Assembly: GCF_003402975.1 (NCBI RefSeq)
Contig: NZ_QURB01000007.1
Location: 124,001 to 188,000 of the forward strand
Source of the DNA: Brumimicrobium aurantiacum
GTDB taxonomy: Bacteria; Bacteroidota; Bacteroidia; Flavobacteriales_D; Crocinitomicaceae
Direction: 5' to 3'
DNA length: 64,000 nucleotides
This document shows positions 1 through 64,000 of this stretch, one piece after another (within the stretch, counting starts at the first letter, position 1; each line of letters begins with the position of its first letter). The notes below the pieces were generated by a model. That model did not search any database and was not told the origin of the DNA. It was given only the letters and a program-made list of their open reading frames with translations. A program made the position numbers and the translations under genes.

Positions 1-1128
1 CCATGGATCTGGCATCAATTGTTTGATACCTAGAGACATTTTACGCTCTTCGCGGTCTAAAGTTAAAACAACAGCTTCAACTTCATCTCCTACTTTAAGG
101 AAATCTTGTGCAGTTCTCAAGTGTTGAGACCAGCTCATTTCAGATACGTGAATTAATCCTTCAACACCTGGTGCGATTTCAACGAATGCTCCGTAATCAG
201 CAAGTACTACAACTTTACCTTTTACTTTATCACCTACGTTCATACCTTCATCCAATGCATCCCAAGGATGTGCTTGAAGTTGTTTCAATCCAAGTGCGAT
301 ACGTTTCTTATCGTCATCGAAGTCAAGGATTACAACGTTTAATTTTTGATCAAGCTCTACAATCTCCTCTGGGTGGTTTACACGTCCCCAAGAAAGATCT
401 GTAATGTGAACAAGACCGTCAACACCACCTAAGTCGATGAATACACCGTAAGAAGTAATGTTTTTAACTGTACCTTCAAGAACCTGTCCTTTTTCAAGAC
501 CAGAGATAATTTGTTTTTTCTGCTCTTCAAGCTCTGCTTCAATAAGCGCTTTGTGAGAAACAACAACGTTTCTAAATTCTTGGTTGATCTTAACAACACG
601 GAACTCCATGTCTTTACCTACGTACATGTCGTAGTCACGGATAGGCTTAACATCAATTTGAGATCCTGGCAAGAATGCCTCGATTCCAAATACGTCAACG
701 ATAAGTCCACCTTTTGTTCTACATTTAACGTGACCAGTGATAACTTCACCAGTTTTCAACACTTCGTTAACTCTATCCCAAGCGTGGTGCATACGTGCAG
801 TCTTGTGAGAAACAACAAGTTGACCATTACGGTCTTCTTGTGACTCAACAAAAACAACAACTTCATCACCTACTGCTAGGTCTGGGTTGTAACGAAATTC
901 GTTAATTGCAATAACTCCTTCTGATTTGTAACCAATGTTTACAACAACCTCACGGTCTGTAATTGCTACAACTTTTCCAAGAATTACTTCTTTCTCAGTA
1001 ATAGAAGTTAATGTTGCTTCATACGTATCTGCGTATTCAGCGTGTTGTGCTTGAGTATACCCTTCGTTTGCTAGTCCTTCCCAGTCAAAGTCAGCGTTAC
1101 CCTGTTCAATAATTTTGTTTTCAGCCAT
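1..1128 (-). CDS. rpsA: 30S ribosomal protein S1 (3' end beyond the window)
   Basis: I translated this gene from the minus strand; its ATG is at 1126-1128 and the reading frame runs out through the left edge, so 376 N-terminal residues are visible. Four S1 (OB-fold) RNA-binding domains can be seen, at about residues 50-110, 128-194, 216-283 and 301-369. The third and fourth carry the typical pattern SYGVFIDLGGVDGLVHI and DYGAFVEI...GVEGLIHVSEMSW. S1 binds mRNA on the small ribosomal subunit and helps start translation of structured or weak-SD messages. The remaining S1 domains must lie to the left. A strong phylum-type promoter and a roughly 100-nt leader with two inverted repeats precede it. 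Identity is certain; the total length is not visible. Confidence 0.97.
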   Translation of the reverse strand, partial: MAENKIIEQGNADFDWEGLANEGYTQAQHAEYADTYEATLTSITEKEVILGKVVAITDREVVVNIGYKSEGVIAINEFRYNPDLAVGDEVVVFVESQEDRNGQLVVSHKTARMHHAWDRVNEVLKTGEVITGHVKCRTKGGLIVDVFGIEAFLPGSQIDVKPIRDYDMYVGKDMEFRVVKINQEFRNVVVSHKALIEAELEEQKKQIISGLEKGQVLEGTVKNITSYGVFIDLGGVDGLVHITDLSWGRVNHPEEIVELDQKLNVVILDFDDDKKRIALGLKQLQAHPWDALDEGMNVGDKVKGKVVVLADYGAFVEIAPGVEGLIHVSEMSWSQHLRTAQDFLKVGDEVEAVVLTLDREERKMSLGIKQLMPDPW

Positions 1129-1147
1129 TTTGGCGTTTTTAATTGTA

Positions 1148-1173
1148 TTTCAAGCAATCTTATTAACTTGAAA
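1148..1173 (-). promoter_or_regulatory. Inverted repeat in the rpsA leader, proximal to the start codon
   Basis: TTTCAAG at 1148-1154 and CTTGAAA at 1167-1173 are perfect 7-bp arms around a 12-nt loop, ending about 20 nt upstream of the rpsA ATG on the minus strand. In the transcript this would form a hairpin just ahead of the ribosome-binding region. S1 is autogenously controlled in gammaproteobacteria; a similar role here is only inference. Confidence 0.4.
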
Positions 1174-1213
1174 GATGTTTATATTAAATCGTCGATATAA
1201 GATTAACGATATC

Positions 1214-1232
1214 CCAATTTGCTTTAAATTGG
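1214..1232 (-). promoter_or_regulatory. Inverted repeat at the predicted 5' end of the rpsA transcript
   Basis: CCAATTT at 1214-1220 and AAATTGG at 1226-1232 form a perfect 7-bp stem with a 5-nt loop. It sits directly after the predicted -7 element, so it would be the first structure of the rpsA leader or an operator at the start site. Function is unknown. Confidence 0.4.
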
Positions 1233-1236
1233 AGTG

Positions 1237-1268
1237 CAAAGATAAAGTATATTTAATTGAAAGACAAA
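1237..1268 (-). promoter_or_regulatory. Bacteroidota-type promoter of rpsA
   Basis: On the minus strand a -33 element TTTG (complement of 1265-1268) is followed after 20 nt by a -7 element TATCTTTG (complement of 1237-1244). This matches the TTTG / TAnnTTTG consensus of the phylum's housekeeping sigma factor. The predicted start near 1230 gives a leader of about 100 nt for rpsA. Confidence 0.65.
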
Positions 1269-1361
1269 ATGAAAAGGGGAAAAGTGTGATTTAATTTAGA
1301 TTTAATGGATTAAACCTTATCAATCACTTTTTTTATGGAATTAATTTCTAAATGTTAACGT

Positions 1362-1994
1362 TTAATAGTTAATCGTATAACTTGTAGTATCAAATGCTTC
1401 ATTGTAAACACTGTCTTCAGCATGAAGGGTCGTATTTCCATACGACCACCAGTAAAACTTCATATAACTCCCGCCACTATTAGGAACGTAAAAAGATGTA
1501 TCTACAACTCCATTAAAAAACTTATTTCCATTCGACCAACAGTTGTCACAATCATTTTTTCCTGATGCTTTTTGTAGTTTTAATTCATCTCCACCGTCAG
1601 AAGGTGAGTTGTTTTTAATGATGAATTTTGTCCATGACTTAGCGTCAATCGTTTTGTTGTACTCATTTGTATTCTCGGTTGATAAATCATCAAACGGAAT
1701 ATTTTGGGACACTTTAAAATAATTGTTCTTTTCAAATGTCATTACAACCTTTTCAAACTTATCTCTTTCTATCGAAGCTTCGTAATTTCCTGAAGCATCA
1801 GTTGTTGTAGATGCTGCCAATTTTTCAACACCATTTCCTAGGGAATAAGTGTATATTTTAACTTCAACATTGTCAAGATTTGAAGCATTTACAGAGGATT
1901 TAATATTCCCTGAAAATTCAAACCCAATTTCGTCTTTATTACATGATGTAAAGATGAGGAGGAGTAGGGAAATGATGTAAAATAGGTATTTCAT
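1362..1994 (-). CDS. Lipoprotein of unknown function with a CarboxypepD_reg-like N-terminal domain
   Basis: This is a 210-residue protein with an SPII signal peptide; the lipobox is LLIFTSC with Cys18 as the lipidated residue. Residues about 28-100 (NIKSSVNASNLDNVEVKIY...DASGNYEASIE) resemble the carboxypeptidase-regulatory-like beta-sandwich common in Bacteroidota envelope proteins. The C-terminal half is rich in Trp, Tyr, Ser and Asn and contains a DCDNCW motif, which I do not recognise. It is probably anchored in the outer membrane. Its own promoter lies only about 9 nt upstream of the start, so it is a monocistronic gene between rpsA and miaA. The lipoprotein call is firm; the function is not known. 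Confidence 0.75.
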   Translation of the reverse strand: MKYLFYIISLLLLIFTSCNKDEIGFEFSGNIKSSVNASNLDNVEVKIYTYSLGNGVEKLAASTTTDASGNYEASIERDKFEKVVMTFEKNNYFKVSQNIPFDDLSTENTNEYNKTIDAKSWTKFIIKNNSPSDGGDELKLQKASGKNDCDNCWSNGNKFFNGVVDTSFYVPNSGGSYMKFYWWSYGNTTLHAEDSVYNEAFDTTSYTINY

Positions 1995-2009
1995 GATTCA
2001 AATTTCTAC

Positions 2010-2040
2010 CAAATATAGAGAATTAATAGAAATTGTCAAA
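2010..2040 (-). promoter_or_regulatory. Bacteroidota-type promoter of the lipoprotein gene
   Basis: On the minus strand TTTG (complement of 2037-2040), a 19-nt spacer and TATATTTG (complement of 2010-2017) match the phylum consensus exactly. The predicted transcript start at about 2003 leaves a very short leader before the ATG at 1994. Confidence 0.65.
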
Positions 2041-2056
2041 AGTGAAGGGAGTTGGT

Positions 2057-2953
2057 TTACTGAATGGTTGAAATAATTGTTTGAACCATGTCTTCGGTAT
2101 GATTAGGTGTTAACCAAATAGCATTTTTTGTTTTTCGAAACCATGTCAATTGACGCTTGGCGTATCTTCTCGTGTTTTGCTTCACCAATTCAATTGCACG
2201 CTCATAAGAAATGTTGTCATTCAAATAATCGAATATTTCTTTGTAACCAACAGTGTTTAAAGATTGAAGTCCTTCATGCGCTTTGTTGTTTTTTACTTCT
2301 TCCATTAAACCCGCTTCAATCATCAAATCAACACGGTGATTAATTCTATCGTATAAAACATCTCTTGGATGGTTGATTACAAAATAATGTGTTTTGAAAC
2401 GTGGTTCTTTTACTTTTTGTTTACGAAGTTCAGAAAAAGGCTGTCCTGTGATTTCAAAAATCTCTAAAGCCCTGATTAATCTAACAGGATTTTTGATGTC
2501 TACTTCTTGAAAATAAACTGGGTCGACTTTCTTTACCTTATCCTGGAGGTATTCAATGCCATGTGTTTCTAATTTTTCATTCCAAAATTCACGCACTTTA
2601 GCATCGTGTGGTAATTGGTCAGTACCGTAAATTAAAGCATCGATAAACATTCCAGATCCTCCTACGACAATCAATTGTGAATGTTTTTCAAAAAGTGAAT
2701 TCACTAAAGCAAGTGCTTCTTTTTCGTATTGTCCGGCTGAAAGGGGATTGTGTATACTATGTGAATCAACAAAATAATGAGGAACTCCATCCATTTCATC
2801 ACGAGTTGGTTTGGCTGTTCCAATGGAAAGTTCTTTGTAAAATTGTCTGCTATCTGCTGAAATTACTGGACAATCTAACTTTTTTGCCAAAGCAACGGCA
2901 AGCGATGTTTTTCCGCTTGCCGTTGGTCCAGCTATAACAATTATTTCCTTCAA
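2057..2953 (-). CDS. miaA: tRNA dimethylallyltransferase
   Basis: MiaA transfers a dimethylallyl group to N6 of A37 in tRNAs that read UNN codons. The 298-residue length is normal for the family. The P-loop GPTASGKT is at residues 9-16, followed by the family motif SADSRQFYKELSIGTAKPT and later VGGSGMFIDAL. The C-terminal part contains NTVGYKEIFDYL and the arginine-rich RRYAKRQLTWFRK segment that binds tRNA. The frame begins at a TTG codon (2953) placed directly at the usual family start (MKEIIVIAGPTAS), with no in-frame ATG close by. It lies 33 nt downstream of the M13 peptidase gene and is probably its cotranscribed partner. Confidence 0.95.
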   Translation of the reverse strand: MKEIIVIAGPTASGKTSLAVALAKKLDCPVISADSRQFYKELSIGTAKPTRDEMDGVPHYFVDSHSIHNPLSAGQYEKEALALVNSLFEKHSQLIVVGGSGMFIDALIYGTDQLPHDAKVREFWNEKLETHGIEYLQDKVKKVDPVYFQEVDIKNPVRLIRALEIFEITGQPFSELRKQKVKEPRFKTHYFVINHPRDVLYDRINHRVDLMIEAGLMEEVKNNKAHEGLQSLNTVGYKEIFDYLNDNISYERAIELVKQNTRRYAKRQLTWFRKTKNAIWLTPNHTEDMVQTIISTIQ

Positions 2954-2986
2954 AATTCTGAATGTTATGCAAACAATAATTTGGGA

Positions 2987-5041
2987 TTACCAAATTTTAG
3001 AGATTTCTTCCTCACTTTTGCGCATTGGATCTCCTTCTTCAACATCAAAAGCTTTGAAGAATTCAGGAGAATTCATTAAAGGTCCATTAACTCTGTATTT
3101 ACCAGGACTATGTGGGTCTGTAGCCAAACGCTTTTTCAATTCAGCATCAGTATAATTGATTTTCCAGAGTTGAGCATAAGCAATGAAGAAACGTTGTGAT
3201 GGTGTAAACCCTTCTTTCTTTTCTCCACTTTTATATTCATCCGTTAATTTATAAGCGTGATAAGCCATTGTGATTCCACCTAAGTCAGCAATGTTTTCTC
3301 CCATTGTTAGATCTGGGTTTACACAGTGACCGTCTATAGGACAAAATCCGCTAAAAGTTTTTCCAAGACGCTCTGTTCTTTCCTCAAAATTTTCTCTGTC
3401 TTTTTCTGACCACCAATTTGTAAACGAACCGTCGGCAGCAAATTTACTCCCCATATCATCAAATCCGTGCGTAAACTCATGTCCAATCACCATTCCAATA
3501 CTTCCATAGTTTACAGCATCTTCGGCATTAATATCGAAAAATGGTGCTTGCATGATTCCAGCTGGAAATGCAATTTCATTTAACAATGGGTGGTAATACG
3601 CATTCACCATGTGAGCAGGCATTCCCCATTCTTTTTTGTCTACTGGCTCGCCTAATTTAGACATGTTTCTATAAAACGAGAATTTATTACAAGCATCGAT
3701 ATTTGCAATATAATTATCGTCTACAATTTTTAGTTCATCTAGCTTTTTCCACTCATCTGGGTAACCAAGTTTACGACCAATTGCTTGAAGTTTTTTCAAA
3801 GCTTCTTTTTTCGTTTCTTCAGTCATCCACTCTAAGTTGTTGATTCTTTCTTCGTAGACCGCAAGTAGGTTATCAACTAAATTATTGACCTTAATTTTAG
3901 CTTCTTCTGAAAAGTGACGTGCTACAAATTCCTTGGCTAAAGCAGTTTTAACAGGCATTCCAGTCATTTGATTGATAGCTCTCTCATTCATAGGTTTCAT
4001 TTCATTGATTCCTGAAAGCGCTGTACCGTAAAATTCAAAGTTAATAGCAACCATTTTTTCATCCATATAAGGTGCGTAATGATTAATGTATTGCCATGTC
4101 AGATATTTTTTAATGATTTTAAAGTCAGTGTCTTCTATGATAGAATTGATGATTTTGATGTGTTCTGGTTGACCTACAATGATTTCTTTTACAGTTGTAT
4201 TTCTTGCAAATCTAGCAAGGTATAGATCTAAATCAATAAATTTTGTAGATTCATTTACATCATTAATGTCTAATGGATTGTATGTGTTTTCAGGAACTCT
4301 TAATTCTGCAGGTCCCATCATACTTTTAGCAAGTTTTGTTTCAAACTTCATTACATCCTCAGCTGTCTTTGACGGATCTTCATAACCATAAACTTCAAAG
4401 GCCTTAATCATATAATTAAGATACATGTCTCTAATGAGTTCCTTAGACTCGTCAAAGTAGTAGTCTCTATTTGGTAAACCAATTCCACCTTGTGACAAAT
4501 TAAGTACATTTTTATCAACGTCCTTCAAATCTTGACCTACATATAGACTAACGAATGGATGCATTCCTTTTTCATTCATGAGGAATGTTGCCTTCGGTAA
4601 GTGAGAGTGATCTTTATATCTTTCAAGTTCTTTCTTGATTAACTCTTTCTTTTTTTGTGCATGATCATTTCTGCGATTCATGTCCTTCATTGCAGCATAA
4701 TAATCTCCAATAATTTGTAGGTCACTTCCTTCCTCTACAGAATCAGCTTGGGCTAAAGCGTCATTTAAAATGGCGGTAAGTTTTTCCTTGTTTCTTTTAT
4801 CAAGTTCATTAAAACTACCCCAGCGAGATTCTGACGCAGGAACAGGATTGTTTGCTATCCACGTCCCATTTGCAAATTGGAAAAAATCATCTTTTGGAGA
4901 AGTTGATTTATCAATATAGCTTGTTTGAATGGTGTATTTTTCTCCAGGTTTAATATCTGTGGTATCTTTTTTTGAGGTACCACAAGCGGCTAGAACTGAT
5001 GCTCCAGCTGCAATAATCAATGTTTTATTCAGTATTTTCAT
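2987..5041 (-). CDS. M13 family zinc metallopeptidase (neprilysin/PepO-like) lipoprotein
   Basis: This 684-residue endopeptidase has an SPII signal peptide ending in VLAAC (Cys20), so it is probably held in the periplasm or outer membrane. The M13 N-terminal domain begins at about residue 45 (SPKDDFFQFANGTWI). The zinc site is HEFTH at about residue 521, followed by ENIADLGG near residue 580, which supplies the third ligand. VNAYYHPLLNEIAFPAGI is the expected substrate-binding stretch just before. Family members cleave peptides at hydrophobic P1' residues. It sits 13 nt downstream of elaA and 33 nt upstream of miaA. All key residues are present, so it should be active. Confidence 0.93.
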   Translation of the reverse strand: MKILNKTLIIAAGASVLAACGTSKKDTTDIKPGEKYTIQTSYIDKSTSPKDDFFQFANGTWIANNPVPASESRWGSFNELDKRNKEKLTAILNDALAQADSVEEGSDLQIIGDYYAAMKDMNRRNDHAQKKKELIKKELERYKDHSHLPKATFLMNEKGMHPFVSLYVGQDLKDVDKNVLNLSQGGIGLPNRDYYFDESKELIRDMYLNYMIKAFEVYGYEDPSKTAEDVMKFETKLAKSMMGPAELRVPENTYNPLDINDVNESTKFIDLDLYLARFARNTTVKEIIVGQPEHIKIINSIIEDTDFKIIKKYLTWQYINHYAPYMDEKMVAINFEFYGTALSGINEMKPMNERAINQMTGMPVKTALAKEFVARHFSEEAKIKVNNLVDNLLAVYEERINNLEWMTEETKKEALKKLQAIGRKLGYPDEWKKLDELKIVDDNYIANIDACNKFSFYRNMSKLGEPVDKKEWGMPAHMVNAYYHPLLNEIAFPAGIMQAPFFDINAEDAVNYGSIGMVIGHEFTHGFDDMGSKFAADGSFTNWWSEKDRENFEERTERLGKTFSGFCPIDGHCVNPDLTMGENIADLGGITMAYHAYKLTDEYKSGEKKEGFTPSQRFFIAYAQLWKINYTDAELKKRLATDPHSPGKYRVNGPLMNSPEFFKAFDVEEGDPMRKSEEEISKIW

Positions 5042-5054
5042 AATTTATTAAATT

Positions 5055-5507
5055 TTATTTTGGAATAAATCGCATTTCAACATGCGGAATTCCATCTTCT
5101 AAATATTCTTTTCCAGTAGAAACAAATTGGTGATGATTGTAATATTTTTCTAAATGCTTCTGAGCCGATAAAACAATAGGGGAAGGGCCGAACTTTATTT
5201 TACAGAACGAAAGTGCTTCCTTCATCATTTGATGACCGCAGCCATTTCCTCTTACCGTTTCATCTAAAACCACTCTTCCAATACTTACTTCATCGTAGGA
5301 AATGCCTTTTGGTAAAATTCTTAGTGTACCAACAATTTTTCCGCTAGAATCTCTACCAATAAGATGAAAAGAACATTTGTCTTTTCCATCCACTTCTTGA
5401 TATGGACAGTTTTGCTCTACCACAAAAACTTTAATCCTTAAAGCCAGCAAGTCATGGAACTCATCTATGGTTAATTCGGAAAAAGGAAGACATTCCCAAT
5501 TGATCAT
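5055..5507 (-). CDS. elaA: ElaA-type GNAT N-acetyltransferase
   Basis: The protein has 150 residues, the usual size of ElaA. Its opening LTIDEFHDLLALRIKVFVVEQNCPYQEVDGKD is the ElaA hallmark, followed by the GNAT acetyl-CoA-binding motif SIGRVVLDETVRGNGCGHQMM, where the R/Q-x-x-G-x-G/A loop reads RGNGCG. GNAT enzymes transfer an acetyl group from acetyl-CoA to an amine; the natural substrate of ElaA is not established. It lies 10 nt after the carboxyltransferase gene and 13 nt before the M13 peptidase gene, so it is likely part of one transcript. Confidence 0.87.
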   Translation of the reverse strand: MINWECLPFSELTIDEFHDLLALRIKVFVVEQNCPYQEVDGKDKCSFHLIGRDSSGKIVGTLRILPKGISYDEVSIGRVVLDETVRGNGCGHQMMKEALSFCKIKFGPSPIVLSAQKHLEKYYNHHQFVSTGKEYLEDGIPHVEMRFIPK

Positions 5508-5517
5508 TTTAAGCTTT

Positions 5518-7161
5518 TTACGTTTGAATTACTCCAACATTATATGGTTTCTCTGCTGGTTTTAAATTTGCAGCTTCGATTCCTAAAGCAATAACATTTC
5601 TTGTTTCCGCAGGGTCAATAATAGCGTCAACCCAAATTCTTGAGGCAGCGTAGTATGGACTAATTTGCTCGTCGTAACGATTTTTAATTTTGTCATACAT
5701 TTCTTTTTCCTTCTTTTCAGTGATTTTTTCACCTTTTGCTTTTAAAGAAGCTACTTCAATTTGCATTAATGTTTTCGCTGCTGATGCTCCACTCATTACA
5801 GCCAATTCTGCAGTTGGCCAAGCCAACATTAATCTTGGGTCATAAGCTTTCCCACACATCGCATAGTTTCCAGCTCCGTATGAATTCCCCAAAACAACGG
5901 TAAATTTAGGTACAACCGAATTGGCCATTGCGCTCACCATTTTAGCACCATCTTTTATGATTCCTCCGTGTTCACTTTTTGAACCAACCATAAACCCTGA
6001 AACGTCTTGTAAGAATACCAATGGAATGTTCTTCTGGTTACAATTCATAATGAAACGGGCTGCTTTATCTGCAGAGTCAGAATAAATAACTCCACCAAAT
6101 TGCATTTCTCCTTTCCCGTTTTTAGAAATCAAACGTTGATTAGCCACAATACCTACGCTCCAACCATCAATTCGTGCATAGGCAGTAACGATTGTTTGAC
6201 CATAGTCCTCTTTGTATTCAGTATATTTTGAATCATCAACGATGCACTCAATAATATTTCTTACATCGTAAGGTTTTGTTCTATCTTTTGGTAGAATACC
6301 GTAGATATCGTTAAGATTTTTCTTTGGAAGAGTAGCTTCTTTTCTGTCAAATCCAGCAGATTCAGGTGCACCAATTTGATCCATTAATTCACGAATCGTT
6401 TTTAAACACTCTTCGTCGTTTTCTGATTTGTAATCACAAACTCCTGAAATTTCAGTATGCGTTGTTGCTCCACCTAAAGTTTCATTGTCGATACTTTCTC
6501 CAATAGCAGCTTTTACAAGGTAAGACCCTGCTAAGAAAATTGTTCCTGTTTTGTTGACAATTAAACTTTCATCAGACATAATTGGAAGATAAGCTCCACC
6601 AGCAACACAACTTCCCATAACAGCAGCAATTTGGGTAATTCCCATTGAACTCATTACAGCGTTATTTCTGAAAATACGACCGAAATGTTCTTTGTCTGGG
6701 AAAATCTCATCTTGCATTGGTAAATAAACCCCAGCTGAATCCACAAGGTAAATAATAGGAAGGTTGTTTTCCATCGCTATTTCTTGTGCTCTTAAGTTTT
6801 TCTTTCCTGTAATTGGAAACCAAGCTCCAGCTTTTACGGTAGCGTCATTGGCTACAACGATACATTGTTTGCCCGAAACATAACCAATTTTAATGACTAC
6901 ACCTCCTGATGGGCATCCACCGTGTTCTTCATACATTCCTTTTCCAGCAAATGCTGCTACTTCAAAACTATAAGTGTCTTTGTCTAAAAGTAAGTCAATA
7001 CGCTCACGTGCAGTTAACTTTCCTTTTTTATGATGTTTTTCTATTTTAGCTTTTCCTCCACCTTCGTAAATTTTATTCAATTCACGTTCAAGGTTTGAGA
7101 TCTTAAGACGCATTGCATCTTCATTTTTATTAAAATCTAGTTCTTCTTTTGAAATTGCCAT
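5518..7161 (-). CDS. Acyl-CoA carboxylase, carboxyltransferase (beta) subunit, MCCB-like
   Basis: This 547-residue protein is the carboxyltransferase half of a biotin-dependent acyl-CoA carboxylase. It has the two crotonase-like halves: an N-terminal one with GKLTARERIDLLLD, LVDSAGVYLP and MGSCVAGGAYLP, and a C-terminal one with LQDVSGFMVG and GNSYGAGNYAMCGKAYDPR. The segment DEIFPDKEHFGRIFRNNAVMSSMGI is closest in style to methylcrotonoyl-CoA carboxylase beta (leucine breakdown), though propionyl-CoA carboxylase cannot be excluded. No biotin carboxylase or biotin carrier gene is in the window, so the partner must be encoded elsewhere. It heads the elaA / M13 / miaA run and is preceded by a 180-nt gap. 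Confidence 0.9.
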   Translation of the reverse strand: MAISKEELDFNKNEDAMRLKISNLERELNKIYEGGGKAKIEKHHKKGKLTARERIDLLLDKDTYSFEVAAFAGKGMYEEHGGCPSGGVVIKIGYVSGKQCIVVANDATVKAGAWFPITGKKNLRAQEIAMENNLPIIYLVDSAGVYLPMQDEIFPDKEHFGRIFRNNAVMSSMGITQIAAVMGSCVAGGAYLPIMSDESLIVNKTGTIFLAGSYLVKAAIGESIDNETLGGATTHTEISGVCDYKSENDEECLKTIRELMDQIGAPESAGFDRKEATLPKKNLNDIYGILPKDRTKPYDVRNIIECIVDDSKYTEYKEDYGQTIVTAYARIDGWSVGIVANQRLISKNGKGEMQFGGVIYSDSADKAARFIMNCNQKNIPLVFLQDVSGFMVGSKSEHGGIIKDGAKMVSAMANSVVPKFTVVLGNSYGAGNYAMCGKAYDPRLMLAWPTAELAVMSGASAAKTLMQIEVASLKAKGEKITEKKEKEMYDKIKNRYDEQISPYYAASRIWVDAIIDPAETRNVIALGIEAANLKPAEKPYNVGVIQT

Positions 7162-7341
7162 ATATTGAAATTATTGTGGGTTAAAAATAGTTAGATTAGA
7201 TGATTTAGATGAATTTTTGAAGGAAAAATTCAATTTTGAATCGGTTCTAAACAAAAAAAATGTAGCTACCGAGAAATTCTATCTAATGGTCTTACAATTT
7301 TTATAAAATTCGTAATTCTTAATTATTCCATTCGTAATTAT

Positions 7342-7806
7342 CTATCTAACCAATCCAATTAAAATTTCATCATAAGTGCTGTAGAAGCGATCAAAACTAC
7401 GTAATAATGGAATGAAGAAATTAAAAATCTTCTGTTGATCTTCTTTAACAAACATGTTGACGTCTTCTAAGGTCCAAGAAATTCTTGAAATCTCTTGACC
7501 AGCCATGTTCTCTGCAGATTCCTCCCATGTTCCAGGAGTAGACATTTCTTCTTCCATCACTTTTTTTAGTTCTGTCAGTTGTTCCCAAATTATGGCGCGA
7601 ACATCTGCATCTTTGGTTTGGACATCTATAGAGAATCTCGCTATTTTTGTATCGGCATGTAAACGAACATAGAGTTGTTTAATTCTGGTAGGGTAATTCA
7701 CCCAATTGATTCGTTTACCATTTACACCTTTATTAACTCCCGCTTGTTCTTTGAACCTTGTCCAGAACGCGGTTTTTATTGCTTTTTCTTCTTCTTTTGA
7801 AAACAT
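7342..7806 (-). CDS. DUF4268 domain protein
   Basis: The 154-residue protein matches my memory of the DUF4268 family of Bacteroidota: an opening FSKEEEKAIKTAFWTRFKEQ, a central strand-rich NYPTRIKQLYVRLHADTK...FSIDVQTKD, and a C-terminal WTLEDVNMFVKEDQQKIFNFFIPLLRSFDRFY. It has no signal peptide or membrane segment and should be cytoplasmic. No biochemical role is known to me. It begins 3 nt after the stop of the Lys/Glu-rich gene, so the two are cotranscribed. The family call is from memory. Confidence 0.7.
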   Translation of the reverse strand: MFSKEEEKAIKTAFWTRFKEQAGVNKGVNGKRINWVNYPTRIKQLYVRLHADTKIARFSIDVQTKDADVRAIIWEQLTELKKVMEEEMSTPGTWEESAENMAGQEISRISWTLEDVNMFVKEDQQKIFNFFIPLLRSFDRFYSTYDEILIGLVR

Positions 7807-7809
7807 GTA

Positions 7810-8634
7810 TTAATGATTGAGCCAATAAATAAATTTCCCCCATAAAGTTGTTGGTTTCTTTGCTTGAATACGCTTTTTCTTTTGGGCTGTATTATTTGAT
7901 TTTTTGCTCTTTTTTTGTTTTGATTTTTTAGATGCTTTAACAGCGGAGTTTTCTTTCATTTTCGCCTCGTAATTGGCCTTTTTCTTGGCTTTGGCAATAC
8001 GCTTTTTCTCCTCGAGTTCAGCTTGACATTTCTTTTCTTCTATCGCACGTTTCTCTTCGTATGTTAAAGTATTCTTGTTCTTTCTTTGTTTCTTTTTATT
8101 CGGTTTTTTCTTCGCTGCAGGTCTTGTTTTTGAAACCATTGGTTCTTGTTCACTTGACTCAGTTTCTTCCGTTGTGGTTTCTACTTCTTTGTCGCTTTTA
8201 ACTTCTGGTAAATCAATTTTACCAACGACTTTTATTCCTTTAACCTCTACTTTTGGCGCTTTAATTACACCGTCTTCAATATTTAACGCTTCAATTTCTT
8301 CCTCATTTTCATGTTTAGAAACATCTTCTTTTTCAACCTCAATTTCAACAGTTTCTTCTTCTAAAGCCTCTTCGGATTTTACCTCTTCCTTCTTTTCGGT
8401 CTCTGGTGCTTTAATTTCAGATGCTTTAGCGCTTTCTTTTTCCTCTTCCTTTGATTCTTCTATTACCACTGGAGCCTCTTTCTCAGAAAACTGCTCAATT
8501 ATTTTACTTACAAATTCATCAGGAATTTTTGTATTTGGAGCATTTTCAATTTGCGTTTCAAATTGTTGTTCAATAAAAGCGACAACTTCAGAAGATTTAA
8601 TCTTTAGTTTTCTAGAAATTTGAGCGAGTCTCAT
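7810..8634 (-). CDS. Lys/Glu-rich protein with an IF-2 N-terminal-like start
   Basis: The first ~50 residues (RLAQISRKLKIKSSEVVAFIEQQ...IPDEFVSKIIEQF) look like the small helical IF2_N module found at the start of translation initiation factor IF-2. The middle (about residues 50-165) is highly acidic, rich in Glu and Val. The C-terminal ~100 residues are strongly basic and include an Ala/Lys/Glu-rich stretch likely to be one long helix (EEKRAIEEKKCQAELEEKKRI), ending in WGKFIYWL. No GTPase domain is present, so it is not IF-2 itself. The charge pattern suggests a nucleic-acid- or ribosome-associated protein; that is inference. It is the first gene of a pair with the DUF4268 gene. Confidence 0.7.
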   Translation of the reverse strand: MRLAQISRKLKIKSSEVVAFIEQQFETQIENAPNTKIPDEFVSKIIEQFSEKEAPVVIEESKEEEKESAKASEIKAPETEKKEEVKSEEALEEETVEIEVEKEDVSKHENEEEIEALNIEDGVIKAPKVEVKGIKVVGKIDLPEVKSDKEVETTTEETESSEQEPMVSKTRPAAKKKPNKKKQRKNKNTLTYEEKRAIEEKKCQAELEEKKRIAKAKKKANYEAKMKENSAVKASKKSKQKKSKKSNNTAQKKKRIQAKKPTTLWGKFIYWLNH

Positions 8635-8650
8635 ATTGTGTTATTTTGGA

Positions 8651-8658
8651 CAAAGATA
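8651..8658 (-). promoter_or_regulatory. Probable -7 promoter element for the Lys/Glu-rich gene
   Basis: The complement of this site reads TATCTTTG, identical to the rpsA -7 element. The predicted start near 8645 gives a leader of about 10 nt. No clear -33 TTTG is found at the right distance, so confidence is limited. Confidence 0.4.
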
Positions 8659-8689
8659 CATTTTAGAATGAAAAGAGTGTAGGTTAATT

Positions 8690-9292
8690 TTATTTGGATT
8701 TACTTTTCGGACTGATATTTTTTTCAATATCTATTTCTCTGTCGTATTTACTTTTAAAATACCATCGGTAGAGCAAAATAAGTAAAGATTGTTTCACATA
8801 AGGTATACGTATTTCCTCATCGCTCAATTTCGTTTTGTAAAGATTGAGAATGTAATGGATAGAAATGTCTTTGTTCTTTTCAATTTTCGCATTGATTTGT
8901 TGACCTATTTTTGAGAAATTGAGTTGCGTAACTTTTGTAGAATCAATACCAAATACTTGCGTAGCACATTGAATGATAGAAGCTGGATTTTTGTAAAGTG
9001 CCACATTGTTAAAGTCTTCTTTTTTTAATGGCGTTTTAAAATAATCATTTTCAGCCAAAGTATCGATTAGCATTTTGTAAGCCGCCCCTGTAGTATCTGC
9101 AATATGTCCTTCATTCAGCAATAAAAGTTCAAATTCATTTAAAAGAGGTGTTATTTCTACATCGTAATTGAGGTAATAATCCTCGAAGCATACTTCCAAA
9201 TAGGTGTACGTTTCACTTTCTTTCACCTCCTCTGAAGTTTGACAAGCGAAAAGCAATAGAAGCAGTAAGAAAAAGACCTTTTGTTTTAACAT
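8690..9292 (-). CDS. Lipoprotein of unknown function
   Basis: I start the gene at the ATG at 9292, because the product then begins MLKQKVFFLLLLLLFAC, a clean SPII signal with Cys17; an in-frame extension to 9439 would put 49 odd residues before the signal. The mature protein (about 183 residues) is mixed alpha/beta with no motif I recognise. It contains DTTGAAYKMLIDTL and a hydrophobic RIPYVKQSLLILLYRWYF near the C-terminus. It is transcribed divergently from the delta-60 gene. Envelope location is likely; function is unknown. Confidence 0.72.
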   Translation of the reverse strand: MLKQKVFFLLLLLLFACQTSEEVKESETYTYLEVCFEDYYLNYDVEITPLLNEFELLLLNEGHIADTTGAAYKMLIDTLAENDYFKTPLKKEDFNNVALYKNPASIIQCATQVFGIDSTKVTQLNFSKIGQQINAKIEKNKDISIHYILNLYKTKLSDEEIRIPYVKQSLLILLYRWYFKSKYDREIDIEKNISPKSKSK

Positions 9293-9501
9293 TGAAATTT
9301 TGTTGTTTTTTTTTGACGAAGATAAATTATTTGATTGTACTTGAATTGAATATCTTTTTGAATTCTTCTGTGTTCGTAAATATTTGTTTAATTTAGAGGT
9401 TGTTAAAATGAAAGATGACTTTGTTTTTTGTTTTTTCAATAGCTTTACAATTTGAACTTGAATGTTTTCTGTGAAAGGAGTAGCAGAAAAAAAATAAAAA
9501 G

Positions 9502-12258
9502 ATGAAACAACGAATACTACTTTCCTTAATGTTTTTTATATCGATATTAAGTTTTGCTCAAAACGGTGAGAATGATTCTACTTTTAATCCAGGTGATATT
9601 GGGTTTGGGAGTGGTATAGGACTTTCTGGTGATATTCCAAGAGATATTGAAGTTCTTGAAGATGGGAAAATAATAGTTGTTGGAGAATTTTTTAGATACA
9701 ATGATCAACAAGTTCGACATATTGTAAAATTAAACCCTGATGGGTATACAGATACTAGTTTTAATTCTGATGTCGGTTTTGATAATGCCGTTAATTCCAT
9801 TGCTGTTCAAGATGATGGGAAAATAATAGCCGGTGGAGATTTCATAAGTCATAACTTAGACACTATAGTTTCAAAAGGCATTATGCGTTTAAACAGCGAC
9901 GGTTCTGTAGACCACACATTTAATACCCAAGGGGGAATAGGAGGAGGTTTAGAGAAGGTGAGAATTGTAGCCATTCAAAGCGATGGAAAAATCCTTATTG
10001 GTGGTGATTTTAATAGCTATGGGATATATAGTTCGGTTTCTAGTTTGGCAAGAATTAATACTGATGGATCTTTAGATACTGCTTTTGCATCTAATCTAGG
10101 TATAGGCTTTAGATATCTTAATCTAGGTTCAGGTTCTGTGTCTACAGTCCATATTCAAGACGATGGTAAAATCCTTGTTGGGGGATGGTTTACTTCTTTC
10201 GATGGAGTTCCAAGAAACAGAATAGCTAGGTTAAATTCAGACGGTACCTTAGATTCTAGTTTTGACCCTGGTACGGGTTTTAATGAAACTGTTTTGACTC
10301 TTGATATACAGGTGGATGGAAAAATATTAGTTGGTGGGCATTTCACAACATTTAATGGAACCACAAACAATAGACTGGTGCGGCTTAATCCTGATGGAAC
10401 TAAGGACGCCTCTTTTAATCTTGGATCCGCATTTAATTATTTGGTTAAAACTATTAAATTACAAAATGACAATAAGATTTTGGTCGGAGGTGAATTTACT
10501 TCATATAATGGAATAGCTTCAAAAAGGTTAATACGTTTAAATTCTGACGGATCAATAGACAATACTTTGGATACTGGAACAGGTGTGAATGTCACTGGTC
10601 CTGTTTATACTATTGAAATTCAAGATGACCACAAAATTCTACTGGGCGGTCCTTTTAATTCCTATAATGATACTGTTAAGGGGATGTTAGTTAGGGTTCA
10701 TGAAAATGGTATGATTGATAATCAATTTAATATAGCAACAGGAATCAATGGAATCGTCAACTCGATTGTAGTTCAGCCTGATAAGAAGGTTGTTGTCGCA
10801 GGATGGTTTACAACAATAAAAAATGTTTCTTCAAGTCGCATTGCTCGCTTAAATCCTGATGGTGGTCTTGATACTACTTTTGACATAGGTACTGGATTTC
10901 AATCGGTAGTTAACACACTTGCTATTCAAAGTGATGGAAAGATAATTGTGGGAGGAAAACTGGTTTCATTTAACGGAGTTACGCAAAACCAAATTTCACG
11001 TTTAAATTATGATGGTTCAATTGATCCGACGTTTGATATAGGAATAGGTTTTGATAAATATGTAAAATCAATTGCAGTCCAAGAGGATGGGAAAATCCTT
11101 GTTGGAGGTTATTTTAGTTCATTTAATGGGTTCTCAAGCAACAAAATTATAAGATTAAATGCTGACGGTTCACATGATGCTTCTTTCAACATTGGGTCAG
11201 GTATTGAGGGGTATTCCGGCAATGTTTTTTCAATTGTTATACAAGATAATGGTAAAATAATACTAGGAGGTGTATTCACTTCGTTCGACGGAATACCATG
11301 CAACAATATCGTTAGGTTAAATACAGACGGTTCATTTGACAATTCCTTTAATAGTGGCTCAGGATTTGATGAAGGTGTTAATACAATTAGAGTGCAAAAT
11401 GATGGGAAAATTTTAGTAGGAGGTTATTTTTCAAACTTTAATGGAAGTCCAGTAAATGGCATTATTCGCTTAAATAGTGATGGAACCCATGATACTTCTT
11501 TTGATTCAGGTACAGGTTTAAATAATGCTCATTCAATTGTCATTCAAAATAATGGAAAAATAATTGCTGGTGGTAATTTTGATACTTATGATGGTGAAAA
11601 TAGAAATAACATTGTACGTTTACATGCGGATGGAAGCATTGATGAGTCCTATGAAATTGGATCTGGATTTGATCAGCCTGTTTACTCATTGGTCTTTCAA
11701 GAAGATGACGAGTTAATTGTTGGAGGGAAATTTATTTCTTATAACGGAATAGGTAGAAATAGAATTGCTAGAATATTAACAGGTTGTGTAGATGCATCTG
11801 TAGATACTGACTGGTCGGTATTAACTGCTACTAATTCAAACGCCACTTACCAATGGGTAGATTGTGATAACAATTATGCGCCTGTACCTAATGAAACTTC
11901 CCAGGTTTTCACTGTTACACAAGATGGGAACTATGCCGTGATTGTAACATCAAACGCAACGAACTGTGTTGATACTTCTAATTGTATAAACATTACCAAC
12001 GCCTCTGTTAATGACTTTTTTGCAGCAAGTAATTTGAGCATTTATCCGAATCCGAATAATGGAAGTTTTACGATAGATACCGATAGCGCTATTTCTGTTG
12101 AAGTGGTTAATACTGTTGGACGATCAATTTTGAGAAAACAATTAAATATCGGACAAAATAAACTCACCCTCAATCAAATGGCCAATGGAATATATTATTT
12201 GAATTTTACAGATGAGCAAGGAAATAGTGGTTCGAAGAAAATAAGTGTAATACAATAA
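9502..12258 (+). CDS. Delta-60 repeat surface protein with T9SS type A sorting domain
   Basis: This 918-residue protein has a Sec signal peptide (cleavage near SFAQ, residue 20), then 14 tandem copies of the delta-60 repeat from about residue 54 to 760. Each is about 50-55 residues with the core DGKILVGGxFxxxNGxxxNRIxRLNxDGSxDxSF, which is predicted to form a beta-propeller-like or solenoid array. After a Cys-containing Ig-like spacer (VDASVDTDWSVLTATNSN) comes a type A T9SS C-terminal domain beginning NLSIYPNPNNGSF. The protein should be exported, moved across the outer membrane by the T9SS and attached to the cell surface or released. Its stop codon overlaps the next start (TAATG), so the PKD gene is translationally coupled to it. 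Confidence 0.92.
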   Translation: MKQRILLSLMFFISILSFAQNGENDSTFNPGDIGFGSGIGLSGDIPRDIEVLEDGKIIVVGEFFRYNDQQVRHIVKLNPDGYTDTSFNSDVGFDNAVNSIAVQDDGKIIAGGDFISHNLDTIVSKGIMRLNSDGSVDHTFNTQGGIGGGLEKVRIVAIQSDGKILIGGDFNSYGIYSSVSSLARINTDGSLDTAFASNLGIGFRYLNLGSGSVSTVHIQDDGKILVGGWFTSFDGVPRNRIARLNSDGTLDSSFDPGTGFNETVLTLDIQVDGKILVGGHFTTFNGTTNNRLVRLNPDGTKDASFNLGSAFNYLVKTIKLQNDNKILVGGEFTSYNGIASKRLIRLNSDGSIDNTLDTGTGVNVTGPVYTIEIQDDHKILLGGPFNSYNDTVKGMLVRVHENGMIDNQFNIATGINGIVNSIVVQPDKKVVVAGWFTTIKNVSSSRIARLNPDGGLDTTFDIGTGFQSVVNTLAIQSDGKIIVGGKLVSFNGVTQNQISRLNYDGSIDPTFDIGIGFDKYVKSIAVQEDGKILVGGYFSSFNGFSSNKIIRLNADGSHDASFNIGSGIEGYSGNVFSIVIQDNGKIILGGVFTSFDGIPCNNIVRLNTDGSFDNSFNSGSGFDEGVNTIRVQNDGKILVGGYFSNFNGSPVNGIIRLNSDGTHDTSFDSGTGLNNAHSIVIQNNGKIIAGGNFDTYDGENRNNIVRLHADGSIDESYEIGSGFDQPVYSLVFQEDDELIVGGKFISYNGIGRNRIARILTGCVDASVDTDWSVLTATNSNATYQWVDCDNNYAPVPNETSQVFTVTQDGNYAVIVTSNATNCVDTSNCINITNASVNDFFAASNLSIYPNPNNGSFTIDTDSAISVEVVNTVGRSILRKQLNIGQNKLTLNQMANGIYYLNFTDEQGNSGSKKISVIQ
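9661..11781 (+). repeat. Array of 14 delta-60 repeats inside the coding region
   Basis: I counted 14 degenerate units whose cores read GGxF near the start and RLNxDGSxD later. The DNA of the units is clearly diverged, so this is an old protein-level repeat. Unit 7 (DHKILLGGPF) and unit 8 (DKKVVVAGWF) are the most divergent. Confidence 0.85.
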
Positions 12259-14108
12259 TGTCCTTAAAAGAACACATATTTTATTTGTTTTGCTTCTTGT
12301 TTTGCAGCATTAATGGAAATGCTCAAATTGGATTTCAAAAGGTGTATGACCATCATGTAATAGATACGGTTTCAATAATCAGTGAAATTTACCTCCAAGA
12401 TTCGGTTCCCTACCTCACTTTAGGGTCTGGTGGTGGAAATCCCTACCGCATCAACTTTCGTTTTGGTAAAGTGAATGCACAAGGCGATTATGAAAACATT
12501 TTGGAATATTATGATGTAGGGCATCTACAACGCAGTATGTACAGTTTTGTGGAACTAGATACCAACTTTCGTGGAAATTTAGTGAATTGCTATAATGATT
12601 TTTCCAATATAGCATACAGTTTTCGCCTCATAGAGTACGATCTTAATGGGCAAATCTATTTAGATACGGTGTATAGCGATTTCTGGACAGTAGATAGTGT
12701 GAAATTTTTTGATCATTCTAAGTTACTTCATTTACCCGATTCAAGTTATTTAATAAGTCTCAATTATGTAAGTAAAAAAGAGTCAGATCCAAGATATAGT
12801 TTACAAGGTGTAATATTGTTACGTGTTGATTTTGATGGAACGAATCGATGGACAAAAGAAATTTACAATGATATAAATCCAGAGAAGATAGTAAGTGGAG
12901 CAAGAAACCTTGTAGACATGAAGGACGGTACTTTTATGTTGCATTATATGGATGTTAGGCATTATGGAGGCTCATTAGGAGAGCTGGATTGGGCGGTACA
13001 AAAGTTTTTACGGATTGATGCAGATGGCAACACCCTCTCAGAAAAGGAGTTTCAAGACGGGCAATACTGCTATGCTATAAGGGGCTCTTACTTTGAAGAG
13101 GATACAATTTATTTACATTATTATGACTCCAAATTATTTGGCAATTCGCCCAATAGTGATCGCTTTAAGCACAAGCCTATGCTTGCACGAATAGACGAGA
13201 ATATGGACACGGTGTGGCGTATGCCTTTGGCCAATTTTTGGTTTGAAGGGGTAGGCATATACCAAAGCATACATAAATTCAGAAAACTGAATGACAGCAC
13301 TTTTGTTGCTGCATATAACCACCATGAAGAAATTGTATATTATGAGAAGTACTTAAGTACAGTTAGAGTCTTAAACTTTTCAACGGATGGAGAGGTGAAT
13401 TGGCACAGAGATTATCACTATTATGAGCTAGATTCACTTAATGATCCAGAATACCGCATTGCAGATTTAGAAGTAATGCCTAATGGTGGTTTTAATTTGG
13501 GAGGTGAGGTGTTAAATTATCAACGTTTCAACGATAACGTTCCTTATCAGTTTGCATATTTACTGCGCACCAATTGTTTGGGTTATTTAAGTCCACCAAG
13601 TGCAGCCTTGAGTTATGAAAACGAAGGGCGGCAGGTGCATTTTACCAACGCAAGCATGTATGCAGGTCGTTATACCTATTATTTCGGAGATGGAGATTCA
13701 CTGCACACCACAGAGCATGTAGATTCTGTTTTGCATACTTATGAAAATAATGGGAGTTATACCGTTACGCTTATAGCACATGGTTGCAATGGCGTGGCAG
13801 ACACCCTAAGTTTTAATCTTGCCGTAAAACAAGAAAACACCTATGGAAACATTGGGGACAACTATTTTAATCTTTATCCCAATCCTGTATCGCAAGGTGA
13901 TGTAATCACCATTGAGACAGGAAACATTGAAGACGGAGAATTAAGGTTTTATGACATGCTAGGTAAATTTCTAAAATCAGTTCCGCTACCACAGAAGAAG
14001 AGCGTTTATTTTATTGAACATAATTTTGCTTCGGGAGCTTATTCCGTTCAATTGTATAAGGATAACAAACTGATGCAAGGTAAGAAGATGGTGGTGGAAG
14101 GTAGTTGA
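12258..14108 (+). CDS. Exported PKD-domain protein with T9SS type A sorting domain
   Basis: The 616-residue product has an N-terminal signal peptide (cleavage near NGNAQ, about residue 23). Residues up to about 440 form a repetitive beta-rich region resembling SBBP/kelch-like propeller proteins of this phylum, with repeated D-x-D-G motifs. A single PKD domain follows (ALSYENEGRQVHFTNASM...YYFGDGDSLHT...HTYENNGSYTVTLIAHGC), then a T9SS type A domain starting YFNLYPNPVSQGD and ending MQGKKMVVEGS. Its ATG shares one base with the stop of the delta-60 gene. Both are probably surface proteins made together; the ligand is unknown. Confidence 0.87.
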   Translation: MSLKEHIFYLFCFLFCSINGNAQIGFQKVYDHHVIDTVSIISEIYLQDSVPYLTLGSGGGNPYRINFRFGKVNAQGDYENILEYYDVGHLQRSMYSFVELDTNFRGNLVNCYNDFSNIAYSFRLIEYDLNGQIYLDTVYSDFWTVDSVKFFDHSKLLHLPDSSYLISLNYVSKKESDPRYSLQGVILLRVDFDGTNRWTKEIYNDINPEKIVSGARNLVDMKDGTFMLHYMDVRHYGGSLGELDWAVQKFLRIDADGNTLSEKEFQDGQYCYAIRGSYFEEDTIYLHYYDSKLFGNSPNSDRFKHKPMLARIDENMDTVWRMPLANFWFEGVGIYQSIHKFRKLNDSTFVAAYNHHEEIVYYEKYLSTVRVLNFSTDGEVNWHRDYHYYELDSLNDPEYRIADLEVMPNGGFNLGGEVLNYQRFNDNVPYQFAYLLRTNCLGYLSPPSAALSYENEGRQVHFTNASMYAGRYTYYFGDGDSLHTTEHVDSVLHTYENNGSYTVTLIAHGCNGVADTLSFNLAVKQENTYGNIGDNYFNLYPNPVSQGDVITIETGNIEDGELRFYDMLGKFLKSVPLPQKKSVYFIEHNFASGAYSVQLYKDNKLMQGKKMVVEGS

Positions 14109-14342
14109 GTTTTAAAAGGGGCCTGTCATTATTTTATTACACGTTCATCACAATACCTAATTTAGACTTGTCAGTCCTCACTTTTTGAATTTTAAAGAAA
14201 TCCAGAATTAGTTTCAACCAACTGTTTTAGAGTGTTTTTCAGCTAAGGAAAATGCTTGTCATCAAGTAGTTGCTTTTCAACGTTTTATAAAGTCTTAACA
14301 TAATTCTATTGAGAATACTATGTATGCCTAATTGGTTTTCCA

Positions 14343-14350
14343 TATTTTTG
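14343..14350 (+). promoter_or_regulatory. Probable -7 promoter element for the first PKD paralogue
   Basis: TATTTTTG fits TAnnTTTG. A start near 14357 would give a leader of about 100 nt. No TTTG is found at the right -33 distance. Confidence 0.35.
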
Positions 14351-14372
14351 TGAATTGTTAGGTGAACAATAG

Positions 14373-14411
14373 GATAAGATTAAACTTAAAAAAGATAATT
14401 CTAATCTTATT
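14373..14411 (+). promoter_or_regulatory. Inverted repeat in the leader of the first PKD paralogue
   Basis: GATAAGATTA (14373-14382) pairs with TAATCTTATT (14402-14411), 9 Watson-Crick pairs plus one G-U, around a 19-nt loop. It lies about 45 nt before the start codon and could be a leader hairpin or an operator. Confidence 0.35.
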
Positions 14412-14456
14412 CTCTTGTTGATATACAGTTATTTAGATATTTAACATTAATTGACT

Positions 14457-17400
14457 ATGAAAAGAATATTACTACTACTAATTTTTCTTTCAATAAGCTT
14501 CGTTTATTCAATCGCACAGGAAATTTGTGACAATGGGATTGATGATGACGGGAATGGACTTATTGATTTAAATGACCCTACTTGTGAATGTGATGGTTTT
14601 GGAGTGCCGCAAACGATACCTTCATTGGTTCCTAATCCTTCTTTTGAGGTTACAAATTGTTGTCCAAATAGTTTTTCACAATTAAATTGTGCAGATACAT
14701 GGATTCAAGCAACGACTGCAACTTCTGATTATTTTAACTGTGGCTATAATTTTGGTGCAATGAACGCAGCTGGTATTTCTGCCTCTCAAGGTACAGGATA
14801 TGTTGGCGCGATATATTCAGATAATTGGAAAGAATATATTGGTTCTTGCTTATTAAGTCCAATGTTAGCAGGGCAAACTTATACTTTGTCTTTCGATATT
14901 GCATCTGTCGCAATCACTGGTGGAGGAGGTCAATGTAATTTGAATTATGGTAATGTTGATATTTCAATTTACGGATCTACAACGTGTGCAAACATGCCTT
15001 TAAACACAACAGGATGTCCCTCAAATGCTTCTGCTTCTTGGGAATTAATAGGGACTCAAAACTATTCACCAAGTTCTAATTGGGGAGTCATTAATATTGA
15101 TTTTACACCAACTTCAGATATAAATGCTATAATGATTGGACCTCCTTGTAATTTGCCTGCAAATTATAATGGTGGAGCTTGTTATCCTTATTTTGTATAT
15201 GATAATTTGATACTGGCCTCCACGAATTTCTTTAATTCACTTGAAATCACTGAACAAGGTGGTTTTTGTACAGATGATTTACAATTAGAAGCCACTGCTG
15301 ATAGTGTTGGTGGTTCATGGCAATGGTATTATGATGGGGCAGCTTTGGTTGGTGAAACCAGTTCAACGCTTGATGTTGTGACAAATGGACAAGGTCCAGG
15401 CGTGTACAATGTGCGTTATACCATCGGAAATAGGTGTGAGGTTACAGATTATACTGTTGAACCACCACAATATCCTACAGCTGACTTTGATTATTTAGAT
15501 GTTTGTTTAGGAGAGAACATGAATTTTACAGACCAAACTACCATCGATACAACAGGGGGCGTCGTCATTGATTCTTGGTCATGGGATTTCGATAATGCAA
15601 ATAGCTCCAACGCCCAGAATCCTTCACAAAATTACTCCAGTACAGGAAGCTACGATGTTCAATTATTTGTAACCGGGAATAACGGTTGTGCTGATTCTAT
15701 TACACAGTCGGTTGTCGTTCATGAACTCCCGATTGCAGATTTTACATTTGATACTCTGTGTGTTGGAAATGCTACTAACTTCATTGATTTATCTTCAAAT
15801 AATGGTGGAACAGCCATCGATACCTGGAGTTGGGATTTTGACGATGGAAATTTGGCAAATACACAGAACCCGACCAACACATACACTGCAGGAGGAACAT
15901 ATAATGTAAGTTTAAATGTGACATCTAGTTTTGGTTGTACAAGCGAAAGTATTCAAAGTGTATTGGTTTATGATGTTCCTACAGCCGATTTTACTTTTAC
16001 AAATGCTTGCTTCTATGATAGCTTGTCCTTTGTGAATACGAGCTCAAGTTTTGCTGATAATTATTCATGGGACTTTGATGATGGAAATAGTTCAGCTATT
16101 GCTGATCCAAATCATGAATATGCAAGTGAAGGTGCTTATAATGTAACTTTAAATGTTTCGTATCAAGGGATGTGTAACAGTTCTGTAACGAAAACTGTTG
16201 CAGCCTATGCACAACCAATACCAGATTTCGATGATCCTTCAGCTTGTTTAGGAGATGCTTCTGTATTTACAAATAATACAAGCTTAACTAATGTTGATGG
16301 AGATTTCATTCAAACTTGGGACTGGGACTTCGGAGACGGAAATACATCGGCTCAACAGAGTCCTTCACATGCTTACGGATCAGACGGTATTTATACCATA
16401 AAATTAGTTGCAACATCAAATTATGGTTGTACTGATTCCATTGAAATGAATGCAGATATCTGGCCTTTACCAATTGCAGATTTTAACTTTGATACAGTGT
16501 GTATAGGTAACAATAGTAATTTTACAGATCTTTCTATTGCCAATGGCGGTACTGCATTGGATACCTGGACATGGGATTTTGACGATGGAAATTCCTCAAA
16601 TGTTCAAAATCCTTCTCATTTATATACATCAGATGGAATTTATGCTGTTAATCTCACGGTAAATTCTGTTTTTGGATGTACAGATAACAAAACTCAGGAT
16701 GTAATAGTCTATGATATCCCAACTGCTGATTTTTCTTTTACTAATGCATGTTTTTATGATTCTTTATCCTTTACAAATACAAGTTCTGCTATAGCGAATG
16801 GCTTTGAATGGAACTTTGATGATGGAGCAATGTCAAACAATCCAGACCCACTTCATTTGTATGCTTCTGAAGGTGCTTATGATGTTCAGTTAATCGTATC
16901 TTACGAAGGATATTGTCATGACACTGTGGTGAAAACTGTTTTTGCCTATGCTCAACCCAATCCAGCAATTCAAATAGATTCTGTTTGTTTTGAAGAGACG
17001 ACAGTTTTTGCAAACAACACAACCATTTCAAATATAGATGGTGATTTTGTGCAAACCTGGAATTGGGATTTTGGTGACGGAAATACTTCAAATCAAGAGC
17101 ATCCAAACCATAACTATGCAGGAGAAAACATATATACTGTTGATTTAATTGCAACTTCAAATTTTGGATGTAAGGATTCTATTCAAAGTAATGCGGTAGT
17201 TTGGCCACTCCCTCAAGTTGACTTTACTCCGACGAGTGTATGTTTACAAGACGATAGTGAGTTTACAGATCAATCAACAATATCAAATATTTATACATCA
17301 AATTCAATCACTAATTGGGATTGGGATTTTGGAGATGGAACTACGAGTAATCTACCTAATCCTTCAAATGGATATGCAACAGATGGAACTTTTTCGGCAA

Positions 17401-18281
17401 CCTTAACGGTAACCTCTAATCATGGTTGCTCAAATGATACAACGAAATCAGTCATCGTTCATCCACTTCCAAATGTTACATTTATTGGAGTTAATCTAGA
17501 AGGATGTTCCCCAATTTGTCCGCAAGTATCTACAACATCCACGATCAATTCTCCTTCTATAATTTCAGATTATATTTGGACACTTTCTGATGGTACAACG
17601 TATACAGGGAATAGTTTTTCTGATTGTTTCGAGAATTTATCAGGAAGTTCTGATTACTATGATGTTACTTTGTCGGCTACTTCAAATGAGGGTTGTGTAG
17701 CAGAACATACCGAATTAGATTATATTGCAGTTCATCACAATCCAATTGCAGATTTTGAATATGAACCAGAAGAACCAAGCGTTATCCAGAATACGGTTGA
17801 ATTTTTAAATACTTCGCTTTATGCAGATAACTATGAATGGTCATTTAGTTATTTAGGCAATTCAACTGATGTTAATCCAGAGTTTGAATTCCCTCCAGTT
17901 GCCGATCAACATAGTGTTACATTGATTGCTAAGACCATGGAAAATTGTACCGATACTATCGTAAAAGTGATTGATATTTTAGATAAAGTCGTGTTTTATA
18001 TTCCGAATACATTTACCCCTGACAATGATAAATTCAATGAAACGTTTCAACCTGTTTTTACTTCAGGATTTGATCCACAGCAATTTAGAATGCTGATATT
18101 TAATCGATGGGGAGAAGTTATCTTTGAGTCTAATGATGCCGATCAAGGTTGGGATGGAACCTACGGTTTAAATTCAGGAGAACTAGTGAAAGACGGAACT
18201 TACATCTGGAAAATAGTGTTTAAAGAAACAATGTCGGATAAAAAACATACACATTCTGGTCATGTGAATTTGATAAGGTAA
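14457..18281 (+). CDS. Giant surface protein with ten PKD-like modules and T9SS type B sorting domain
   Basis: I start at the ATG at 14457 because it opens a normal signal peptide (KRILLLLIFLSISFVYSIAQ); a TTG two codons earlier is less likely. The mature 1274-residue protein starts with a Cys-rich EICDNGIDDDGNGLIDLND segment. A galactose-binding-like domain (about 45-265) and an Ig-like module (about 270-340) follow. Then come ten PKD-like modules of about 80 residues with WDFGDGN/WDFDDGN cores and C-x(n)-GC cysteine pairs. The C-terminus is the gliding-motility-associated type B T9SS domain: FYIPNTFTPDNDKFN, FNRWGEVIFES, GWDGTYG and YIWKI. Modules 2-3-4 and 5-6-7 form an exact 247-residue period. 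The next gene is a shorter paralogue. A surface adhesin role is likely but inferred. Confidence 0.9.
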   Translation: MKRILLLLIFLSISFVYSIAQEICDNGIDDDGNGLIDLNDPTCECDGFGVPQTIPSLVPNPSFEVTNCCPNSFSQLNCADTWIQATTATSDYFNCGYNFGAMNAAGISASQGTGYVGAIYSDNWKEYIGSCLLSPMLAGQTYTLSFDIASVAITGGGGQCNLNYGNVDISIYGSTTCANMPLNTTGCPSNASASWELIGTQNYSPSSNWGVINIDFTPTSDINAIMIGPPCNLPANYNGGACYPYFVYDNLILASTNFFNSLEITEQGGFCTDDLQLEATADSVGGSWQWYYDGAALVGETSSTLDVVTNGQGPGVYNVRYTIGNRCEVTDYTVEPPQYPTADFDYLDVCLGENMNFTDQTTIDTTGGVVIDSWSWDFDNANSSNAQNPSQNYSSTGSYDVQLFVTGNNGCADSITQSVVVHELPIADFTFDTLCVGNATNFIDLSSNNGGTAIDTWSWDFDDGNLANTQNPTNTYTAGGTYNVSLNVTSSFGCTSESIQSVLVYDVPTADFTFTNACFYDSLSFVNTSSSFADNYSWDFDDGNSSAIADPNHEYASEGAYNVTLNVSYQGMCNSSVTKTVAAYAQPIPDFDDPSACLGDASVFTNNTSLTNVDGDFIQTWDWDFGDGNTSAQQSPSHAYGSDGIYTIKLVATSNYGCTDSIEMNADIWPLPIADFNFDTVCIGNNSNFTDLSIANGGTALDTWTWDFDDGNSSNVQNPSHLYTSDGIYAVNLTVNSVFGCTDNKTQDVIVYDIPTADFSFTNACFYDSLSFTNTSSAIANGFEWNFDDGAMSNNPDPLHLYASEGAYDVQLIVSYEGYCHDTVVKTVFAYAQPNPAIQIDSVCFEETTVFANNTTISNIDGDFVQTWNWDFGDGNTSNQEHPNHNYAGENIYTVDLIATSNFGCKDSIQSNAVVWPLPQVDFTPTSVCLQDDSEFTDQSTISNIYTSNSITNWDWDFGDGTTSNLPNPSNGYATDGTFSATLTVTSNHGCSNDTTKSVIVHPLPNVTFIGVNLEGCSPICPQVSTTSTINSPSIISDYIWTLSDGTTYTGNSFSDCFENLSGSSDYYDVTLSATSNEGCVAEHTELDYIAVHHNPIADFEYEPEEPSVIQNTVEFLNTSLYADNYEWSFSYLGNSTDVNPEFEFPPVADQHSVTLIAKTMENCTDTIVKVIDILDKVVFYIPNTFTPDNDKFNETFQPVFTSGFDPQQFRMLIFNRWGEVIFESNDADQGWDGTYGLNSGELVKDGTYIWKIVFKETMSDKKHTHSGHVNLIR
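15723..17204 (+). repeat. Tandem higher-order PKD repeat, 2 x 741 bp
   Basis: Two adjacent units (15723-16463 and 16464-17204) each encode three different PKD modules in the same order, and each is exactly 247 codons. Matching landmarks are LPIADFxFDT, PTADFxFTNACFYDSLSF and VDGDFxQTWxWDFGDGNTS. The third-codon positions are well diverged, so the duplication is not recent. Confidence 0.8.
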
Positions 18282-18351
18282 AGAAATTAAGATGGTGTAA
18301 AATTTGCATTCGTGTTTTTAACTGTTTGAAATTGAAGTGATTTTTTTGCTA

Positions 18352-18384
18352 TTTGTTTTTGTGTTTAAAAATGTGTTAATTTTG
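18352..18384 (+). promoter_or_regulatory. Bacteroidota-type promoter of the second PKD paralogue
   Basis: TTTG at 18352-18355 is followed after 21 nt by TAATTTTG at 18377-18384. The predicted start near 18391 leaves a leader of about 30 nt before the ATG at 18420. It indicates that the second paralogue has its own promoter. Confidence 0.5.
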
Positions 18385-18419
18385 TATATTAATATTTGAA
18401 AGGACTTTTTCAATTTATT

Positions 18420-21005
18420 ATGCTTAAAAAGACATTACTATTTTTTATAAGTTTTACATTTTCATTTTTAAATGCGCAAGAAATTTGTGATAACGGAATA
18501 GATGATGATGGAAATGGTTTGATTGACCTTAACGATCAAGTATGTAATTGTAATGGGTTTAATTACCCGCAAACTGTTCCTTCGTTAATACCTAATCCTT
18601 CCTTTGAAGATTATAGCACCTGTCCAACGGGTATTTCACAAATGAATCGTGCAGATAACTGGGTGCAAGCAACAAATGCAACTAGTGATTATTTCAATTG
18701 CAGTTTTGTAGCACCACCATTAACAGGTGGAGTGGTAGTCGCTGCAGATGGAACAGGATTCGTAGGAACTATAGTTCGCGATACCTGGAAGGAATGTGTT
18801 GGAACTTGTCTTATAAGTCCATTACAAGCAGGTGAAACTTATCTATTATCACTATATATAGCCTTCGGATCTAGGGCGTTTTTTACTGGAGCATGTAATA
18901 CCAGTTATGGAGATCTTGATATAACAATTTATGGTTCTGCAAACTGTGGTTCATTGCCGTTATCAACATATGATTGCCCAACTTCAGTTTCTACCAATTG
19001 GGTTGCACTAGGATCAGAAACTTATACAAACTCTATTAATTGGGAGGTCTTAACCATTGAATTTACACCAACTTTTGATGTTCATGAAATTATTATTGGA
19101 CCTCCTTGTAATTTGCCTTCTGGATATACTGGTGGAGTTTGTGTACCCTATTTTTTTTATGATGATTTAACTCTAGCAACGATTAATGATTTTAATTCAT
19201 TGGAGTTGAGTAGGAGTGGATCTTTTTGTACAGGTGATTTATCGTTAAGCGCTACTGCAGATAGTACTGGTGGAACATGGCAATGGTATTATGATGGTAT
19301 TGCTTTACTTGGAGAAACATCTTCAACATTGGATGTGACTGCACTTGGGAATGGACCAGGAAAATATACAGCTAAATATACCAAAGGAACAGATTGTGAA
19401 ACAGAGTATATTATTCTTGATCCACCGCAAATGCCAATTCCTGACTTTCATTTTTCAGATGTTTGTTTAGGTGAAACCATGGTATTTTCTGATTCTTCAG
19501 AGATCGACACATCTGGAGGAGTTTTTATTGATTCTTGGAGATGGAGCATTGATACATTAGATAATTCTATTTCGCAGGATACTTCTTATCACTTTACTGA
19601 TCCTGGAACCTACGATATTCAACTTTTTGTTGAAGGAAATAATTCATGTAAAGATTCAATAACGCAATCAGTTGTTGTACATCCAAGTCCTATTGCGGAT
19701 TTTGAGTTTGATACATTATGTAATCAAATCATAAGTGATTTTACGAATTTAAGTACTGTTTCTTCAGGAGTTATAGATTCATGGAATTGGAATTTTGATG
19801 ATGGAAACACTTCAAGTATCGAGCATCCTATAAATACTTTTGTTTTGGACAGTATTTATAATGTTCAATTAATCGTCGAAACGACTCAAGGATGTCGCGA
19901 TACTATTGTTAAAGAGGTAATCGTTTATCCTATTCCCAATGTAGATTTTGAAACATCTGATGTCTGTTTAGAGGAGCAAAGTGATTTTATTGATTTATCT
20001 ACGATTTCTAATTTAAATACAATCAATTCAATTGTCGATTGGTCATGGGATTTTGGAGATGGTACAACAAGCTCTGTGCAAAATCCAAATCATGTATTTG
20101 ATTCAGATGGTGTGTACAATGTGAACTTAATGGTAGTGTCAAATCATGGATGTGAAATTGATACAACTAAAACAGTAATCATTCATCCATTGCCTGAGGT
20201 CAGTTTTATTGGATTTGATATCGAAGGGTGTTCTCCTATTTGTCCAGACATTTCTTCAACGACAATTATTAATTCGTCGTCAAGTATAAACAGTTTAACA
20301 TGGACTTTATCTAATGGTTCAATTTATACTGGAAATGAATTCACAACTTGTTTTGAAAGTTTAAATAATGGATCTAATTACTATGATGTTATATTAACTG
20401 CTATTTCAAATCAAGGATGTGTGGCAGAACATACAGAAAATGACTTTATCACGGTTCATCATAATCCAATTGCTGATTTTGAATATGAACCTGAGGCGCC
20501 TACAGTTATACAAAGTGAAATTGAGTTTTTTAATACTTCACAATATGCTGATACTTATGAATGGACTTTTGGTAGTCATGGTAATTCAACAGAAGTCCAT
20601 CCAATGTTTGAATTTCCTCCTGTTACTGATCAACATTTTGTGATTTTAGTAGCTAAAACACATGAGGACTGTATGGATACAATTGTTAAACTCATTGATT
20701 TACTTGATGAAATTGTATTTTATATCCCGAATACTTTTACACCTGATAATGATTTAGTTAATCAAGTTTTTCAACCTGTTTTCACCTCTGGATTTGATCC
20801 GCAGTATTTTACTTTGACTATTTATAATCGCTGGGGAGAATTGATTTTTGAATCGAATGATGCTACTAAAGGTTGGGATGGAACTTATGGTGTTGGAAGT
20901 AATAGACAAGCCCAACCAGGAATTTATACATGGAAAATCACATTTAAGGAAACAATGTCTGAGGCCAAACATACACATACAGGGCATGTGAATTTGATGA
21001 GGTAA
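18420..21005 (+). CDS. Surface protein with five PKD-like modules and T9SS type B sorting domain (paralogue)
   Basis: The ATG at 18420 opens the signal peptide KKTLLFFISFTFSFLNAQ; an in-frame TTG at 18396 would add eight unlikely residues. The 861-residue product copies the architecture of the gene upstream: EICDNGIDDDGNGLIDLND start, galactose-binding-like domain, Ig-like module, PKD-like modules and type B T9SS domain (IPNTFTPDNDLVN, YNRWGELIFES, GWDGTYG). It has five modules, which correspond to modules 1, 2, 8, 9 and 10 of the larger neighbour. The length difference of 413 residues is close to five modules. It should also be a cell-surface protein exported by the T9SS. Confidence 0.9.
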   Translation: MLKKTLLFFISFTFSFLNAQEICDNGIDDDGNGLIDLNDQVCNCNGFNYPQTVPSLIPNPSFEDYSTCPTGISQMNRADNWVQATNATSDYFNCSFVAPPLTGGVVVAADGTGFVGTIVRDTWKECVGTCLISPLQAGETYLLSLYIAFGSRAFFTGACNTSYGDLDITIYGSANCGSLPLSTYDCPTSVSTNWVALGSETYTNSINWEVLTIEFTPTFDVHEIIIGPPCNLPSGYTGGVCVPYFFYDDLTLATINDFNSLELSRSGSFCTGDLSLSATADSTGGTWQWYYDGIALLGETSSTLDVTALGNGPGKYTAKYTKGTDCETEYIILDPPQMPIPDFHFSDVCLGETMVFSDSSEIDTSGGVFIDSWRWSIDTLDNSISQDTSYHFTDPGTYDIQLFVEGNNSCKDSITQSVVVHPSPIADFEFDTLCNQIISDFTNLSTVSSGVIDSWNWNFDDGNTSSIEHPINTFVLDSIYNVQLIVETTQGCRDTIVKEVIVYPIPNVDFETSDVCLEEQSDFIDLSTISNLNTINSIVDWSWDFGDGTTSSVQNPNHVFDSDGVYNVNLMVVSNHGCEIDTTKTVIIHPLPEVSFIGFDIEGCSPICPDISSTTIINSSSSINSLTWTLSNGSIYTGNEFTTCFESLNNGSNYYDVILTAISNQGCVAEHTENDFITVHHNPIADFEYEPEAPTVIQSEIEFFNTSQYADTYEWTFGSHGNSTEVHPMFEFPPVTDQHFVILVAKTHEDCMDTIVKLIDLLDEIVFYIPNTFTPDNDLVNQVFQPVFTSGFDPQYFTLTIYNRWGELIFESNDATKGWDGTYGVGSNRQAQPGIYTWKITFKETMSEAKHTHTGHVNLMR

Positions 21006-21371
21006 ATTAGCCTTGAGTATAATTTTAAGATTCACCTTCAGTACTTAGAACTACCACAAACTGCTGAGTATTATTTGCTTCATTAGGATTCTTATTTCAA
21101 AAGTTTGTTCAATGTGAAAATCAATTCAATTGTTTGAGAAACGGACTGAAGTTCCAGGATAAATCAGCAGGATGCAAAGTTTTCTTCTGGTATTGAGCGT
21201 ATTATTTCCCTAAAGGAACAGCTTAAGAACACCCTTTATCTTAACAACCTAAACCAAGAATATTCATTCATCTCATTTTTGACAACACGAAAAGAAATAG
21301 GCATTCAAATCAACACCAGAATTTCTATTATCTTTAAGGAAAAGTTACAATCTATTAAAAGATCTATACAA
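21006..21371. other. 366-nt intergenic region with no recognisable gene
   Basis: An open frame runs upstream from the M3 peptidase start into this region, but its residues (MTTRKEIGIQINTR...) would precede a complete lipoprotein signal, so I treat it as non-coding. No terminator, tRNA or clear TAnnTTTG element was found. CATTTTTG near 21276 is only a weak -7 candidate. Confidence 0.5.
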
Positions 21372-23495
21372 ATGAAGAAAACGAGTTTATTACTATTTGC
21401 TTTTGCAGTAGGGCTTTCAAGTTGTGAAGAGCAAGCAAAAACAAATGATTCAAAAGAACAAGAAATGAAGTCGGAGTCGACAAATCCATTGTTGATGGAA
21501 AGTACATTGGATTATTATGCCCCAGATTTTTCAAAAATTAAGGACAGTCACTATCGTTCAGCACTCGAAGAAGGAATTCGATTAAAACGTGCTGAAATTG
21601 AGGAGATAGCCAATCAATCCGAAGAACCAACATTCGAAAACACCTTAGTTGCATTAGAACGAAGCGGTGGAGATTTAAAACGTGTAAGAAGTGTTTTTGG
21701 AGCATTAACGAGTGCACATACCAACGATACATTACAAGCTTTGAAGCAAGAGTTTGCTCCAATATTTTCTGAATTAAATGATGAGGTATATTTGAATTCG
21801 GCACTTTTTGACCGTATTAAAACATTGTATGATCAAAAAGAAGATTTGTCTTTAGATGCTGAATCAGCTAAATTACTAGATGAATATTACAATGATTTTG
21901 TGTTAGCTGGAGCAGAGCTTGAAGGAGAGGCAAAAGAGAAATTAAAAGCTGTAAATTCTGAGATGGCTTCTTTAGTGGCAGAATTTGGTGAAACACTTTT
22001 AGCAGCAACAAATGAAGGCGCGTTAATCGTTGAAAACGCTGAGGAATTAAAAGGTTTAAGCGAGTCTAAATTAAAATCAATTGAAACAGAAGACGGAAAT
22101 TATAAAATTGCGATTCAAAATACAACACAGCAACCAACATTAGTTGCTTTGGAAAATCGTAAAATGCGCCAAAAAGAATTTGAAAATGCTTGGTACAGAA
22201 CAGATGGTTCGGCACATGATACGAAAGATATAATTGTGAAAATTGCCCAAAAAAGAGCCGAAAAAGCAGCGTTATTAGGCTATGATTCTTATGCTGATTG
22301 GAGCTTGCAAAACACAATGATTCAAAGTAAATCTAACTTAAGAGAATTTTTTGATGGATTGATTCCAGCGGCAATCGAAAAGGCTTCTGCAGAATCTCAA
22401 TTGATTGAAGAAATGATGCATAGAGAGGGTCAAGAAGGTCAGTTGGAACCATGGGATTGGAATTTTTATGCAGAGAAAGTAAGAAAAGAGAAATATGATC
22501 TGGATGAAAATGAAATCAAACCATATTTCGAAATGATGTCCGTTTTGGAAAACGGTGTTTTTTATGCAGCAGAAAAATTATATGGAATCACTTTTAAAGA
22601 AAGAACAGATATACCAGTTTATCATGAAGATGTTTTAGTGTATGAATTATTTGAAGAAGATGGTTCTAAATTAGGATTGTTTTATGCTGACTTTTACTCT
22701 CGAGAAAGTAAAAGAGGTGGTGCATGGATGGGGAATTTTGTTGATCAATCTCATTTGTTAGGTAAAAAGCCAGTAATTTACAATGTTTGTAATTATCCAA
22801 AACCAGCAGAAGGAGAGCCGACATTGTTGAGCTTTGACAATGCCATTACAATGTTCCATGAATTTGGTCATGCCTTACACGGTTTCTTTGCCAATCAAGA
22901 ATATCCAAGTTTATCTGGTACAGCTGTAGCAAGAGATTTTGTAGAATTTCCTTCGCAGTTTAATGAGAATTGGGCAACGCACCCAGACGTATTGAATAAT
23001 TATGCAAAACATTACGAAACAGGTGAGGTTATTCCAGCTGAATTATTGGCTAAAATTCAAGAGGCAGCAACATTTAACCAAGGATACAGTATTACGGAAA
23101 ACTTAGCGGCTTCAAATTTGGATTATGCTTGGCATACAATTTCTGCTGATAAAACAATCGAAGATGCGAATCAATTTGAAAAAGATGCGCTTAGTAAATA
23201 TGGCGTAGATAAGGTTCGTGCGGTAAAACCACGTTATAGATCTACTTATTTTGCACATATTTTTGCAGGAGGTTATGGAGCAGGTTATTATTCATACCTA
23301 TGGACAGAAATGTTGCATCACGATGCTTACGTTTGGTTTGAAAACAATGGAGGTTTAACACGAGAAAACGGTCAACGATACAGAGATATGGTTCTTTCTG
23401 TAGGAAACACTTTGCAATACGATGAATTGTACAGAGATTGGAGTGGAAGAGATCCTAAAATTGAACCAATGATTAAAGCAAGAGGTTTAAAATAA
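21372..23495 (+). CDS. M3 family metallopeptidase (peptidyl-dipeptidase Dcp-like) lipoprotein
   Basis: The start at 21372 gives an SPII signal peptide (KKTSLLLFAFAVGLSSC, Cys18), so I reject the longer in-frame start at 21279. The 707-residue protein has the helical M3 architecture. The zinc motif is FHEFGHALHGFFA at about residue 495, followed by the family signature FVEFPSQFNENWA. YTSYL-like active-site tyrosines are represented by FAHIFAGGYGAGYYSYLW near the C-terminus. Dcp/oligopeptidase A enzymes cut short peptides, often dipeptides from C-termini. The lipid anchor suggests a periplasmic enzyme, unlike cytoplasmic E. coli OpdA. A rho-independent terminator follows at 23521. Confidence 0.93.
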   Translation: MKKTSLLLFAFAVGLSSCEEQAKTNDSKEQEMKSESTNPLLMESTLDYYAPDFSKIKDSHYRSALEEGIRLKRAEIEEIANQSEEPTFENTLVALERSGGDLKRVRSVFGALTSAHTNDTLQALKQEFAPIFSELNDEVYLNSALFDRIKTLYDQKEDLSLDAESAKLLDEYYNDFVLAGAELEGEAKEKLKAVNSEMASLVAEFGETLLAATNEGALIVENAEELKGLSESKLKSIETEDGNYKIAIQNTTQQPTLVALENRKMRQKEFENAWYRTDGSAHDTKDIIVKIAQKRAEKAALLGYDSYADWSLQNTMIQSKSNLREFFDGLIPAAIEKASAESQLIEEMMHREGQEGQLEPWDWNFYAEKVRKEKYDLDENEIKPYFEMMSVLENGVFYAAEKLYGITFKERTDIPVYHEDVLVYELFEEDGSKLGLFYADFYSRESKRGGAWMGNFVDQSHLLGKKPVIYNVCNYPKPAEGEPTLLSFDNAITMFHEFGHALHGFFANQEYPSLSGTAVARDFVEFPSQFNENWATHPDVLNNYAKHYETGEVIPAELLAKIQEAATFNQGYSITENLAASNLDYAWHTISADKTIEDANQFEKDALSKYGVDKVRAVKPRYRSTYFAHIFAGGYGAGYYSYLWTEMLHHDAYVWFENNGGLTRENGQRYRDMVLSVGNTLQYDELYRDWSGRDPKIEPMIKARGLK

Positions 23496-23520
23496 TCTTC
23501 AATAAAATTTTTTAGTTGAA

Positions 23521-23551
23521 GGCTGGGAATTCTGTTTCCAGCCTTTTTTTT
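23521..23551 (+). terminator. Rho-independent terminator after the M3 peptidase gene
   Basis: A GC-rich stem GGCTGGGAA / TTTCCAGCC with a 5-nt loop is followed at once by a run of eight T (23544-23551). It starts 26 nt after the stop codon and separates the peptidase from the sigma-factor module. Confidence 0.9.
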
Positions 23552-23642
23552 GTTTCAGTATTTTTCATAAAAATTTGCATTGACATAAAAATAATTCGAA
23601 CCTTTTTTTAAAAACTGTGTATTACGGAAAAAACCAAATGAT

Positions 23643-24803
23643 ATGAAGATGATAAAAACAGTTTTAGTACTCTTACTTGCCTTCCAAGGAGTCGCGCAAG
23701 TAAAACCACAAAAAGTAGAATCCGTAGTGAAAGTTATGCATGATTTTGATTGGTATACAACCCAATATGAACTCTGGGAAAAAGAATTAGAGAATAATCC
23801 TAAAGATGATGATGCTTGGATCAATTTATTCACAGCAGCCAGAATGGCGAAAATTATGGCCAAAGATTTAGAAACAAAAAATGCTTGGCTGGAAAAAGAA
23901 AAAGCTACAGTAGCAGATGTGAAATCTAAAAACAAAAATTCATTTTCTTATTACAGAATTCACTCATGGCATAATGATATTTGGAGTTCAAAAAGTAAAG
24001 CAGAACAAGATAAAATCATTAGTTATGCTGAAAAAGCCCATCAATTAAAACCTGAAAATCCAGGGATTTATCCTGATTTGATGAATATTTATGAGATCTA
24101 TCAAAATGATGCTGATAAAAAACAAGAAATCGCTGAATTATGGAAAGCTTCAGGTTATCATACGCCTGCTTTGATGGCTGTGACCTATAATGCATTGATG
24201 AATACAAGTGAAAATTCAATATTGATTACCGGAGGAGATAATGATACTTACCCTTTGTGGATAGCCCAATTAGCAGATGATTTCCGTGCTGATGTTAATG
24301 TGTGGAATATCTATTTGCTTGGTATTCCTGAATACCGCAATCGTTTATTTAAAGAAGCAGGAATACCTTCATTAGAATTTCAAGGTTATGACAAAAATAT
24401 TGTGCTAGACCACATTATTAAACACAAAGGGAATAAGGATTTGTTTTTCTATAGTAAAGGAATTGTAGCCAGTGATACAGCAACTTTCGAAAAACTATAC
24501 AATGTTGGCTTAATCTATAAATACGCAGAAGAATCATTTAATAATTCTGCCTTGATTGTAAACTTTTTTGAAAATAAATTTATTCTTGATTACCTAAAAT
24601 ATGATTACTTTCAAAGTGAATATCCTGAAATGGATAAAAGAAGAGCCTATTCTTATTTACCTGGACTGGTTTCGCTTTTTCAACATTATGAGTTGATTGG
24701 AAACAAACAGAAAGCCGAGGAAACAAAGGCTTTAACGCTAAAACTTAGTGAAGGCCTTCCAAATAGAGCTCAAATTAAATCAGGATTGGGACTTGACGAA
24801 TAA
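23643..24803 (+). CDS. Exported TPR-like protein with a GDNDTYP motif (first sigma-module sensor candidate)
   Basis: The 386-residue product has a Sec signal peptide (KTVLVLLLAFQGVAQ). Residues about 45-170 look like TPR-type helices (WEKELENNPKDDDAWINLFTAARMAK and AEKAHQLKPENPGIYPDLMNIYE). Next comes a Rossmann-like strand and motif ILITGGDNDTYPLWIAQ, followed by ADVNVWNIYLLGIPEYRNRL. A similar motif occurs, as far as I recall, in the soluble C-terminal part of large Bacteroidota DUF2723 membrane proteins. The gene ends inside the start of an ECF sigma gene. A clear paralogue at 45612 sits in the same position before another ECF sigma gene. A role as periplasmic regulator or sensor is inference. 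Confidence 0.72.
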   Translation: MKMIKTVLVLLLAFQGVAQVKPQKVESVVKVMHDFDWYTTQYELWEKELENNPKDDDAWINLFTAARMAKIMAKDLETKNAWLEKEKATVADVKSKNKNSFSYYRIHSWHNDIWSSKSKAEQDKIISYAEKAHQLKPENPGIYPDLMNIYEIYQNDADKKQEIAELWKASGYHTPALMAVTYNALMNTSENSILITGGDNDTYPLWIAQLADDFRADVNVWNIYLLGIPEYRNRLFKEAGIPSLEFQGYDKNIVLDHIIKHKGNKDLFFYSKGIVASDTATFEKLYNVGLIYKYAEESFNNSALIVNFFENKFILDYLKYDYFQSEYPEMDKRRAYSYLPGLVSLFQHYELIGNKQKAEETKALTLKLSEGLPNRAQIKSGLGLDE

Positions 24804-25386
24804 AAAGATAAATACAAATAGTTCTGATGAACAGCTGATGTCGTTCCTTCAAAAGGGGAGCGATTCGGCGTTTTCAATACTCTATGAACGCTATAGTAAT
24901 CGGATTTTATTCTTCATGTTTAAAATGTTGCGCAATGATGAAGCGAAAGCACAGGATTTCACCCAAGACATCTTCATTAAGGTGATTGAATCTGCTCATC
25001 AATTCAAAACGAATAAATCATTTAAGACTTGGATTTTTACCATCGCAGCAAATCATTGTAAAAATCATTTTCGGAGTGTCAAACATTTTGCGGATATAGA
25101 CCGTGAGGCAGGTGCTTTAACTTATGCTGTTGACCATGGAAAATCGATGGATCAAAAGTTATTTCAAAAGAGGTTAAGCATTGAAGTAGATAAACTGGCA
25201 TTGCATTACCGACAAACTTTTGTGTTGCGTTATCATGAAGAATTAAAAATTAAAGAAATCGCTGAAATTATGGATTGTCCAATAGGAACAGTAAAGTCAC
25301 GTTTAAATCATACCATAAATCACCTGGGTGAAAAATTGCAAGTCTTTAAGTCGTTGAGTGATAATTTTAAATTGAAAGAAAACTAG
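24748..25386 (+). CDS. ECF-type RNA polymerase sigma factor
   Basis: The protein contains sigma region 2 (LMSFLQKGSDSAFSILYERY, then DFTQDIFIKVIES and FKTWIFTIAANHCKNHFR) and region 4 (ALHYRQTFVLRYHEELKIKEIAEIMDCPIGTVKSRL). This is the two-domain layout of extracytoplasmic-function sigma factors. The frame is open from ATG 24748, which overlaps the upstream gene by 56 nt. A TTG at 24793 (overlap 11 nt) would start 10 residues before SDEQL, as in the paralogue at 46726, and may be the true start. It is followed after 5 nt by a membrane protein that is the likely anti-sigma factor. Confidence 0.9.
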   Translation: MKAFQIELKLNQDWDLTNKKINTNSSDEQLMSFLQKGSDSAFSILYERYSNRILFFMFKMLRNDEAKAQDFTQDIFIKVIESAHQFKTNKSFKTWIFTIAANHCKNHFRSVKHFADIDREAGALTYAVDHGKSMDQKLFQKRLSIEVDKLALHYRQTFVLRYHEELKIKEIAEIMDCPIGTVKSRLNHTINHLGEKLQVFKSLSDNFKLKEN

Positions 25387-25391
25387 AAATT

Positions 25392-26063
25392 ATGGAAGAT
25401 CAATTAAGAAAGCTTCTAGAAACAAAGGAGTTTGAACAACTTTCTAAAACAGAAAAGGACTTTGTGTTACAGCAAATATCTGAAGCGGAATATAGAACCC
25501 AATTTGAAAGCTTACAAATGATGAAGGAGGAAATGAAATCAGAAGCTTCAACTATAAAAGTGGATTCAGCTATTCCTCCTAATTTAATGGCTGCTTTAAA
25601 GAATCAAAAAGAGAAACAACAAGAGGAAAAACAATCAAAAATATTCTTTCTCGTTCAATCAAAAATACCTTTATGGTCAGCCGTTGCGGCCGTTTTTCTG
25701 GTGTTTATATTGTCAACTCCTGTATTTATCGATAAGGATATTAAACCAAGTAAAACTGGAGTAATTGCTTCCATTGACACTGTATTTGTAGATAAGATTA
25801 TTCGTGACACCCTTCAAATTTTCGTTCCAGCGGACACGGTTTATAAAACCATTTATGTGAAGGATCAAAACAATCATATTGCAGAAAATCGAATGACTAA
25901 ACCACAGGGGAAAACAGAAACAAAGGATGACATCACCATTGATTTGAAAGAAGCAATGGTTTTAGGTGGGTACACCAATGTTTTAGATTTCGAAGTTCAT
26001 CAAGAAGGACAAAGTTTATCAGAAGATTCCATTGGACAGAAAATTTTCGATTATACAAATTAA
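25392..26063 (+). CDS. Single-pass membrane protein, candidate anti-sigma factor
   Basis: The 223-residue protein has a charged cytoplasmic part (residues 1-90), one membrane segment (about 92-113, PLWSAVAAVFLVFILSTPVF) and a periplasmic part of about 110 residues with repeated Asp-Thr-Val/Leu motifs (IDTVFVDKIIRDTLQIFVPADTVYK). It contains no cysteine, so it lacks the zinc-binding anti-sigma (ZAS) motif. Its position 5 nt after the ECF sigma gene and its topology are those of an anti-sigma factor. The paralogous position at 47318 has a protein of the same layout. The role is inferred from context. Confidence 0.7.
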   Translation: MEDQLRKLLETKEFEQLSKTEKDFVLQQISEAEYRTQFESLQMMKEEMKSEASTIKVDSAIPPNLMAALKNQKEKQQEEKQSKIFFLVQSKIPLWSAVAAVFLVFILSTPVFIDKDIKPSKTGVIASIDTVFVDKIIRDTLQIFVPADTVYKTIYVKDQNNHIAENRMTKPQGKTETKDDITIDLKEAMVLGGYTNVLDFEVHQEGQSLSEDSIGQKIFDYTN

Positions 26064-26081
26064 AGGATCATCTTTTAATTT
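26057..26081. repeat. 25-bp imperfect palindrome over the stop codon of the candidate anti-sigma gene
   Basis: Two 12-nt arms flank a single central C at 26069, with one G-T mismatch. The TAA stop of the upstream gene lies inside it. A short T-rich stretch follows, so it may act as a weak terminator; it could also be a protein-binding site upstream of the pirin gene. Confidence 0.4.
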
Positions 26082-26126
26082 TATCTTACAATTTATTCTA
26101 TTTTCATAGTCAAAATAGATTGTATT

Positions 26127-27011
26127 ATGTCAAATGTAAACTTAATTATAGAAGAACGTGCCGCCAAAATTGGCGATTTCTTAGTCGGAAGGTTATTGCC
26201 TTTTAGAAAAAAAAGAATGGTTGGTCCTTTTATTTTTATTGATCATATGGGACCGGTAATGTTAAACGAGCGACAAAATTTCGATGTTCTTCCGCATCCA
26301 CATATTGGAATTTCTACCTTAACTTTTTTATTTGAAGGTAACATTATGCACCGAGACTCCATAGGCAGTGAAGTAGAAATAAAACCAGGGGCTGTGAATT
26401 GGATGACTGCTGGAAAAGGAATTGTTCACTCTGAAAGAACACCCGAATATTTAAGAAATAAAGAGGTGTTAATGCATGGGTTGCAAATTTGGGTGGCCTT
26501 GCCCAAACATTTGGAACAGATGGAACCACAATTTTCTCATGTTGAAGCTAAGGATATTCCTTCATGGAAAGAAGAAAACCTTGAGTTTAAACTTATCGCT
26601 GGTGAAGTTTTAGGAAGAAAATCACCTGTGGATGTATTTAGTAATTTATACATGATTGAAATTAAAAGTACCGCTAAACAAGAAGTGAATCTTGGTGATC
26701 AGCTTTTTGGTGAATCTGGAATTTATATTTTAGAAGGAAGTCTCTCAACATCAGAAAATACATTTTCTCCAAAACAAATTTTGGTTTCAGATAATTGCAG
26801 TTTATGTTCCTTTACAATGGAGGAAGATACCACAATTTACATTTTTGGTGGAGAAGCATTTCCCGAAAAAAGATATATCGATTGGAATTTTGTTTCTTCA
26901 GAACGTGAAGTAATCGAACAAGCTAAGGCGGACTGGGAAGCTCAAAATTTTGATAAAATCAAAGGAGAGGAAGATGAGTTTGTGCCTTACCCAACAAGGA
27001 AAAGCAATTAA
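26127..27011 (+). CDS. Pirin family protein (bicupin)
   Basis: The 294-residue protein is a two-cupin pirin. The iron-binding residues fall at His57 and His59 (LPHPHIGIST), His101 and Glu103 (GIVHSERTP), the same spacing as in human pirin (His56, His58, His101, Glu103). The C-terminal cupin contains LGDQLFGESGIYILEG. Pirins bind Fe and some oxidise quercetin; bacterial roles vary from redox sensing to metabolic regulation. It lies 63 nt after the sigma/anti-sigma pair and 82 nt before a run of small-domain genes, so it may or may not share their transcript. Confidence 0.92.
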   Translation: MSNVNLIIEERAAKIGDFLVGRLLPFRKKRMVGPFIFIDHMGPVMLNERQNFDVLPHPHIGISTLTFLFEGNIMHRDSIGSEVEIKPGAVNWMTAGKGIVHSERTPEYLRNKEVLMHGLQIWVALPKHLEQMEPQFSHVEAKDIPSWKEENLEFKLIAGEVLGRKSPVDVFSNLYMIEIKSTAKQEVNLGDQLFGESGIYILEGSLSTSENTFSPKQILVSDNCSLCSFTMEEDTTIYIFGGEAFPEKRYIDWNFVSSEREVIEQAKADWEAQNFDKIKGEEDEFVPYPTRKSN

Positions 27012-27093
27012 ATTTCGAAAAGATTACTGTCTCGATTGGCGCTGTGTGTTTAATATATTTACATTTATCGAACAAAAAATACATCCATTAGAA

Positions 27094-27546
27094 ATGAAAA
27101 ATATTTTTGAAAAAGAAGTTACAGAAGAAGTTGTTGCTAGAATCAACGCTTTAGATGCTCAGTCAATTCCGCAATGGGGGAAGATGTCTGTAGACCAGAT
27201 GCTAGCTCATTGTAGTGTAAGCTACGAATTAGTGTATGAAAATAAGCATCCAAAACCTAAAGGAATTAAAAAATGGATGCTTAAAACTTTAGTGAAAAAA
27301 GTGGTGGTCAATGAGAAGCCATATAAGAAAAATGGTATGACAGCTCCTGAATTTTTGATAGCAGATCAAAAAGTTTTTGATCAAGAAAAGAATCGTTTAA
27401 TTGCTTATATCAAGAAAACGCAAGAATTAGGTGAAAACCATTTTGATGGAAAAGAAAGTCATTCTTTTGGAAAATTGACATCTCAAGAATGGAATAATAT
27501 GTTTTACAAACACCTTAATCACCATTTAACGCAATTTGGTGTATAA
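27094..27546 (+). CDS. DUF1569 domain protein (DinB-like fold)
   Basis: I start at the ATG at 27094; an in-frame extension to 26950 lies over the pirin gene and looks like chance. The 150-residue product matches the DUF1569 pattern: IPQWGKMSVDQMLAHCSVSYE near the start and SHSFGKLTSQEWNNMFYKHLNHHLTQFGV at the end. The conserved His residues (His41, and the HLNHHL cluster) are like the metal-binding set of DinB four-helix bundles. No enzyme activity is established. It opens the closely packed operon that runs to 30686. Confidence 0.83.
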   Translation: MKNIFEKEVTEEVVARINALDAQSIPQWGKMSVDQMLAHCSVSYELVYENKHPKPKGIKKWMLKTLVKKVVVNEKPYKKNGMTAPEFLIADQKVFDQEKNRLIAYIKKTQELGENHFDGKESHSFGKLTSQEWNNMFYKHLNHHLTQFGV

Positions 27547-27561
27547 TTTAAAAACTGGTAT

Positions 27562-27930
27562 ATGAATACAACTCCCGAACATAATGAACGCATGGCAAAA
27601 ATGACTTTTGCATCGGTTTATCCACACTATGTTACAAAAGTGGAAAAGAAAGGTAGAACAGTTGAAGAACTGCACGAAGTCATAGAGTGGCTCACAGGTT
27701 TCAATGAGAATGATATCGAACGATTTATGGAGAATAAAGCCACTTTTAAAGCTTTTTTTGATGCTGCAAAACTCAATCCAAATGCACCATTAATTACAGG
27801 GATGATTTGTGGATATAGAATTGAAGAGTTGAAAAACCCCTTGACTAAAAAAGTGAGGTATCTCGATAAATTAGTCGATGAGTTGGCTAAAGGGCGAAAA
27901 ATGGAAAAAATCTTACGCAAGACAGTATAG
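27562..27930 (+). CDS. DUF2200 family protein
   Basis: The 122-residue protein matches DUF2200 along its whole length: RMAKMTFASVYPHYVTKVEKKGRT, then WLTGFNENDI and ITGMICGYRIEEL, ending KLVDELAKGRKMEKILR. It is cytoplasmic and probably helical. The family is widespread in bacteria and its function is unknown. It sits 15 nt downstream of the DUF1569 gene and 25 nt upstream of the YCII gene. Confidence 0.87.
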   Translation: MNTTPEHNERMAKMTFASVYPHYVTKVEKKGRTVEELHEVIEWLTGFNENDIERFMENKATFKAFFDAAKLNPNAPLITGMICGYRIEELKNPLTKKVRYLDKLVDELAKGRKMEKILRKTV

Positions 27931-27955
27931 GAGTTAAGTTGTAAAATAAAGAGTT

Positions 27956-28414
27956 ATGAATAGACTATTTCTTTTAGTGCTTTTTGGATTTTTATCATTA
28001 TGTGTTTTTGGACAAACGCCTAATTCGAATTATGATGAAGAGTTAGCTAAGGAACTTGGTGCCGATGATTATGGCATGAAAAAATATATTTTCGTTATTT
28101 TAAAAACGGGAACCAATAAAACGGAAGATAAAGCTTTTATTGATTCGTGTTTTGCTGGACATTTAAGTAATATTAAACGTTTGGTGGAAGAGCAAAAACT
28201 GATTGTTGCTGGACCATTTTTTGAAAATGAAAAAGATTATCGAGGACTTTTTATTCTCAATGTTGATACAAAAGAGAAAGCAATTGAAATCTTAAAATCT
28301 GATCCTGCAATAAAGGAAGATTTACTAAGCTCAGAGTTATTTGAATGGTATGGCTCTGCAGCTTTGCCGCTTTATTTAGAAGCGTCAGATAAAGTTTGGA
28401 AAATTGGATATTAA
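27956..28414 (+). CDS. Exported YCII-related protein
   Basis: The 152-residue product has a signal peptide (NRLFLLVLFGFLSLCVFGQ), then a YCII-like ferredoxin fold: KKYIFVILKTGTNKT, HLSNIKRLVEEQKLIVAGPF, YRGLFILNVDTKEKAIEILKSDPAI. The His in HLSNIKRL and the following GPF turn are the family landmarks. YCII domains often occur as stand-alone small enzymes or fused to ECF sigma-linked proteins. The signal peptide is unusual for the family and places it in the periplasm. It is part of the 27094-30686 operon. Confidence 0.82.
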   Translation: MNRLFLLVLFGFLSLCVFGQTPNSNYDEELAKELGADDYGMKKYIFVILKTGTNKTEDKAFIDSCFAGHLSNIKRLVEEQKLIVAGPFFENEKDYRGLFILNVDTKEKAIEILKSDPAIKEDLLSSELFEWYGSAALPLYLEASDKVWKIGY

Positions 28415-28435
28415 AAAGAATTAATGTAGATTCGT

Positions 28436-28858
28436 ATGAGTGATAAACCAAGAGTGACAGGAGTTGGAGGGATTTTCTTGAAATCAACCAATCCTGATAA
28501 GATGAAAAATTGGTATAAGCAAAATTTAGGCTTAGAAACAGACCAATGGGGAACCAATTTTGAATGGTACCAAGGAAGTAAACCAACCGAAAAAGGATTT
28601 ACGCAATGGAGCCTTTTCAAAGAAGATTCTAACTATATGGAACCTTCTAAGAAAGAATTTATGATAAATTATCGCGTGGTTCATATTGAAAAATTAGTCG
28701 AACAATTAAAAGCCAATAAGGTTACCATTTTAGATGAAATTGAAACTTTTGAATACGGTAAGTTTGTTCATATATTAGATGAAGAAGGTAATAAAATCGA
28801 ACTTTGGGAGCCTGTTGATAAAGAATATGAAAAATTAGTAGAAGGAAGAACTAAATAA
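28436..28858 (+). CDS. VOC (glyoxalase/bleomycin resistance) family protein
   Basis: The 140-residue protein has the paired beta-alpha-beta-beta-beta modules of the vicinal oxygen chelate superfamily. The first opens VGGIFLKSTNPDKMKNWYKQNLGLE; the second ends HILDEEGNKIELWEP, which contains the usual C-terminal metal-ligand Glu. Substrate is unknown; relatives isomerise or bind small molecules. It lies 21 nt after the YCII gene and 8 nt before the SRPBCC gene. Confidence 0.88.
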   Translation: MSDKPRVTGVGGIFLKSTNPDKMKNWYKQNLGLETDQWGTNFEWYQGSKPTEKGFTQWSLFKEDSNYMEPSKKEFMINYRVVHIEKLVEQLKANKVTILDEIETFEYGKFVHILDEEGNKIELWEPVDKEYEKLVEGRTK

Positions 28859-28866
28859 GTTTGAAG

Positions 28867-29412
28867 ATGAAAGCATTAAAAAGAATTTTGATTGTATTGG
28901 CTATTATTTTAACCATTCCGTTGATTGTAGCTGCTTTTATAAAAGGCGAATACACAGTTGAAGAATCGATTATCATTAATCAACCAGAAGAGGTGGTGTT
29001 TGCTTACATTAAGCACTTAAAGAATCAAGATAATTTTACCAAATGGGCAAAAATGGATCCAGATATGGAGAAAACCTACACTGGTACAGATGGAACAGTT
29101 GGTTTTGTTTCTGCATGGAAAAGCGATATCGAAAATGTTGGGGTTGGTGAACAAGAAATCTTAAGTATTAAAGAAAATGAGAAGATTACTTTCGAACTTC
29201 GTTTTTTAGAACCTTTTGAATCAACACAAGAAGCGTATATGTCAACAGATGATCTTAATGAAAATCAGACAGAAGTAAAATGGGGATTTAGTGGTAAAAT
29301 GTATTATCCAATGAATTTTATGTTATTATTCATGGATTTTGAAGAAATGATTGGAGAGGACTTTCAAGAAGGACTTAAAAATTTAAAGGTTATTTTAGAA
29401 AAAAAAAAGTAA
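28867..29412 (+). CDS. Membrane-anchored SRPBCC (START-like) family protein
   Basis: I use the ATG at 28867; a TTG two codons upstream is less likely. The 181-residue product begins with an N-terminal hydrophobic segment (ALKRILIVLAIILTIPLIVAAFI) followed by the SRPBCC start YTVEESIIINQPEEVVFAYI. WAKMDPDMEKTY and GKMYYPMNFMLLFMDFEEMIGEDFQEGLKNLK are typical of polyketide-cyclase-like proteins of this phylum. These proteins bind hydrophobic ligands in a helix-grip fold. Its stop overlaps the next start (TAATG). Confidence 0.86.
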   Translation: MKALKRILIVLAIILTIPLIVAAFIKGEYTVEESIIINQPEEVVFAYIKHLKNQDNFTKWAKMDPDMEKTYTGTDGTVGFVSAWKSDIENVGVGEQEILSIKENEKITFELRFLEPFESTQEAYMSTDDLNENQTEVKWGFSGKMYYPMNFMLLFMDFEEMIGEDFQEGLKNLKVILEKKK

Positions 29413-29795
29413 TGGATAAAGGAATGAAACTAGGCGCATTTTCTGTAAGTCTGACAGTAAAAGATATTCATAAGTCGAAAGCGTTTTATGAAAAATTAGG
29501 CTTCAAAGAGAAAGGAGGAAATATTGATCAAAATTGGATAGTACTCAAAAATGGAGATGCCGTTATCGGACTATTTCAAGGGATGTTTGAAGAAAACATA
29601 TTGACCTTCAATCCTGGATGGGATGGTGATGCACAAAATATTGAGGATTTTGATGATGTGAGAAAAATTCAAGAACATTTGAAAAATCAAAATGTAGATT
29701 TAATCAAGGAGGCTGATGCATCAACAGAAGGACCAGAACATATTTCGTTGAAAGATCCAGATGGAAATGTAATTCTTATTGACCAACACAGATAA
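29412..29795 (+). CDS. VOC family protein, second copy in the operon
   Basis: The 127-residue protein is a single VOC domain unit: LGAFSVSLTVKDIHKSKAFYEKLGF, KNGDAVIGLFQG and HISLKDPDGNVILIDQ, with the terminal metal-ligand Asp/Glu position occupied by Asp. It is only distantly related to the VOC protein three genes upstream. Its ATG shares a base with the stop of the SRPBCC gene, and the next gene begins 2 nt after its stop. Its substrate is unknown. Confidence 0.88.
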   Translation: MDKGMKLGAFSVSLTVKDIHKSKAFYEKLGFKEKGGNIDQNWIVLKNGDAVIGLFQGMFEENILTFNPGWDGDAQNIEDFDDVRKIQEHLKNQNVDLIKEADASTEGPEHISLKDPDGNVILIDQHR

Positions 29796-29797
29796 TT

Positions 29798-30217
29798 ATG
29801 GCTGAAAACAAAACAAAAGAGACGGCAGCAAGTGTTAATGACTTTATAGAATCATTTGCAAATACAGAACAGAAGAAAAAGGACAGTTATGAGTTGATCG
29901 AAGTTATGCGTGAGGTCACGGGATTTGAGCCTAAAATGTGGGGTCCGTCCATAATTGGTTTTGGTTCGTATCATTATAAATATGCAAGCGGACATGAAGG
30001 AGACGCGCCACTTGTAGGCTTTTCACCAAGAAAAACAGCAATATCTTTATATGTTTTTACAGGTTTAGACGAACATGAAGATATACTTGAGAATTTAGGG
30101 AAATTCCGAAAAGGAAAAGCATGTATTTATGTAAAGAATAATGCTGATATCGACTTGGAAGAATTGAAAAAAATTATGAATCACACGATTGAATTCTTAA
30201 AAAGAACTTATGAATAA
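29798..30217 (+). CDS. DUF1801 domain protein (YdhG-like)
   Basis: The 139-residue protein fits DUF1801: SVNDFIESFANTEQKKKDSYELIEVMREVTG, then KMWGPSIIGFGSYHYKYASGHEG and VGFSPRKTAISLYV, ending ACIYVKNNADIDLEELKKIM. It is cytoplasmic with a frataxin-like fold as far as known for the family; the function is not established. The next gene overlaps its last 8 nt, which supports cotranslation. Confidence 0.9.
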   Translation: MAENKTKETAASVNDFIESFANTEQKKKDSYELIEVMREVTGFEPKMWGPSIIGFGSYHYKYASGHEGDAPLVGFSPRKTAISLYVFTGLDEHEDILENLGKFRKGKACIYVKNNADIDLEELKKIMNHTIEFLKRTYE

Positions 30218-30686
30218 TTTTAAACTAGAAATTAAATGGGCAATTATTTTCACGATTTCATCCCTTGTGTGGATGTTCATTGAGAAAATTACAGGTCTGC
30301 ACAGTACGCATATCGATAAGCATTATTTATGGACTAATTTATTTGCCTTTATTGCGATTGCTGTATACGTTTTAGCCTTGCTAGATAAAAGAAAATCTCT
30401 CAAAGGAAAAATGTCTTTTGTCCAAGGTTTTGTTTCTGGATTGAAAATAACTGTAATCGTAACTTTATTAGCTCCTTTGTCTCAATGGCTCACGCACGAA
30501 GTGATTTCACCAGAATATTTTACAAATGTAATCGCTTATTCTATTGAAGAAGGACATTACGCCAATGAAGCCGATGCGAAAGCCTATTTTAATTTCCAAA
30601 ATTACGTGCAACAAAGTGTATTTGGTGCTTTTGGAATGGGCGTATTTACAAGTGCAATTGTGGCGTTAATAGTAAAGAAGAAGTAA
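30210..30686 (+). CDS. DUF4199 membrane protein
   Basis: This 158-residue protein has four predicted membrane segments: about 8-26, 42-60, 74-95 and 134-155. The pattern LDKRKSLKGKMSFVQGFVSGLKITVI between the second and third is typical of DUF4199 in Bacteroidota. Function is unknown. It overlaps the DUF1801 gene by 8 nt and closes the operon. Confidence 0.87.
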   Translation: MNNFKLEIKWAIIFTISSLVWMFIEKITGLHSTHIDKHYLWTNLFAFIAIAVYVLALLDKRKSLKGKMSFVQGFVSGLKITVIVTLLAPLSQWLTHEVISPEYFTNVIAYSIEEGHYANEADAKAYFNFQNYVQQSVFGAFGMGVFTSAIVALIVKKK

Positions 30687-30733
30687 AGAATTTGAAATAA
30701 TATTTCACATTATTTTTCCTCAATATATTTTTG

Positions 30734-30773
30734 ATCACTTTCCTATCGAAGTTAGCTTAGATAGGAAAGTGGT
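30734..30773. terminator. Inverted repeat between converging genes, possible bidirectional terminator
   Basis: CACTTTCCTATC (30736-30747) and GATAGGAAAGTG (30760-30771) are perfect 12-bp arms around a 12-nt loop, and two further pairs extend the stem. It lies between the ends of two converging genes. No strong T-run follows on either strand, so its action as a terminator is uncertain. Confidence 0.5.
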
Positions 30774-30811
30774 ATAATAGTTTTAAGATACACTCCATGA
30801 TGTTATGCTTT

Positions 30812-31171
30812 TTATCTTAACCAATAGATTATTCCTAAAATGCTTGAAGCAAAAATGAGGTAAAATCGAAATGTCAAATATATATATGTTTGATAGGAGA
30901 ATTGACTAAGGTACAAATCATATTTTGATTGATCTAAGCGTTTGATTAACCTGTGCATGAATATTTGAATTAGCACTAGTCCTAAAATGATAGAAAATAT
31001 TAATAGATTATTCCTTGTTAAGGCATTTGCTGATGCAAACGTTTTCTGAGTAATAAACAAAATGAATAAAATAAAAAGTATTCGAATTCCATTTCTCATT
31101 TTAGAAGAGGACTTCCACGTGAGAATTAAATCAAACTTTAAATTTATTCTTTTTAATATATTATTTAACAT
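30812..31171 (-). CDS. Small membrane protein of unknown function
   Basis: The 119-residue frame encodes three hydrophobic segments (about residues 29-45, 55-73 and 96-116). A second start at Met25 (MRNGIRILFILFILF) would place the first segment at the N-terminus and looks just as plausible. No known domain is recognised. It is the only gene on its strand here, between the DUF4199 operon end and the helicase terminus. It could be a real but fast-evolving gene. Confidence 0.5.
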   Translation of the reverse strand: MLNNILKRINLKFDLILTWKSSSKMRNGIRILFILFILFITQKTFASANALTRNNLLIFSIILGLVLIQIFMHRLIKRLDQSKYDLYLSQFSYQTYIYLTFRFYLIFASSILGIIYWLR

Positions 31172-31229
31172 TCAACAACGAGCATGTTTTTAGATGAGTT
31201 CATCCTGCTCCTTTCGATATAAAAACAGT

Positions 31230-32549
31230 TTATTTCCTACGTTTATTTTTCCTTGCTTTCTTACGTTCAATCTTCTTTTCGATTGGACGAATATTTCTTT
31301 TTTCCGCTTTTGGAGAGGCTTGATTTCGTTCTCCTTCTCCAATTGAGTGCTTTGGGTTTAACATTGTTGGAGCATCGTGAATATCTGGCTCAAACTCCAT
31401 TGGGATAGGCTCTGTAGAAACTTCAACATCCTCTGGAAGCGATTCAATTGAAATCTGTAAATTCATGAAAGATTGGATTTCATCAAACATTACTTTGTCC
31501 TCCTCTTTGATGAATGAAATTGTGTTTCCTTCCGCTTCTGCACGACCAGTTCTACCAATCCTGTGCATGTATTGCTCTTTGTCTTCAGGTAAATCAAAAT
31601 TAATTACGTGACTCACATCTTCAATGTCAATACCACGAGAAACAAGATCTGTTGCTACAATTCCTTTAATGGCCTGCGTTTTAAATTCATCCACCATTCT
31701 TAAACGGAAGTTCTGAGATTTATTACTGTGTATTACACCAAACTGTTCTGGGTAATCAGCCTCTATTCTTTCGAAAAGTAAATCGGCATAGGCTCTGGAT
31801 TTTGTAAATATGAATACCCTTTCAATGCGCTCATCTTTTTCCAATAAATACTTTAATAAATTGTACTTAGTATTAAAGTTATTTGTGGCAAAGGCAGACT
31901 GATTAATTTTCTGTAACGGTGTTCCAGATGGTGCCGCAATAATTTTCTCAGTCTTTCTAAAAAACGTAGAAACGATTTCATCAACGTCATTAGAAATGGT
32001 TGCAGAGAACAAAAGGTTTTGTCTTTTATTCGGCAATAAATCAAAAATTCTTTGAATTTGAGGTCTGAATCCTAAACTCAACATTTCATCACATTCGTCA
32101 ATCACCACTTTCTTGATTTCTTTCAATCTTAAAAGTCCAGTCATTGCAATATCATAAAGTCTACCTGGAGTTCCGATAATCACATCACAACCTTCATAAA
32201 CAGCTTTCTTTTGCGTATTGATGTTTGTTCCTCCATAAACTGCAATTGTTCTTGTAGACATGTATTCAGTTAATTTCTCAACCTCTGTAGCTACCTGAAC
32301 TGCTAATTCACGTGTAGGAACAAGAATTAAAACCCTTGGATGTGTTGATTCTGTAAACTTTAAATCACGTAAAATTGGAAGTAAATATGCCAAGGTTTTA
32401 CCTGTACCTGTTTGAGCGATCCCGATAACGTCGGTTCCTGCCAAAACCTTCGGTATGGCCTTCTCTTGAATTGGTGTCATTTCTGTAATGTTCTGATCAT
32501 TCAGGGCATTCAAGAGTTGCTTGGTTAATTTTATTTCTTCAAATTTCAT
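31230..32549 (-). CDS. DEAD-box-type ATP-dependent RNA helicase with a DECD motif
   Basis: The 439-residue protein has all core motifs in order: Q motif (TPIQEKAIP), motif I AQTGTGKT, Ia PTRELA, motif II DECD, motif III SAT, IV VFIFTKSRA, V ATDLVSRGID and VI HRIGRTGRA. The C-terminal tail from about residue 395 is rich in Lys and Arg, as in RhlE-like helicases that work on ribosome assembly or RNA decay. Motif II reads DECD instead of DEAD, which should not abolish ATP hydrolysis. It starts 2 nt after the tsaC stop, so the two are cotranscribed. Confidence 0.94.
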   Translation of the reverse strand: MKFEEIKLTKQLLNALNDQNITEMTPIQEKAIPKVLAGTDVIGIAQTGTGKTLAYLLPILRDLKFTESTHPRVLILVPTRELAVQVATEVEKLTEYMSTRTIAVYGGTNINTQKKAVYEGCDVIIGTPGRLYDIAMTGLLRLKEIKKVVIDECDEMLSLGFRPQIQRIFDLLPNKRQNLLFSATISNDVDEIVSTFFRKTEKIIAAPSGTPLQKINQSAFATNNFNTKYNLLKYLLEKDERIERVFIFTKSRAYADLLFERIEADYPEQFGVIHSNKSQNFRLRMVDEFKTQAIKGIVATDLVSRGIDIEDVSHVINFDLPEDKEQYMHRIGRTGRAEAEGNTISFIKEEDKVMFDEIQSFMNLQISIESLPEDVEVSTEPIPMEFEPDIHDAPTMLNPKHSIGEGERNQASPKAEKRNIRPIEKKIERKKARKNKRRK

Positions 32550-32551
32550 GC

Positions 32552-33115
32552 TTATCGTATTACTTTTACGTTGTGATTACTTCCAACCTTAATAATGGAA
32601 GAAGGCTTTCGCATCACTTCTTTTGTTCTTTCGTTTAAAATTAAATCTACTGATGAAATAATGGACTCATCAATTTCATCAAATTGCGTTGCTGTTGGTT
32701 TACCGGAAATATTTGCACTTGTAGAAACAAGTGGTTTTCTTATTTTTTGGATTAACTTTTTGCAATTCATGTCATTGGTAACACGAATTCCAATCGAACC
32801 ATCCTTGGCTAATAGTGCTTTTGGTAAATTTCTAGGTTGATCGTAGATAATCGTTAATGGCTCCTCAGTAAAGTCAATTAAGTCATAACAAACATCTGGA
32901 AAATCAGTAACGTATCGTTCTAACATCGCCACACTGTCCACCAAAACGATAAATGATTTTTCACCATCACGGTTTTTTATCTCATTGACTTTTTGAATTG
33001 CTTCTTCATTACTCGCATCACAGCCAATTCCCCATACAGTATCTGTCGGGTAAAGGATCGTTTTTCCATTTTTTAAACCTTCTGCTGCTTCGTGAATGTT
33101 AACCTTTTTTTCCAA
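32552..33115 (-). CDS. tsaC: L-threonylcarbamoyladenylate synthase (YrdC/Sua5 family)
   Basis: TsaC makes threonylcarbamoyl-AMP from threonine, bicarbonate and ATP for the t6A37 modification of ANN-decoding tRNAs. The 187-residue length is that of the short, YrdC-only form. Key stretches are GKTILYPTDTVWGIGCDASN, KNRDGEKSFIVLV (the KxR..K site) and STSANISGKPTA. It is the first gene of a pair with the RNA helicase. A -7-like promoter element lies just upstream at 33133. Confidence 0.93.
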   Translation of the reverse strand: MEKKVNIHEAAEGLKNGKTILYPTDTVWGIGCDASNEEAIQKVNEIKNRDGEKSFIVLVDSVAMLERYVTDFPDVCYDLIDFTEEPLTIIYDQPRNLPKALLAKDGSIGIRVTNDMNCKKLIQKIRKPLVSTSANISGKPTATQFDEIDESIISSVDLILNERTKEVMRKPSSIIKVGSNHNVKVIR

Positions 33116-33132
33116 TGCAATTTAATTTTTGA

Positions 33133-33140
33133 CAAAAATA
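33133..33140 (-). promoter_or_regulatory. Probable -7 promoter element of the tsaC-helicase pair
   Basis: The complement reads TATTTTTG. A start near 33126 leaves a leader of only about 10 nt before the tsaC ATG at 33115. No TTTG at -33 was found. Confidence 0.4.
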
Positions 33141-33220
33141 CAACCTTCAATTGTATTATCCCGATTTAACATGAGCTTATGTTGTTATAACTCATTTTTT
33201 GTATTGTAAACGAATCTATA

Positions 33221-33706
33221 TTAATCAGTTCCTCGCTTGTGAATATCGTTATGACCTTCCTCAATTTCATCCTTTACATCTTTGATGACTTTTGTCAACA
33301 GAAAATATTCTTGACTACTGTTCTTATTGATCCATTTAAATCCGTCCGGGTCACCATCAATCGCAATGGCCATGTTGTAAAAAAGTAAGAAGTTATTTTG
33401 CATTAACCATTTTTTAGCCTGAGCATTTCCTTCTGCGGCGTTAATCATCGCCATTACATGAGGATACCCGTTTTGCATCAACCATTCTCTGGCCTCATCT
33501 TTCAAACGAATAGCATGTGTAGCCATTACTAATTCATTGAACCCTTGTTCATGTAAATAGTCTAGAAGCTTGCTGTGTCCTTCAATTCCCTTCGCCCACG
33601 CCAAAATGATCTTTGGATGATATTCAAAAGGTCTCAACTTTACTTTAGATGCTTTCTTTTCGGCTGGTTTTGAATTTTCATTTTTATTGCGTTTAAATAA
33701 GCCCAT
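33221..33706 (-). CDS. Unknown protein made of four 25-residue repeats
   Basis: The 161-residue protein has a short basic start (GLFKRNKNENSKPAEKKASK) and then four tandem repeats with an exact period of 25 residues: the aromatic position falls at Tyr50, Trp75, Trp100 and Trp125. The core of the middle copies is A(R/K)xWLMQN followed by a hydrophobic helix. This looks like a helical-repeat solenoid similar in size to ankyrin- or Sel1-like repeats. There is no signal peptide or membrane segment. Its function and family are unknown to me. It is divergently transcribed from the PaaI-like gene. Confidence 0.75.
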   Translation of the reverse strand: MGLFKRNKNENSKPAEKKASKVKLRPFEYHPKIILAWAKGIEGHSKLLDYLHEQGFNELVMATHAIRLKDEAREWLMQNGYPHVMAMINAAEGNAQAKKWLMQNNFLLFYNMAIAIDGDPDGFKWINKNSSQEYFLLTKVIKDVKDEIEEGHNDIHKRGTD

Positions 33707-33735
33707 ATTTTAATTTGATTTGATGCTCTCTATTT

Positions 33736-33743
33736 CAAAGTTA
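33736..33743 (-). promoter_or_regulatory. Probable -7 promoter element of the 25-residue-repeat gene
   Basis: The complement reads TAACTTTG, fitting TAnnTTTG, about 30 nt upstream of the start codon at 33706. No -33 element is visible. Confidence 0.35.
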
Positions 33744-33786
33744 AGGCTTTTATCTTTTTAATTTCCTTAAGCTTTGATAAATCCAT

Positions 33787-33794
33787 TACTTTTG
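33787..33794 (+). promoter_or_regulatory. Probable -7 promoter element of the PaaI-like gene
   Basis: TACTTTTG fits TAnnTTTG and lies 16 nt before the ATG at 33811, giving a short leader with an AAAGG-like element. No TTTG at the -33 distance was found. Confidence 0.4.
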
Positions 33795-33810
33795 TGAAAA
33801 ATTAAAGGCA

Positions 33811-34254
33811 ATGATTGACGAAAAGATATTGAAAATGTATAAAGCTTCTAATAAGTTTGGTACTTATCTAGAAATGGATTTGGAAGTTTTAAAGGAAGGA
33901 GAAGCAAAGTACATTATCGAAATCAAGGAAAAACATTTAGCAACACCAATCGCAGCTCATGGAGGTGTTGTTGCTGCAGTAATTGACGGAACCTTAGGCG
34001 TAGCTGCACTTACAGTGGCCGGACAGAATGATAATGTTGTGAGTACTGTTGAATTGCATGTCAATTATTTAAAACCTGTTCGTTTGGGTGATGTACTAAC
34101 TTCTGTAGGTAAAGTTGTTTCTGCAGGAAAAAGATTACTTTATGTTGAAGCTGCCGTAACTAATCAGGATAATGTTTTAGTGGCAAAAGCGAGTGGAACT
34201 TTTAACGCTTACCCAGCCGAGAAAGCATTTAAAATGCTGGAAGAAAATAATTAA
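33811..34254 (+). CDS. PaaI-like hotdog-fold thioesterase
   Basis: The 147-residue protein is a single hotdog domain. The conserved turn is ATPIAAHGGVVAAVIDGTLGVAALT, where the HGG and the downstream acidic residue (Asp60-like position) form the usual acyl-CoA thioesterase site, followed by VSTVELHVNYLKPVRLGDVL. Members hydrolyse acyl- or aryl-CoA esters. It converges with a PaaY-like gene, but no other phenylacetate genes are present, so I give no symbol. Confidence 0.88.
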   Translation: MIDEKILKMYKASNKFGTYLEMDLEVLKEGEAKYIIEIKEKHLATPIAAHGGVVAAVIDGTLGVAALTVAGQNDNVVSTVELHVNYLKPVRLGDVLTSVGKVVSAGKRLLYVEAAVTNQDNVLVAKASGTFNAYPAEKAFKMLEENN

Positions 34255-34335
34255 TTACATGTAAAATTTATTTAATTACTAGTCACTATCATCTCTTTAC
34301 TCAAGACTCAAACTTCAAACTAATGAAATTCGAAT

Positions 34336-34938
34336 TTATTCGGATTTTATTTTCTCCCAAGTACTAAACATTGATTCTTGACTTGGTCGATCTTCCTCTT
34401 CCTCTGTCAATGGCTCACAAGGTTTCAAGGTGTCGTAACATTCTTGCGGAAGTTGCTGATAAAGCGCTGTTCCTTTCGATTTCCAATCAATCATTTGCTG
34501 ACTCACTTCTTTGATCACCTTCGCAGGGTTTCCGACAGCTAAACTTCTTCTTGGAATTTGAGCTTTAGCTGCAACAAAACTCAAAGCACCAATAATACAT
34601 TCTTCTCCAATGATAGCATCGTCCATCACAACGGTGTTCATCCCGATTAAACAGTTAGCGCCAATCGTACCTCCGTGGATAATTGCGCCGTGTCCTATGT
34701 GCGCACCTTCGTTTAGGGTAACTGTTGTTCCAGGAAACATGTGAATAGTACAATTTTCTTGAACATTACAACCATCTTTAATAATGATTTTACCCCAATC
34801 ACCGCGGATTGCAGCACCTGGACCAATATAAACATCCTTTCCTATAATCACATTTCCAGTAACAGTTGCATTTGGATGAATAAAACTTGAAGGGTGAATA
34901 ACTGGTTTGAAACCATTAAATTCAAATATATTTGCCAT
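34336..34938 (-). CDS. paaY: PaaY-like hexapeptide-repeat protein (gamma-carbonic-anhydrase fold)
   Basis: The 200-residue protein matches PaaY over its length, including the C-terminal helix (VGNPAKVIKEVSQQMIDWKSKGTALYQQL) that distinguishes PaaY from plain gamma-carbonic anhydrases. The left-handed beta-helix runs over residues 15-140. The three metal-binding histidines fall at His66, His83 and His88 (CTIHMFPG, GAHIGHGAIIHGG). PaaY of E. coli is a thioesterase that helps rescue dead-end CoA esters. The rest of the paa pathway is not in the window, so a general CoA-thioester or carbonic anhydrase role is also possible. Confidence 0.87.
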   Translation of the reverse strand: MANIFEFNGFKPVIHPSSFIHPNATVTGNVIIGKDVYIGPGAAIRGDWGKIIIKDGCNVQENCTIHMFPGTTVTLNEGAHIGHGAIIHGGTIGANCLIGMNTVVMDDAIIGEECIIGALSFVAAKAQIPRRSLAVGNPAKVIKEVSQQMIDWKSKGTALYQQLPQECYDTLKPCEPLTEEEEDRPSQESMFSTWEKIKSE

Positions 34939-34989
34939 TTTTTAACGTTTTTCTTAAACTATATTATACAATTATACGTTTTATAAAAG

Positions 34990-35532
34990 ATGAGTTATTG
35001 CGAATTTACAAAAGATTTAGATGAAAAACATCTCGACAAGAAATATCATGATTTTAGGTATGGTTTTCGGGTTGATGATGACGATGAATTATTTGGGCGA
35101 TTGATTCTAGAAATAAATCAAGCTGGTTTGAATTGGGCTATGATTCTCAAAAAAGAAGAGCACTTTTTTAAAGCTTTTGATGGTTTTAAAATTAATGTAG
35201 TCGCAAAGTATGATGAGGAGAAAATAGAAGAATTGATGAATAATTCAGGAATAATTCGGAACCGTAGAAAAATTGAAGCTGTAATTTATAATGCCAAACA
35301 AATTATGAATATTCAAAATAAAAATGGTAGTTTTAAATTGTGGTTAGATAAACATATAGGGTATTCATTAAAAGAGTGGACCAAGTTGTTTAGAAAAAAC
35401 TTTAAATTTACGGGAGAAAAAATTGTTGAGGAGTTCCTAATGAGTACAAGTTATTTACAAGGTGCTCATGATCAAGAATGTGAAATTTATAATAAAGTAA
35501 TAAAAAGTAAGCCGAAATGGGAAATAAAATAA
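34990..35532 (+). CDS. tag: DNA-3-methyladenine glycosylase I
   Basis: The 180-residue protein belongs to the Tag family, which removes 3-methyladenine from alkylated DNA. The zinc ligands of E. coli Tag are all found: Cys4, His20, His160 and Cys164 with the same four-residue spacing. The catalytic Glu corresponds to Glu41 in LEINQAGLNW. The HhH-like helices and SGIIRNRRKIEAVIYNAKQI are as in the family. The next gene starts inside its last 16 nt, which suggests cotranscription with the outer-membrane protein gene. Confidence 0.94.
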   Translation: MSYCEFTKDLDEKHLDKKYHDFRYGFRVDDDDELFGRLILEINQAGLNWAMILKKEEHFFKAFDGFKINVVAKYDEEKIEELMNNSGIIRNRRKIEAVIYNAKQIMNIQNKNGSFKLWLDKHIGYSLKEWTKLFRKNFKFTGEKIVEEFLMSTSYLQGAHDQECEIYNKVIKSKPKWEIK

Positions 35533-36200
35533 TCGTTGCAGCAACAAGTTTAATTTTTATGCTACTGACTAATGTCGGTTTAACGCAATATTCAATTGGT
35601 GGAGGTCTAAGTTCTTTTCATGGATTAAATACTGATGTTAACCGCTTCGGTTTGAATGCCTTTGCCGAGGTACCAAAATTTAGTGATGCAACACTATTAG
35701 TTCGTGCTTCATATATGTTTCCCGAAAGTGCGAGTCAAACAGCAGATATTGAAGCTATCGATTTTAATACGACGCCATCAAAATTAACTGCAGATGTAGT
35801 AACTTCAACATCTTATTTTGCAGTAGATGGAGGAACAAGGTATTATTTTATCAATGATTATGATGTTGGCTTTTCATTGTTTGCAGGACCACACATCAAA
35901 GGTATTTTATCTTCTGTAAGAGTTGATTATAAATTACCATCAGGTATTAATCCAGATGATTATCAAACATCATCAAATCCACAACAACCACTAACAGGAT
36001 TAGAACCTCAATACTCACTATTGTTTGCTTTTGGAGGGACTGCTGGTGTAAAATACCAATTGCCATACAGAGGTGCTTTAATGTTTGATATGGGCGTAGA
36101 ATTAATCACAGGACTATATGATCCATACACTATTTTGGGTCGTGAAATATCTCCTTTATCTTTTAGCTTTAACTTGGGATACCGTTTCGATTGGTATTAA
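35517..36200 (+). CDS. Outer membrane beta-barrel protein of unknown function
   Basis: The 227-residue protein has a signal peptide (NKIIVAATSLIFMLLTNVGLTQ) and then alternating amphipathic strands rich in Tyr, Gly and Phe. It ends in FNLGYRFDWY, a strand with an aromatic last residue typical of barrels inserted by BamA. The layout fits the porin family of outer-membrane beta-barrels (OMP_b-brl) in Bacteroidota. Its ligand or role is not known. It overlaps the tag gene by 16 nt and is 13 nt upstream of the BadF-type kinase start. Confidence 0.78.
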   Translation: MGNKIIVAATSLIFMLLTNVGLTQYSIGGGLSSFHGLNTDVNRFGLNAFAEVPKFSDATLLVRASYMFPESASQTADIEAIDFNTTPSKLTADVVTSTSYFAVDGGTRYYFINDYDVGFSLFAGPHIKGILSSVRVDYKLPSGINPDDYQTSSNPQQPLTGLEPQYSLLFAFGGTAGVKYQLPYRGALMFDMGVELITGLYDPYTILGREISPLSFSFNLGYRFDWY

Positions 36201-36213
36201 TTTTTACCGCTGT

Positions 36214-37032
36214 ATGATTGTTATTGAAAGTGGTGGAACAAAATCCACTTGGGTTTTTAATCTACCTAATGATTTGAGGGGTAAAGATTCCTTTCGTACA
36301 ATTGGATTACATCCGCAAGAACTTAATTCGACCAAAGCTGAAACAATCAAAGCTTTAGTTCAAGAACATCAGCTTCAAAATCAGGAAGTTCATTTTTTTG
36401 GTGCAGGCTGTGAAAGTGAAGAGGCTAAAGTTAAAATCAAGAAATTCCTAGAAGCTTTTGGTTTGGATGTACAACAAGTTCAAACTGATCTTCATGCTGC
36501 TTGTGTTGCTCATTTAGGACAAAAAAGAGGTATGGTAGGTATTATAGGTACTGGTGCTGTTGCGGCGCTTTTTAATGGAGAAAAAGTTATTCAGCAAAGC
36601 TCTGGTTTAGGATATATGCTAGGAGATGAAGGTAGTGGTTTTGATATAGGAAAACGTCTGATAGTTCAACATTTAAATCATCAATTACCCTCAGAAATTA
36701 CAAAAGAAATCGATACCTATTTTGAATATAGATCGATTGTTCATCGTGTTCAAGAGTCTGATGGGAGAATGAAAATTGCAGGCCTCACAAAAATTGTCCG
36801 TAAATATTCTGATGATCCAGTTATTTTTAAAATTTTAAAAGAAGCTTTTTCTGACTTCTGTAAAACTGCTTTATTGCCTATTCAAGAGAATCATCCAATA
36901 CATTTTATCGGTAGTGTAGCATATTATTTTCAAGAAGAATTGAAATCTACCTTGTCTTCAATGGGTTACGAAATGGGAGGTGTGGAAAAGGAAGCTGTTG
37001 AAGGTGTATTTGAATTTTTGAATAAAAGATGA
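36214..37032 (+). CDS. BadF/BadG/BcrA/BcrD-type ATPase, N-acetylglucosamine kinase-like
   Basis: I start at the ATG at 36214, which opens the phosphate-1 motif MIVIESGGTKSTW; the longer frame back to 36118 overlaps the barrel gene. The 272-residue protein has the ASKHA fold: phosphate-1 (ESGGTKSTW), connect/phosphate-2 (GIIGTGAVAALFNG) and GLGYMLGDEGSGFDIGKRL. The latter is the signature of N-acetylglucosamine kinase-like members of this family. Likely substrates are amino sugars recovered from peptidoglycan or chitin, but this is inferred. Confidence 0.87.
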   Translation: MIVIESGGTKSTWVFNLPNDLRGKDSFRTIGLHPQELNSTKAETIKALVQEHQLQNQEVHFFGAGCESEEAKVKIKKFLEAFGLDVQQVQTDLHAACVAHLGQKRGMVGIIGTGAVAALFNGEKVIQQSSGLGYMLGDEGSGFDIGKRLIVQHLNHQLPSEITKEIDTYFEYRSIVHRVQESDGRMKIAGLTKIVRKYSDDPVIFKILKEAFSDFCKTALLPIQENHPIHFIGSVAYYFQEELKSTLSSMGYEMGGVEKEAVEGVFEFLNKR

Positions 37033-37143
37033 ACATTTCTAAAATCAATTAATGCTACCATAAAATAAATAGAATAAGCAGGTAAAATATTTTTTTTAAT
37101 TAAAAAAATTAAGATATTGCGGCTTCCAATTTTTAATTAGCAA

Positions 37144-37545
37144 ATGAAGGAATTTGAATTAGAAGCATCGGCAAAAACACCTAAAATCAATTTTAATGCC
37201 CAAACAGGGAAGATGTTGATAGAAGGAAGAGCAATTTCTGAACCTGAAGATGGTTTTTGGGAACCTGTACTCAAGTGGTTCTATGCCTATGCGACCACCC
37301 CTTATTCAATGACTCAAATTACCTTTAACCTCGACTATTTTAATATTTCCTCTTCAAAACAAATTTTATTTCTTCTCTATAAGTTAAATGAAATTCATGA
37401 ATCTGGATTAGAAACTGAAGTAATTTGGAAGTTTTCTAATGATGATTTTGAAATGAAAGAAGCTGGACTCGATTTTTCATGTGTCGTGAATGTGCCTTTC
37501 CAATTTGAAATGATTGTAACTGAAAAACTGGAACAATATGCTTAA
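37144..37545 (+). CDS. SiaC-family regulatory phosphoprotein (DUF1987)
   Basis: The 133-residue protein matches DUF1987/SiaC: a start of EASAKTPKINFNAQTGKMLIEGRAISE, then FWEPVLKWFYAYATTP and LDYFNISSSKQILFLLYKLNEI, the region that carries the phosphorylation site in SiaC. In Pseudomonas, SiaC is phosphorylated by SiaB, dephosphorylated by SiaA, and activates a diguanylate cyclase. No siaA, siaB or GGDEF gene is nearby, so its partners must be elsewhere or differ. Its 3' end converges with the DUF1853 gene with 1 nt between stops. Confidence 0.83.
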   Translation: MKEFELEASAKTPKINFNAQTGKMLIEGRAISEPEDGFWEPVLKWFYAYATTPYSMTQITFNLDYFNISSSKQILFLLYKLNEIHESGLETEVIWKFSNDDFEMKEAGLDFSCVVNVPFQFEMIVTEKLEQYA

Positions 37546-37546
37546 A

Positions 37547-38392
37547 CTATTCTTTCCAATCATTGGGAACAATAAATCTCGATATTCCATCATCAAATAA
37601 AAATAGCTTAGGTTCCGATAATGGTTCTTTCAATTGAAGCGAATCAGAAGGATCACGTATTTCAGTAACTGTTGAAGATAACCAAAAAGGTTTTTGTAAA
37701 AGCTGAATAGGTGTTGTATTTATATTATGTAAATCTGATTGTCGAATATATGTATTGGGCGATCTTGCGATTTCTCCACCACCCAAACTTACATCTTCGA
37801 TAAAAAATATTCCTTTCAAAAAAAGGTAAGAATCATCAATCTCTACATTGATTTTTTCGAAGACTTCCTTTCTCCGTCCTAGAGGAAGTTGCTGATGGAT
37901 AATTTTGTTTAGTTTTAAGTCTAAATTGTCACGTAATCGCGGTCCGACCCAGTACTTAGCCGAGTTAATTTGTGTAGAATGCCGTAAAAGATAATATTTG
38001 ACTGCACACTCTAAATGAATCACCTTACCTTTGTATCGAATGATAAAATCTAATTCTCCAACTGTTCTTTTATTTTCTATAATTTGATAATTCTGAAGGA
38101 GTAATTCTATTGGTTCAAAAGTCTGAAAAAAGTAGGAGAGGAGTGATTCAGCATAAAACCCCAATCGCTTATTTTTCTTTCGATTTGTAAAAAGAATTAA
38201 ATCATTGGGTCGATCATCCAAATGATTAAAATAGTCGGCACATTGTTGTTTCCATTCTTTTAAAATAGATTTCGGAAACTGATCAAAGGGCTTTAAATCA
38301 TATTCGTCTTTTAAGGGGGAATCAGAAAATACCAACCAGTATAAGTCTCTAACTGTGTTGTTCTTTATTGCTCTAAAAACCGAATCATTCAT
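37547..38392 (-). CDS. DUF1853 family protein
   Basis: The 281-residue protein has the DUF1853 landmarks: TVRDLYWLVFSDSPL at the N-terminus, NKRLGFYAESLLSYFFQTF, and the nuclease-like core GELDFIIRYKGKVIHLECAVKYYL. The E-x-D...E-x-A-V-K arrangement recalls a PD-(D/E)XK site, so a nuclease-like fold is plausible but not shown. Function is unknown. It converges with the SiaC-like gene and is divergent from the 86-residue gene. Confidence 0.83.
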   Translation of the reverse strand: MNDSVFRAIKNNTVRDLYWLVFSDSPLKDEYDLKPFDQFPKSILKEWKQQCADYFNHLDDRPNDLILFTNRKKNKRLGFYAESLLSYFFQTFEPIELLLQNYQIIENKRTVGELDFIIRYKGKVIHLECAVKYYLLRHSTQINSAKYWVGPRLRDNLDLKLNKIIHQQLPLGRRKEVFEKINVEIDDSYLFLKGIFFIEDVSLGGGEIARSPNTYIRQSDLHNINTTPIQLLQKPFWLSSTVTEIRDPSDSLQLKEPLSEPKLFLFDDGISRFIVPNDWKE

Positions 38393-38476
38393 ATTTTTAA
38401 AGATAGTATATTTTGGAATTAATAAACGTGTGTATGCAATAACATTTCTGGAAACACATTTAAAAAATTCAAATCC

Positions 38477-38507
38477 TTTGCCAATCCTATTTGAATTGAT
38501 ATTTTTG
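38477..38507 (+). promoter_or_regulatory. Bacteroidota-type promoter of the 86-residue / OmpH-like / DUF4924 operon
   Basis: TTTG at 38477-38480, a 19-nt spacer and TATTTTTG at 38500-38507 match the phylum consensus perfectly. The predicted start near 38514 leaves a leader of about 26 nt. Confidence 0.7.
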
Positions 38508-38539
38508 TGCTGAAATTATTCAAAAATAAATAGAATAAT

Positions 38540-38800
38540 ATGAGAGTAGTAGATACAATACCGCATGAACGTTTCAAGATTCAGATTTTCTCTTATAATG
38601 GGAAATATACGGTGAAAATTGAGTTAGGTCAATTTGAACAAAGTTATAAAATTGGAGAACTTGACGTCATGGGATTAGCAGATGTTAAGGCGATGATTAC
38701 AAATGAGTTTTTGTCTAAATGTTTGAAGAGATTCATTGATATGCGTGCCGACTGGGAAGAGTCATTTAAAAATAAAAATACTAACATAACAAATTCATAA
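38540..38800 (+). CDS. Conserved-looking 86-residue cytoplasmic protein, function unknown
   Basis: The small protein has an N-terminal beta-rich half (IPHERFKIQIFSYNGKYTVKIELGQFEQSYKI) and a helical C-terminal half (MGLADVKAMITNEFLSKCLKRFIDMRADWEESF). No family is recognised. A perfect promoter precedes it and the OmpH-like lipoprotein gene begins 3 nt after its stop, which makes it a genuine operon gene in spite of its size. Confidence 0.72.
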   Translation: MRVVDTIPHERFKIQIFSYNGKYTVKIELGQFEQSYKIGELDVMGLADVKAMITNEFLSKCLKRFIDMRADWEESFKNKNTNITNS

Positions 38801-38803
38801 GCG

Positions 38804-39466
38804 ATGAAAAAATATATTTCTAAAACAATTTTAGGATTAAGTGCAACATTATTAATGGCATCATGTGCAGAGACATCTTCAAATGATACCAACTCTGAAA
38901 ACACCTCAAAACCAGTTGAGCAAACCGAAAGTAAAAAAGAGAATAATGGTTTAGCTATGGCGTTTTACTACCAAGATTCTATCGCTACACAATTTGGTTT
39001 CTATAAAGAAATTGATTCGATCTTAAAGGTGAAAGAAATGAATTTTCAACGTGAATTAGAAGCGAAATACCGTGCATATCAAGCGTATGAAGCAGACATC
39101 CAGAAGAAAATGGAGAATAACGAAATCACAGGTTATCAAATTGATGGAATTCAACAAACTGCAATGGAAAAACAGCAGTCTATCCAACAATTCGAGCAGC
39201 AACGTGGTGCAGCACTCCAAAGGGAGTCAATGGATTATCAAACAAATTTGATGAATAAAATTGCTCAGGCTGGAAAAGAATTCGCGAATAAAAACGATAT
39301 CGATTTATTATTCTTTTATCAAAAAGGAGGTCAAATCACTTTTATCAATGATGCTTATGATGTGACTGATGATTTCATCAAGTATCTTAATAAAAGAGAA
39401 GAAGAATTGATGTCAGGATTTGAAGAAGAGGTTGAAGCAATGCAAAACGAAGAGTCTGACCAATAA
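38804..39466 (+). CDS. OmpH/Skp-like lipoprotein
   Basis: The 220-residue protein has an SPII signal peptide (Cys21 in LLMASCAE) and a Ser/Thr/Glu-rich linker. It then shows the Skp/OmpH pattern: AMAFYYQDSIATQFGFYKEID, a long coiled coil (KEMNFQRELEAKYRAYQAYEADIQKKM... to about residue 160) and the returning strand IDLLFFYQKGGQITFINDAYDVTDDFI. Skp proteins are periplasmic chaperones for outer-membrane proteins. The lipid anchor is common for the Bacteroidota variants. It is the second gene of the 38540-40053 operon. Confidence 0.84.
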   Translation: MKKYISKTILGLSATLLMASCAETSSNDTNSENTSKPVEQTESKKENNGLAMAFYYQDSIATQFGFYKEIDSILKVKEMNFQRELEAKYRAYQAYEADIQKKMENNEITGYQIDGIQQTAMEKQQSIQQFEQQRGAALQRESMDYQTNLMNKIAQAGKEFANKNDIDLLFFYQKGGQITFINDAYDVTDDFIKYLNKREEELMSGFEEEVEAMQNEESDQ

Positions 39467-39495
39467 TAGACCTTATTTTAAAATAAATTGAAGTT

Positions 39496-40053
39496 ATGTT
39501 TATATCACAAGAAAAATTACAAAGTAATATTGCGGAGTATGTAATATACATGTATCAAGTAGAGGACATGATACGTGCTTATAACTTTAATATTGAAAAA
39601 ATAAGAGCCAATGTCATTCGACCACAAGTAAAAAGTGAATCACTTGAGCTTGAAGCTGTGAAATGGTATGAGGATATCATTCAAGAAATGAAGTCTCGTG
39701 GATTAGAAACGAAAGGACATTTACACCGATTAGGAGAGGTGATCACGGAGATGATTTACTTGCACAATACATTAAAAGATGTTGTAAAAGACCAAAAATA
39801 TTTGGACTTGTTGACTGCAGCAGAAGAAAATGTAGAAGCTTTTCAAAAGAAAAGTGACTTAGGTGCACTTAATATCGTTGAGGTTTGTTTTCAAGCATTA
39901 TACATGAAGTTACTATTGAAGCTTCAAGGTAAGGAGGTTAGTGCAGAAAGCGAAGCGGCATTTGATACAATGAGAATCGTTTTGGCCTATTTAACCAAAG
40001 CTTATCATCAAATGAAAGCAGGTGATATGAGTATGTTTGAGCCAGCTAAATAG
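39496..40053 (+). CDS. DUF4924 family protein
   Basis: The 185-residue all-helical protein has the DUF4924 opening NIAEYVIYMYQVEDMIRAYNFNIEKI, and the central WYEDIIQEMKSRGLETKGHLHRLGEVITEMIYLH. This family is nearly restricted to Bacteroidota and has no known function. There is no signal peptide, so it should be cytoplasmic. It lies 29 nt after the OmpH-like gene and is followed by a terminator. Confidence 0.86.
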   Translation: MFISQEKLQSNIAEYVIYMYQVEDMIRAYNFNIEKIRANVIRPQVKSESLELEAVKWYEDIIQEMKSRGLETKGHLHRLGEVITEMIYLHNTLKDVVKDQKYLDLLTAAEENVEAFQKKSDLGALNIVEVCFQALYMKLLLKLQGKEVSAESEAAFDTMRIVLAYLTKAYHQMKAGDMSMFEPAK

Positions 40054-40078
40054 CAAATAAAATTTTTTAAAATTGAGA

Positions 40079-40104
40079 AAGACTGCCTTTAGGTGGTCTT
40101 TTTT
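40079..40104 (+). terminator. Rho-independent terminator after the DUF4924 gene
   Basis: The stem AAGACTGCC (40079-40087) / GGTGGTCTT (40092-40100) with loop TTTA runs into a T-run at 40099-40104. It also overlaps the stop codon of the converging acyltransferase gene. Confidence 0.8.
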
Positions 40105-41026
40105 ATTTGGACCTAAATCGGTCGTTGAATTTCTTGATTTGCTCTTCTTTTAAAGCGGATAAATCTTTAGGAACTTTTCTCTTCCATCTTTTGTGTGACC
40201 AAATCCAATACTCTGGTGCTTCTTTTATTGTTTCTTCTAATAATTTAGCAAATTCCTCCGTTATTTCACCATATGCTAATGCGCGTGGCGTTGAAGTAAT
40301 TTCCTTTAAGCGCATTGTATAATGTCCACGCTTTTGTTTGTGTATGCTAAAGTAAACAACCGCTTGATCATATTGATTGGCTAACATTTCTGGTCCAAAT
40401 AGAATACCTGAAGGCTGATTTAAAAATTCCATCCAATAACATTTCTTTGCATCGCCAGGAGATTGATCAGCCAAAACGAGAGTTGAGATTGTTTCTTTAT
40501 TATTACTGAAAAATTCATGCACAATCTTTGAATGAATGACTTTCATTCCAAATCTAGATCGTCTTCCATTGAGTTTTTTATCCCAAAATCCATTACTGAG
40601 CGGCATACCTATTCCAACAGCTTTGTGCTTGAATAATAGGTTTTGGCCAGTAATTAACCATTCCCAATTGTTGTAGTGTCCAGAAACTAAAAGCACATTC
40701 TTGTTTTTACGGTAAAGTTCATCCATAACTTCAGGGTTCTCCACCTTAAAACGTTTCAGCAACTGTGTTTTAGAAATGCTGAGATTTTTTGTTGCTTCAG
40801 CCAATAAATCTGTAAAGTGATGATAAAACTTACGTTCAATTTTACGATGTTCTTGAGTTGATAACTCAGGAAAAGAACGTTCTATATTTCCGCGGACTAC
40901 TTTTCTTCGGTAAGGAACAACAGTAATCAATAAAAGAAAAAAGAAATCCGTAAAAAGGTACAACACACGAAGTGGAAGTAATGAAAGCGGATAAACCAAT
41001 ACATAATATGCGAAAGCACTAAACAT
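40103..41026 (-). CDS. LpxL/HtrB-like lipid A or lysophospholipid acyltransferase
   Basis: I choose the ATG at 41026, which starts the N-terminal membrane anchor FSAFAYYVLVYPLSLLPLRVLYLFTD; the frame can be extended to a GTG at 41071. The 307-residue protein has the family catalytic motif HYNNWEW (H-x4-E) at SGHYNNWEW, the NGRRSRFGMKVI region and LADQSPGDAKKCYWMEFL. The end carries IKEAPEYWIWSHKRWKRK, which is typical of LpxL-type enzymes. It should add a secondary acyl chain to lipid A or a related envelope lipid on the inner-membrane face. Confidence 0.88.
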   Translation of the reverse strand: MFSAFAYYVLVYPLSLLPLRVLYLFTDFFFLLLITVVPYRRKVVRGNIERSFPELSTQEHRKIERKFYHHFTDLLAEATKNLSISKTQLLKRFKVENPEVMDELYRKNKNVLLVSGHYNNWEWLITGQNLLFKHKAVGIGMPLSNGFWDKKLNGRRSRFGMKVIHSKIVHEFFSNNKETISTLVLADQSPGDAKKCYWMEFLNQPSGILFGPEMLANQYDQAVVYFSIHKQKRGHYTMRLKEITSTPRALAYGEITEEFAKLLEETIKEAPEYWIWSHKRWKRKVPKDLSALKEEQIKKFNDRFRSK

Positions 41027-41098
41027 TTTGACTTTTTTGTAAAAGTATAAATTAAGATTAACTCTTGCCACACCTAGCAGGTAATTGTAAAAGAATTT

Positions 41099-41106
41099 TA
41101 AATTTG
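41099..41106 (+). promoter_or_regulatory. Probable -7 promoter element of the double-VOC gene
   Basis: TAAATTTG fits TAnnTTTG, 26 nt before the ATG at 41133. There is no obvious -33 TTTG at the right spacing. Confidence 0.4.
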
Positions 41107-41132
41107 TGATATCAAATTAATACAGTTAAAAA

Positions 41133-42197
41133 ATGGAAAAAATCATCAGTGGTATTCAACAAATTGGAATTGGAGTTCCAAATGTTCAGGAAATCTGGAA
41201 ATGGTACCGTAAGTTCTTTGGAGTAGATGTTAGAATTTTTGAAGAAGCAGCAGAAGCACCTTTAATGACAAGGTATACTGGTGATAAAGTACATTCTAGA
41301 ACAGCAACACTTGCACTTTCCATGGAAGGTGGAGGTGGATTTGAAATCTGGCAATTTACAAGTCGTGATACAGAAAAGCCTAAGTTTGATATACAGTTAG
41401 GTGATTTTGGATTATATATCTGTCGTATTAAATCAAGAGACGTTCAAGCTTCTTTCAACTATATGAAGTCAAACGGAGCCAAAGTTCTTGGTGAATTGAA
41501 GCAAACTCCACATGGCGAGCCACATTTTTTTGTGGAAGATCCTAATGGAAATATCTTTAATGTTGTCAAAGAAGAAACCGTTTTTCAAAAGACAAAGTTT
41601 GAAGGAAAAACTGGTGGAGCAGCCGGAGTTATGATTGGAGTGAGCGATATAGATAAGGCAATGAAACTTTATGCTGATATTTTAGGATACTCTAAAGTTG
41701 AATATGACGAAACTGAAGTATTTGATTGTTTTTCTGATTTACCAATGGGAGATAAAAAATTACGTCGTGTATTGTTAGCTCATCCTGAAACGAGACAAGG
41801 TCCTTTTGCTCCTTTGTTAGGTCCTACAAAAATTGAATTAGTTCAAGCTATTGAAAGAACAGACTGTAAAAGAATATTCCAAGATCGTTTTTGGGGAGAT
41901 TGGGGCTTCATTCATTTATGTTTTGACGTAAGAAATATGGATCAATTACAGAAAGAATGTGAAGCAGCTGGTTTTCCTTTTACCGTTGATAGTGGAGCAA
42001 CATTTGACATGGGAGAAGCAGGAGGAAGATTTTCATACATTGAAGATCCAGATGGAGCATGGATAGAATTTGTAGAAACACATAAAGTTCCAGTAATGAA
42101 AAAAATTGGCTGGTATATCAATTTGAAAAATAGAGCCCCGAAGAAATCTTTGCCGAAATGGATGCTTAAAGCGATGGGAATGAATCGTGTTAAGTAA
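41133..42197 (+). CDS. VOC family protein with two tandem glyoxalase-type units
   Basis: The 354-residue protein has two VOC units. The first covers residues about 5-140 (ISGIQQIGIGVPNVQEIWKWYRKFFG to HFFVEDPNGNIFNVVKEE). The second covers about 158-325 (AAGVMIGVSDIDKAMKLYADILGYSKVEYDE to FSYIEDPDGAWIEFVETHKVPV). The paired Glu/His metal-ligand positions (HLCFDV, WIEFVE) look intact in the second unit, which suggests a metal-dependent enzyme. The C-terminal LPKWMLKAMGMNRVK tail is basic. The substrate is unknown; no pathway neighbours help. Confidence 0.86.
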   Translation: MEKIISGIQQIGIGVPNVQEIWKWYRKFFGVDVRIFEEAAEAPLMTRYTGDKVHSRTATLALSMEGGGGFEIWQFTSRDTEKPKFDIQLGDFGLYICRIKSRDVQASFNYMKSNGAKVLGELKQTPHGEPHFFVEDPNGNIFNVVKEETVFQKTKFEGKTGGAAGVMIGVSDIDKAMKLYADILGYSKVEYDETEVFDCFSDLPMGDKKLRRVLLAHPETRQGPFAPLLGPTKIELVQAIERTDCKRIFQDRFWGDWGFIHLCFDVRNMDQLQKECEAAGFPFTVDSGATFDMGEAGGRFSYIEDPDGAWIEFVETHKVPVMKKIGWYINLKNRAPKKSLPKWMLKAMGMNRVK

Positions 42198-42218
42198 ATT
42201 GTAAATCCTGAATTGTAT

Positions 42219-42235
42219 TGATTAATGATTAATCA
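42219..42235. promoter_or_regulatory. Perfect 17-bp palindrome upstream of the DUF4249-like lipoprotein gene
   Basis: TGATTAAT and ATTAATCA are perfect 8-bp arms around a central G. It is 53 nt before the ATG at 42288 and 22 nt after the VOC gene stop. It could be an operator for a dimeric regulator. The arms are pure A/T apart from one G/C pair, so chance is possible. Confidence 0.4.
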
Positions 42236-42287
42236 GTACCTGAAGGGAATATATTTTTATTAATTTTATAAAATCAAAATTTAAAGT

Positions 42288-43367
42288 ATGTTAAAAAAAT
42301 ATTTCTTCTTTGGTGTGATTGCTGCTCTTGCTGTTTCATGTAATACAAAATTCAGTGTGAATGGGGAATACGAGGAAACTCCTGTGGTTCATTTTCTTTT
42401 AGATCAAGGTAAAGATTACCAATTTATGAAACTGAATAAGACATTCTTAGAAGAAGGGAATGCAAATGAATTTGCCAAGGATGCAGAATACTCTTATTTT
42501 GATAACGTTGAGGCTACAGTGACAGAGTATGTTGATAATATAGAGACAAGAGAGTGGACGCTTCAAGATACTGTGATTCAAAATAAAAAGGATGGTGTCT
42601 TTTATGGTCCAGAACAAAAGTTGTATTTTTTCAAGGTTGACGCATCTAATTCTGCTGAAAAGTTAAATGAAGATGCCGTTTATCAATTGAATGTAAATAT
42701 AGATAATGGTGTGCATACTGTTACTGGTGAAACATCATTGGTGAAAGGAGTTTCTATTAGCTACCCACAAACAAATCAATCTTTGAATTTTGCTGAGAAC
42801 GATGTTGCAAACAATGGTTACCGTAGTACACCAATTACATTTTCAAAATCTAATTCAGCGCCGATTTATAAATTACAAATGCGTTTTGATTATAGAGAGT
42901 ACACTTCTTCTTCCAACGAAGTAAAATCTATTTTATGGAATATCGGTGAATCAGATAATGCCTCTGCAACATCTACAAGTGCTACAATATCAGCTTCTGG
43001 TCAACAGTTTTATGAATTTGTTTCGGCCAATATTACTTCAAATGAAGATGTAGTAAAAAGAGAAGTTGATGGTTTTGAGCTTATATTAACAGCAGGGTCA
43101 GACGATTTATATACTTATATGTTAACCAACGAACCAACATCTTCTTTAGCACAGAATCAGCCAACATATTCTAATGTTGATGGTGCGCTAGGAATTTTTT
43201 CATCGAGGTTAACTTTTACACAATATAAGGCGTCTTATACACCGCCTTTCACAAGAGCTTTAAATCAAAATTCAACTAGAGAATTATGTAATGGACAATT
43301 CACAAATACATTAAAGTTTTGTAGTCCAATACCTGGTGATAATACTACATCATTTGCATGTAACTAG
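42288..43367 (+). CDS. DUF4249-like outer membrane lipoprotein
   Basis: The 359-residue protein has an SPII signal peptide (FGVIAALAVSC, Cys18). The pattern EETPVVHFLLDQGKDYQFMKLNKTFLE near the N-terminus and YSNVDGALGIFSSRLTF near the C-terminus agrees with DUF4249. DUF4249 proteins are often found with TonB-dependent receptors in this phylum, but none is next to this gene. It should sit on the outer membrane. The family match is from memory of the motif pattern. Confidence 0.72.
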   Translation: MLKKYFFFGVIAALAVSCNTKFSVNGEYEETPVVHFLLDQGKDYQFMKLNKTFLEEGNANEFAKDAEYSYFDNVEATVTEYVDNIETREWTLQDTVIQNKKDGVFYGPEQKLYFFKVDASNSAEKLNEDAVYQLNVNIDNGVHTVTGETSLVKGVSISYPQTNQSLNFAENDVANNGYRSTPITFSKSNSAPIYKLQMRFDYREYTSSSNEVKSILWNIGESDNASATSTSATISASGQQFYEFVSANITSNEDVVKREVDGFELILTAGSDDLYTYMLTNEPTSSLAQNQPTYSNVDGALGIFSSRLTFTQYKASYTPPFTRALNQNSTRELCNGQFTNTLKFCSPIPGDNTTSFACN

Positions 43368-43393
43368 GTTTTAGTTCATAGTTAATCATATTG

Positions 43394-43430
43394 AAATGAT
43401 GCTGCTCCTGAGAGTAGCATCATTTTTTTT
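43394..43430 (+). terminator. Rho-independent terminator after the DUF4249-like gene
   Basis: A 12-bp stem (AATGATGCTGCT paired with AGAGTAGCATCATT, one G-T pair) around a CCTGAG loop is followed by eight T at 43423-43430. Confidence 0.88.
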
Positions 43431-43575
43431 GGACTTAAGTTTATAATATTTCTCAGAATTTTACGTTAATAAATGTGAAGTGAAGTTTGAAAAGTTTATT
43501 TTTCTGAATTTCATAGCAACTTAAATATTGTCTGCAAGCAATGTTTAATTCCCCAAAAACCCAAATATTAAAACT

Positions 43576-44157
43576 ATGAGAACTGTAAACCCCATTTACC
43601 ATCACTCAGACCAGATGCTCCTACAAGAGCGAAACTGGATTGAGATGGCCAAGAAAGACCCCAAGGAATTTGCCCCGTTGTACAAAAAATACCATGAGCA
43701 AATTTTTCGTTATATTTATCAACGTATGGATGATAAGCAAGCGGCTAGTGATGTCACATCACAAGTCTTTCTAAAGGCAATTAAAAACCTTAAAAGATTT
43801 GAATTTCGTGGACTGCCATTGTCTTCTTGGTTATACCGAATTGCGAAGAGTGAATTAAATCAGTCATTTCGAGATAACAAAGCGAAACGAACCATTAATA
43901 TTGACAATACTCAAGTCGCTACATTTATGGAGGTTTTTGAAGAAGAAACCAATAACATCAATAAAAAACGTTTGTTTAATGCCTTGAAAGAGCTAAACTC
44001 AACAGATTTACAATTGATTGAATTGCGTTATTTTGAAGGAAGACCATATAGAGAGATTGGTGAAATTATCTCTGCTAAAGAAAATAATGCGAAAGTTAAA
44101 ACCTTTAGGGCATTGGAGAAATTGAAAAAATCATTTAATAAAAATAACTGCTTATGA
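43576..44157 (+). CDS. Sigma-70 family (ECF-type) RNA polymerase sigma factor
   Basis: The 193-residue protein has region 2 (EFAPLYKKYHEQIFRYIYQRMDDKQAASDVTSQVFLKAIKNL and SSWLYRIAKSELNQSFRDNK) and region 4 (ALKELNSTDLQLIELRYFEGRPYREIGEIISAKENNAKVKTFRALEKLKK). It is not close to the other two ECF factors in the window. Its last 4 nt overlap the start of a 61-residue membrane protein, so they are translationally coupled. Its target genes are unknown. Confidence 0.9.
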   Translation: MRTVNPIYHHSDQMLLQERNWIEMAKKDPKEFAPLYKKYHEQIFRYIYQRMDDKQAASDVTSQVFLKAIKNLKRFEFRGLPLSSWLYRIAKSELNQSFRDNKAKRTINIDNTQVATFMEVFEEETNNINKKRLFNALKELNSTDLQLIELRYFEGRPYREIGEIISAKENNAKVKTFRALEKLKKSFNKNNCL

Positions 44158-44339
44158 AACGAAAACTAGTCTATAATCGGTGGAAATTATCTTCCGATGA
44201 TATTAAAAAACATCAAAACTTTGACGCAATTCTTAACGGTTTGAAAAAGGATCCGTATAAAAATTGGAAAAAAATAACTTTTTGGGGCACAGTGGGAACT
44301 ACCGCTGTAGCCCTATTTTTTTTAATCTCTCATTTTTAA
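44154..44339 (+). CDS. 61-residue single-pass membrane protein coupled to an ECF sigma factor
   Basis: The product has a basic cytoplasmic N-terminal part of about 41 residues (KRKLVYNRWKLSSDDIKKHQNFDAILNGLKKDPYKNWKK) and one membrane segment (about 42-59). ATG and the sigma gene stop share an ATGA overlap. Its topology and coupling suggest that it tethers or inhibits the sigma factor, but it is far smaller than usual anti-sigma factors and lacks any cysteine. It could also simply be an unrelated membrane peptide. Confidence 0.7.
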   Translation: MKRKLVYNRWKLSSDDIKKHQNFDAILNGLKKDPYKNWKKITFWGTVGTTAVALFFLISHF

Positions 44340-44415
44340 ACTTTAATCTATAGAAAATACACATACTTTAACGCTTTCTTTATTTTTTCAATGTCAATTT
44401 TGTCTATGAATTTAT

Positions 44416-44423
44416 TACATTTG
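44416..44423 (+). promoter_or_regulatory. Probable -7 promoter element of the choice-of-anchor-J gene
   Basis: TACATTTG fits TAnnTTTG, 46 nt before the ATG at 44470. The -33 position is not convincing. Confidence 0.35.
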
Positions 44424-44469
44424 TCTTGTGTTGTTTATAGCACATGACTTTAATGAAATTTATAAATAA

Positions 44470-45279
44470 ATGAAGTATATCTTAACATCGTTTGCATTAG
44501 TTTTTGGTCTTTCTGTAATAGGACAAGTAACAATCTTAGAAGAAAACTTTGATGCGCCAACCTTACCATCTACGTTTACACTTATCGATAATGATGGAAA
44601 TACTGTCGCAAATGATGTGCAGGAATATACTGAAGCATGGATCCCAAAAGAAGACCCAATGGATTCTTCAAACGGTACGGCTTCAAGTACTTCTTATTTT
44701 AGTCCTGTAGATAGAGCTGATCGTTGGTTGATTACTTCTCAAATGACCTTAGGTGCTTCAGGAAATTTTGTTTCTTGGAATACTATGTCTCACGACCCTT
44801 CCTTTCCTGATTCGTATAAAGTGATGGTTTCAACAACTGGAAATAGTCTTTCTGATTTTACCGATACATTAACTGTTGTGAGTAATGAAACTCCATATTG
44901 GTCGTCACATACTGAATCTTTGGAAGAATATGCAAACGAAACCATTTATTTGGCATTTGTAAATACTACCTACAACGGTTTTAAATTATATATGGATAGT
45001 CTATATGTTAGAGAACAAGATCCGTTGTCAGTTGCCGATGAGAAAATTGAGGTAGCTATTTACCCTAATCCAACAACTGATGTTTTAAATTTGTCTGCTG
45101 GTAATGCAAAAATTGAAAGCATTCAAATTTTCAATTCTTTTGGCCAAAAAGTGTTGGATAAAAATACTTCATCTTCTCAATTAAGTATTGATGTCAATCA
45201 CCTTGACAAGGGAATTTACTTTACATTAGTTAAAACTGATCAAGGTGTTTCTCGCAGTAAGATTATCGTAGAAAACTAA
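44470..45279 (+). CDS. Choice-of-anchor-J (cleaved-adhesin) domain protein with T9SS type A sorting domain
   Basis: The 269-residue protein has a signal peptide (KYILTSFALVFGLSVIGQ). Residues about 20-180 form the beta-sandwich of the cleaved-adhesin/choice-of-anchor-J family: EENFDAPTLPSTFTLIDNDG, DRADRWLITSQMTL, and YKVMVSTTGNSLSDFTDTLTVVSNE. The C-terminal 75 residues are a type A sorting domain (KIEVAIYPNPTTDVLNLSA to RSKIIVEN). It should be secreted by the T9SS and may bind a carbohydrate or surface ligand; this is inference. Confidence 0.88.
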   Translation: MKYILTSFALVFGLSVIGQVTILEENFDAPTLPSTFTLIDNDGNTVANDVQEYTEAWIPKEDPMDSSNGTASSTSYFSPVDRADRWLITSQMTLGASGNFVSWNTMSHDPSFPDSYKVMVSTTGNSLSDFTDTLTVVSNETPYWSSHTESLEEYANETIYLAFVNTTYNGFKLYMDSLYVREQDPLSVADEKIEVAIYPNPTTDVLNLSAGNAKIESIQIFNSFGQKVLDKNTSSSQLSIDVNHLDKGIYFTLVKTDQGVSRSKIIVEN

Positions 45280-45290
45280 TTTGTTTATCT

Positions 45291-45548
45291 TTAATCTTTG
45301 AGGTCGTTTAACTTAACATTATCCGCATATTCATTGATGATGTTCTGATTTTCTTGGATTTCAATCCATCTGATTTCATTGATGCAAAATAGTATCCACA
45401 TTTCCACATAAAAATTAGAAACGGCATAGAGGTACACCCTATGGTCTCCAATTTGTCTTGCAGCAATGTATTCCCCTTGTTCTTTTAAAATAAGATATCG
45501 TTGCTGTAGGCTTGATCGTGTAAATTCTTTTTTTGTGTATTTATGCAT
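45291..45548 (-). CDS. Small conserved protein of unknown function (85 residues)
   Basis: The product begins KYTKKEFTRSSLQQRYLILKEQGEYIAARQIGDHRVYLYAVSNFYVEMWI, a pattern that I remember from small hypothetical proteins across Bacteroidota. It has a predicted helix followed by a small beta-sheet and an acidic tail. There is no signal peptide. It converges with the adhesin-like gene and is divergent from the second exported GxxDTYP gene. No function is known. Confidence 0.68.
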   Translation of the reverse strand: MHKYTKKEFTRSSLQQRYLILKEQGEYIAARQIGDHRVYLYAVSNFYVEMWILFCINEIRWIEIQENQNIINEYADNVKLNDLKD

Positions 45549-45611
45549 TAATTTCGTAAATTTTGAACGATTTTAGAACACAGATGTACAGTTATAAAAA
45601 TAAGCATCCTT

Positions 45612-46721
45612 ATGTATAAATTACTAATATTTTTTGTCTTTTTATCTTTGAGTTCAATGGCGCAAATCAATACGCCCATTCGAAATCAAAATTCAAATTC
45701 AATTGAATTGGAGAAAAAACAATCTAAAAAGGTATTGGAAAGAGAGCCAGTAGAAGCCACAAATGCTGTTGTTTCAAATTATGAAGCTTTTACCTTAAAT
45801 GTGCGTTATTTGAAATCAGAATTGAATAATCTTGCTTTGTCATCTACACGTAAAACACCTACTCCAAAGCAGCAAAAGCAGTTTGAAGCGCAATTGAAAT
45901 ATATCAAATCCTTAGATCATAAATCATTCGATTATCATTTGCTAAATTATCAGGTTGGAAACTATGATTTTTCTAGGATCAAAAGTCTTAAAACAGCAGC
46001 TAAAATCAAACCGTTAGATTTTACAGTTTTAAAAGAGTTATCTGCCTATTATTATATAATTGACGATCAAAAAGATTTATCGAATCACCTAATTAAAATA
46101 GATCAACAGGGTTATTTTTCTTCAGATTTAATTGCTTTTGCAACAAATACATTGTTATCACTACCTAAAAAATCTGTTTTAGTAAGTCACGGAGAACAAG
46201 ATACTTATCCCTTGTTGATTCAACAAAAAATAAAAAATATTCGATCAGATGTGGAAATCATCAGTTTAGAGCATCTACAAAGTGAAGACTATCGTAAAAA
46301 ACTCAAAAAACAAGGAATGAAGATGCCCAACACAGAAATTATTGACACACATTTTTTTGATCAATTTTTAGCGTTAAATAAAAATCACAATATTGTTGTG
46401 GCTTCAACTCTGCCTAAACCTTACTTAATGAAAGTAGAAGGGATTGCTAATGCAGGATTAGGATTCGCTTATGAATCATCAGTTAAGGAAGAATACAATT
46501 TGAACATCTATCATCAATTAATGAAGCAGGCTATTCAGACACATATTGATACAGCTAAAGACCAGAAGATTTTGGTAAATTACTTGCCATATTTGTTTTC
46601 AGTTCGAAACCAAATGATGGAAATTGAAGACCAAAACTCAGTCCGTGAAATTGAATTATTAATTTATCAAATAGGTAGAGCTTCAAACACTTTGGGTAAA
46701 ATCAAAAAGATTATGAAATAA
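45612..46721 (+). CDS. Exported protein with a GEQDTYP motif (second sigma-module sensor candidate)
   Basis: The 369-residue product has a signal peptide (YKLLIFFVFLSLSSMAQ). After a low-complexity Asn/Glu/Lys linker, a helical region (about 60-185) precedes KKSVLVSHGEQDTYPLLIQQKI...RSDVEIISLEHLQSEDYRKKLKKQGM. This matches the motif and following segment of the exported protein at 23643 (ILITGGDNDTYPLWIAQ...ADVNVWNIYLLGIPEYRNRL). Both are directly upstream of an ECF sigma gene, here with a gap of 4 nt. Regulatory function is inferred. Confidence 0.72.
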   Translation: MYKLLIFFVFLSLSSMAQINTPIRNQNSNSIELEKKQSKKVLEREPVEATNAVVSNYEAFTLNVRYLKSELNNLALSSTRKTPTPKQQKQFEAQLKYIKSLDHKSFDYHLLNYQVGNYDFSRIKSLKTAAKIKPLDFTVLKELSAYYYIIDDQKDLSNHLIKIDQQGYFSSDLIAFATNTLLSLPKKSVLVSHGEQDTYPLLIQQKIKNIRSDVEIISLEHLQSEDYRKKLKKQGMKMPNTEIIDTHFFDQFLALNKNHNIVVASTLPKPYLMKVEGIANAGLGFAYESSVKEEYNLNIYHQLMKQAIQTHIDTAKDQKILVNYLPYLFSVRNQMMEIEDQNSVREIELLIYQIGRASNTLGKIKKIMK

Positions 46722-46725
46722 CAAT

Positions 46726-47316
46726 ATGGGATTATTTCGTGTAAATTATAATAAGCAAAGTGATGAGCAGTTAGTTCGACTCATGGCTAAAGGTGATGAG
46801 CGTGCTTTTGATATGATTTATCAAAGATACGGTGCTAAATTGGCTTATTTCTTTACGCGTAAATTGAAGCATGACAAAGAGAAAGGGGAGGATTTTATGC
46901 ATGATTTGTTTGCAAAGTTAATCGATAGACCAGAGCTTTTTGATTCAAGTAGAAGCTTTAAAACATGGATTTATTCTGTGGCCAATAATATGTGTATTAA
47001 TGAGTATAAGAAGATGGCAGTGCGTTCAAATACAATTAATGGATTATCTCCAGAAATACAAGTCTCTTCTGATAATCAACCTTTGGAGGATCAGCTCAAT
47101 GAGAAAAACTTTAGTAGTGATTTGGAAAAAGCAATGTCAAAATTAGATGAAAAACACCGTGAAGTATTTGTAATGAGACATATTGATGGATTATCAGTAA
47201 AGGAAGTTGCTGAAGTCATGAACATTAATGAAGGAACGGTTAAATCAAGACTCTTTTATGCTACCAAAAAAATTGCAGGCGTTCTACAAATGTATAATCC
47301 CGTAAACAAAGATTAA
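46726..47316 (+). CDS. ECF-type RNA polymerase sigma factor (paralogue of 24748)
   Basis: The 196-residue protein has region 2 (SDEQLVRLMAKGDERAFDMIYQRY, DFMHDLFAKLIDR, FKTWIYSVANNMCINEYKK) and region 4 (DEKHREVFVMRHIDGLSVKEVAEVMNINEGTVKSRLFYATKKI). It resembles the sigma factor at 24748, including the SDEQL start and the FKTWI segment. The gap to the following membrane-protein gene is 1 nt. The three genes form a tight unit from 45612 to 48076. Confidence 0.92.
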   Translation: MGLFRVNYNKQSDEQLVRLMAKGDERAFDMIYQRYGAKLAYFFTRKLKHDKEKGEDFMHDLFAKLIDRPELFDSSRSFKTWIYSVANNMCINEYKKMAVRSNTINGLSPEIQVSSDNQPLEDQLNEKNFSSDLEKAMSKLDEKHREVFVMRHIDGLSVKEVAEVMNINEGTVKSRLFYATKKIAGVLQMYNPVNKD

Positions 47317-47317
47317 A

Positions 47318-48076
47318 ATGGAAGATTTAATAAAAAATATTATCATCAACAAACGCTATTTTGAATTGAATTCAGAAGAGAAGATGTTGGTGAAAAAATA
47401 TGCAAAGAATGAGGAGGAGTTTGAAGCCTTAAAAATCACATTTGGTTCTGTTTATAATTTTAATGAAGAATTAAACGCTAAATTATCACCTGGGGTAAAG
47501 GAGAAGTTAAATGAGAGATTTAAAACAAAACATAGTGCTGAAAAAAATATTCAGTGGAATCAATTATTGTATTTCTTTTTTCCTCAAGATAGGCAATTTT
47601 ACCAAAAGCCTGCATTTCAAATAGCTGCAATTGCCTTGATGGTATTCCTTACAATTCCTTTTTTATGGAAGGAAAAAACGCCTCAATATGCAATAAACAC
47701 AACAGGAAATTCCATAGAAATTAATAAAGTTGAATTTGAAAATACAACTCCAGAGTCTGATAGAGTATCAACAGAAAATAATGTTCAACATTTAAAAGAA
47801 GTGCCTAAAAGTACTCAAGATGTTGTTTCTCCGCCACCGCCTGTTGCTGTAATAGAAGAGAACACTCTAGATTTAGGGGAAGAAGATGTAGTCATTGAGG
47901 AGGAATATGTCCTGGAGGATTATATGCTCTCACCACAAAATGAGACTACGATCTCAACTGAAAGGAGGGTCTCTAATTTGTCAGGAGATACACGTGTAGA
48001 ACATGCAGAAATTCAAAAATCAAATAAAAAGGTTGAGACTTCTGAAACTTTAGATTTGTTAATCGCTTTATATTAA
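47318..48076 (+). CDS. Single-pass membrane protein, candidate anti-sigma factor (second module)
   Basis: The 252-residue protein has a cytoplasmic part of about 98 residues, one membrane segment (about 99-117, AFQIAAIALMVFLTIPFLW) and a Glu/Thr-rich periplasmic part of about 130 residues with a PPPPVAVIEEN stretch. It contains no cysteine and so no ZAS zinc motif. The layout copies that of 25392, including the MED start. Position directly after the ECF sigma gene makes an anti-sigma role likely, but it is not shown. Confidence 0.7.
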   Translation: MEDLIKNIIINKRYFELNSEEKMLVKKYAKNEEEFEALKITFGSVYNFNEELNAKLSPGVKEKLNERFKTKHSAEKNIQWNQLLYFFFPQDRQFYQKPAFQIAAIALMVFLTIPFLWKEKTPQYAINTTGNSIEINKVEFENTTPESDRVSTENNVQHLKEVPKSTQDVVSPPPPVAVIEENTLDLGEEDVVIEEEYVLEDYMLSPQNETTISTERRVSNLSGDTRVEHAEIQKSNKKVETSETLDLLIALY

Positions 48077-48088
48077 ATTAAGCGACGA

Positions 48089-48670
48089 TTAATTATTGTG
48101 AATATCTAATGGAGCACGTGATAAGATATCATATTTCTTTCCTTCCCTTTTCATAAAACGCTGCCAAATATCCGATATTGAAGTATCCATTATTTCTAAA
48201 GGATTGAGTACAGGTGCAACAATCCAGTTATTGCGATTTATTTCTTCTTCAAGTTGACCACCATCCCAGCCAGAGTATCCTAAAAAGAATCTAACTTTTG
48301 AATTGTCAATTAAACCGTCTTTTAATTGTTCAATTAATAAATCGTAGTCGCCGCCGATAAAAATTCCGTCATCTACTTCAACACTCCCTGGAAGTCTATT
48401 TCCTAAGGTATGAATAAAAAAGATGTTTTCTGTTTGAACTGGACCGCCGATACTAATGTTGGCGCCAATATCTGGAAAGTTTTTAGCCACATCTGCTAAG
48501 TTGATATCTAAATAATTTGTTAGCACGAATCCAAACGTTCCTTGACTATTGTAATCACATAAATAAACAACCGAACGACCGAAATAGTCATCTTTTGAAA
48601 AAGGATCAGAGATTAATACACGACCTTTTCGTGGTTTTCTATTGTTTTTAAATGATAAATCGATTGCCAT
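48089..48670 (-). CDS. YqgE/AlgH family protein
   Basis: The ATG at 48670 is the right start because the family motif GRVLISDPFSKDDYFGRSVVYLCDY follows immediately; the longer frame to 48883 adds residues with no family match. The 193-residue product contains GTFGFVLTNYLD, SIGGPVQTENIFFIHTLG and FFLGYSGWDGGQLEEEINRNNWIVAP, all classic for this family. The function is unclear in most bacteria; AlgH was named from alginate regulation in Pseudomonas. It converges with the second sigma module. Confidence 0.93.
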   Translation of the reverse strand: MAIDLSFKNNRKPRKGRVLISDPFSKDDYFGRSVVYLCDYNSQGTFGFVLTNYLDINLADVAKNFPDIGANISIGGPVQTENIFFIHTLGNRLPGSVEVDDGIFIGGDYDLLIEQLKDGLIDNSKVRFFLGYSGWDGGQLEEEINRNNWIVAPVLNPLEIMDTSISDIWQRFMKREGKKYDILSRAPLDIHNN

Positions 48671-48972
48671 ATTCTGATAATTAGTTTTAAAGCATAAACT
48701 CTGATGAAAACAATCATCATGCACATAAAAGTAAAAATATAGATGGAATAAAAGTAATTTTTTCAGATTAATACTTACAGAATTTAATTTAGATCTATTG
48801 ATGACATTTTTGCTAAACGTGAGTTGAGAAAGATATTTAATGACAAAAGGGACTACGTAAATACGATATGCGAAGTGAATCATTAATTTAAATTGATTTA
48901 CGCCAGGATATTCTATTTGTTGATTAAATAATTTTCGTATATTTGATTAATATTTAAACAATTATAAGCACC
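48671..48972. other. 302-nt divergent promoter region between yqgE and the S24-type repressor gene
   Basis: On the plus strand it holds the promoter at 48916-48945 and a pair of direct repeats TTGATTAA at 48920-48927 and 48943-48950, start-to-start 23 bp. I see no gene in it; the open minus-strand frame here lacks family similarity. Confidence 0.5.
48916..48945 (+). promoter_or_regulatory. Bacteroidota-type promoter of the S24-type repressor gene, flanked by direct repeats
   Basis: TTTG (48916-48919), an 18-nt spacer and TATATTTG (48938-48945) match the consensus; the predicted leader is about 20 nt. Direct repeats TTGATTAA overlap both promoter elements and could be sites for autoregulation; this last point is inference. 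Confidence 0.6.
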
Positions 48973-49785
48973 ATGGAGATCTATTTATCATCAAATTTAA
49001 AGTTGCTCAGAAAAAATAGAAAGCTTTCCCAAGAGGAAGTAGCCGGAAAGTTAAATTTAACCCGTTCATCTTATTCAGGTTATGAAAATGGTGTCGCTGA
49101 ACCTGGTGTAGAGAATTTATTGAAAATGAGTAAGTTCTATCGAATCCCTTTAGATGATTTATTGAAACGTGATTTTTCTAAACTTACGGAAAATGACTGG
49201 GAAGCTATCCAGAAAGGAGTTTATGCAGATGTTAAAGGTAGAAGACTTCGTGTTTTGACTTCAATGGTCTCTGAGCAAAATGATGATGTCATTGAAATGA
49301 TTCCACAAAAAGCCAGTGCGGGGTATACCTTAGGTTATTCTGATCCAGATTATCTAAAGGTTTTGCCAACTTTCCAACTTCCATTTTTAAAGAAAGACAA
49401 AAAATACCGTTCTTTTCCTATTCAAGGAGATAGTATGCCACCTGTTTCTCCTGGTTCATATGTTGTTGCAGAATATATACAAAACTGGGAATCACTTAAA
49501 AACAATCATCCATATATCATCATTACTAAAGAAGAAGGAATTGTTTTTAAAATCGTAAATAAAATTCCTGGTAAAGAAAATGTGATCCAACTTTCCTCTA
49601 CAAATCCATTATACGAACCTTATTTGTTGGATATTAATGAGGTGATAGAGATTTGGAAATTTGTGAATTATATTTCCCATGACCTACCTGAAGTTACTAT
49701 TTCAGAAGATGATTTGCTGAAATCTGTAAAATCTATACAAAAACAAGTCAATGAAATGAGATCGTTCATGCAAACTGATCAATAG
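48973..49785 (+). CDS. XRE-family transcriptional regulator with S24 (LexA/CI-like) peptidase domain
   Basis: The 270-residue protein has an N-terminal HTH (residues 8-62: LKLLRKNRKLSQEEVAGKLNLTRSSYSGYENG). Its C-terminal S24 domain shows the Ser-Lys dyad: Ser154 in FPIQGDSMPP and Lys193 in IVFKIVN. An Ala116-Gly117 pair (QKASAGY) lies at the place of the LexA/CI self-cleavage site. The C-terminal tail (about 240-270) is a likely coiled coil. Such proteins repress promoters until self-cleavage or ligand signals relieve them. No phage genes surround it. A five-gene signalling block follows on the same strand. Confidence 0.9.
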   Translation: MEIYLSSNLKLLRKNRKLSQEEVAGKLNLTRSSYSGYENGVAEPGVENLLKMSKFYRIPLDDLLKRDFSKLTENDWEAIQKGVYADVKGRRLRVLTSMVSEQNDDVIEMIPQKASAGYTLGYSDPDYLKVLPTFQLPFLKKDKKYRSFPIQGDSMPPVSPGSYVVAEYIQNWESLKNNHPYIIITKEEGIVFKIVNKIPGKENVIQLSSTNPLYEPYLLDINEVIEIWKFVNYISHDLPEVTISEDDLLKSVKSIQKQVNEMRSFMQTDQ

Positions 49786-49947
49786 TTATTCTTTGTGTTT
49801 AATCTTTAGGGGGTCTGAAAGAAACAAAACATTCGTTTGTAGCATTAAAAATATTGATTATTAATTTGTTGTGCTAATTATCGTCATTATGTAGTTGTCT
49901 TTCTACAATCTATTATTGAATTATATAAAATTTCATCTTTATTATGT

Positions 49948-49955
49948 TAATTTTG
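49948..49955 (+). promoter_or_regulatory. Probable -7 promoter element of the response-regulator operon
   Basis: TAATTTTG fits TAnnTTTG, with a predicted start near 49962 and a leader of about 43 nt before ATG 50005. Its last three bases are the first three bases of the palindrome at 49953. The -33 position does not show TTTG. Confidence 0.45.
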
Positions 49956-49967
49956 AACTAAGTTCAA
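49953..49967. promoter_or_regulatory. Perfect 15-bp palindrome at the promoter of the response-regulator operon
   Basis: TTGAACT-A-AGTTCAA is a perfect inverted repeat, with two G/C pairs per arm. It overlaps the -7 element and the predicted start site, the place of a repressor operator. The GAAC...GTTC core recalls LexA-type operators of other phyla. The S24-type repressor gene lies directly upstream; it is the obvious candidate to bind here, but this is inference. Confidence 0.6.
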
Positions 49968-50004
49968 CTTGTATTGTTCTAGAGATAGGATTAATATTAT
50001 TAAA

Positions 50005-50376
50005 ATGAAGCAACCAGTTTTACTTATCGTAGATGATGAAAAAGACATCAGAGCGCTCTACCACTCAATTGTGAATCGAAATTTTGATTTTGGAATTATT
50101 GAGGCGGAATCTTTAGAGGCTGTTAAAAATCTTCTTCCTCATACAGTTCCAGATTTTGTATTACTCGATCTTTGTCTAAAAGATGGTAGTGGATTTGATG
50201 TTATTCCTGCTTTGAAAAAAGTGAATCCAGAGGTTAAAATTTTGATTATCACAGCCTTTAATCATTGTAAAGAAAAAAGAAAAGCTGTTGAAATGGGAGC
50301 TGTTGGATTATTGGCAAAACCATTTGATCAAAATCAACTGATTGACCATTTAAAAACAATGCATTATCCTGATTAA
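50005..50376 (+). CDS. Single-domain response regulator (receiver only)
   Basis: I use the ATG at 50005; an in-frame TTG at 49969 would add 12 unlikely residues and overlaps the promoter region. The 123-residue protein is a CheY-like receiver with the acid pair Asp10-Asp11 in LLIVDDEKD, the phosphoacceptor Asp55 (DFVLLDLCLKDGSG), Thr83 (IITAF) and Lys105 (AKPFD). It has no output domain, so it may act as a phosphorelay intermediate between the two kinases and the NtrC-like activator. It is directly followed by that activator's gene, with no gap. Confidence 0.9.
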   Translation: MKQPVLLIVDDEKDIRALYHSIVNRNFDFGIIEAESLEAVKNLLPHTVPDFVLLDLCLKDGSGFDVIPALKKVNPEVKILIITAFNHCKEKRKAVEMGAVGLLAKPFDQNQLIDHLKTMHYPD

Positions 50377-51813
50377 ATGGTGAAAAAGAAAATTCTAATC
50401 ATTGATGATGATGTTGACATCTGTATGCTTTTAAAAAGATTTTTTGAACGCAATAATTACGATGTTGAAATAGCTTTCAAAGGAAAAGAAGGAATCGATC
50501 TTTTGAAGGACAACAAAGTGGATCTTGTACTTACTGATTTTAGACTTCCAGATAAAAATGGTTTCGAAATGCTTGAAGCCATTAAATCAATTAATGAAGA
50601 AATACCAGTAATCATTATTACGGGATATTCTGAAGTCAACCAAGCGATTAAAGCAATTCGACTAGGAGCGCATGAATATGTGACCAAACCAATTTACCCT
50701 GAAGAAATACTTTTACTAATTCAAGATGCTTTAAGTGATTCAACAACTAATGTGGAATTTGAAAAAGAATCCACGTTTTCTGAACAGAAACCAGTTGAGC
50801 AAGAAAACGATAAAAGGAACCCTTCTCAGGTAAGTTCGGATACTTATATCATTCCAAACAGTGAGTCTTCAAAAAAAATACAGCAGCTCATTAATTTAGT
50901 TGCTCCAACCAATATGACAGTAGTTATAATTGGAGAAAGTGGGACAGGTAAGGAGGTTGCTGCAAGAATGATTCATGATGCAAGTGAAAGGAAAGGACAA
51001 GCTTTTATTCCCGTTGATTGTGGGGCATTGCCTCAGGAATTAGCTTCCAGTGAATTGTTTGGACATGTAAAAGGAGCCTTTACTGGAGCAACATCTGATA
51101 AAAAAGGAAGTTTTGAGTTGGCACATAATGGAACACTTTTTTTAGATGAAATAGGAAACTTGTCATATGAAAATCAAGTGAAGTTACTTCGCGTTCTACA
51201 AGAAAGAGTGATCAGAAAAGTAGGAAGTGAAAAAGATAAATCAATTGATGTAAGAATCATTGTTGCAACCAATGAAGATTTATCTGTTGCTATGGAAAAA
51301 GGAGATTTTAGAGAAGATATTTATTATCGAATCAATGAATTTAAAATTGAATTGCCACCATTGAGAAATAATCATGAAGCATTAAACGATTATATTCAGT
51401 TTTTCATTGACAAAGCAAGTGATGAACTAGGAATGAAGGTGAGCTCACTAAACGAAGAGGTGCTTAAATTATTCTCTTTATATGACTGGCCAGGAAATTT
51501 ACGAGAACTTAAAAATGTAATTAAGTATGCTGTTTTGATGTCTGAAGGTTCAATTATTGAAAAACAAAATCTTCCAGTTGATATTTTAAAAGCTTTGAAA
51601 AATTTGCAAAACAAAAACTCATTTAGAGGTGTTAAAGAAGGGCAAGAAGAGTCCCTACTTTTAAAGGATATTACCGCAAATGCAGAAATTAAAGCCATAC
51701 TGAATGCTTTAGAGATAGCAAATAATAATAAGACTCAAGCTGCTGAAATACTTGGTATAGATAGAAAAACGCTTTACAATAAGCTAAATAACTATGATTT
51801 ATTGGATACATGA
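50377..51813 (+). CDS. NtrC/AtoC-type sigma-54-dependent response regulator
   Basis: The 478-residue protein has a receiver (Asp10-Asp12 acid cluster, phospho-Asp54, Lys104) followed by an AAA+ sigma-54 interaction domain with Walker A GESGTGKE (186-193), the sigma-54-contact loop GAFTGA (233-238), Walker B-like GTLFLDEIG and the R finger region. The C-terminal Fis-type HTH reads NNKTQAAEILGIDRKTLYNKL. All motifs needed to open sigma-54 promoters are present. It starts the base after the receiver gene stop, and its stop overlaps the kinase start (ATGA), so the three are one transcript. Confidence 0.95.
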   Translation: MVKKKILIIDDDVDICMLLKRFFERNNYDVEIAFKGKEGIDLLKDNKVDLVLTDFRLPDKNGFEMLEAIKSINEEIPVIIITGYSEVNQAIKAIRLGAHEYVTKPIYPEEILLLIQDALSDSTTNVEFEKESTFSEQKPVEQENDKRNPSQVSSDTYIIPNSESSKKIQQLINLVAPTNMTVVIIGESGTGKEVAARMIHDASERKGQAFIPVDCGALPQELASSELFGHVKGAFTGATSDKKGSFELAHNGTLFLDEIGNLSYENQVKLLRVLQERVIRKVGSEKDKSIDVRIIVATNEDLSVAMEKGDFREDIYYRINEFKIELPPLRNNHEALNDYIQFFIDKASDELGMKVSSLNEEVLKLFSLYDWPGNLRELKNVIKYAVLMSEGSIIEKQNLPVDILKALKNLQNKNSFRGVKEGQEESLLLKDITANAEIKAILNALEIANNNKTQAAEILGIDRKTLYNKLNNYDLLDT

Positions 51814-53213
51814 TTAAAGACAAAGGATATAGCTATTATAATTATTTTTTATTCCTCTCATTATTTTTAATCGCGGGATATTTTATTACTTCTCTTTATT
51901 TGATGAATCGCTCGTCTCGTTCTGGTAAGCAGGCTGAGATGTTTGGTTATACTGTAGAAAAAACCAATAAAGTGATTCAACAAGTTACCCAATTAGAAAC
52001 TTCTGCTTACAGTTTTATTCTAACAAAAGGGAAAAGAAGTAAAGCGATTTACTTGCATAAAAAAGAAGGTCTTCTTAAAGATGTTGATAAACTGATCAAC
52101 CACTGTCTAAAATTAGAATTACCTTTTCATGAAACAGAAAAATTAAATAAGCTGATTATTCAACGTATTAAGACGCTAGAATATTTAATGAGCGAAGAAA
52201 ATATGTCTTCTGATCATCAAATTGAACATATGGCTTTCGGTAATGAAACAACATTACAAATCTTAAACACCTTGAAAAAGATTCGATCTGTGAATGGACA
52301 GATGCGTGAAAGTAACCAAAGAGATGCTAAAATTGCAAATCGAAATGCGATGGTTTTACTGGCAATTTTTGGTGCGATTATGATTTTGATCGTATTCATT
52401 AGCTTCTTTAAAATGAGAAAAGAAATCATGAGAAGTGAGCGTTACCTTAAAGAAATTAATCAAATTAATTTTGAATTGAGTTCCATGAACGAAAATCTTG
52501 AGAATTTCGCATACGTGGCTTCACATGATTTAAATGAACCACTACGAAAAATCAAAACTTTTGGAGATTTAATCGAAATTGAACTGAGTAATGAAGAAAT
52601 AAGCAGAGAAACAATTGTTCAACATGTTAATCGTATGCAATCTGCATCAACGAGAATGCAAGATTTGATAGAAGATCTACTTTCCTATTCTCGAATTTCT
52701 AGAGATTATGAAATCAATAAGAAAATCGACTTAAATAAAGAAGTTTTAACGGTTTTAAGTGATTTAGAAATTAGTATAAAAGAAAATAATGCCGAAATCA
52801 TAATTAATCGATTACCACATGAAATTTTAGCTGACGAAGTACAAATGCGTCAATTATTTCAGAATTTAATCAGTAATGCAATTAAATTTAAGAAAGCCGA
52901 CCAAGACCCGATTGTAAAAATAGACAGCGAAAGAGTTATTGCTCGTCAAACTGGAATTGAAGAGCTTCAGGCTTATGACAATAAAGAATATTGGAAGATT
53001 TCGGTTAATGATAACGGTATTGGTTTTGAAGAACAATATTCAGAAAAGGTATTTGCTGTTTTTCAACGACTACATGGACGATCTGCTTATGAAGGTACAG
53101 GGATTGGTTTGTCGATCTGTAAAAAGATAGCTGAAAATCACAATGGTTCAATTTCAGTAATTTCAAAGATTGGAGAAGGAGCAACTTTTGAAATTTATTT
53201 ACCCGTAACATGA
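51810..53213 (+). CDS. CHASE3-domain sensor histidine kinase
   Basis: The 467-residue protein has a first membrane segment (about 11-31), an extracytoplasmic CHASE3 four-helix domain (about 40-175), a second membrane segment (about 181-200) and a long signalling helix. The HisKA phospho-acceptor is His239 in VASHDLNEPLRKIKTF. The ATPase has N box NLISNAIKFKK, G1 DNGIGF, F box and G2 GTGIGLSICKKI. It overlaps the activator gene by 4 nt and should phosphorylate one of the neighbouring receivers. Confidence 0.95.
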   Translation: MIKDKGYSYYNYFLFLSLFLIAGYFITSLYLMNRSSRSGKQAEMFGYTVEKTNKVIQQVTQLETSAYSFILTKGKRSKAIYLHKKEGLLKDVDKLINHCLKLELPFHETEKLNKLIIQRIKTLEYLMSEENMSSDHQIEHMAFGNETTLQILNTLKKIRSVNGQMRESNQRDAKIANRNAMVLLAIFGAIMILIVFISFFKMRKEIMRSERYLKEINQINFELSSMNENLENFAYVASHDLNEPLRKIKTFGDLIEIELSNEEISRETIVQHVNRMQSASTRMQDLIEDLLSYSRISRDYEINKKIDLNKEVLTVLSDLEISIKENNAEIIINRLPHEILADEVQMRQLFQNLISNAIKFKKADQDPIVKIDSERVIARQTGIEELQAYDNKEYWKISVNDNGIGFEEQYSEKVFAVFQRLHGRSAYEGTGIGLSICKKIAENHNGSISVISKIGEGATFEIYLPVT

Positions 53214-53217
53214 TGCT

Positions 53218-54660
53218 ATGAGTTTAAAAGTATTGATTATCGACGATGATGAAGATGACTATGTGATTATGAGTCATTATTTGTCTAAAATTAAAACCGA
53301 AGAATATGATGTTTTTTGGTGTAATGATTTTGACCTTGCGGAACAAGAAATTTTGAAAGATGAACATCATATTTATTTAATTGATCATTTTCTAGGTAAA
53401 GGTGAAGGTATTCAAATTATAGAAAGAATACGTGAACGTGGTATTCTTAAACCAATGATTTTATTGACAGGTTCTTCAAACTATGCCGTTGATGAAGAAG
53501 CAATGTCAAAAGGAGCCTCTGATTTTTTAATCAAAAAAGAAGTACGTGTTGATACTTTAGAGCGGGCCATGCGTTATGCTTTGGAAAGATATAATCAGGA
53601 AAAGAACATAAGAGCTCAAGAAAAAAAGTACAGAAGCCTTTTTGAATTAAGTCTAGAACCTTTTTTGGTCCTTAATTCAAATATGTGTGTTACAGAATAT
53701 AATGCAGCTTTTTTAGATGTTTTCCACGATGCTAATACGCCAACACAATTACTTCAAAATACTTGTTTTAGTCAACTTTTTAAATACGAATTTGATTTCA
53801 ATTCTTTAAAAAATCAATTGAACAAGGATGGCTTTGTGAAAGGTTTTAAAACAACTTTAGTCAATAAAGGTGTTGATGTGGTAGTTGTTTTATCAATTGC
53901 CCACATCCCTTATGGAACGGATGGAGATAAAGCTTATCACGTGGCCATTAGTGACTTAACAAAGTTGATGGAACAAGAGGCAGAGTTAAAAAAGGTAGAG
54001 AAAATGAGTATGTCTGGTCGTATGGCACGAATGATTGCGCATGAGGTACGTAATCCATTGACCAATATTCGATTGGCTGTTAGTGAATTGTCTGTAATTT
54101 CCTCTGACGAAGATGAAAAATCTGATAAAAAGCTTTTGGAACAGATGATAGACCGAAATACCATTCGTATATCCGATTTGATTGATGATCTACTCAAGTC
54201 TGCGCGTCCTCCTGAGTTAGAATTGGTCAATACTGAATTGAGAAAGGTGTTGGATGCAGCAATTCAATTTTGTGATGATAGGGTGAAATTATTAAATGTT
54301 CAATTGACACTTGATTATTGCGATGATGTTTTTGAAGGTTATTGGGATCCAGAAAAACTTAAGATTGCCTTGGTGAATATCATCATCAATGCTATTGAAG
54401 CAATGGCCGATAAAGAAAATCCAGAACTTTTAATAACCTTAACTAAAGAAGGAAACCGACCAGTGATTTTAATTAAAGATAATGGGAAAGGTATGGATGA
54501 AGAAACCCAAACAAATTTATTTGATCCATTTTTTACCAAAAGAAAAGATGGTCTTGGTTTAGGAATGACTGCTACATTGAACATTATCAACATGCATAAA
54601 GGAAAAGTTGTTGTAAATTCTACAGAAGGACACGGGACGAAATTTAAAGTGACCCTTTAA
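53218..54660 (+). CDS. Hybrid protein: receiver - PAS - histidine kinase
   Basis: The 480-residue protein starts with a receiver (Asp10-Asp12, phospho-Asp56 in IYLIDHFLGKGEGI, but the usual Lys is in SDFLIKKEV). A PAS domain (about 137-245) follows, then HisKA with His275 (ARMIAHEVRNPLTNIRLAV). The HATPase has N box NIIINAIEAMAD, G1 DNGKGM and G2 GLGLGMTATLNII. The kinase is soluble, so its signal is internal or comes through phosphorylation of its own receiver by the CHASE3 kinase upstream. It starts 4 nt after that gene and its 3' end overlaps the converging gene by 17 nt. Confidence 0.94.
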   Translation: MSLKVLIIDDDEDDYVIMSHYLSKIKTEEYDVFWCNDFDLAEQEILKDEHHIYLIDHFLGKGEGIQIIERIRERGILKPMILLTGSSNYAVDEEAMSKGASDFLIKKEVRVDTLERAMRYALERYNQEKNIRAQEKKYRSLFELSLEPFLVLNSNMCVTEYNAAFLDVFHDANTPTQLLQNTCFSQLFKYEFDFNSLKNQLNKDGFVKGFKTTLVNKGVDVVVVLSIAHIPYGTDGDKAYHVAISDLTKLMEQEAELKKVEKMSMSGRMARMIAHEVRNPLTNIRLAVSELSVISSDEDEKSDKKLLEQMIDRNTIRISDLIDDLLKSARPPELELVNTELRKVLDAAIQFCDDRVKLLNVQLTLDYCDDVFEGYWDPEKLKIALVNIIINAIEAMADKENPELLITLTKEGNRPVILIKDNGKGMDEETQTNLFDPFFTKRKDGLGLGMTATLNIINMHKGKVVVNSTEGHGTKFKVTL

Positions 54661-56173
54661 TCCACTTTTGCTTTAATTTTTTGTAGTCTAATTTCATTGC
54701 AAGCAATATTAGTATAGCAATGTGAGCAGGAATGATATATCTAACTATTGCTCCTGATACTGGTGTTGTCCAGCCCACAATCATAGCCACAAATGCCCCA
54801 AAAAGTGAAAGTGTAATCAAAATTCTTTTATCGCTCTGATTTAAGGATCTTGGATAAATAACAAAGGACATTATAAAAAGTATGATAAAAAGAATGTTTT
54901 CAATAAATGCAGGATATTGCAACCATGTGCTTTTGCGATTAGGAATAGGTTGTACGAAGGAGTTGTAAATGGCTTCAGGAATATTTTTAATCATTTGCCA
55001 ATAATCATCTTTGATCAATGTAACATCAACTTTACTACCCGTTTTAGCAAGAGAAAGGTAAATGGAATATGTTTTACCAACTTCATTTAGTTGCATCGGA
55101 AAGCGTTCAAAATTTTCATTTTTCTTCATATAATATGCTCCAACCGGCTCGATTAATGTAGCAGTATTATTCTTGAATTCAAAATGATCCCTATTGGAAT
55201 GATAGATGTAGTAATAATGTTTATCATCTCCATTCAAATACAAACCTCCATCACGTAAATTGATAAAATCTTCTTGTTGATTTGCAATGATATATGCAAT
55301 CTTGTCACCATATCCACTTACGGCTAAAATTGAAATTCCCAGTGCCAAATAAAAAGATAATGAAAGCCAAAGATTTTTAAATAACCTACTGAAAATAAAG
55401 TGATAAATTAAGGCTGCAAGCAGACAAATCAATGCATAGGGTTTTATGCTTACTGTTAAAAGTAATCCTATGATGATTCTCCATAACCTTCTAGAAGGTG
55501 AGAGATTATCAAACAAAGCTCTGATTAAGATAAATAATCCAAAAATCATAAGCGGTTCTTTGATAATGCTGCTACTCCAAAATGCTAAACTTGGGGCTAG
55601 TGTTAATGCTACAAGTAATATCCATTGGGGAATATTAGACTTCTTTTTAAGCCATTGAAAAACATCAACGCCACCCATAAAAGAAGCAAAACTAAAAAAG
55701 AGGAAATGAATAAAAACCTCTCCATTTGAAATGAAATAGAGTAATGCGTTAATGCGTAAAATATGTCTAGAATCATTGGGTAAAAAACGATCACCTCCAT
55801 TCCAATGACTTGTCGCCTCTAGGTATTTATTGATCAACTCAGGGTCATTATTTAATCCGAATAAGAATTGAAAAAATGCCTTTGGTGAAGCGTAAAAGAC
55901 ATCGTGTAGAATTCTACTTTCATTAAAGAACATTCCCGCATCAGCGGTTAATTCACCTCCTCCATAATGATAGGTGTAGACATATAAGAAAAACAGTGCG
56001 AATCCTATCTTGACTAGAAATAAACCAGGTAAAGTGTATACAGGCAAATCAAGAATATGCTTTTTGTTGATTGAATAAGTCAACCATAAAAAAAGTAGGG
56101 TATAAAATGCTATTAGAATAATGCCCAAGAATCTATTTTTGTCCAAAAATAGAAAACATATTTGTAAACACAC
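54644..56173 (-). CDS. Polytopic membrane protein, glycosyltransferase-like, function unknown
   Basis: The 509-residue frame begins at a GTG (56173); a TTG nine codons later is an alternative. It shows about ten to twelve membrane segments and a large soluble loop (about residues 280-400). DAGMFFNESRILHDVF near the N-terminus and SIIKEPLMIFGLFILIRA are reminiscent of dolichyl-phosphate-mannose or GT-C-type glycosyltransferases or polysaccharide-ligase-like proteins. I could not pick out a decisive catalytic motif. It overlaps the kinase gene at its 3' end by 17 nt. Confidence 0.7.
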   Translation of the reverse strand: MCLQICFLFLDKNRFLGIILIAFYTLLFLWLTYSINKKHILDLPVYTLPGLFLVKIGFALFFLYVYTYHYGGGELTADAGMFFNESRILHDVFYASPKAFFQFLFGLNNDPELINKYLEATSHWNGGDRFLPNDSRHILRINALLYFISNGEVFIHFLFFSFASFMGGVDVFQWLKKKSNIPQWILLVALTLAPSLAFWSSSIIKEPLMIFGLFILIRALFDNLSPSRRLWRIIIGLLLTVSIKPYALICLLAALIYHFIFSRLFKNLWLSLSFYLALGISILAVSGYGDKIAYIIANQQEDFINLRDGGLYLNGDDKHYYYIYHSNRDHFEFKNNTATLIEPVGAYYMKKNENFERFPMQLNEVGKTYSIYLSLAKTGSKVDVTLIKDDYWQMIKNIPEAIYNSFVQPIPNRKSTWLQYPAFIENILFIILFIMSFVIYPRSLNQSDKRILITLSLFGAFVAMIVGWTTPVSGAIVRYIIPAHIAILILLAMKLDYKKLKQKWIKGSL

Positions 56174-56276
56174 CTTTATTGGTGTTCTGTGACTTCATTT
56201 TAGTATCCTTTTTTTGAAATTCTACAATCTTATTAAAACTTTTAGAATAGGTTTAAACTTATGTTAATTGTTTCTT

Positions 56277-56284
56277 TATTTTTG
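56277..56284 (+). promoter_or_regulatory. Probable -7 promoter element very close to the pcm start codon
   Basis: TATTTTTG fits TAnnTTTG and ends only 5 nt before the ATG of pcm (56290). Transcription would start at or near the ATG, which suggests a leaderless message. No clear TTTG is at -33. Confidence 0.4.
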
Positions 56285-56289
56285 CTACG

Positions 56290-56934
56290 ATGATAGACAG
56301 TTATAGACATAAAGGCATGCGCAGGCAGCTGATCGAAGAGTTACAGTTAAAAGGGATTAACAATCAAAAAGTGCTTGATGCATTTGATAAAGTGCCGAGA
56401 CACTTTTTTTTGGATTCATCTTTTATGAATCAAGCCTATACAAATATTGCTTTTCAAATTGGTGCCGGACAAACCATTAGTCATCCTTATACTGTTGCTT
56501 TCCAAACGACATTACTTGGGTTGGAACGTGGTCATCGTGTACTTGAAATTGGAACAGGATCAGGTTTTCAAACGGCAATCTTATGTGCCATCGGTGCCCG
56601 AGTGGTCTCGATAGAACGTCAAAAAGAACTTTTCATAAAAGCAAAACCGATTATTACTCATTTAGGGTATTCGCCTAATCTATTTTATGGTGATGGTTAT
56701 AAAGGCAAGGTTTCTTATGCTCCGTACGATTCTATTTTGGTAACCTGTGGAGCTCCATTTATTCCGCAAGAGTTAAAAGACCAATTGAAAGTAGGTGGTA
56801 AGCTTGTGATTCCAATTGGTGGAGATGGTAAGCAGATTATGACACGACTGATTAAACTAGGTGAGGATGAATGGAAAACAGAAACTTTTGGAGACTTTAG
56901 TTTTGTTCCAATGTTGAAAAAAACAGCTAAATAA
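56290..56934 (+). CDS. pcm: Protein-L-isoaspartate O-methyltransferase
   Basis: Pcm methylates L-isoaspartyl residues in aged proteins so that they can revert to aspartate. The 214-residue protein has the family start DSYRHKGMRRQLIEELQLKGI, the VPRHFFLDS segment, the GAGQTISHPYTVAFQT substrate-site motif and the SAM-binding motif VLEIGTGSGFQTAILCAIG. The first Met agrees with the family start. Its stop overlaps the next ATG (TAATG), which couples the unknown gene at 56934 to it. Confidence 0.96.
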   Translation: MIDSYRHKGMRRQLIEELQLKGINNQKVLDAFDKVPRHFFLDSSFMNQAYTNIAFQIGAGQTISHPYTVAFQTTLLGLERGHRVLEIGTGSGFQTAILCAIGARVVSIERQKELFIKAKPIITHLGYSPNLFYGDGYKGKVSYAPYDSILVTCGAPFIPQELKDQLKVGGKLVIPIGGDGKQIMTRLIKLGEDEWKTETFGDFSFVPMLKKTAK

Positions 56935-57638
56935 TGAGGGAGTTATTACCGTTAACTATTTCCAGTAGCATTTCAGCTAAGCCTTCGGTATTGTTAACGC
57001 CCGAATTTGAAAAGTTTACTTTTATACAACCCTTAAACTCAGATTTTATTCTAGCCCAAACAATTTATTCTTTATTACATAAACACTTTAAAATTGAAAC
57101 TCTTGAAGCAGGAAAGTTTAAATTGAATCAGGTGAATTATTTGTTAGCAAAAGAACATGAAGGCATCGTAAATGTGGATAATTGGATCGATTGCTTATGG
57201 ACCTCAAAACGAAAATTCAATCATTTATTGAATCCCGATAAATTGTTTGTGATGTATTTAGTTAATCTGTTTTTTCCTGTTTTTGGTGAAACAAAAAAAC
57301 TGCTATTGCCTGGTAAAAAAGATAGATTTGTAGTGGATGCTTATCCAATATTGACCAATAAAGAAGGAATTTATTTCAAGACAATTGATTTGAATCAGTT
57401 GGGTATTACGCAATTTGAATTTAAAAGCCTATTTGCCTATCTTCGTGATGATTTACCACAAATCCTTGATGATTTCTCTGTTTTACATCATGATAATCTT
57501 TATAAAGACTTAAAATATCAAGTAAGTTTATATCCTTCTATAAGAAATAAATATTGGAATGAACTGAAGAAATGCTTTGAACCTGATTTTAAAACTTTTG
57601 CATTTGCAGAAGTCGAAAATTATCTATTGAAACTGTAA
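56934..57638 (+). CDS. Unknown cytoplasmic protein coupled to pcm
   Basis: The 234-residue protein has no signal peptide or membrane segment and no family I recognise. Visible stretches are LTISSSISAKPSVLLTPEF, ILAQTIYSLLHKHFKIET, and AYPILTNKEGIYFKTIDLNQLGITQFEFKSL. Predicted structure is mixed alpha/beta. Its start shares a base with the pcm stop and the next gene begins 2 nt after its stop, so the three are cotranslated. A partner role with the following DUF3037-like protein is plausible. Confidence 0.75.
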   Translation: MRELLPLTISSSISAKPSVLLTPEFEKFTFIQPLNSDFILAQTIYSLLHKHFKIETLEAGKFKLNQVNYLLAKEHEGIVNVDNWIDCLWTSKRKFNHLLNPDKLFVMYLVNLFFPVFGETKKLLLPGKKDRFVVDAYPILTNKEGIYFKTIDLNQLGITQFEFKSLFAYLRDDLPQILDDFSVLHHDNLYKDLKYQVSLYPSIRNKYWNELKKCFEPDFKTFAFAEVENYLLKL

Positions 57639-57640
57639 CT

Positions 57641-58405
57641 ATGGAATCATTTTATTCAATTATCTATTATAAAACCAATCCATTAACGGATGAATTAGTG
57701 AGTATTGGAATTTTAGCTGGTGGAGGAGAAGGTCCATTTATGTTTGTTTCTGATGCAAGACTTGACTTGCTTAAGAAAACTTTACATCCCAATACATTTT
57801 TGTCTGTTCGTCGACACCTTAAATTTTTGCTTGAAAAGGTAAATAAACACCGTAATGAAGAAGGGGGGATTTTACTTTTTGATCCTATATTTTCTGTGGA
57901 ACAAATGGAGTCTCTTGCTAAGAAAACCAAAGGAGCCATGGTGTATAGTCAACCCACAACAATTAATGAATGGCTAGATGAAAAGTTTTTTAAAAATCTA
58001 TCAAACGCATTTTTCGGGGAGAATATCAAAAGTAAATCCAAAAAGAAAAAGGTTTTTCATTTAAAATGGAAAGCATTCTACAATTCTACTAAGTTTTTAG
58101 ACTGGGAGAGAGATATTGCGATTTCTAATTTGATAGATTCCTCACCACTCAATATAAAAATTGACTTGGTGAATTTATCTAAGAAAGAAGTCATAAAAGG
58201 AATTGACTTTGATTTAAGTGAAACAAGCTTAAATAGAAAGCTTTATGAATTAGAGTTGATTGCTAATGCTTTACCCGATTATCAAGTTAAAGTTGTTTAT
58301 CCCACGCCGAAGAAAAATACTGGTAAATCAGCCTTTGATACACTTCAAAAAAAGGAGATAGCTTTACAATTCGAAAAATTTAGTGAGTTAAAAAAAATGA
58401 ACTAA
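57641..58405 (+). CDS. DUF3037-like protein of unknown function
   Basis: The first ~60 residues (FYSIIYYKTNPLTDELVSIGILAGGGEGPFMFVSDARLDLLKKTL) resemble DUF3037, whose members show a YSVIRYVPDPLRGE...NIGVIL pattern and often partner HipA-like kinases. The rest of the 254-residue protein, including the basic SKSKKKKVFHLKWKAFYNS, is not familiar. It sits 2 nt after the unknown gene at 56934 and 9 nt before the surface-protein gene. The family assignment is tentative. Confidence 0.6.
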   Translation: MESFYSIIYYKTNPLTDELVSIGILAGGGEGPFMFVSDARLDLLKKTLHPNTFLSVRRHLKFLLEKVNKHRNEEGGILLFDPIFSVEQMESLAKKTKGAMVYSQPTTINEWLDEKFFKNLSNAFFGENIKSKSKKKKVFHLKWKAFYNSTKFLDWERDIAISNLIDSSPLNIKIDLVNLSKKEVIKGIDFDLSETSLNRKLYELELIANALPDYQVKVVYPTPKKNTGKSAFDTLQKKEIALQFEKFSELKKMN

Positions 58406-58414
58406 ATTCACATC

Positions 58415-60745
58415 ATGAAAATATTATCACTACTCTTTCTCTTCATTACTTTTAATGTTTTTGCACAAGATTATAATTTAGACTCACTTTCACATGTCGA
58501 TTATGATGCCCTACACTCAACCAAATTGAATGATGTTTGGGGTTATACCGATGAAAATGGAAATGAATATGCTTTAGTTGGTGCAAGAAAAGGTGTGGGG
58601 ATTGTAGATATTAGTGATCCAGCAAATCCTGTTGAAGTATATTGGCACCAAGGATCCACAAGTGTATGGCGTGATATCAAAACTTACGGTGATTACGCGT
58701 ATGTTACAACAGAAGAGAATGATGGGCTTTTAATTATTGATATGAGTCCATTGCCCAATAATCCTATTGTTGATGTAACAAATTATTATAGTAGTACCAG
58801 TTACTGGACTTCAGCACATAATCTTTACATAGATGAAAATGGATATGCTTATATTTTTGGAGCAAATCGAGGAAATGGTGGTGCTATTATCTTAGACGTT
58901 TTTACCAATCCTATGGCTCCAATTGAAGTTGGAAGTTTTGATGATTGGTATATACATGATGGTTATGTGGTTGAGGATACATTATACGCAGCACATGTAA
59001 ATGATGGTTTCTTTACTATCATTGATGTGACAGATAAAATGAATCCAGTGGTATTGGGAAGTAAAGTAACGCCTTCAAGTTTTGCCCATAATATCTGGCC
59101 TACGGAGGATAGAAAATATGTTTTTACAACAGATGAAGTAAGCCGCGCTTTCCTTGCAGCTTATGATGTTTCAGATCCTAGTAATATTGTTGAAGTAGAC
59201 AGAATTCAATCAAGTCCAGGTAGTGAAGTTGTTCCTCATAATGCACATGTTAATGGAGATTTCCTCTATACTTCTTATTATGCTGATGGAATTGTAATTC
59301 ATGATATTTCAGATCCTGAAAACATGGTGGAAGTTGGACGATATGACACCTATCCAGGTACTGCTGATAATACGATTGGAAATTGGGGAGCTTTTCCTTT
59401 TTTTAATTCCGGGACGATTATCGCCACAGATATCGACAATGGTCTTTTTATTTTAGGGCCTAACTTTGATTATGCCTCAAAGGTAAATGGAACAATTACT
59501 GATGCCAATACCGGAAATCCAATTCAAGGAGCAGAAGTGACGATTTTAGGAGATGTTCAAAATGAATTCTCCAAAATTGATGGTAGCTATAAAACAGGAA
59601 TTGGTATTGCTGGAAGTTATACTGTGCGTTATGAAAAGTATGGCTATGTTCCTCAAGAAATCAGCTTAAATCTAACTTCTGGAGTAAGTGTACAACAAGA
59701 CGTTCAGTTGGTTCCTTTACCACAATATAATATTACGATAAATGTTGTGGACGAGTTGAATAATCCAGTTTTAGGTGCAAATGTAAAAATAAAACATGAA
59801 GGTGTTGTTTTTGAAATGCTTACAAATGGATTGGGTGAAGTTAACCAAAATGTAAGCTATGAAGATACATTTTTTGTAGCTGTTGGTCAATGGGGTAAAA
59901 TTACAGAGTGTAGGGAGGCTGTCTTTAGTGAAACCAACAACAGTTTGACATTGACCTTGAAAGAAGGTTATATGGACGATTTCACTTTTGATTTTGAATG
60001 GTCAACTACCTCAACAGCTCAAATGGGAGATTGGGAACGAGCAGTTCCTTTTAATAATATAGAACCCGGTTTTCAAACTTCTCCAGATGGTGATAGTCCA
60101 AATGATTGTGGAGAATCTAGTTATGTTACAGGAAATGAATTGGAAAATGTAGTTTACGAAGGTGAAGTAACTTTGATTTCCCCTGTTTTCGACCTGACAT
60201 CCTATTCAGATCCTTTTTTGAATTATGAAAGATGGTTCTTTTGTTATCACGGGTATGAAATATTTAACGATACGTTGAGAGTAGCCATCTCAAACGGAAC
60301 TGAAATTGTTGAAATAGATAAGCAAGGTTCAGTTTTTTCTGAGCTGGGAGTTTGGACACCAAAGTCATTCAGAGTTTCTGATCATATTACCCCAACTTCA
60401 ACAATGCAAATCTTTATTCAAACATCAAATTATGATGCGACAAATAATATCACCAATGCTGGTTTTGATAATTTCTATATTACCAATGAAAGTCCTTTGT
60501 ATACTGAATATTTAAATCAAGAAGAATCAAATATCAGAATATATCCAAATCCTTTCGAAAATGTATTTATAATAGAAGGAGTAGAGGAGGAGACAACACA
60601 GGTAAAATTATATTCACTGGATGGTAAAGCATTGCCATTTTCATCAAGTTACGACGGAGGAAAAATGTATATCAATGGAGCGAAGCTTCCAAAAGGAAGT
60701 TATTTTTTACATATCAATGAAGAGGTTTTCACAATCATCAAATAA
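58415..60745 (+). CDS. Choice-of-anchor-B (LVIVD-repeat) surface protein with T9SS type A sorting domain
   Basis: The 776-residue product has a signal peptide (KILSLLFLFITFNVFAQ) and a beta-propeller of LVIVD-type repeats (about 35-350) with VGIVDISDPANPVEV, LLIIDMSP, GAIILDVF and IVIHDISDPENMVEV. This is the choice-of-anchor-B family. Two carboxypeptidase-regulatory-like domains follow (about 355-430 and 432-500), then a jelly-roll or MAM-like domain (about 505-690) and a type A T9SS domain (NIRIYPNPFENVF...GKALPFSSSYDGGK). It is the last gene of the pcm operon by spacing. Confidence 0.88.
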   Translation: MKILSLLFLFITFNVFAQDYNLDSLSHVDYDALHSTKLNDVWGYTDENGNEYALVGARKGVGIVDISDPANPVEVYWHQGSTSVWRDIKTYGDYAYVTTEENDGLLIIDMSPLPNNPIVDVTNYYSSTSYWTSAHNLYIDENGYAYIFGANRGNGGAIILDVFTNPMAPIEVGSFDDWYIHDGYVVEDTLYAAHVNDGFFTIIDVTDKMNPVVLGSKVTPSSFAHNIWPTEDRKYVFTTDEVSRAFLAAYDVSDPSNIVEVDRIQSSPGSEVVPHNAHVNGDFLYTSYYADGIVIHDISDPENMVEVGRYDTYPGTADNTIGNWGAFPFFNSGTIIATDIDNGLFILGPNFDYASKVNGTITDANTGNPIQGAEVTILGDVQNEFSKIDGSYKTGIGIAGSYTVRYEKYGYVPQEISLNLTSGVSVQQDVQLVPLPQYNITINVVDELNNPVLGANVKIKHEGVVFEMLTNGLGEVNQNVSYEDTFFVAVGQWGKITECREAVFSETNNSLTLTLKEGYMDDFTFDFEWSTTSTAQMGDWERAVPFNNIEPGFQTSPDGDSPNDCGESSYVTGNELENVVYEGEVTLISPVFDLTSYSDPFLNYERWFFCYHGYEIFNDTLRVAISNGTEIVEIDKQGSVFSELGVWTPKSFRVSDHITPTSTMQIFIQTSNYDATNNITNAGFDNFYITNESPLYTEYLNQEESNIRIYPNPFENVFIIEGVEEETTQVKLYSLDGKALPFSSSYDGGKMYINGAKLPKGSYFLHINEEVFTIIK

Positions 60746-60768
60746 TTACATTGAATTCAAAAGATGCT

Positions 60769-60984
60769 TTATTGAGAGTTATTTGGTTTCTTGAAAAAGA
60801 TTTGCCATTCGATTACTAACCACAACAAAATGAAAATTAGTTGCACAGTTTGTAATTCGACACCTACATTCGCATGAAGAATGATATAAAAAATCAGATA
60901 TATCATAATTGGATAAAGAATGCGAACAATAAACTTTGCACCAATTGAAAGCTGACTCACTTTTCTACGTAAATTTTCAAGCAT
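60769..60984 (-). CDS. Small two-pass membrane protein
   Basis: The 71-residue protein starts with a basic amphipathic helix (LENLRRKVSQLSIGAKFIVR), then has two membrane segments (about 20-40 and 47-65). The end WQIFFKKPNNSQ is basic. It begins 11 nt downstream of the alpha/beta hydrolase gene stop, which supports a shared transcript. No function or family is recognised. Confidence 0.6.
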   Translation of the reverse strand: MLENLRRKVSQLSIGAKFIVRILYPIMIYLIFYIILHANVGVELQTVQLIFILLWLVIEWQIFFKKPNNSQ

Positions 60985-60995
60985 GGAGATAGTTG

Positions 60996-61829
60996 TTATT
61001 TAGATTTTTGACATTCAATAAATTGTAGGCTTAAGACACATGCTTCATGAAGTTTGTTTGGCAATTCCTCTTCTTCGAAAGGGTGATGTGTACAAAATGT
61101 ATGATTGGCATTTTTGATCACAATTAATTTTCCTTCTGTCCATAAGCTCAAAGCTTCAGATTCTGTTAAAGACACTGAGTCATCAATATCACCATGAAGA
61201 TGTAAAGTAGGTACTTTGATATTACGTGCTTTCTTTTCGATATCTAAAGTTTCTTTATTTTCAATATAGTCTTCATAAAGCGAATAGTTATGAGGCATAT
61301 CTTGCTTTGTACGTCCATTTTTTACAGTATAAAAACCTTTTTCTTTCCATTTCTGTAAAATTTCCCCTTCTGGGAATCGACTAGCAATATTCGAAATACT
61401 CCCCCAAGTTGTTACAGAAGTTACTCTTTCATCATCACTTGATAAGATAGAAATTCCGCCACCACGACTATGTCCGATTAAATGAACCTTTTTGTTACTT
61501 AAATCCACTTTTTTCTCTAGCCAGTCTAAAACATGTTTTACATCTTCAACTTCATAGGTGTATCTATTTTGAGCAAATGCCTCTAGATCGGGAAAATCAA
61601 TACCCTCTTCAGCAGTTCCTCCGTTGTGACTCATATTGAATTTACAAAAGCCGATTCCATTGGAAACGAAAAAATCTTGAACTAGATTCCACGCTCCCCA
61701 GTCTTTAAAACCTTTGTAACCATGAATGAAAACAACAATATCGAAATATTCGAATCCTTCTGGTGATTCAAAATCAATTTGTGATTCACGACCTTTTGCA
61801 CCAATATATTTCATATTTGTAAGCTTCAT
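60996..61829 (-). CDS. Alpha/beta hydrolase
   Basis: The 277-residue protein has the alpha/beta hydrolase fold: oxyanion-hole strand FDIVVFIHGYKGFKDWG, the nucleophile elbow GHSRGGG with the catalytic Ser, an acid in HLHGDIDDSVSL and the catalytic His in NANHTFC. The length and the RGG elbow resemble dienelactone-hydrolase or acyl esterase-like enzymes of this phylum. It has no signal peptide. The substrate is unknown. It is followed by a small membrane protein gene. Confidence 0.88.
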   Translation of the reverse strand: MKLTNMKYIGAKGRESQIDFESPEGFEYFDIVVFIHGYKGFKDWGAWNLVQDFFVSNGIGFCKFNMSHNGGTAEEGIDFPDLEAFAQNRYTYEVEDVKHVLDWLEKKVDLSNKKVHLIGHSRGGGISILSSDDERVTSVTTWGSISNIASRFPEGEILQKWKEKGFYTVKNGRTKQDMPHNYSLYEDYIENKETLDIEKKARNIKVPTLHLHGDIDDSVSLTESEALSLWTEGKLIVIKNANHTFCTHHPFEEEELPNKLHEACVLSLQFIECQKSK

Positions 61830-61972
61830 CTTCGATCTGTTTTTTTTGTAAATCTAAGAGATTTTATCAATTCTTCTTATTATTTCAATTCGAGAATAGA
61901 TCTGTTTCGTTTCTTTAACCTTTGTTTTATTGTTTTCAATGAATAATTCTCCTTCCTTTTCGATTATCTTTA

Positions 61973-61980
61973 TATTTTTG
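61973..61980 (+). promoter_or_regulatory. Probable -7 promoter element very close to the next start codon
   Basis: TATTTTTG fits TAnnTTTG, 6 nt before the ATG at 61987. Transcription would start at about the ATG, as in the pcm case. Confidence 0.4.
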
Positions 61981-61986
61981 AACATC

Positions 61987-62370
61987 ATGAAAAATTGGAT
62001 TGTTGTATTAATACTCTCTTTCTTTATTCAAGCCTGTGGAATTTCGATGGGAGATAGAGTGGATAATGGAAACCTAAGTGTTTATTTTCTTGAAGACGTT
62101 GGTAAAAACAACGCAATTAAATTTTCAAGGTATTGGAAAAATAATGACTTAGTAGGAGAGCAAAAACAAGTAATTCAACTCGAAAGAATTGATGGTATAA
62201 TAGTCATCAAGTTAATCGAACGCGAAATTTACCATGCTGATCCCTTCACCATAGAAGAGGAAGCAATGTTGCAAAATCTTGAAAGAGATTTAAAAAAGGA
62301 AGTGTTTGATGAAGATGTAGAAATTATGATCACTGACAACACCTTTCGACCAATAATTAAAAGACAATAA
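61987..62370 (+). CDS. Small lipoprotein of unknown function
   Basis: I start at the ATG at 61987 because it begins an SPII signal peptide (KNWIVVLILSFFIQAC, Cys17); the frame also opens at 61930. The mature domain of about 110 residues has alternating strands (LSVYFLEDVGKNNAIKFSRYW, IDGIIVIKLI) and resembles no family I know. Its stop is 1 nt from the epimerase-CBS start, so the two are in one operon. Confidence 0.74.
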   Translation: MKNWIVVLILSFFIQACGISMGDRVDNGNLSVYFLEDVGKNNAIKFSRYWKNNDLVGEQKQVIQLERIDGIIVIKLIEREIYHADPFTIEEEAMLQNLERDLKKEVFDEDVEIMITDNTFRPIIKRQ

Positions 62371-62371
62371 A

Positions 62372-63373
62372 ATGAAAATTTCAGGCTCAATATATTCTGA
62401 TAAAAATAGAAGTCTTCGAGATACTATACTAGATCTTGAAGCTCACCAAGTTGATTTGCTTCATGTAGATTGTAATGACGATGTAGCTGTTTTTGATGAT
62501 ATAGCTAAGATAAGAACTTGGTGCGATATGCCGATTGATCTACATATCATTACTGAAAATCCAGAGAAGTATTTTGATCTACTCCGAGAACATCCAGTAG
62601 AGTATGTAACTTTTCAATACGAACAATTACCAAAGAAATTAGAGATTCCTTCAGATATCAAAGGAGAAAAAGGTTTGGCGCTGATTACTCCAACGCCAGT
62701 TTCTGCTTTCGATGAATATGAATCGTTTGATTTTGTATTGTTTATGGCTACAATTCCAGGTCAAAGTGGAGGTGTTTTTGATCCAGAGAACTTTAGAAAA
62801 ATCAGAACTTTTAAAAAGAAATATCCAGATAAAAACGTTCATGTTGATGGTGGAGTAAATGGAGAGGTTTCTTTTATATTGAGAAATATGGGAGTTCATT
62901 CGTCAGTTTCTGGAAGCTTTTTGTTTAAAGGTGCAAGTGTCGGTCACGCGCTAATGGATCTTACAAAAAGAGCGATAGAATCTCGTTTTAAGGTAAAGGA
63001 TTTTATGATTCCTATAGAAGAATGTCCTGTTGTAGATATTGATGAAATGACTTTTAAACAAGTTTTGGAAGCCATAGAAAAAGGGAAGCAAGGATTTACC
63101 TTGATAGTGAAGAACGGTAGTTTTGAAGGAATAATTTCCAATGCTGATGTCAGAAAGGCTTTAATCAATAATTTTCAAGATATTCCCGGACTTGAGGTCA
63201 AGGAAATGATTAATAATAACCCAATTACAATTGATGCAGAAGCAAATGTGGACGAAATGCTCATTTTAGTTAGGGCTCAAAGTTTTCCAGTAATGTACCT
63301 ACCTGTGATCAATAAAAACAATAAAGCTGAAGGAATCGTTAGTTTTATCAATTTAATAAAAGGAGAAATATGA
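62372..63373 (+). CDS. Ribulose-phosphate 3-epimerase-like TIM barrel fused to two CBS domains
   Basis: Residues 1-185 are a ribulose-5-phosphate epimerase-type barrel. The four metal ligands of the family correspond to His31 and Asp33 (LLHVDCNDD), His58 (IDLHIITENPEKY) and Asp159 (VHVDGGVN), so catalysis is possible. The HVDxMDG loop is altered to HVDCNDD. Residues about 206-333 are a tandem CBS pair (VKDFMIPIEECPVVDIDEMTF..., VKEMINNNPITIDAEANVDEML). CBS pairs usually bind AMP, ATP or SAM and regulate a linked enzyme. The next gene, DAHP synthase, overlaps it by 4 nt. Confidence 0.85.
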   Translation: MKISGSIYSDKNRSLRDTILDLEAHQVDLLHVDCNDDVAVFDDIAKIRTWCDMPIDLHIITENPEKYFDLLREHPVEYVTFQYEQLPKKLEIPSDIKGEKGLALITPTPVSAFDEYESFDFVLFMATIPGQSGGVFDPENFRKIRTFKKKYPDKNVHVDGGVNGEVSFILRNMGVHSSVSGSFLFKGASVGHALMDLTKRAIESRFKVKDFMIPIEECPVVDIDEMTFKQVLEAIEKGKQGFTLIVKNGSFEGIISNADVRKALINNFQDIPGLEVKEMINNNPITIDAEANVDEMLILVRAQSFPVMYLPVINKNNKAEGIVSFINLIKGEI

Positions 63374-64000
63374 TATTAAAATTAAATACATCAATTAGTC
63401 AAGCAGAAGCAGCAAAAATAGCTGAAGAAATTAAAGCTTTTCACATTTCATATCAAGGAAGTGAACATTTAATTACTTCATCTTCTTTAAAAGAAGTGCC
63501 GGAAGAATTAAAAAGTAAGGTAGATCAAAACTGGGTGTTCCAAAACGATATGCAATTGGCTTCTCGCGAGTTTCAAGCGAAAACAAGAGAAATTAAGATT
63601 GGTGACTTAACAATTGGAGGTGATACAAATAATACCATTTTAATCGGTGGACCATGTTCTGTTGAATCTCTAGAACAGATTCAAGAAAGTGCTGGTTTAA
63701 TTAAATCTTTAGGCTTAACCACATTACGTGGTGGTTGTTATAAACCTAGAACCTCGCCATATAGTTTTCAAGGCTTAGGATTAGAAGGTTTGAAATTGTT
63801 AGCCAAAATGCGTGAAGAACATGGTTTAAGTGTGATTACTGAGGTTCGCGATGCAACGCATGTGCAAGATGTTATTGAACATAGTGATATTATTCAGATT
63901 GGTGCTAAGGCAATGTATGATCAAGGGATTTTACGTGCTTGTGCAAAAATCAAAAAGCCTGTACTTTTAAAACGTGGATTTGGAACTACACTTCAAGAGT
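63370..64000 (+). CDS. aroF: 3-deoxy-7-phosphoheptulonate (DAHP) synthase, 3' end beyond the window
   Basis: I translated this frame from the ATG at 63370 (ATGA overlap with the previous stop) to the right edge; 210 residues are visible. A ferredoxin-like regulatory domain (about 1-70) precedes the TIM barrel, which shows ILIGGPCSVESLEQIQESA, TTLRGGCYKPRTSPYSFQGLG and IIQIGAKAMYDQGILRACAKIKKPVLLKRGFGTTLQE. This is the type I-beta (AroF/AroA(G)-like) enzyme that joins erythrose-4-phosphate and phosphoenolpyruvate at the start of the shikimate pathway. The symbol follows common usage for this type. Confidence 0.93.
   Translation, partial: MILKLNTSISQAEAAKIAEEIKAFHISYQGSEHLITSSSLKEVPEELKSKVDQNWVFQNDMQLASREFQAKTREIKIGDLTIGGDTNNTILIGGPCSVESLEQIQESAGLIKSLGLTTLRGGCYKPRTSPYSFQGLGLEGLKLLAKMREEHGLSVITEVRDATHVQDVIEHSDIIQIGAKAMYDQGILRACAKIKKPVLLKRGFGTTLQE

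Follow-up and report, generated by a model that had tools for sequence, protein, structure and literature searches.

An ECF sigma factor module in Brumimicrobium aurantiacum with an exported partner related to TMEM260-like O-mannosyltransferases and a probable zinc-free anti-sigma factor

Does a gene for an exported protein, followed by genes for an ECF sigma factor and a one-span membrane protein, form a functional unit, and what could the exported protein contribute to it? The question is raised by a stretch of 64,000 nucleotides (the window, meaning the whole stretch of DNA that was analysed) from the 3.4 Mb genome of Brumimicrobium aurantiacum, in whose list of open reading frames (ORFs) two sigma modules of three genes each, A1-S1-M1 and A2-S2-M2, are found. 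All six genes lie on the forward strand. In the first module, A1 (23643-24803, +) encodes a protein of 386 aa whose start looks like a signal peptide, S1 (24793-25386, +) the sigma factor, and M1 (25392-26063, +) a one-span membrane protein of 223 aa which is a probable zinc-free anti-sigma factor. The second module consists of A2 (45612-46721, +), a paralogue of A1, the sigma gene S2 (46726-47316, +), and M2 (47318-48076, +), whose product of 252 aa is the paralogue of M1 in role. An initial annotation, made from sequence alone, had described this gene order with packed or overlapping genes, and had argued from the second copy at 45612 that the unit is a true one. Both claims held: the ORFs lie where it had placed them, and the A-S-M unit is genuine and present twice. 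However, with 18% overall A1 and A2 are distant from each other, which makes the second copy an old paralogue.

The assignment of S1 as an ECF sigma factor was likewise confirmed. S1 matched the Pfam families Sigma70_r2 (1.8e-15) and Sigma70_r4_2 (2e-10), and both S1 and S2 scored above the Pfam cut-offs for Sigma70 regions 2 and 4; the two proteins are ECF sigma factors. The start of S1, previously set at GTG 24748, had to be corrected. The frame is indeed open from that codon, but since S1 homologues within the genus begin 8 nt before the end of the A gene, TTG 24793, which is the codon of the window at the genus-typical position and gives an overlap of 11 nt with A1, is the likelier start.

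Neither A1 nor A2 gave any match above the cut-off in Pfam or NCBIfam. The third match of A1 in its own genome is a protein of 1330 aa carrying PF11028 (9.3e-70), the TMEM260-like protein O-mannosyltransferase family, and the GDNDTFP of this protein aligns to the GDNDTYP of A (residues 198-204 of A1; 24234-24254, +). When a profile built from 24 A proteins was compared by hhalign with one built from 15 TMEM260-like proteins, a match of 99.7% (E 2.6e-27, 191 columns) was obtained between residues 178-364 of A and 608-897 of the TMEM260-like proteins. The C-terminal half of A and the soluble domain of TMEM260-like protein O-mannosyltransferases are homologous, whereas the GT-C membrane domain of these enzymes is missing from A: a search of A1 and A2 for PF11028 returned nothing up to E 1. 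Human TMEM260, of which a structure has been solved (9rql), has the same soluble C-terminal region. It was matched in two parts by the TMEM260-like profile (3.7e-18 and 1.1e-9), the second of which covers the region homologous to A and reads GDLPGNS at the motif, while the A profile alone reached the human protein at E 0.094 only. The motif GDNDT(Y/F)P is present in the soluble C-terminal domain of A and is kept in the TMEM260-like enzymes; it reads GEQDTYP in A2 and varies in some A proteins (for example L066), and G198, D201, T202 and P204 are invariant across 21 A proteins. The A profile matched 294 of the 296 genomes of the phylum, mostly via the TMEM260-like gene, whereas only 12 of these genomes had a free-standing A with E < 1e-25. 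Some A proteins (L041, L042, L043 and L307) carry a C-terminal FGE-sulfatase domain.

The AlphaFold model of A1 (mean pLDDT 92.7) shows helices from residue 35 to 186, followed by alternating helices and strands. This agrees with the TPR-like helices and Rossmann-like domain which the initial annotation had proposed for the exported GDNDTYP protein; it had not recognised the motif as one of TMEM260-like O-mannosyltransferases. The Foldseek matches were TPR proteins at low TM-scores (best E 1.6e-3), and neither TMEM260 nor RseB was among the best 50 rows. The RseB fold is not that of the A1 model, which is a helical array plus an alpha/beta domain.

M1 and M2 contain no cysteine, a single hydrophobic segment and no zinc motif, as had been annotated. 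In the AlphaFold model of M1, helices were predicted at residues 2-11, 19-28 and 31-54 and, after a linker, at 63-80, followed by one at 94-108 in the hydrophobic segment. The mean pLDDT was 65.9 overall, 91-97 for residues 1-50 and 62-68 for the fourth helix; after the span the model is of low confidence and without strands. The layout of class I anti-sigma factors (ASDI), in which a three-helix N-terminal bundle and a linker precede a fourth helix before the membrane (PMC7406223), is met by this model. Unlike ASDI proteins, the window copies have no zinc motif, and M has no detectable match to them in sequence or fold: nothing was found up to E 10 in a PDB profile search or with Foldseek, nor above the cut-offs of Pfam or NCBIfam. 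Nor does M have the C-terminal outer-membrane beta-barrel of Dma and Reo, given the 223 and 252 aa of M1 and M2 and the lack of strands in the M1 model. An Hx3Cx2C motif plus a hydrophobic segment is present in the third gene product of L191 (in two copies) and of L192, loci that neighbour the TMEM260 rows in the tree; zf-HC2 itself matched only weakly in L192 (0.048) and not at all in L191. Because these deep-branching loci carry Hx3Cx2C, we infer that the slot of M was probably held early by a zinc-type anti-sigma factor and that zinc was lost later. M itself is likely a divergent, zinc-free class I anti-sigma factor without detectable relatives, for which binding and inhibition of S are inferred.

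The M2-type proteins end in a conserved DLLTALY-like tail, which is short, hydrophobic and placed at the extreme C terminus. In an alignment of 24 such proteins, the last 12 residues (48038-48073, +, in M2) scored +1.03 per column pair, whereas windows that stop at least 18 residues short of the C terminus scored -0.43 to -0.67. Among 31 M1-type proteins a weak rise in conservation was seen near 13-24 residues from the end, and the corresponding C-terminal stretch of M1, GQSLSEDSIGQKIFDYTN (26007-26060, +), is weakly conserved. Three loci (L052, L095 and L105) were left out of this comparison, and L070 belongs to neither type.

Gene order was followed in 59 related genomes in an order-level search which excluded the window's own two A genes. 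At 55 places with an A-type protein of less than 700 aa, the next gene encoded a sigma factor in 46 and did not in six, and three were cut or undecidable. The 46 comprise 38 of the 39 loci read first, two further ones (L304 and L305) and six more (L306, L307, L312, L316, L317 and L318). The three unresolved places are L313 and L319, which resemble TMEM260-like proteins truncated where the contig stops, and L314, where a contig end and masked letters prevent a decision. A named scan of 80 loci contained 24 free-standing A genes, one of them in a Chitinivibrionia, and all 24 were followed by a sigma gene; four (L073, L074, L078 and L079) belong to genomes already in the other count. In contrast, none of the 56 long TMEM260-like loci was followed by one. 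The assignment of the long loci rests on ORF length (668-1131 aa; 456 and 849 for L149), Pfam was run on L051 only, and some contigs end within or soon after the gene. With M2 as the query, matches were obtained in 25 of 40 genomes, and 25/25 lay inside triads, 19 previously mapped and six new. According to the initial annotation, its reading would be refuted if homologues of A were not adjacent to ECF sigma genes; this check was run and the refutation was not met (38/39, 24/24 and, for M2, 25/25). At L096, a sigma match was seen upstream on the other strand.

Pairwise distances also correlate over 55 triads, with r of 0.62 for A-S, 0.80 for A-M and 0.69 for S-M, A and M being the most tightly matched pair; for each pair, none of 2000 permutations was as high (L052, L094, L095 and L105 were left out). 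The order kept in many genomes and the correlated distances show that the A-S-M arrangement is beyond chance. The triad is not uniform, as no clear M follows the sigma gene at L190, and M has 113 aa at L105.

The six places without a following sigma gene are L044 and five loci (L308, L309, L310, L311 and L315) whose exported products are 612-667 aa long, have the motif near residue 270-300 and gave no further Pfam match above the cut-off. These five products form another free-standing family, one without linkage to sigma. In a sample of the phylum, 11 A genes from ten genomes were divided between six with a sigma gene next (L188, L189, L190, L191 twice and L192) and five without (L183-L187). 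On a tree with a midpoint root and some long branches, built without L094, L095 or any of the five 612-667-aa proteins, six sigma-less rows are placed among sigma-linked rows and need four changes. Because free-standing A-type proteins without sigma exist, the A-type domain also has a role outside signalling.

Promoter-like elements were found ahead of both operons. Operon 1 is preceded by GAACC...TGTGTATTACG (23598-23626, +), an exact match to a strict S1 pattern, and operon 2 by TGAACG-N15-TGTAC...ATAAAAA (45564-45600, +), which matches a strict S2 pattern with one mismatch. The sequence CGAAC...TGTGTA(T/A)TACG is common to 8 of 9 aligned A1 upstream regions, and TGAAC(C/G)-N15-TGTAC to all ten aligned A2 upstream regions. 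In a wider set of 61 loci, GAAC-N14-17 followed by TGTA, CGTA or CGTC was present near A in 41, compared with an average of 0.9 and a maximum of 4 in shuffles which preserve single-base composition only; several of the 20 loci that lack the pattern have GAACC...TGAGTA, as judged by eye. A looser pattern with 9 fixed bases was dropped, being no better than its reversed control. The SM6 promoters of Flavobacterium psychrophilum are also flavobacterial and ECF-type, and precede envelope and secretion genes (PMC9723704). Comparison with that study did not support identity of the operon promoters with SM6, as the A-operon promoters have TGTA.

The two operons have different promoters and targets. 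The strict S1 pattern occurs exactly once per genome in six of six genomes with A1 and in none of the four without; no second exact site was found in any of the six, and in one of them (G006) the site precedes a gene upstream of A1. With two mismatches allowed, the S1 pattern fell to the control level (16 matches in all versus 25 in the control). The strict S2 pattern gave 47 sites versus 5 for the reversed pattern in ten Brumimicrobium genomes. One genome, G007, had none, and neither a free-standing A nor M2 was found in it (one genome and one event). Of 30 sites examined, 8 were A2's own promoter and 22 were others. An ORF started 20-100 nt downstream at 21 of these 22 sites (16% at random positions), and 20 of the 22 had a signal-peptide-like start (4.5% at random positions). 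Outside the genus, own promoters being excluded, 74 sites versus 21 reversed were counted in 30 genomes with a free-standing A, and 11 versus 6 in 19 genomes without; 12 of these 19 were outside the M2 search, so hidden triads are possible among them. S2-type sites thus precede genes for exported proteins, while transcription by S2 from these sites is inferred. Recurrent targets are exported proteins of 300, 155 and 382 aa and VWA proteins with a carboxypeptidase-regulatory domain, and others carry WG, MORN or DUF4139 domains. No gene for the 300-aa target was detected in G007; in the genome of the window this gene is preceded by TGAACG-N15-TGTAC, the variant of that genome's own A2 promoter. 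Predicted targets in this genome, of which the window is C20:124001-188000, lie at C1:76265, C4:23974, C12:94805, C16:15472 and C22:50986.

ECF modules with exported co-regulators are already known, and what may be new here is the composition with a TMEM260-related partner. In RpoE-RseA-RseB and AlgU-MucA-MucB, an ECF sigma factor is likewise combined with a membrane anti-sigma factor and an exported protein, which acts on the periplasmic part of the anti-sigma factor, as described for MucA-MucB (PMC7400510). The role of A would resemble that of RseB or MucB without membership of their family: A is TPR-like plus alpha/beta, related to TMEM260 and not to RseB, its gene is the first of the operon, and its binding to M is inferred. 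EcfO-Reo and Dma/Das of Bacteroides and Phocaeicola (PMC13114119, PMC9308784, PMC13088901) are also Bacteroidota ECF pairs with an unusual membrane anti-sigma factor and an envelope-linked regulon, but Reo and Dma each extend to the outer membrane as a single protein, whereas M crosses the membrane once and its exported partner is a protein of its own. The initial annotation knew of no described ECF pathway in which a Rossmann-like motif is combined with TPR-like helices. No description of the triad or of a sigma/TMEM260-like pairing was found in the open-access literature searched (mostly titles and abstract openings). The initial annotation had missed the different promoters and targets of the two copies, the A-type domains without sigma (L044, L183-L187 and the five proteins of 612-667 aa) and the conserved tail of M2-type proteins. 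A recognised class I anti-sigma factor is adjacent to 6% of the ECF sigma factors of Bacteroidetes, compared with a phylum average of 32% (PMC7406223). The M family offers one testable answer to this gap, that of a divergent zinc-free anti-sigma factor missed by profile searches. In addition, the module supplies predicted promoters and target genes, and the kinship of A to a glycosylation enzyme suggests what A may sense.

We favour, with moderate confidence, the reading that each triad is an autoregulated ECF module of envelope response with an exported co-regulator. Gene order, sigma identity, the homology of A, the conserved promoters and the S2 target sites are supported by the computation. 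The cytoplasmic N-terminal helices of M would hold S, an interaction that is inferred, and the outer part of M would be a flexible linker with a short tail at its end. Exported A would most likely dock to this outer part, at the tail; this is inferred because of the gene order and the M2 tail. A would set the stability or activity of M upon an envelope ligand, for instance a polypeptide on export or else a glycan or lipid carrier; both this ligand and the direction of the effect of A, be it restraint or activation, are inferred, as is a role as sensor. M would then release S, which would transcribe its own operon from the GAAC-N15/16-TGTA promoter, a feedback that is likewise inferred, and released S2 would also transcribe several genes for exported proteins. 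Against this module reading stand the lack of relatives of M, the A genes without sigma, the weak tail of M1, the triad without a clear M (L190), the short M of L105, the lack of a second exact site for S1, the absence of TMEM260 from the best 50 Foldseek rows for A, and the loci without the promoter pattern (20/61).

As an alternative, A could be an output, a chaperone- or adaptor-like envelope worker raised by the sigma factor, with M as the only sensor. In favour of this, the promoter is followed first by A, A-type domains exist without sigma, and A1 might be such an output because S1 is without a second exact site. However, we consider it unlikely, as A and M are the tightest pair in the distances, A stands beside all 25 M2 matches, and a mere output gene, we infer, would not be expected to stay so strictly with M. 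A PDZ-type periplasmic protease could instead read the tail of M without any contact of A with it. DegS and AlgW are known to read the C-terminal ends of outer-membrane proteins; such reading is also treated in PMC8545111. The form of the M2-type tails, short, hydrophobic and terminal, would suit this possibility, but inspection of the triads by eye showed no recurrent protease gene and the retention of A with M would be left unexplained, so it too appears improbable. That A is an enzyme acting on M or on an envelope glycan via a GDNDTYP pocket has the four invariant residues and the retention of the motif in TMEM260-like enzymes in its favour, but is most improbable given the absence of the GT-C domain from A, the human GDLPGNS and the variation in L066. 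Finally, M could be some membrane partner of another kind, with the amount of S as its sole control, as the lack of known relatives of M and the autoregulatory promoter would allow, but this is likewise most improbable in view of the helix layout of M1 and the Hx3Cx2C proteins in the same slot.

Returning to the module with A as co-regulator, a bolder version of it, which we regard as doubtful when its parts are taken jointly, is a surveillance of protein glycosylation with positive feedback. The domain shared with TMEM260 would serve as a free periplasmic receptor which still reads the input of the enzyme, an exported acceptor polypeptide or a lipid-linked sugar, and would report to the ECF sigma factor via the C-terminal tail of an unrecognised family of zinc-free anti-sigma factors. 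Some A proteins (L041, L042, L043 and L307) carry a C-terminal FGE-sulfatase domain.

The run of small genes that directly follows M1, the membrane protein and probable anti-sigma factor of the first triad (exported protein A, ECF sigma factor S, membrane protein M), occupies window positions 26127-30217 on the strand of M1. These genes resemble, by eye, pirin, YCII, glyoxalase and DUF1801, and no link of the sigma factor S1 to the run was found. At the other end of this operon, a 449-aa gene (L037:6546-7895) separates the S1 promoter, a GAAC...TGTA-type element, from A1 in genome G006.

The window contains a third ECF sigma gene (43576-44157), and several Brumimicrobium genomes (loci L054, L057, L059 and L060) retain it close to the second triad. 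Between this lone sigma gene and triad 2 lies the gene of an exported protein (44470-45279), whose C terminus resembles, by eye, a type IX sorting domain. In another genus, the gene of a protein similar to the 155-aa S2 target (IIAHKSHSG) lies some 2 kb away from the triad (L303:7185-7742). A response-regulator-like gene, identified by eye and coding for 224-228 aa, was close to the triad in three genomes (L300:1468-2142, L303:5330-6010 and L304:5866-6552).

In L190 (4392-7550), A is flanked by two sigma genes, and the membrane-protein-like gene comes after the divergent sigma gene, not after the one following A. L191 carries two closely similar triads on one contig, about 13 kb apart (2039-4372 and 17164-19471), both having anti-sigma candidates with a zinc motif. 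In L041, L042, L043 and L307 the A protein carries a fused FGE-sulfatase (formylglycine-enzyme-like) domain and its gene is still followed by sigma, and a family of exported proteins of 612-667 aa carries the GDxDT(Y/F)P domain without an adjoining sigma gene (L308, L309, L310, L311 and L315).
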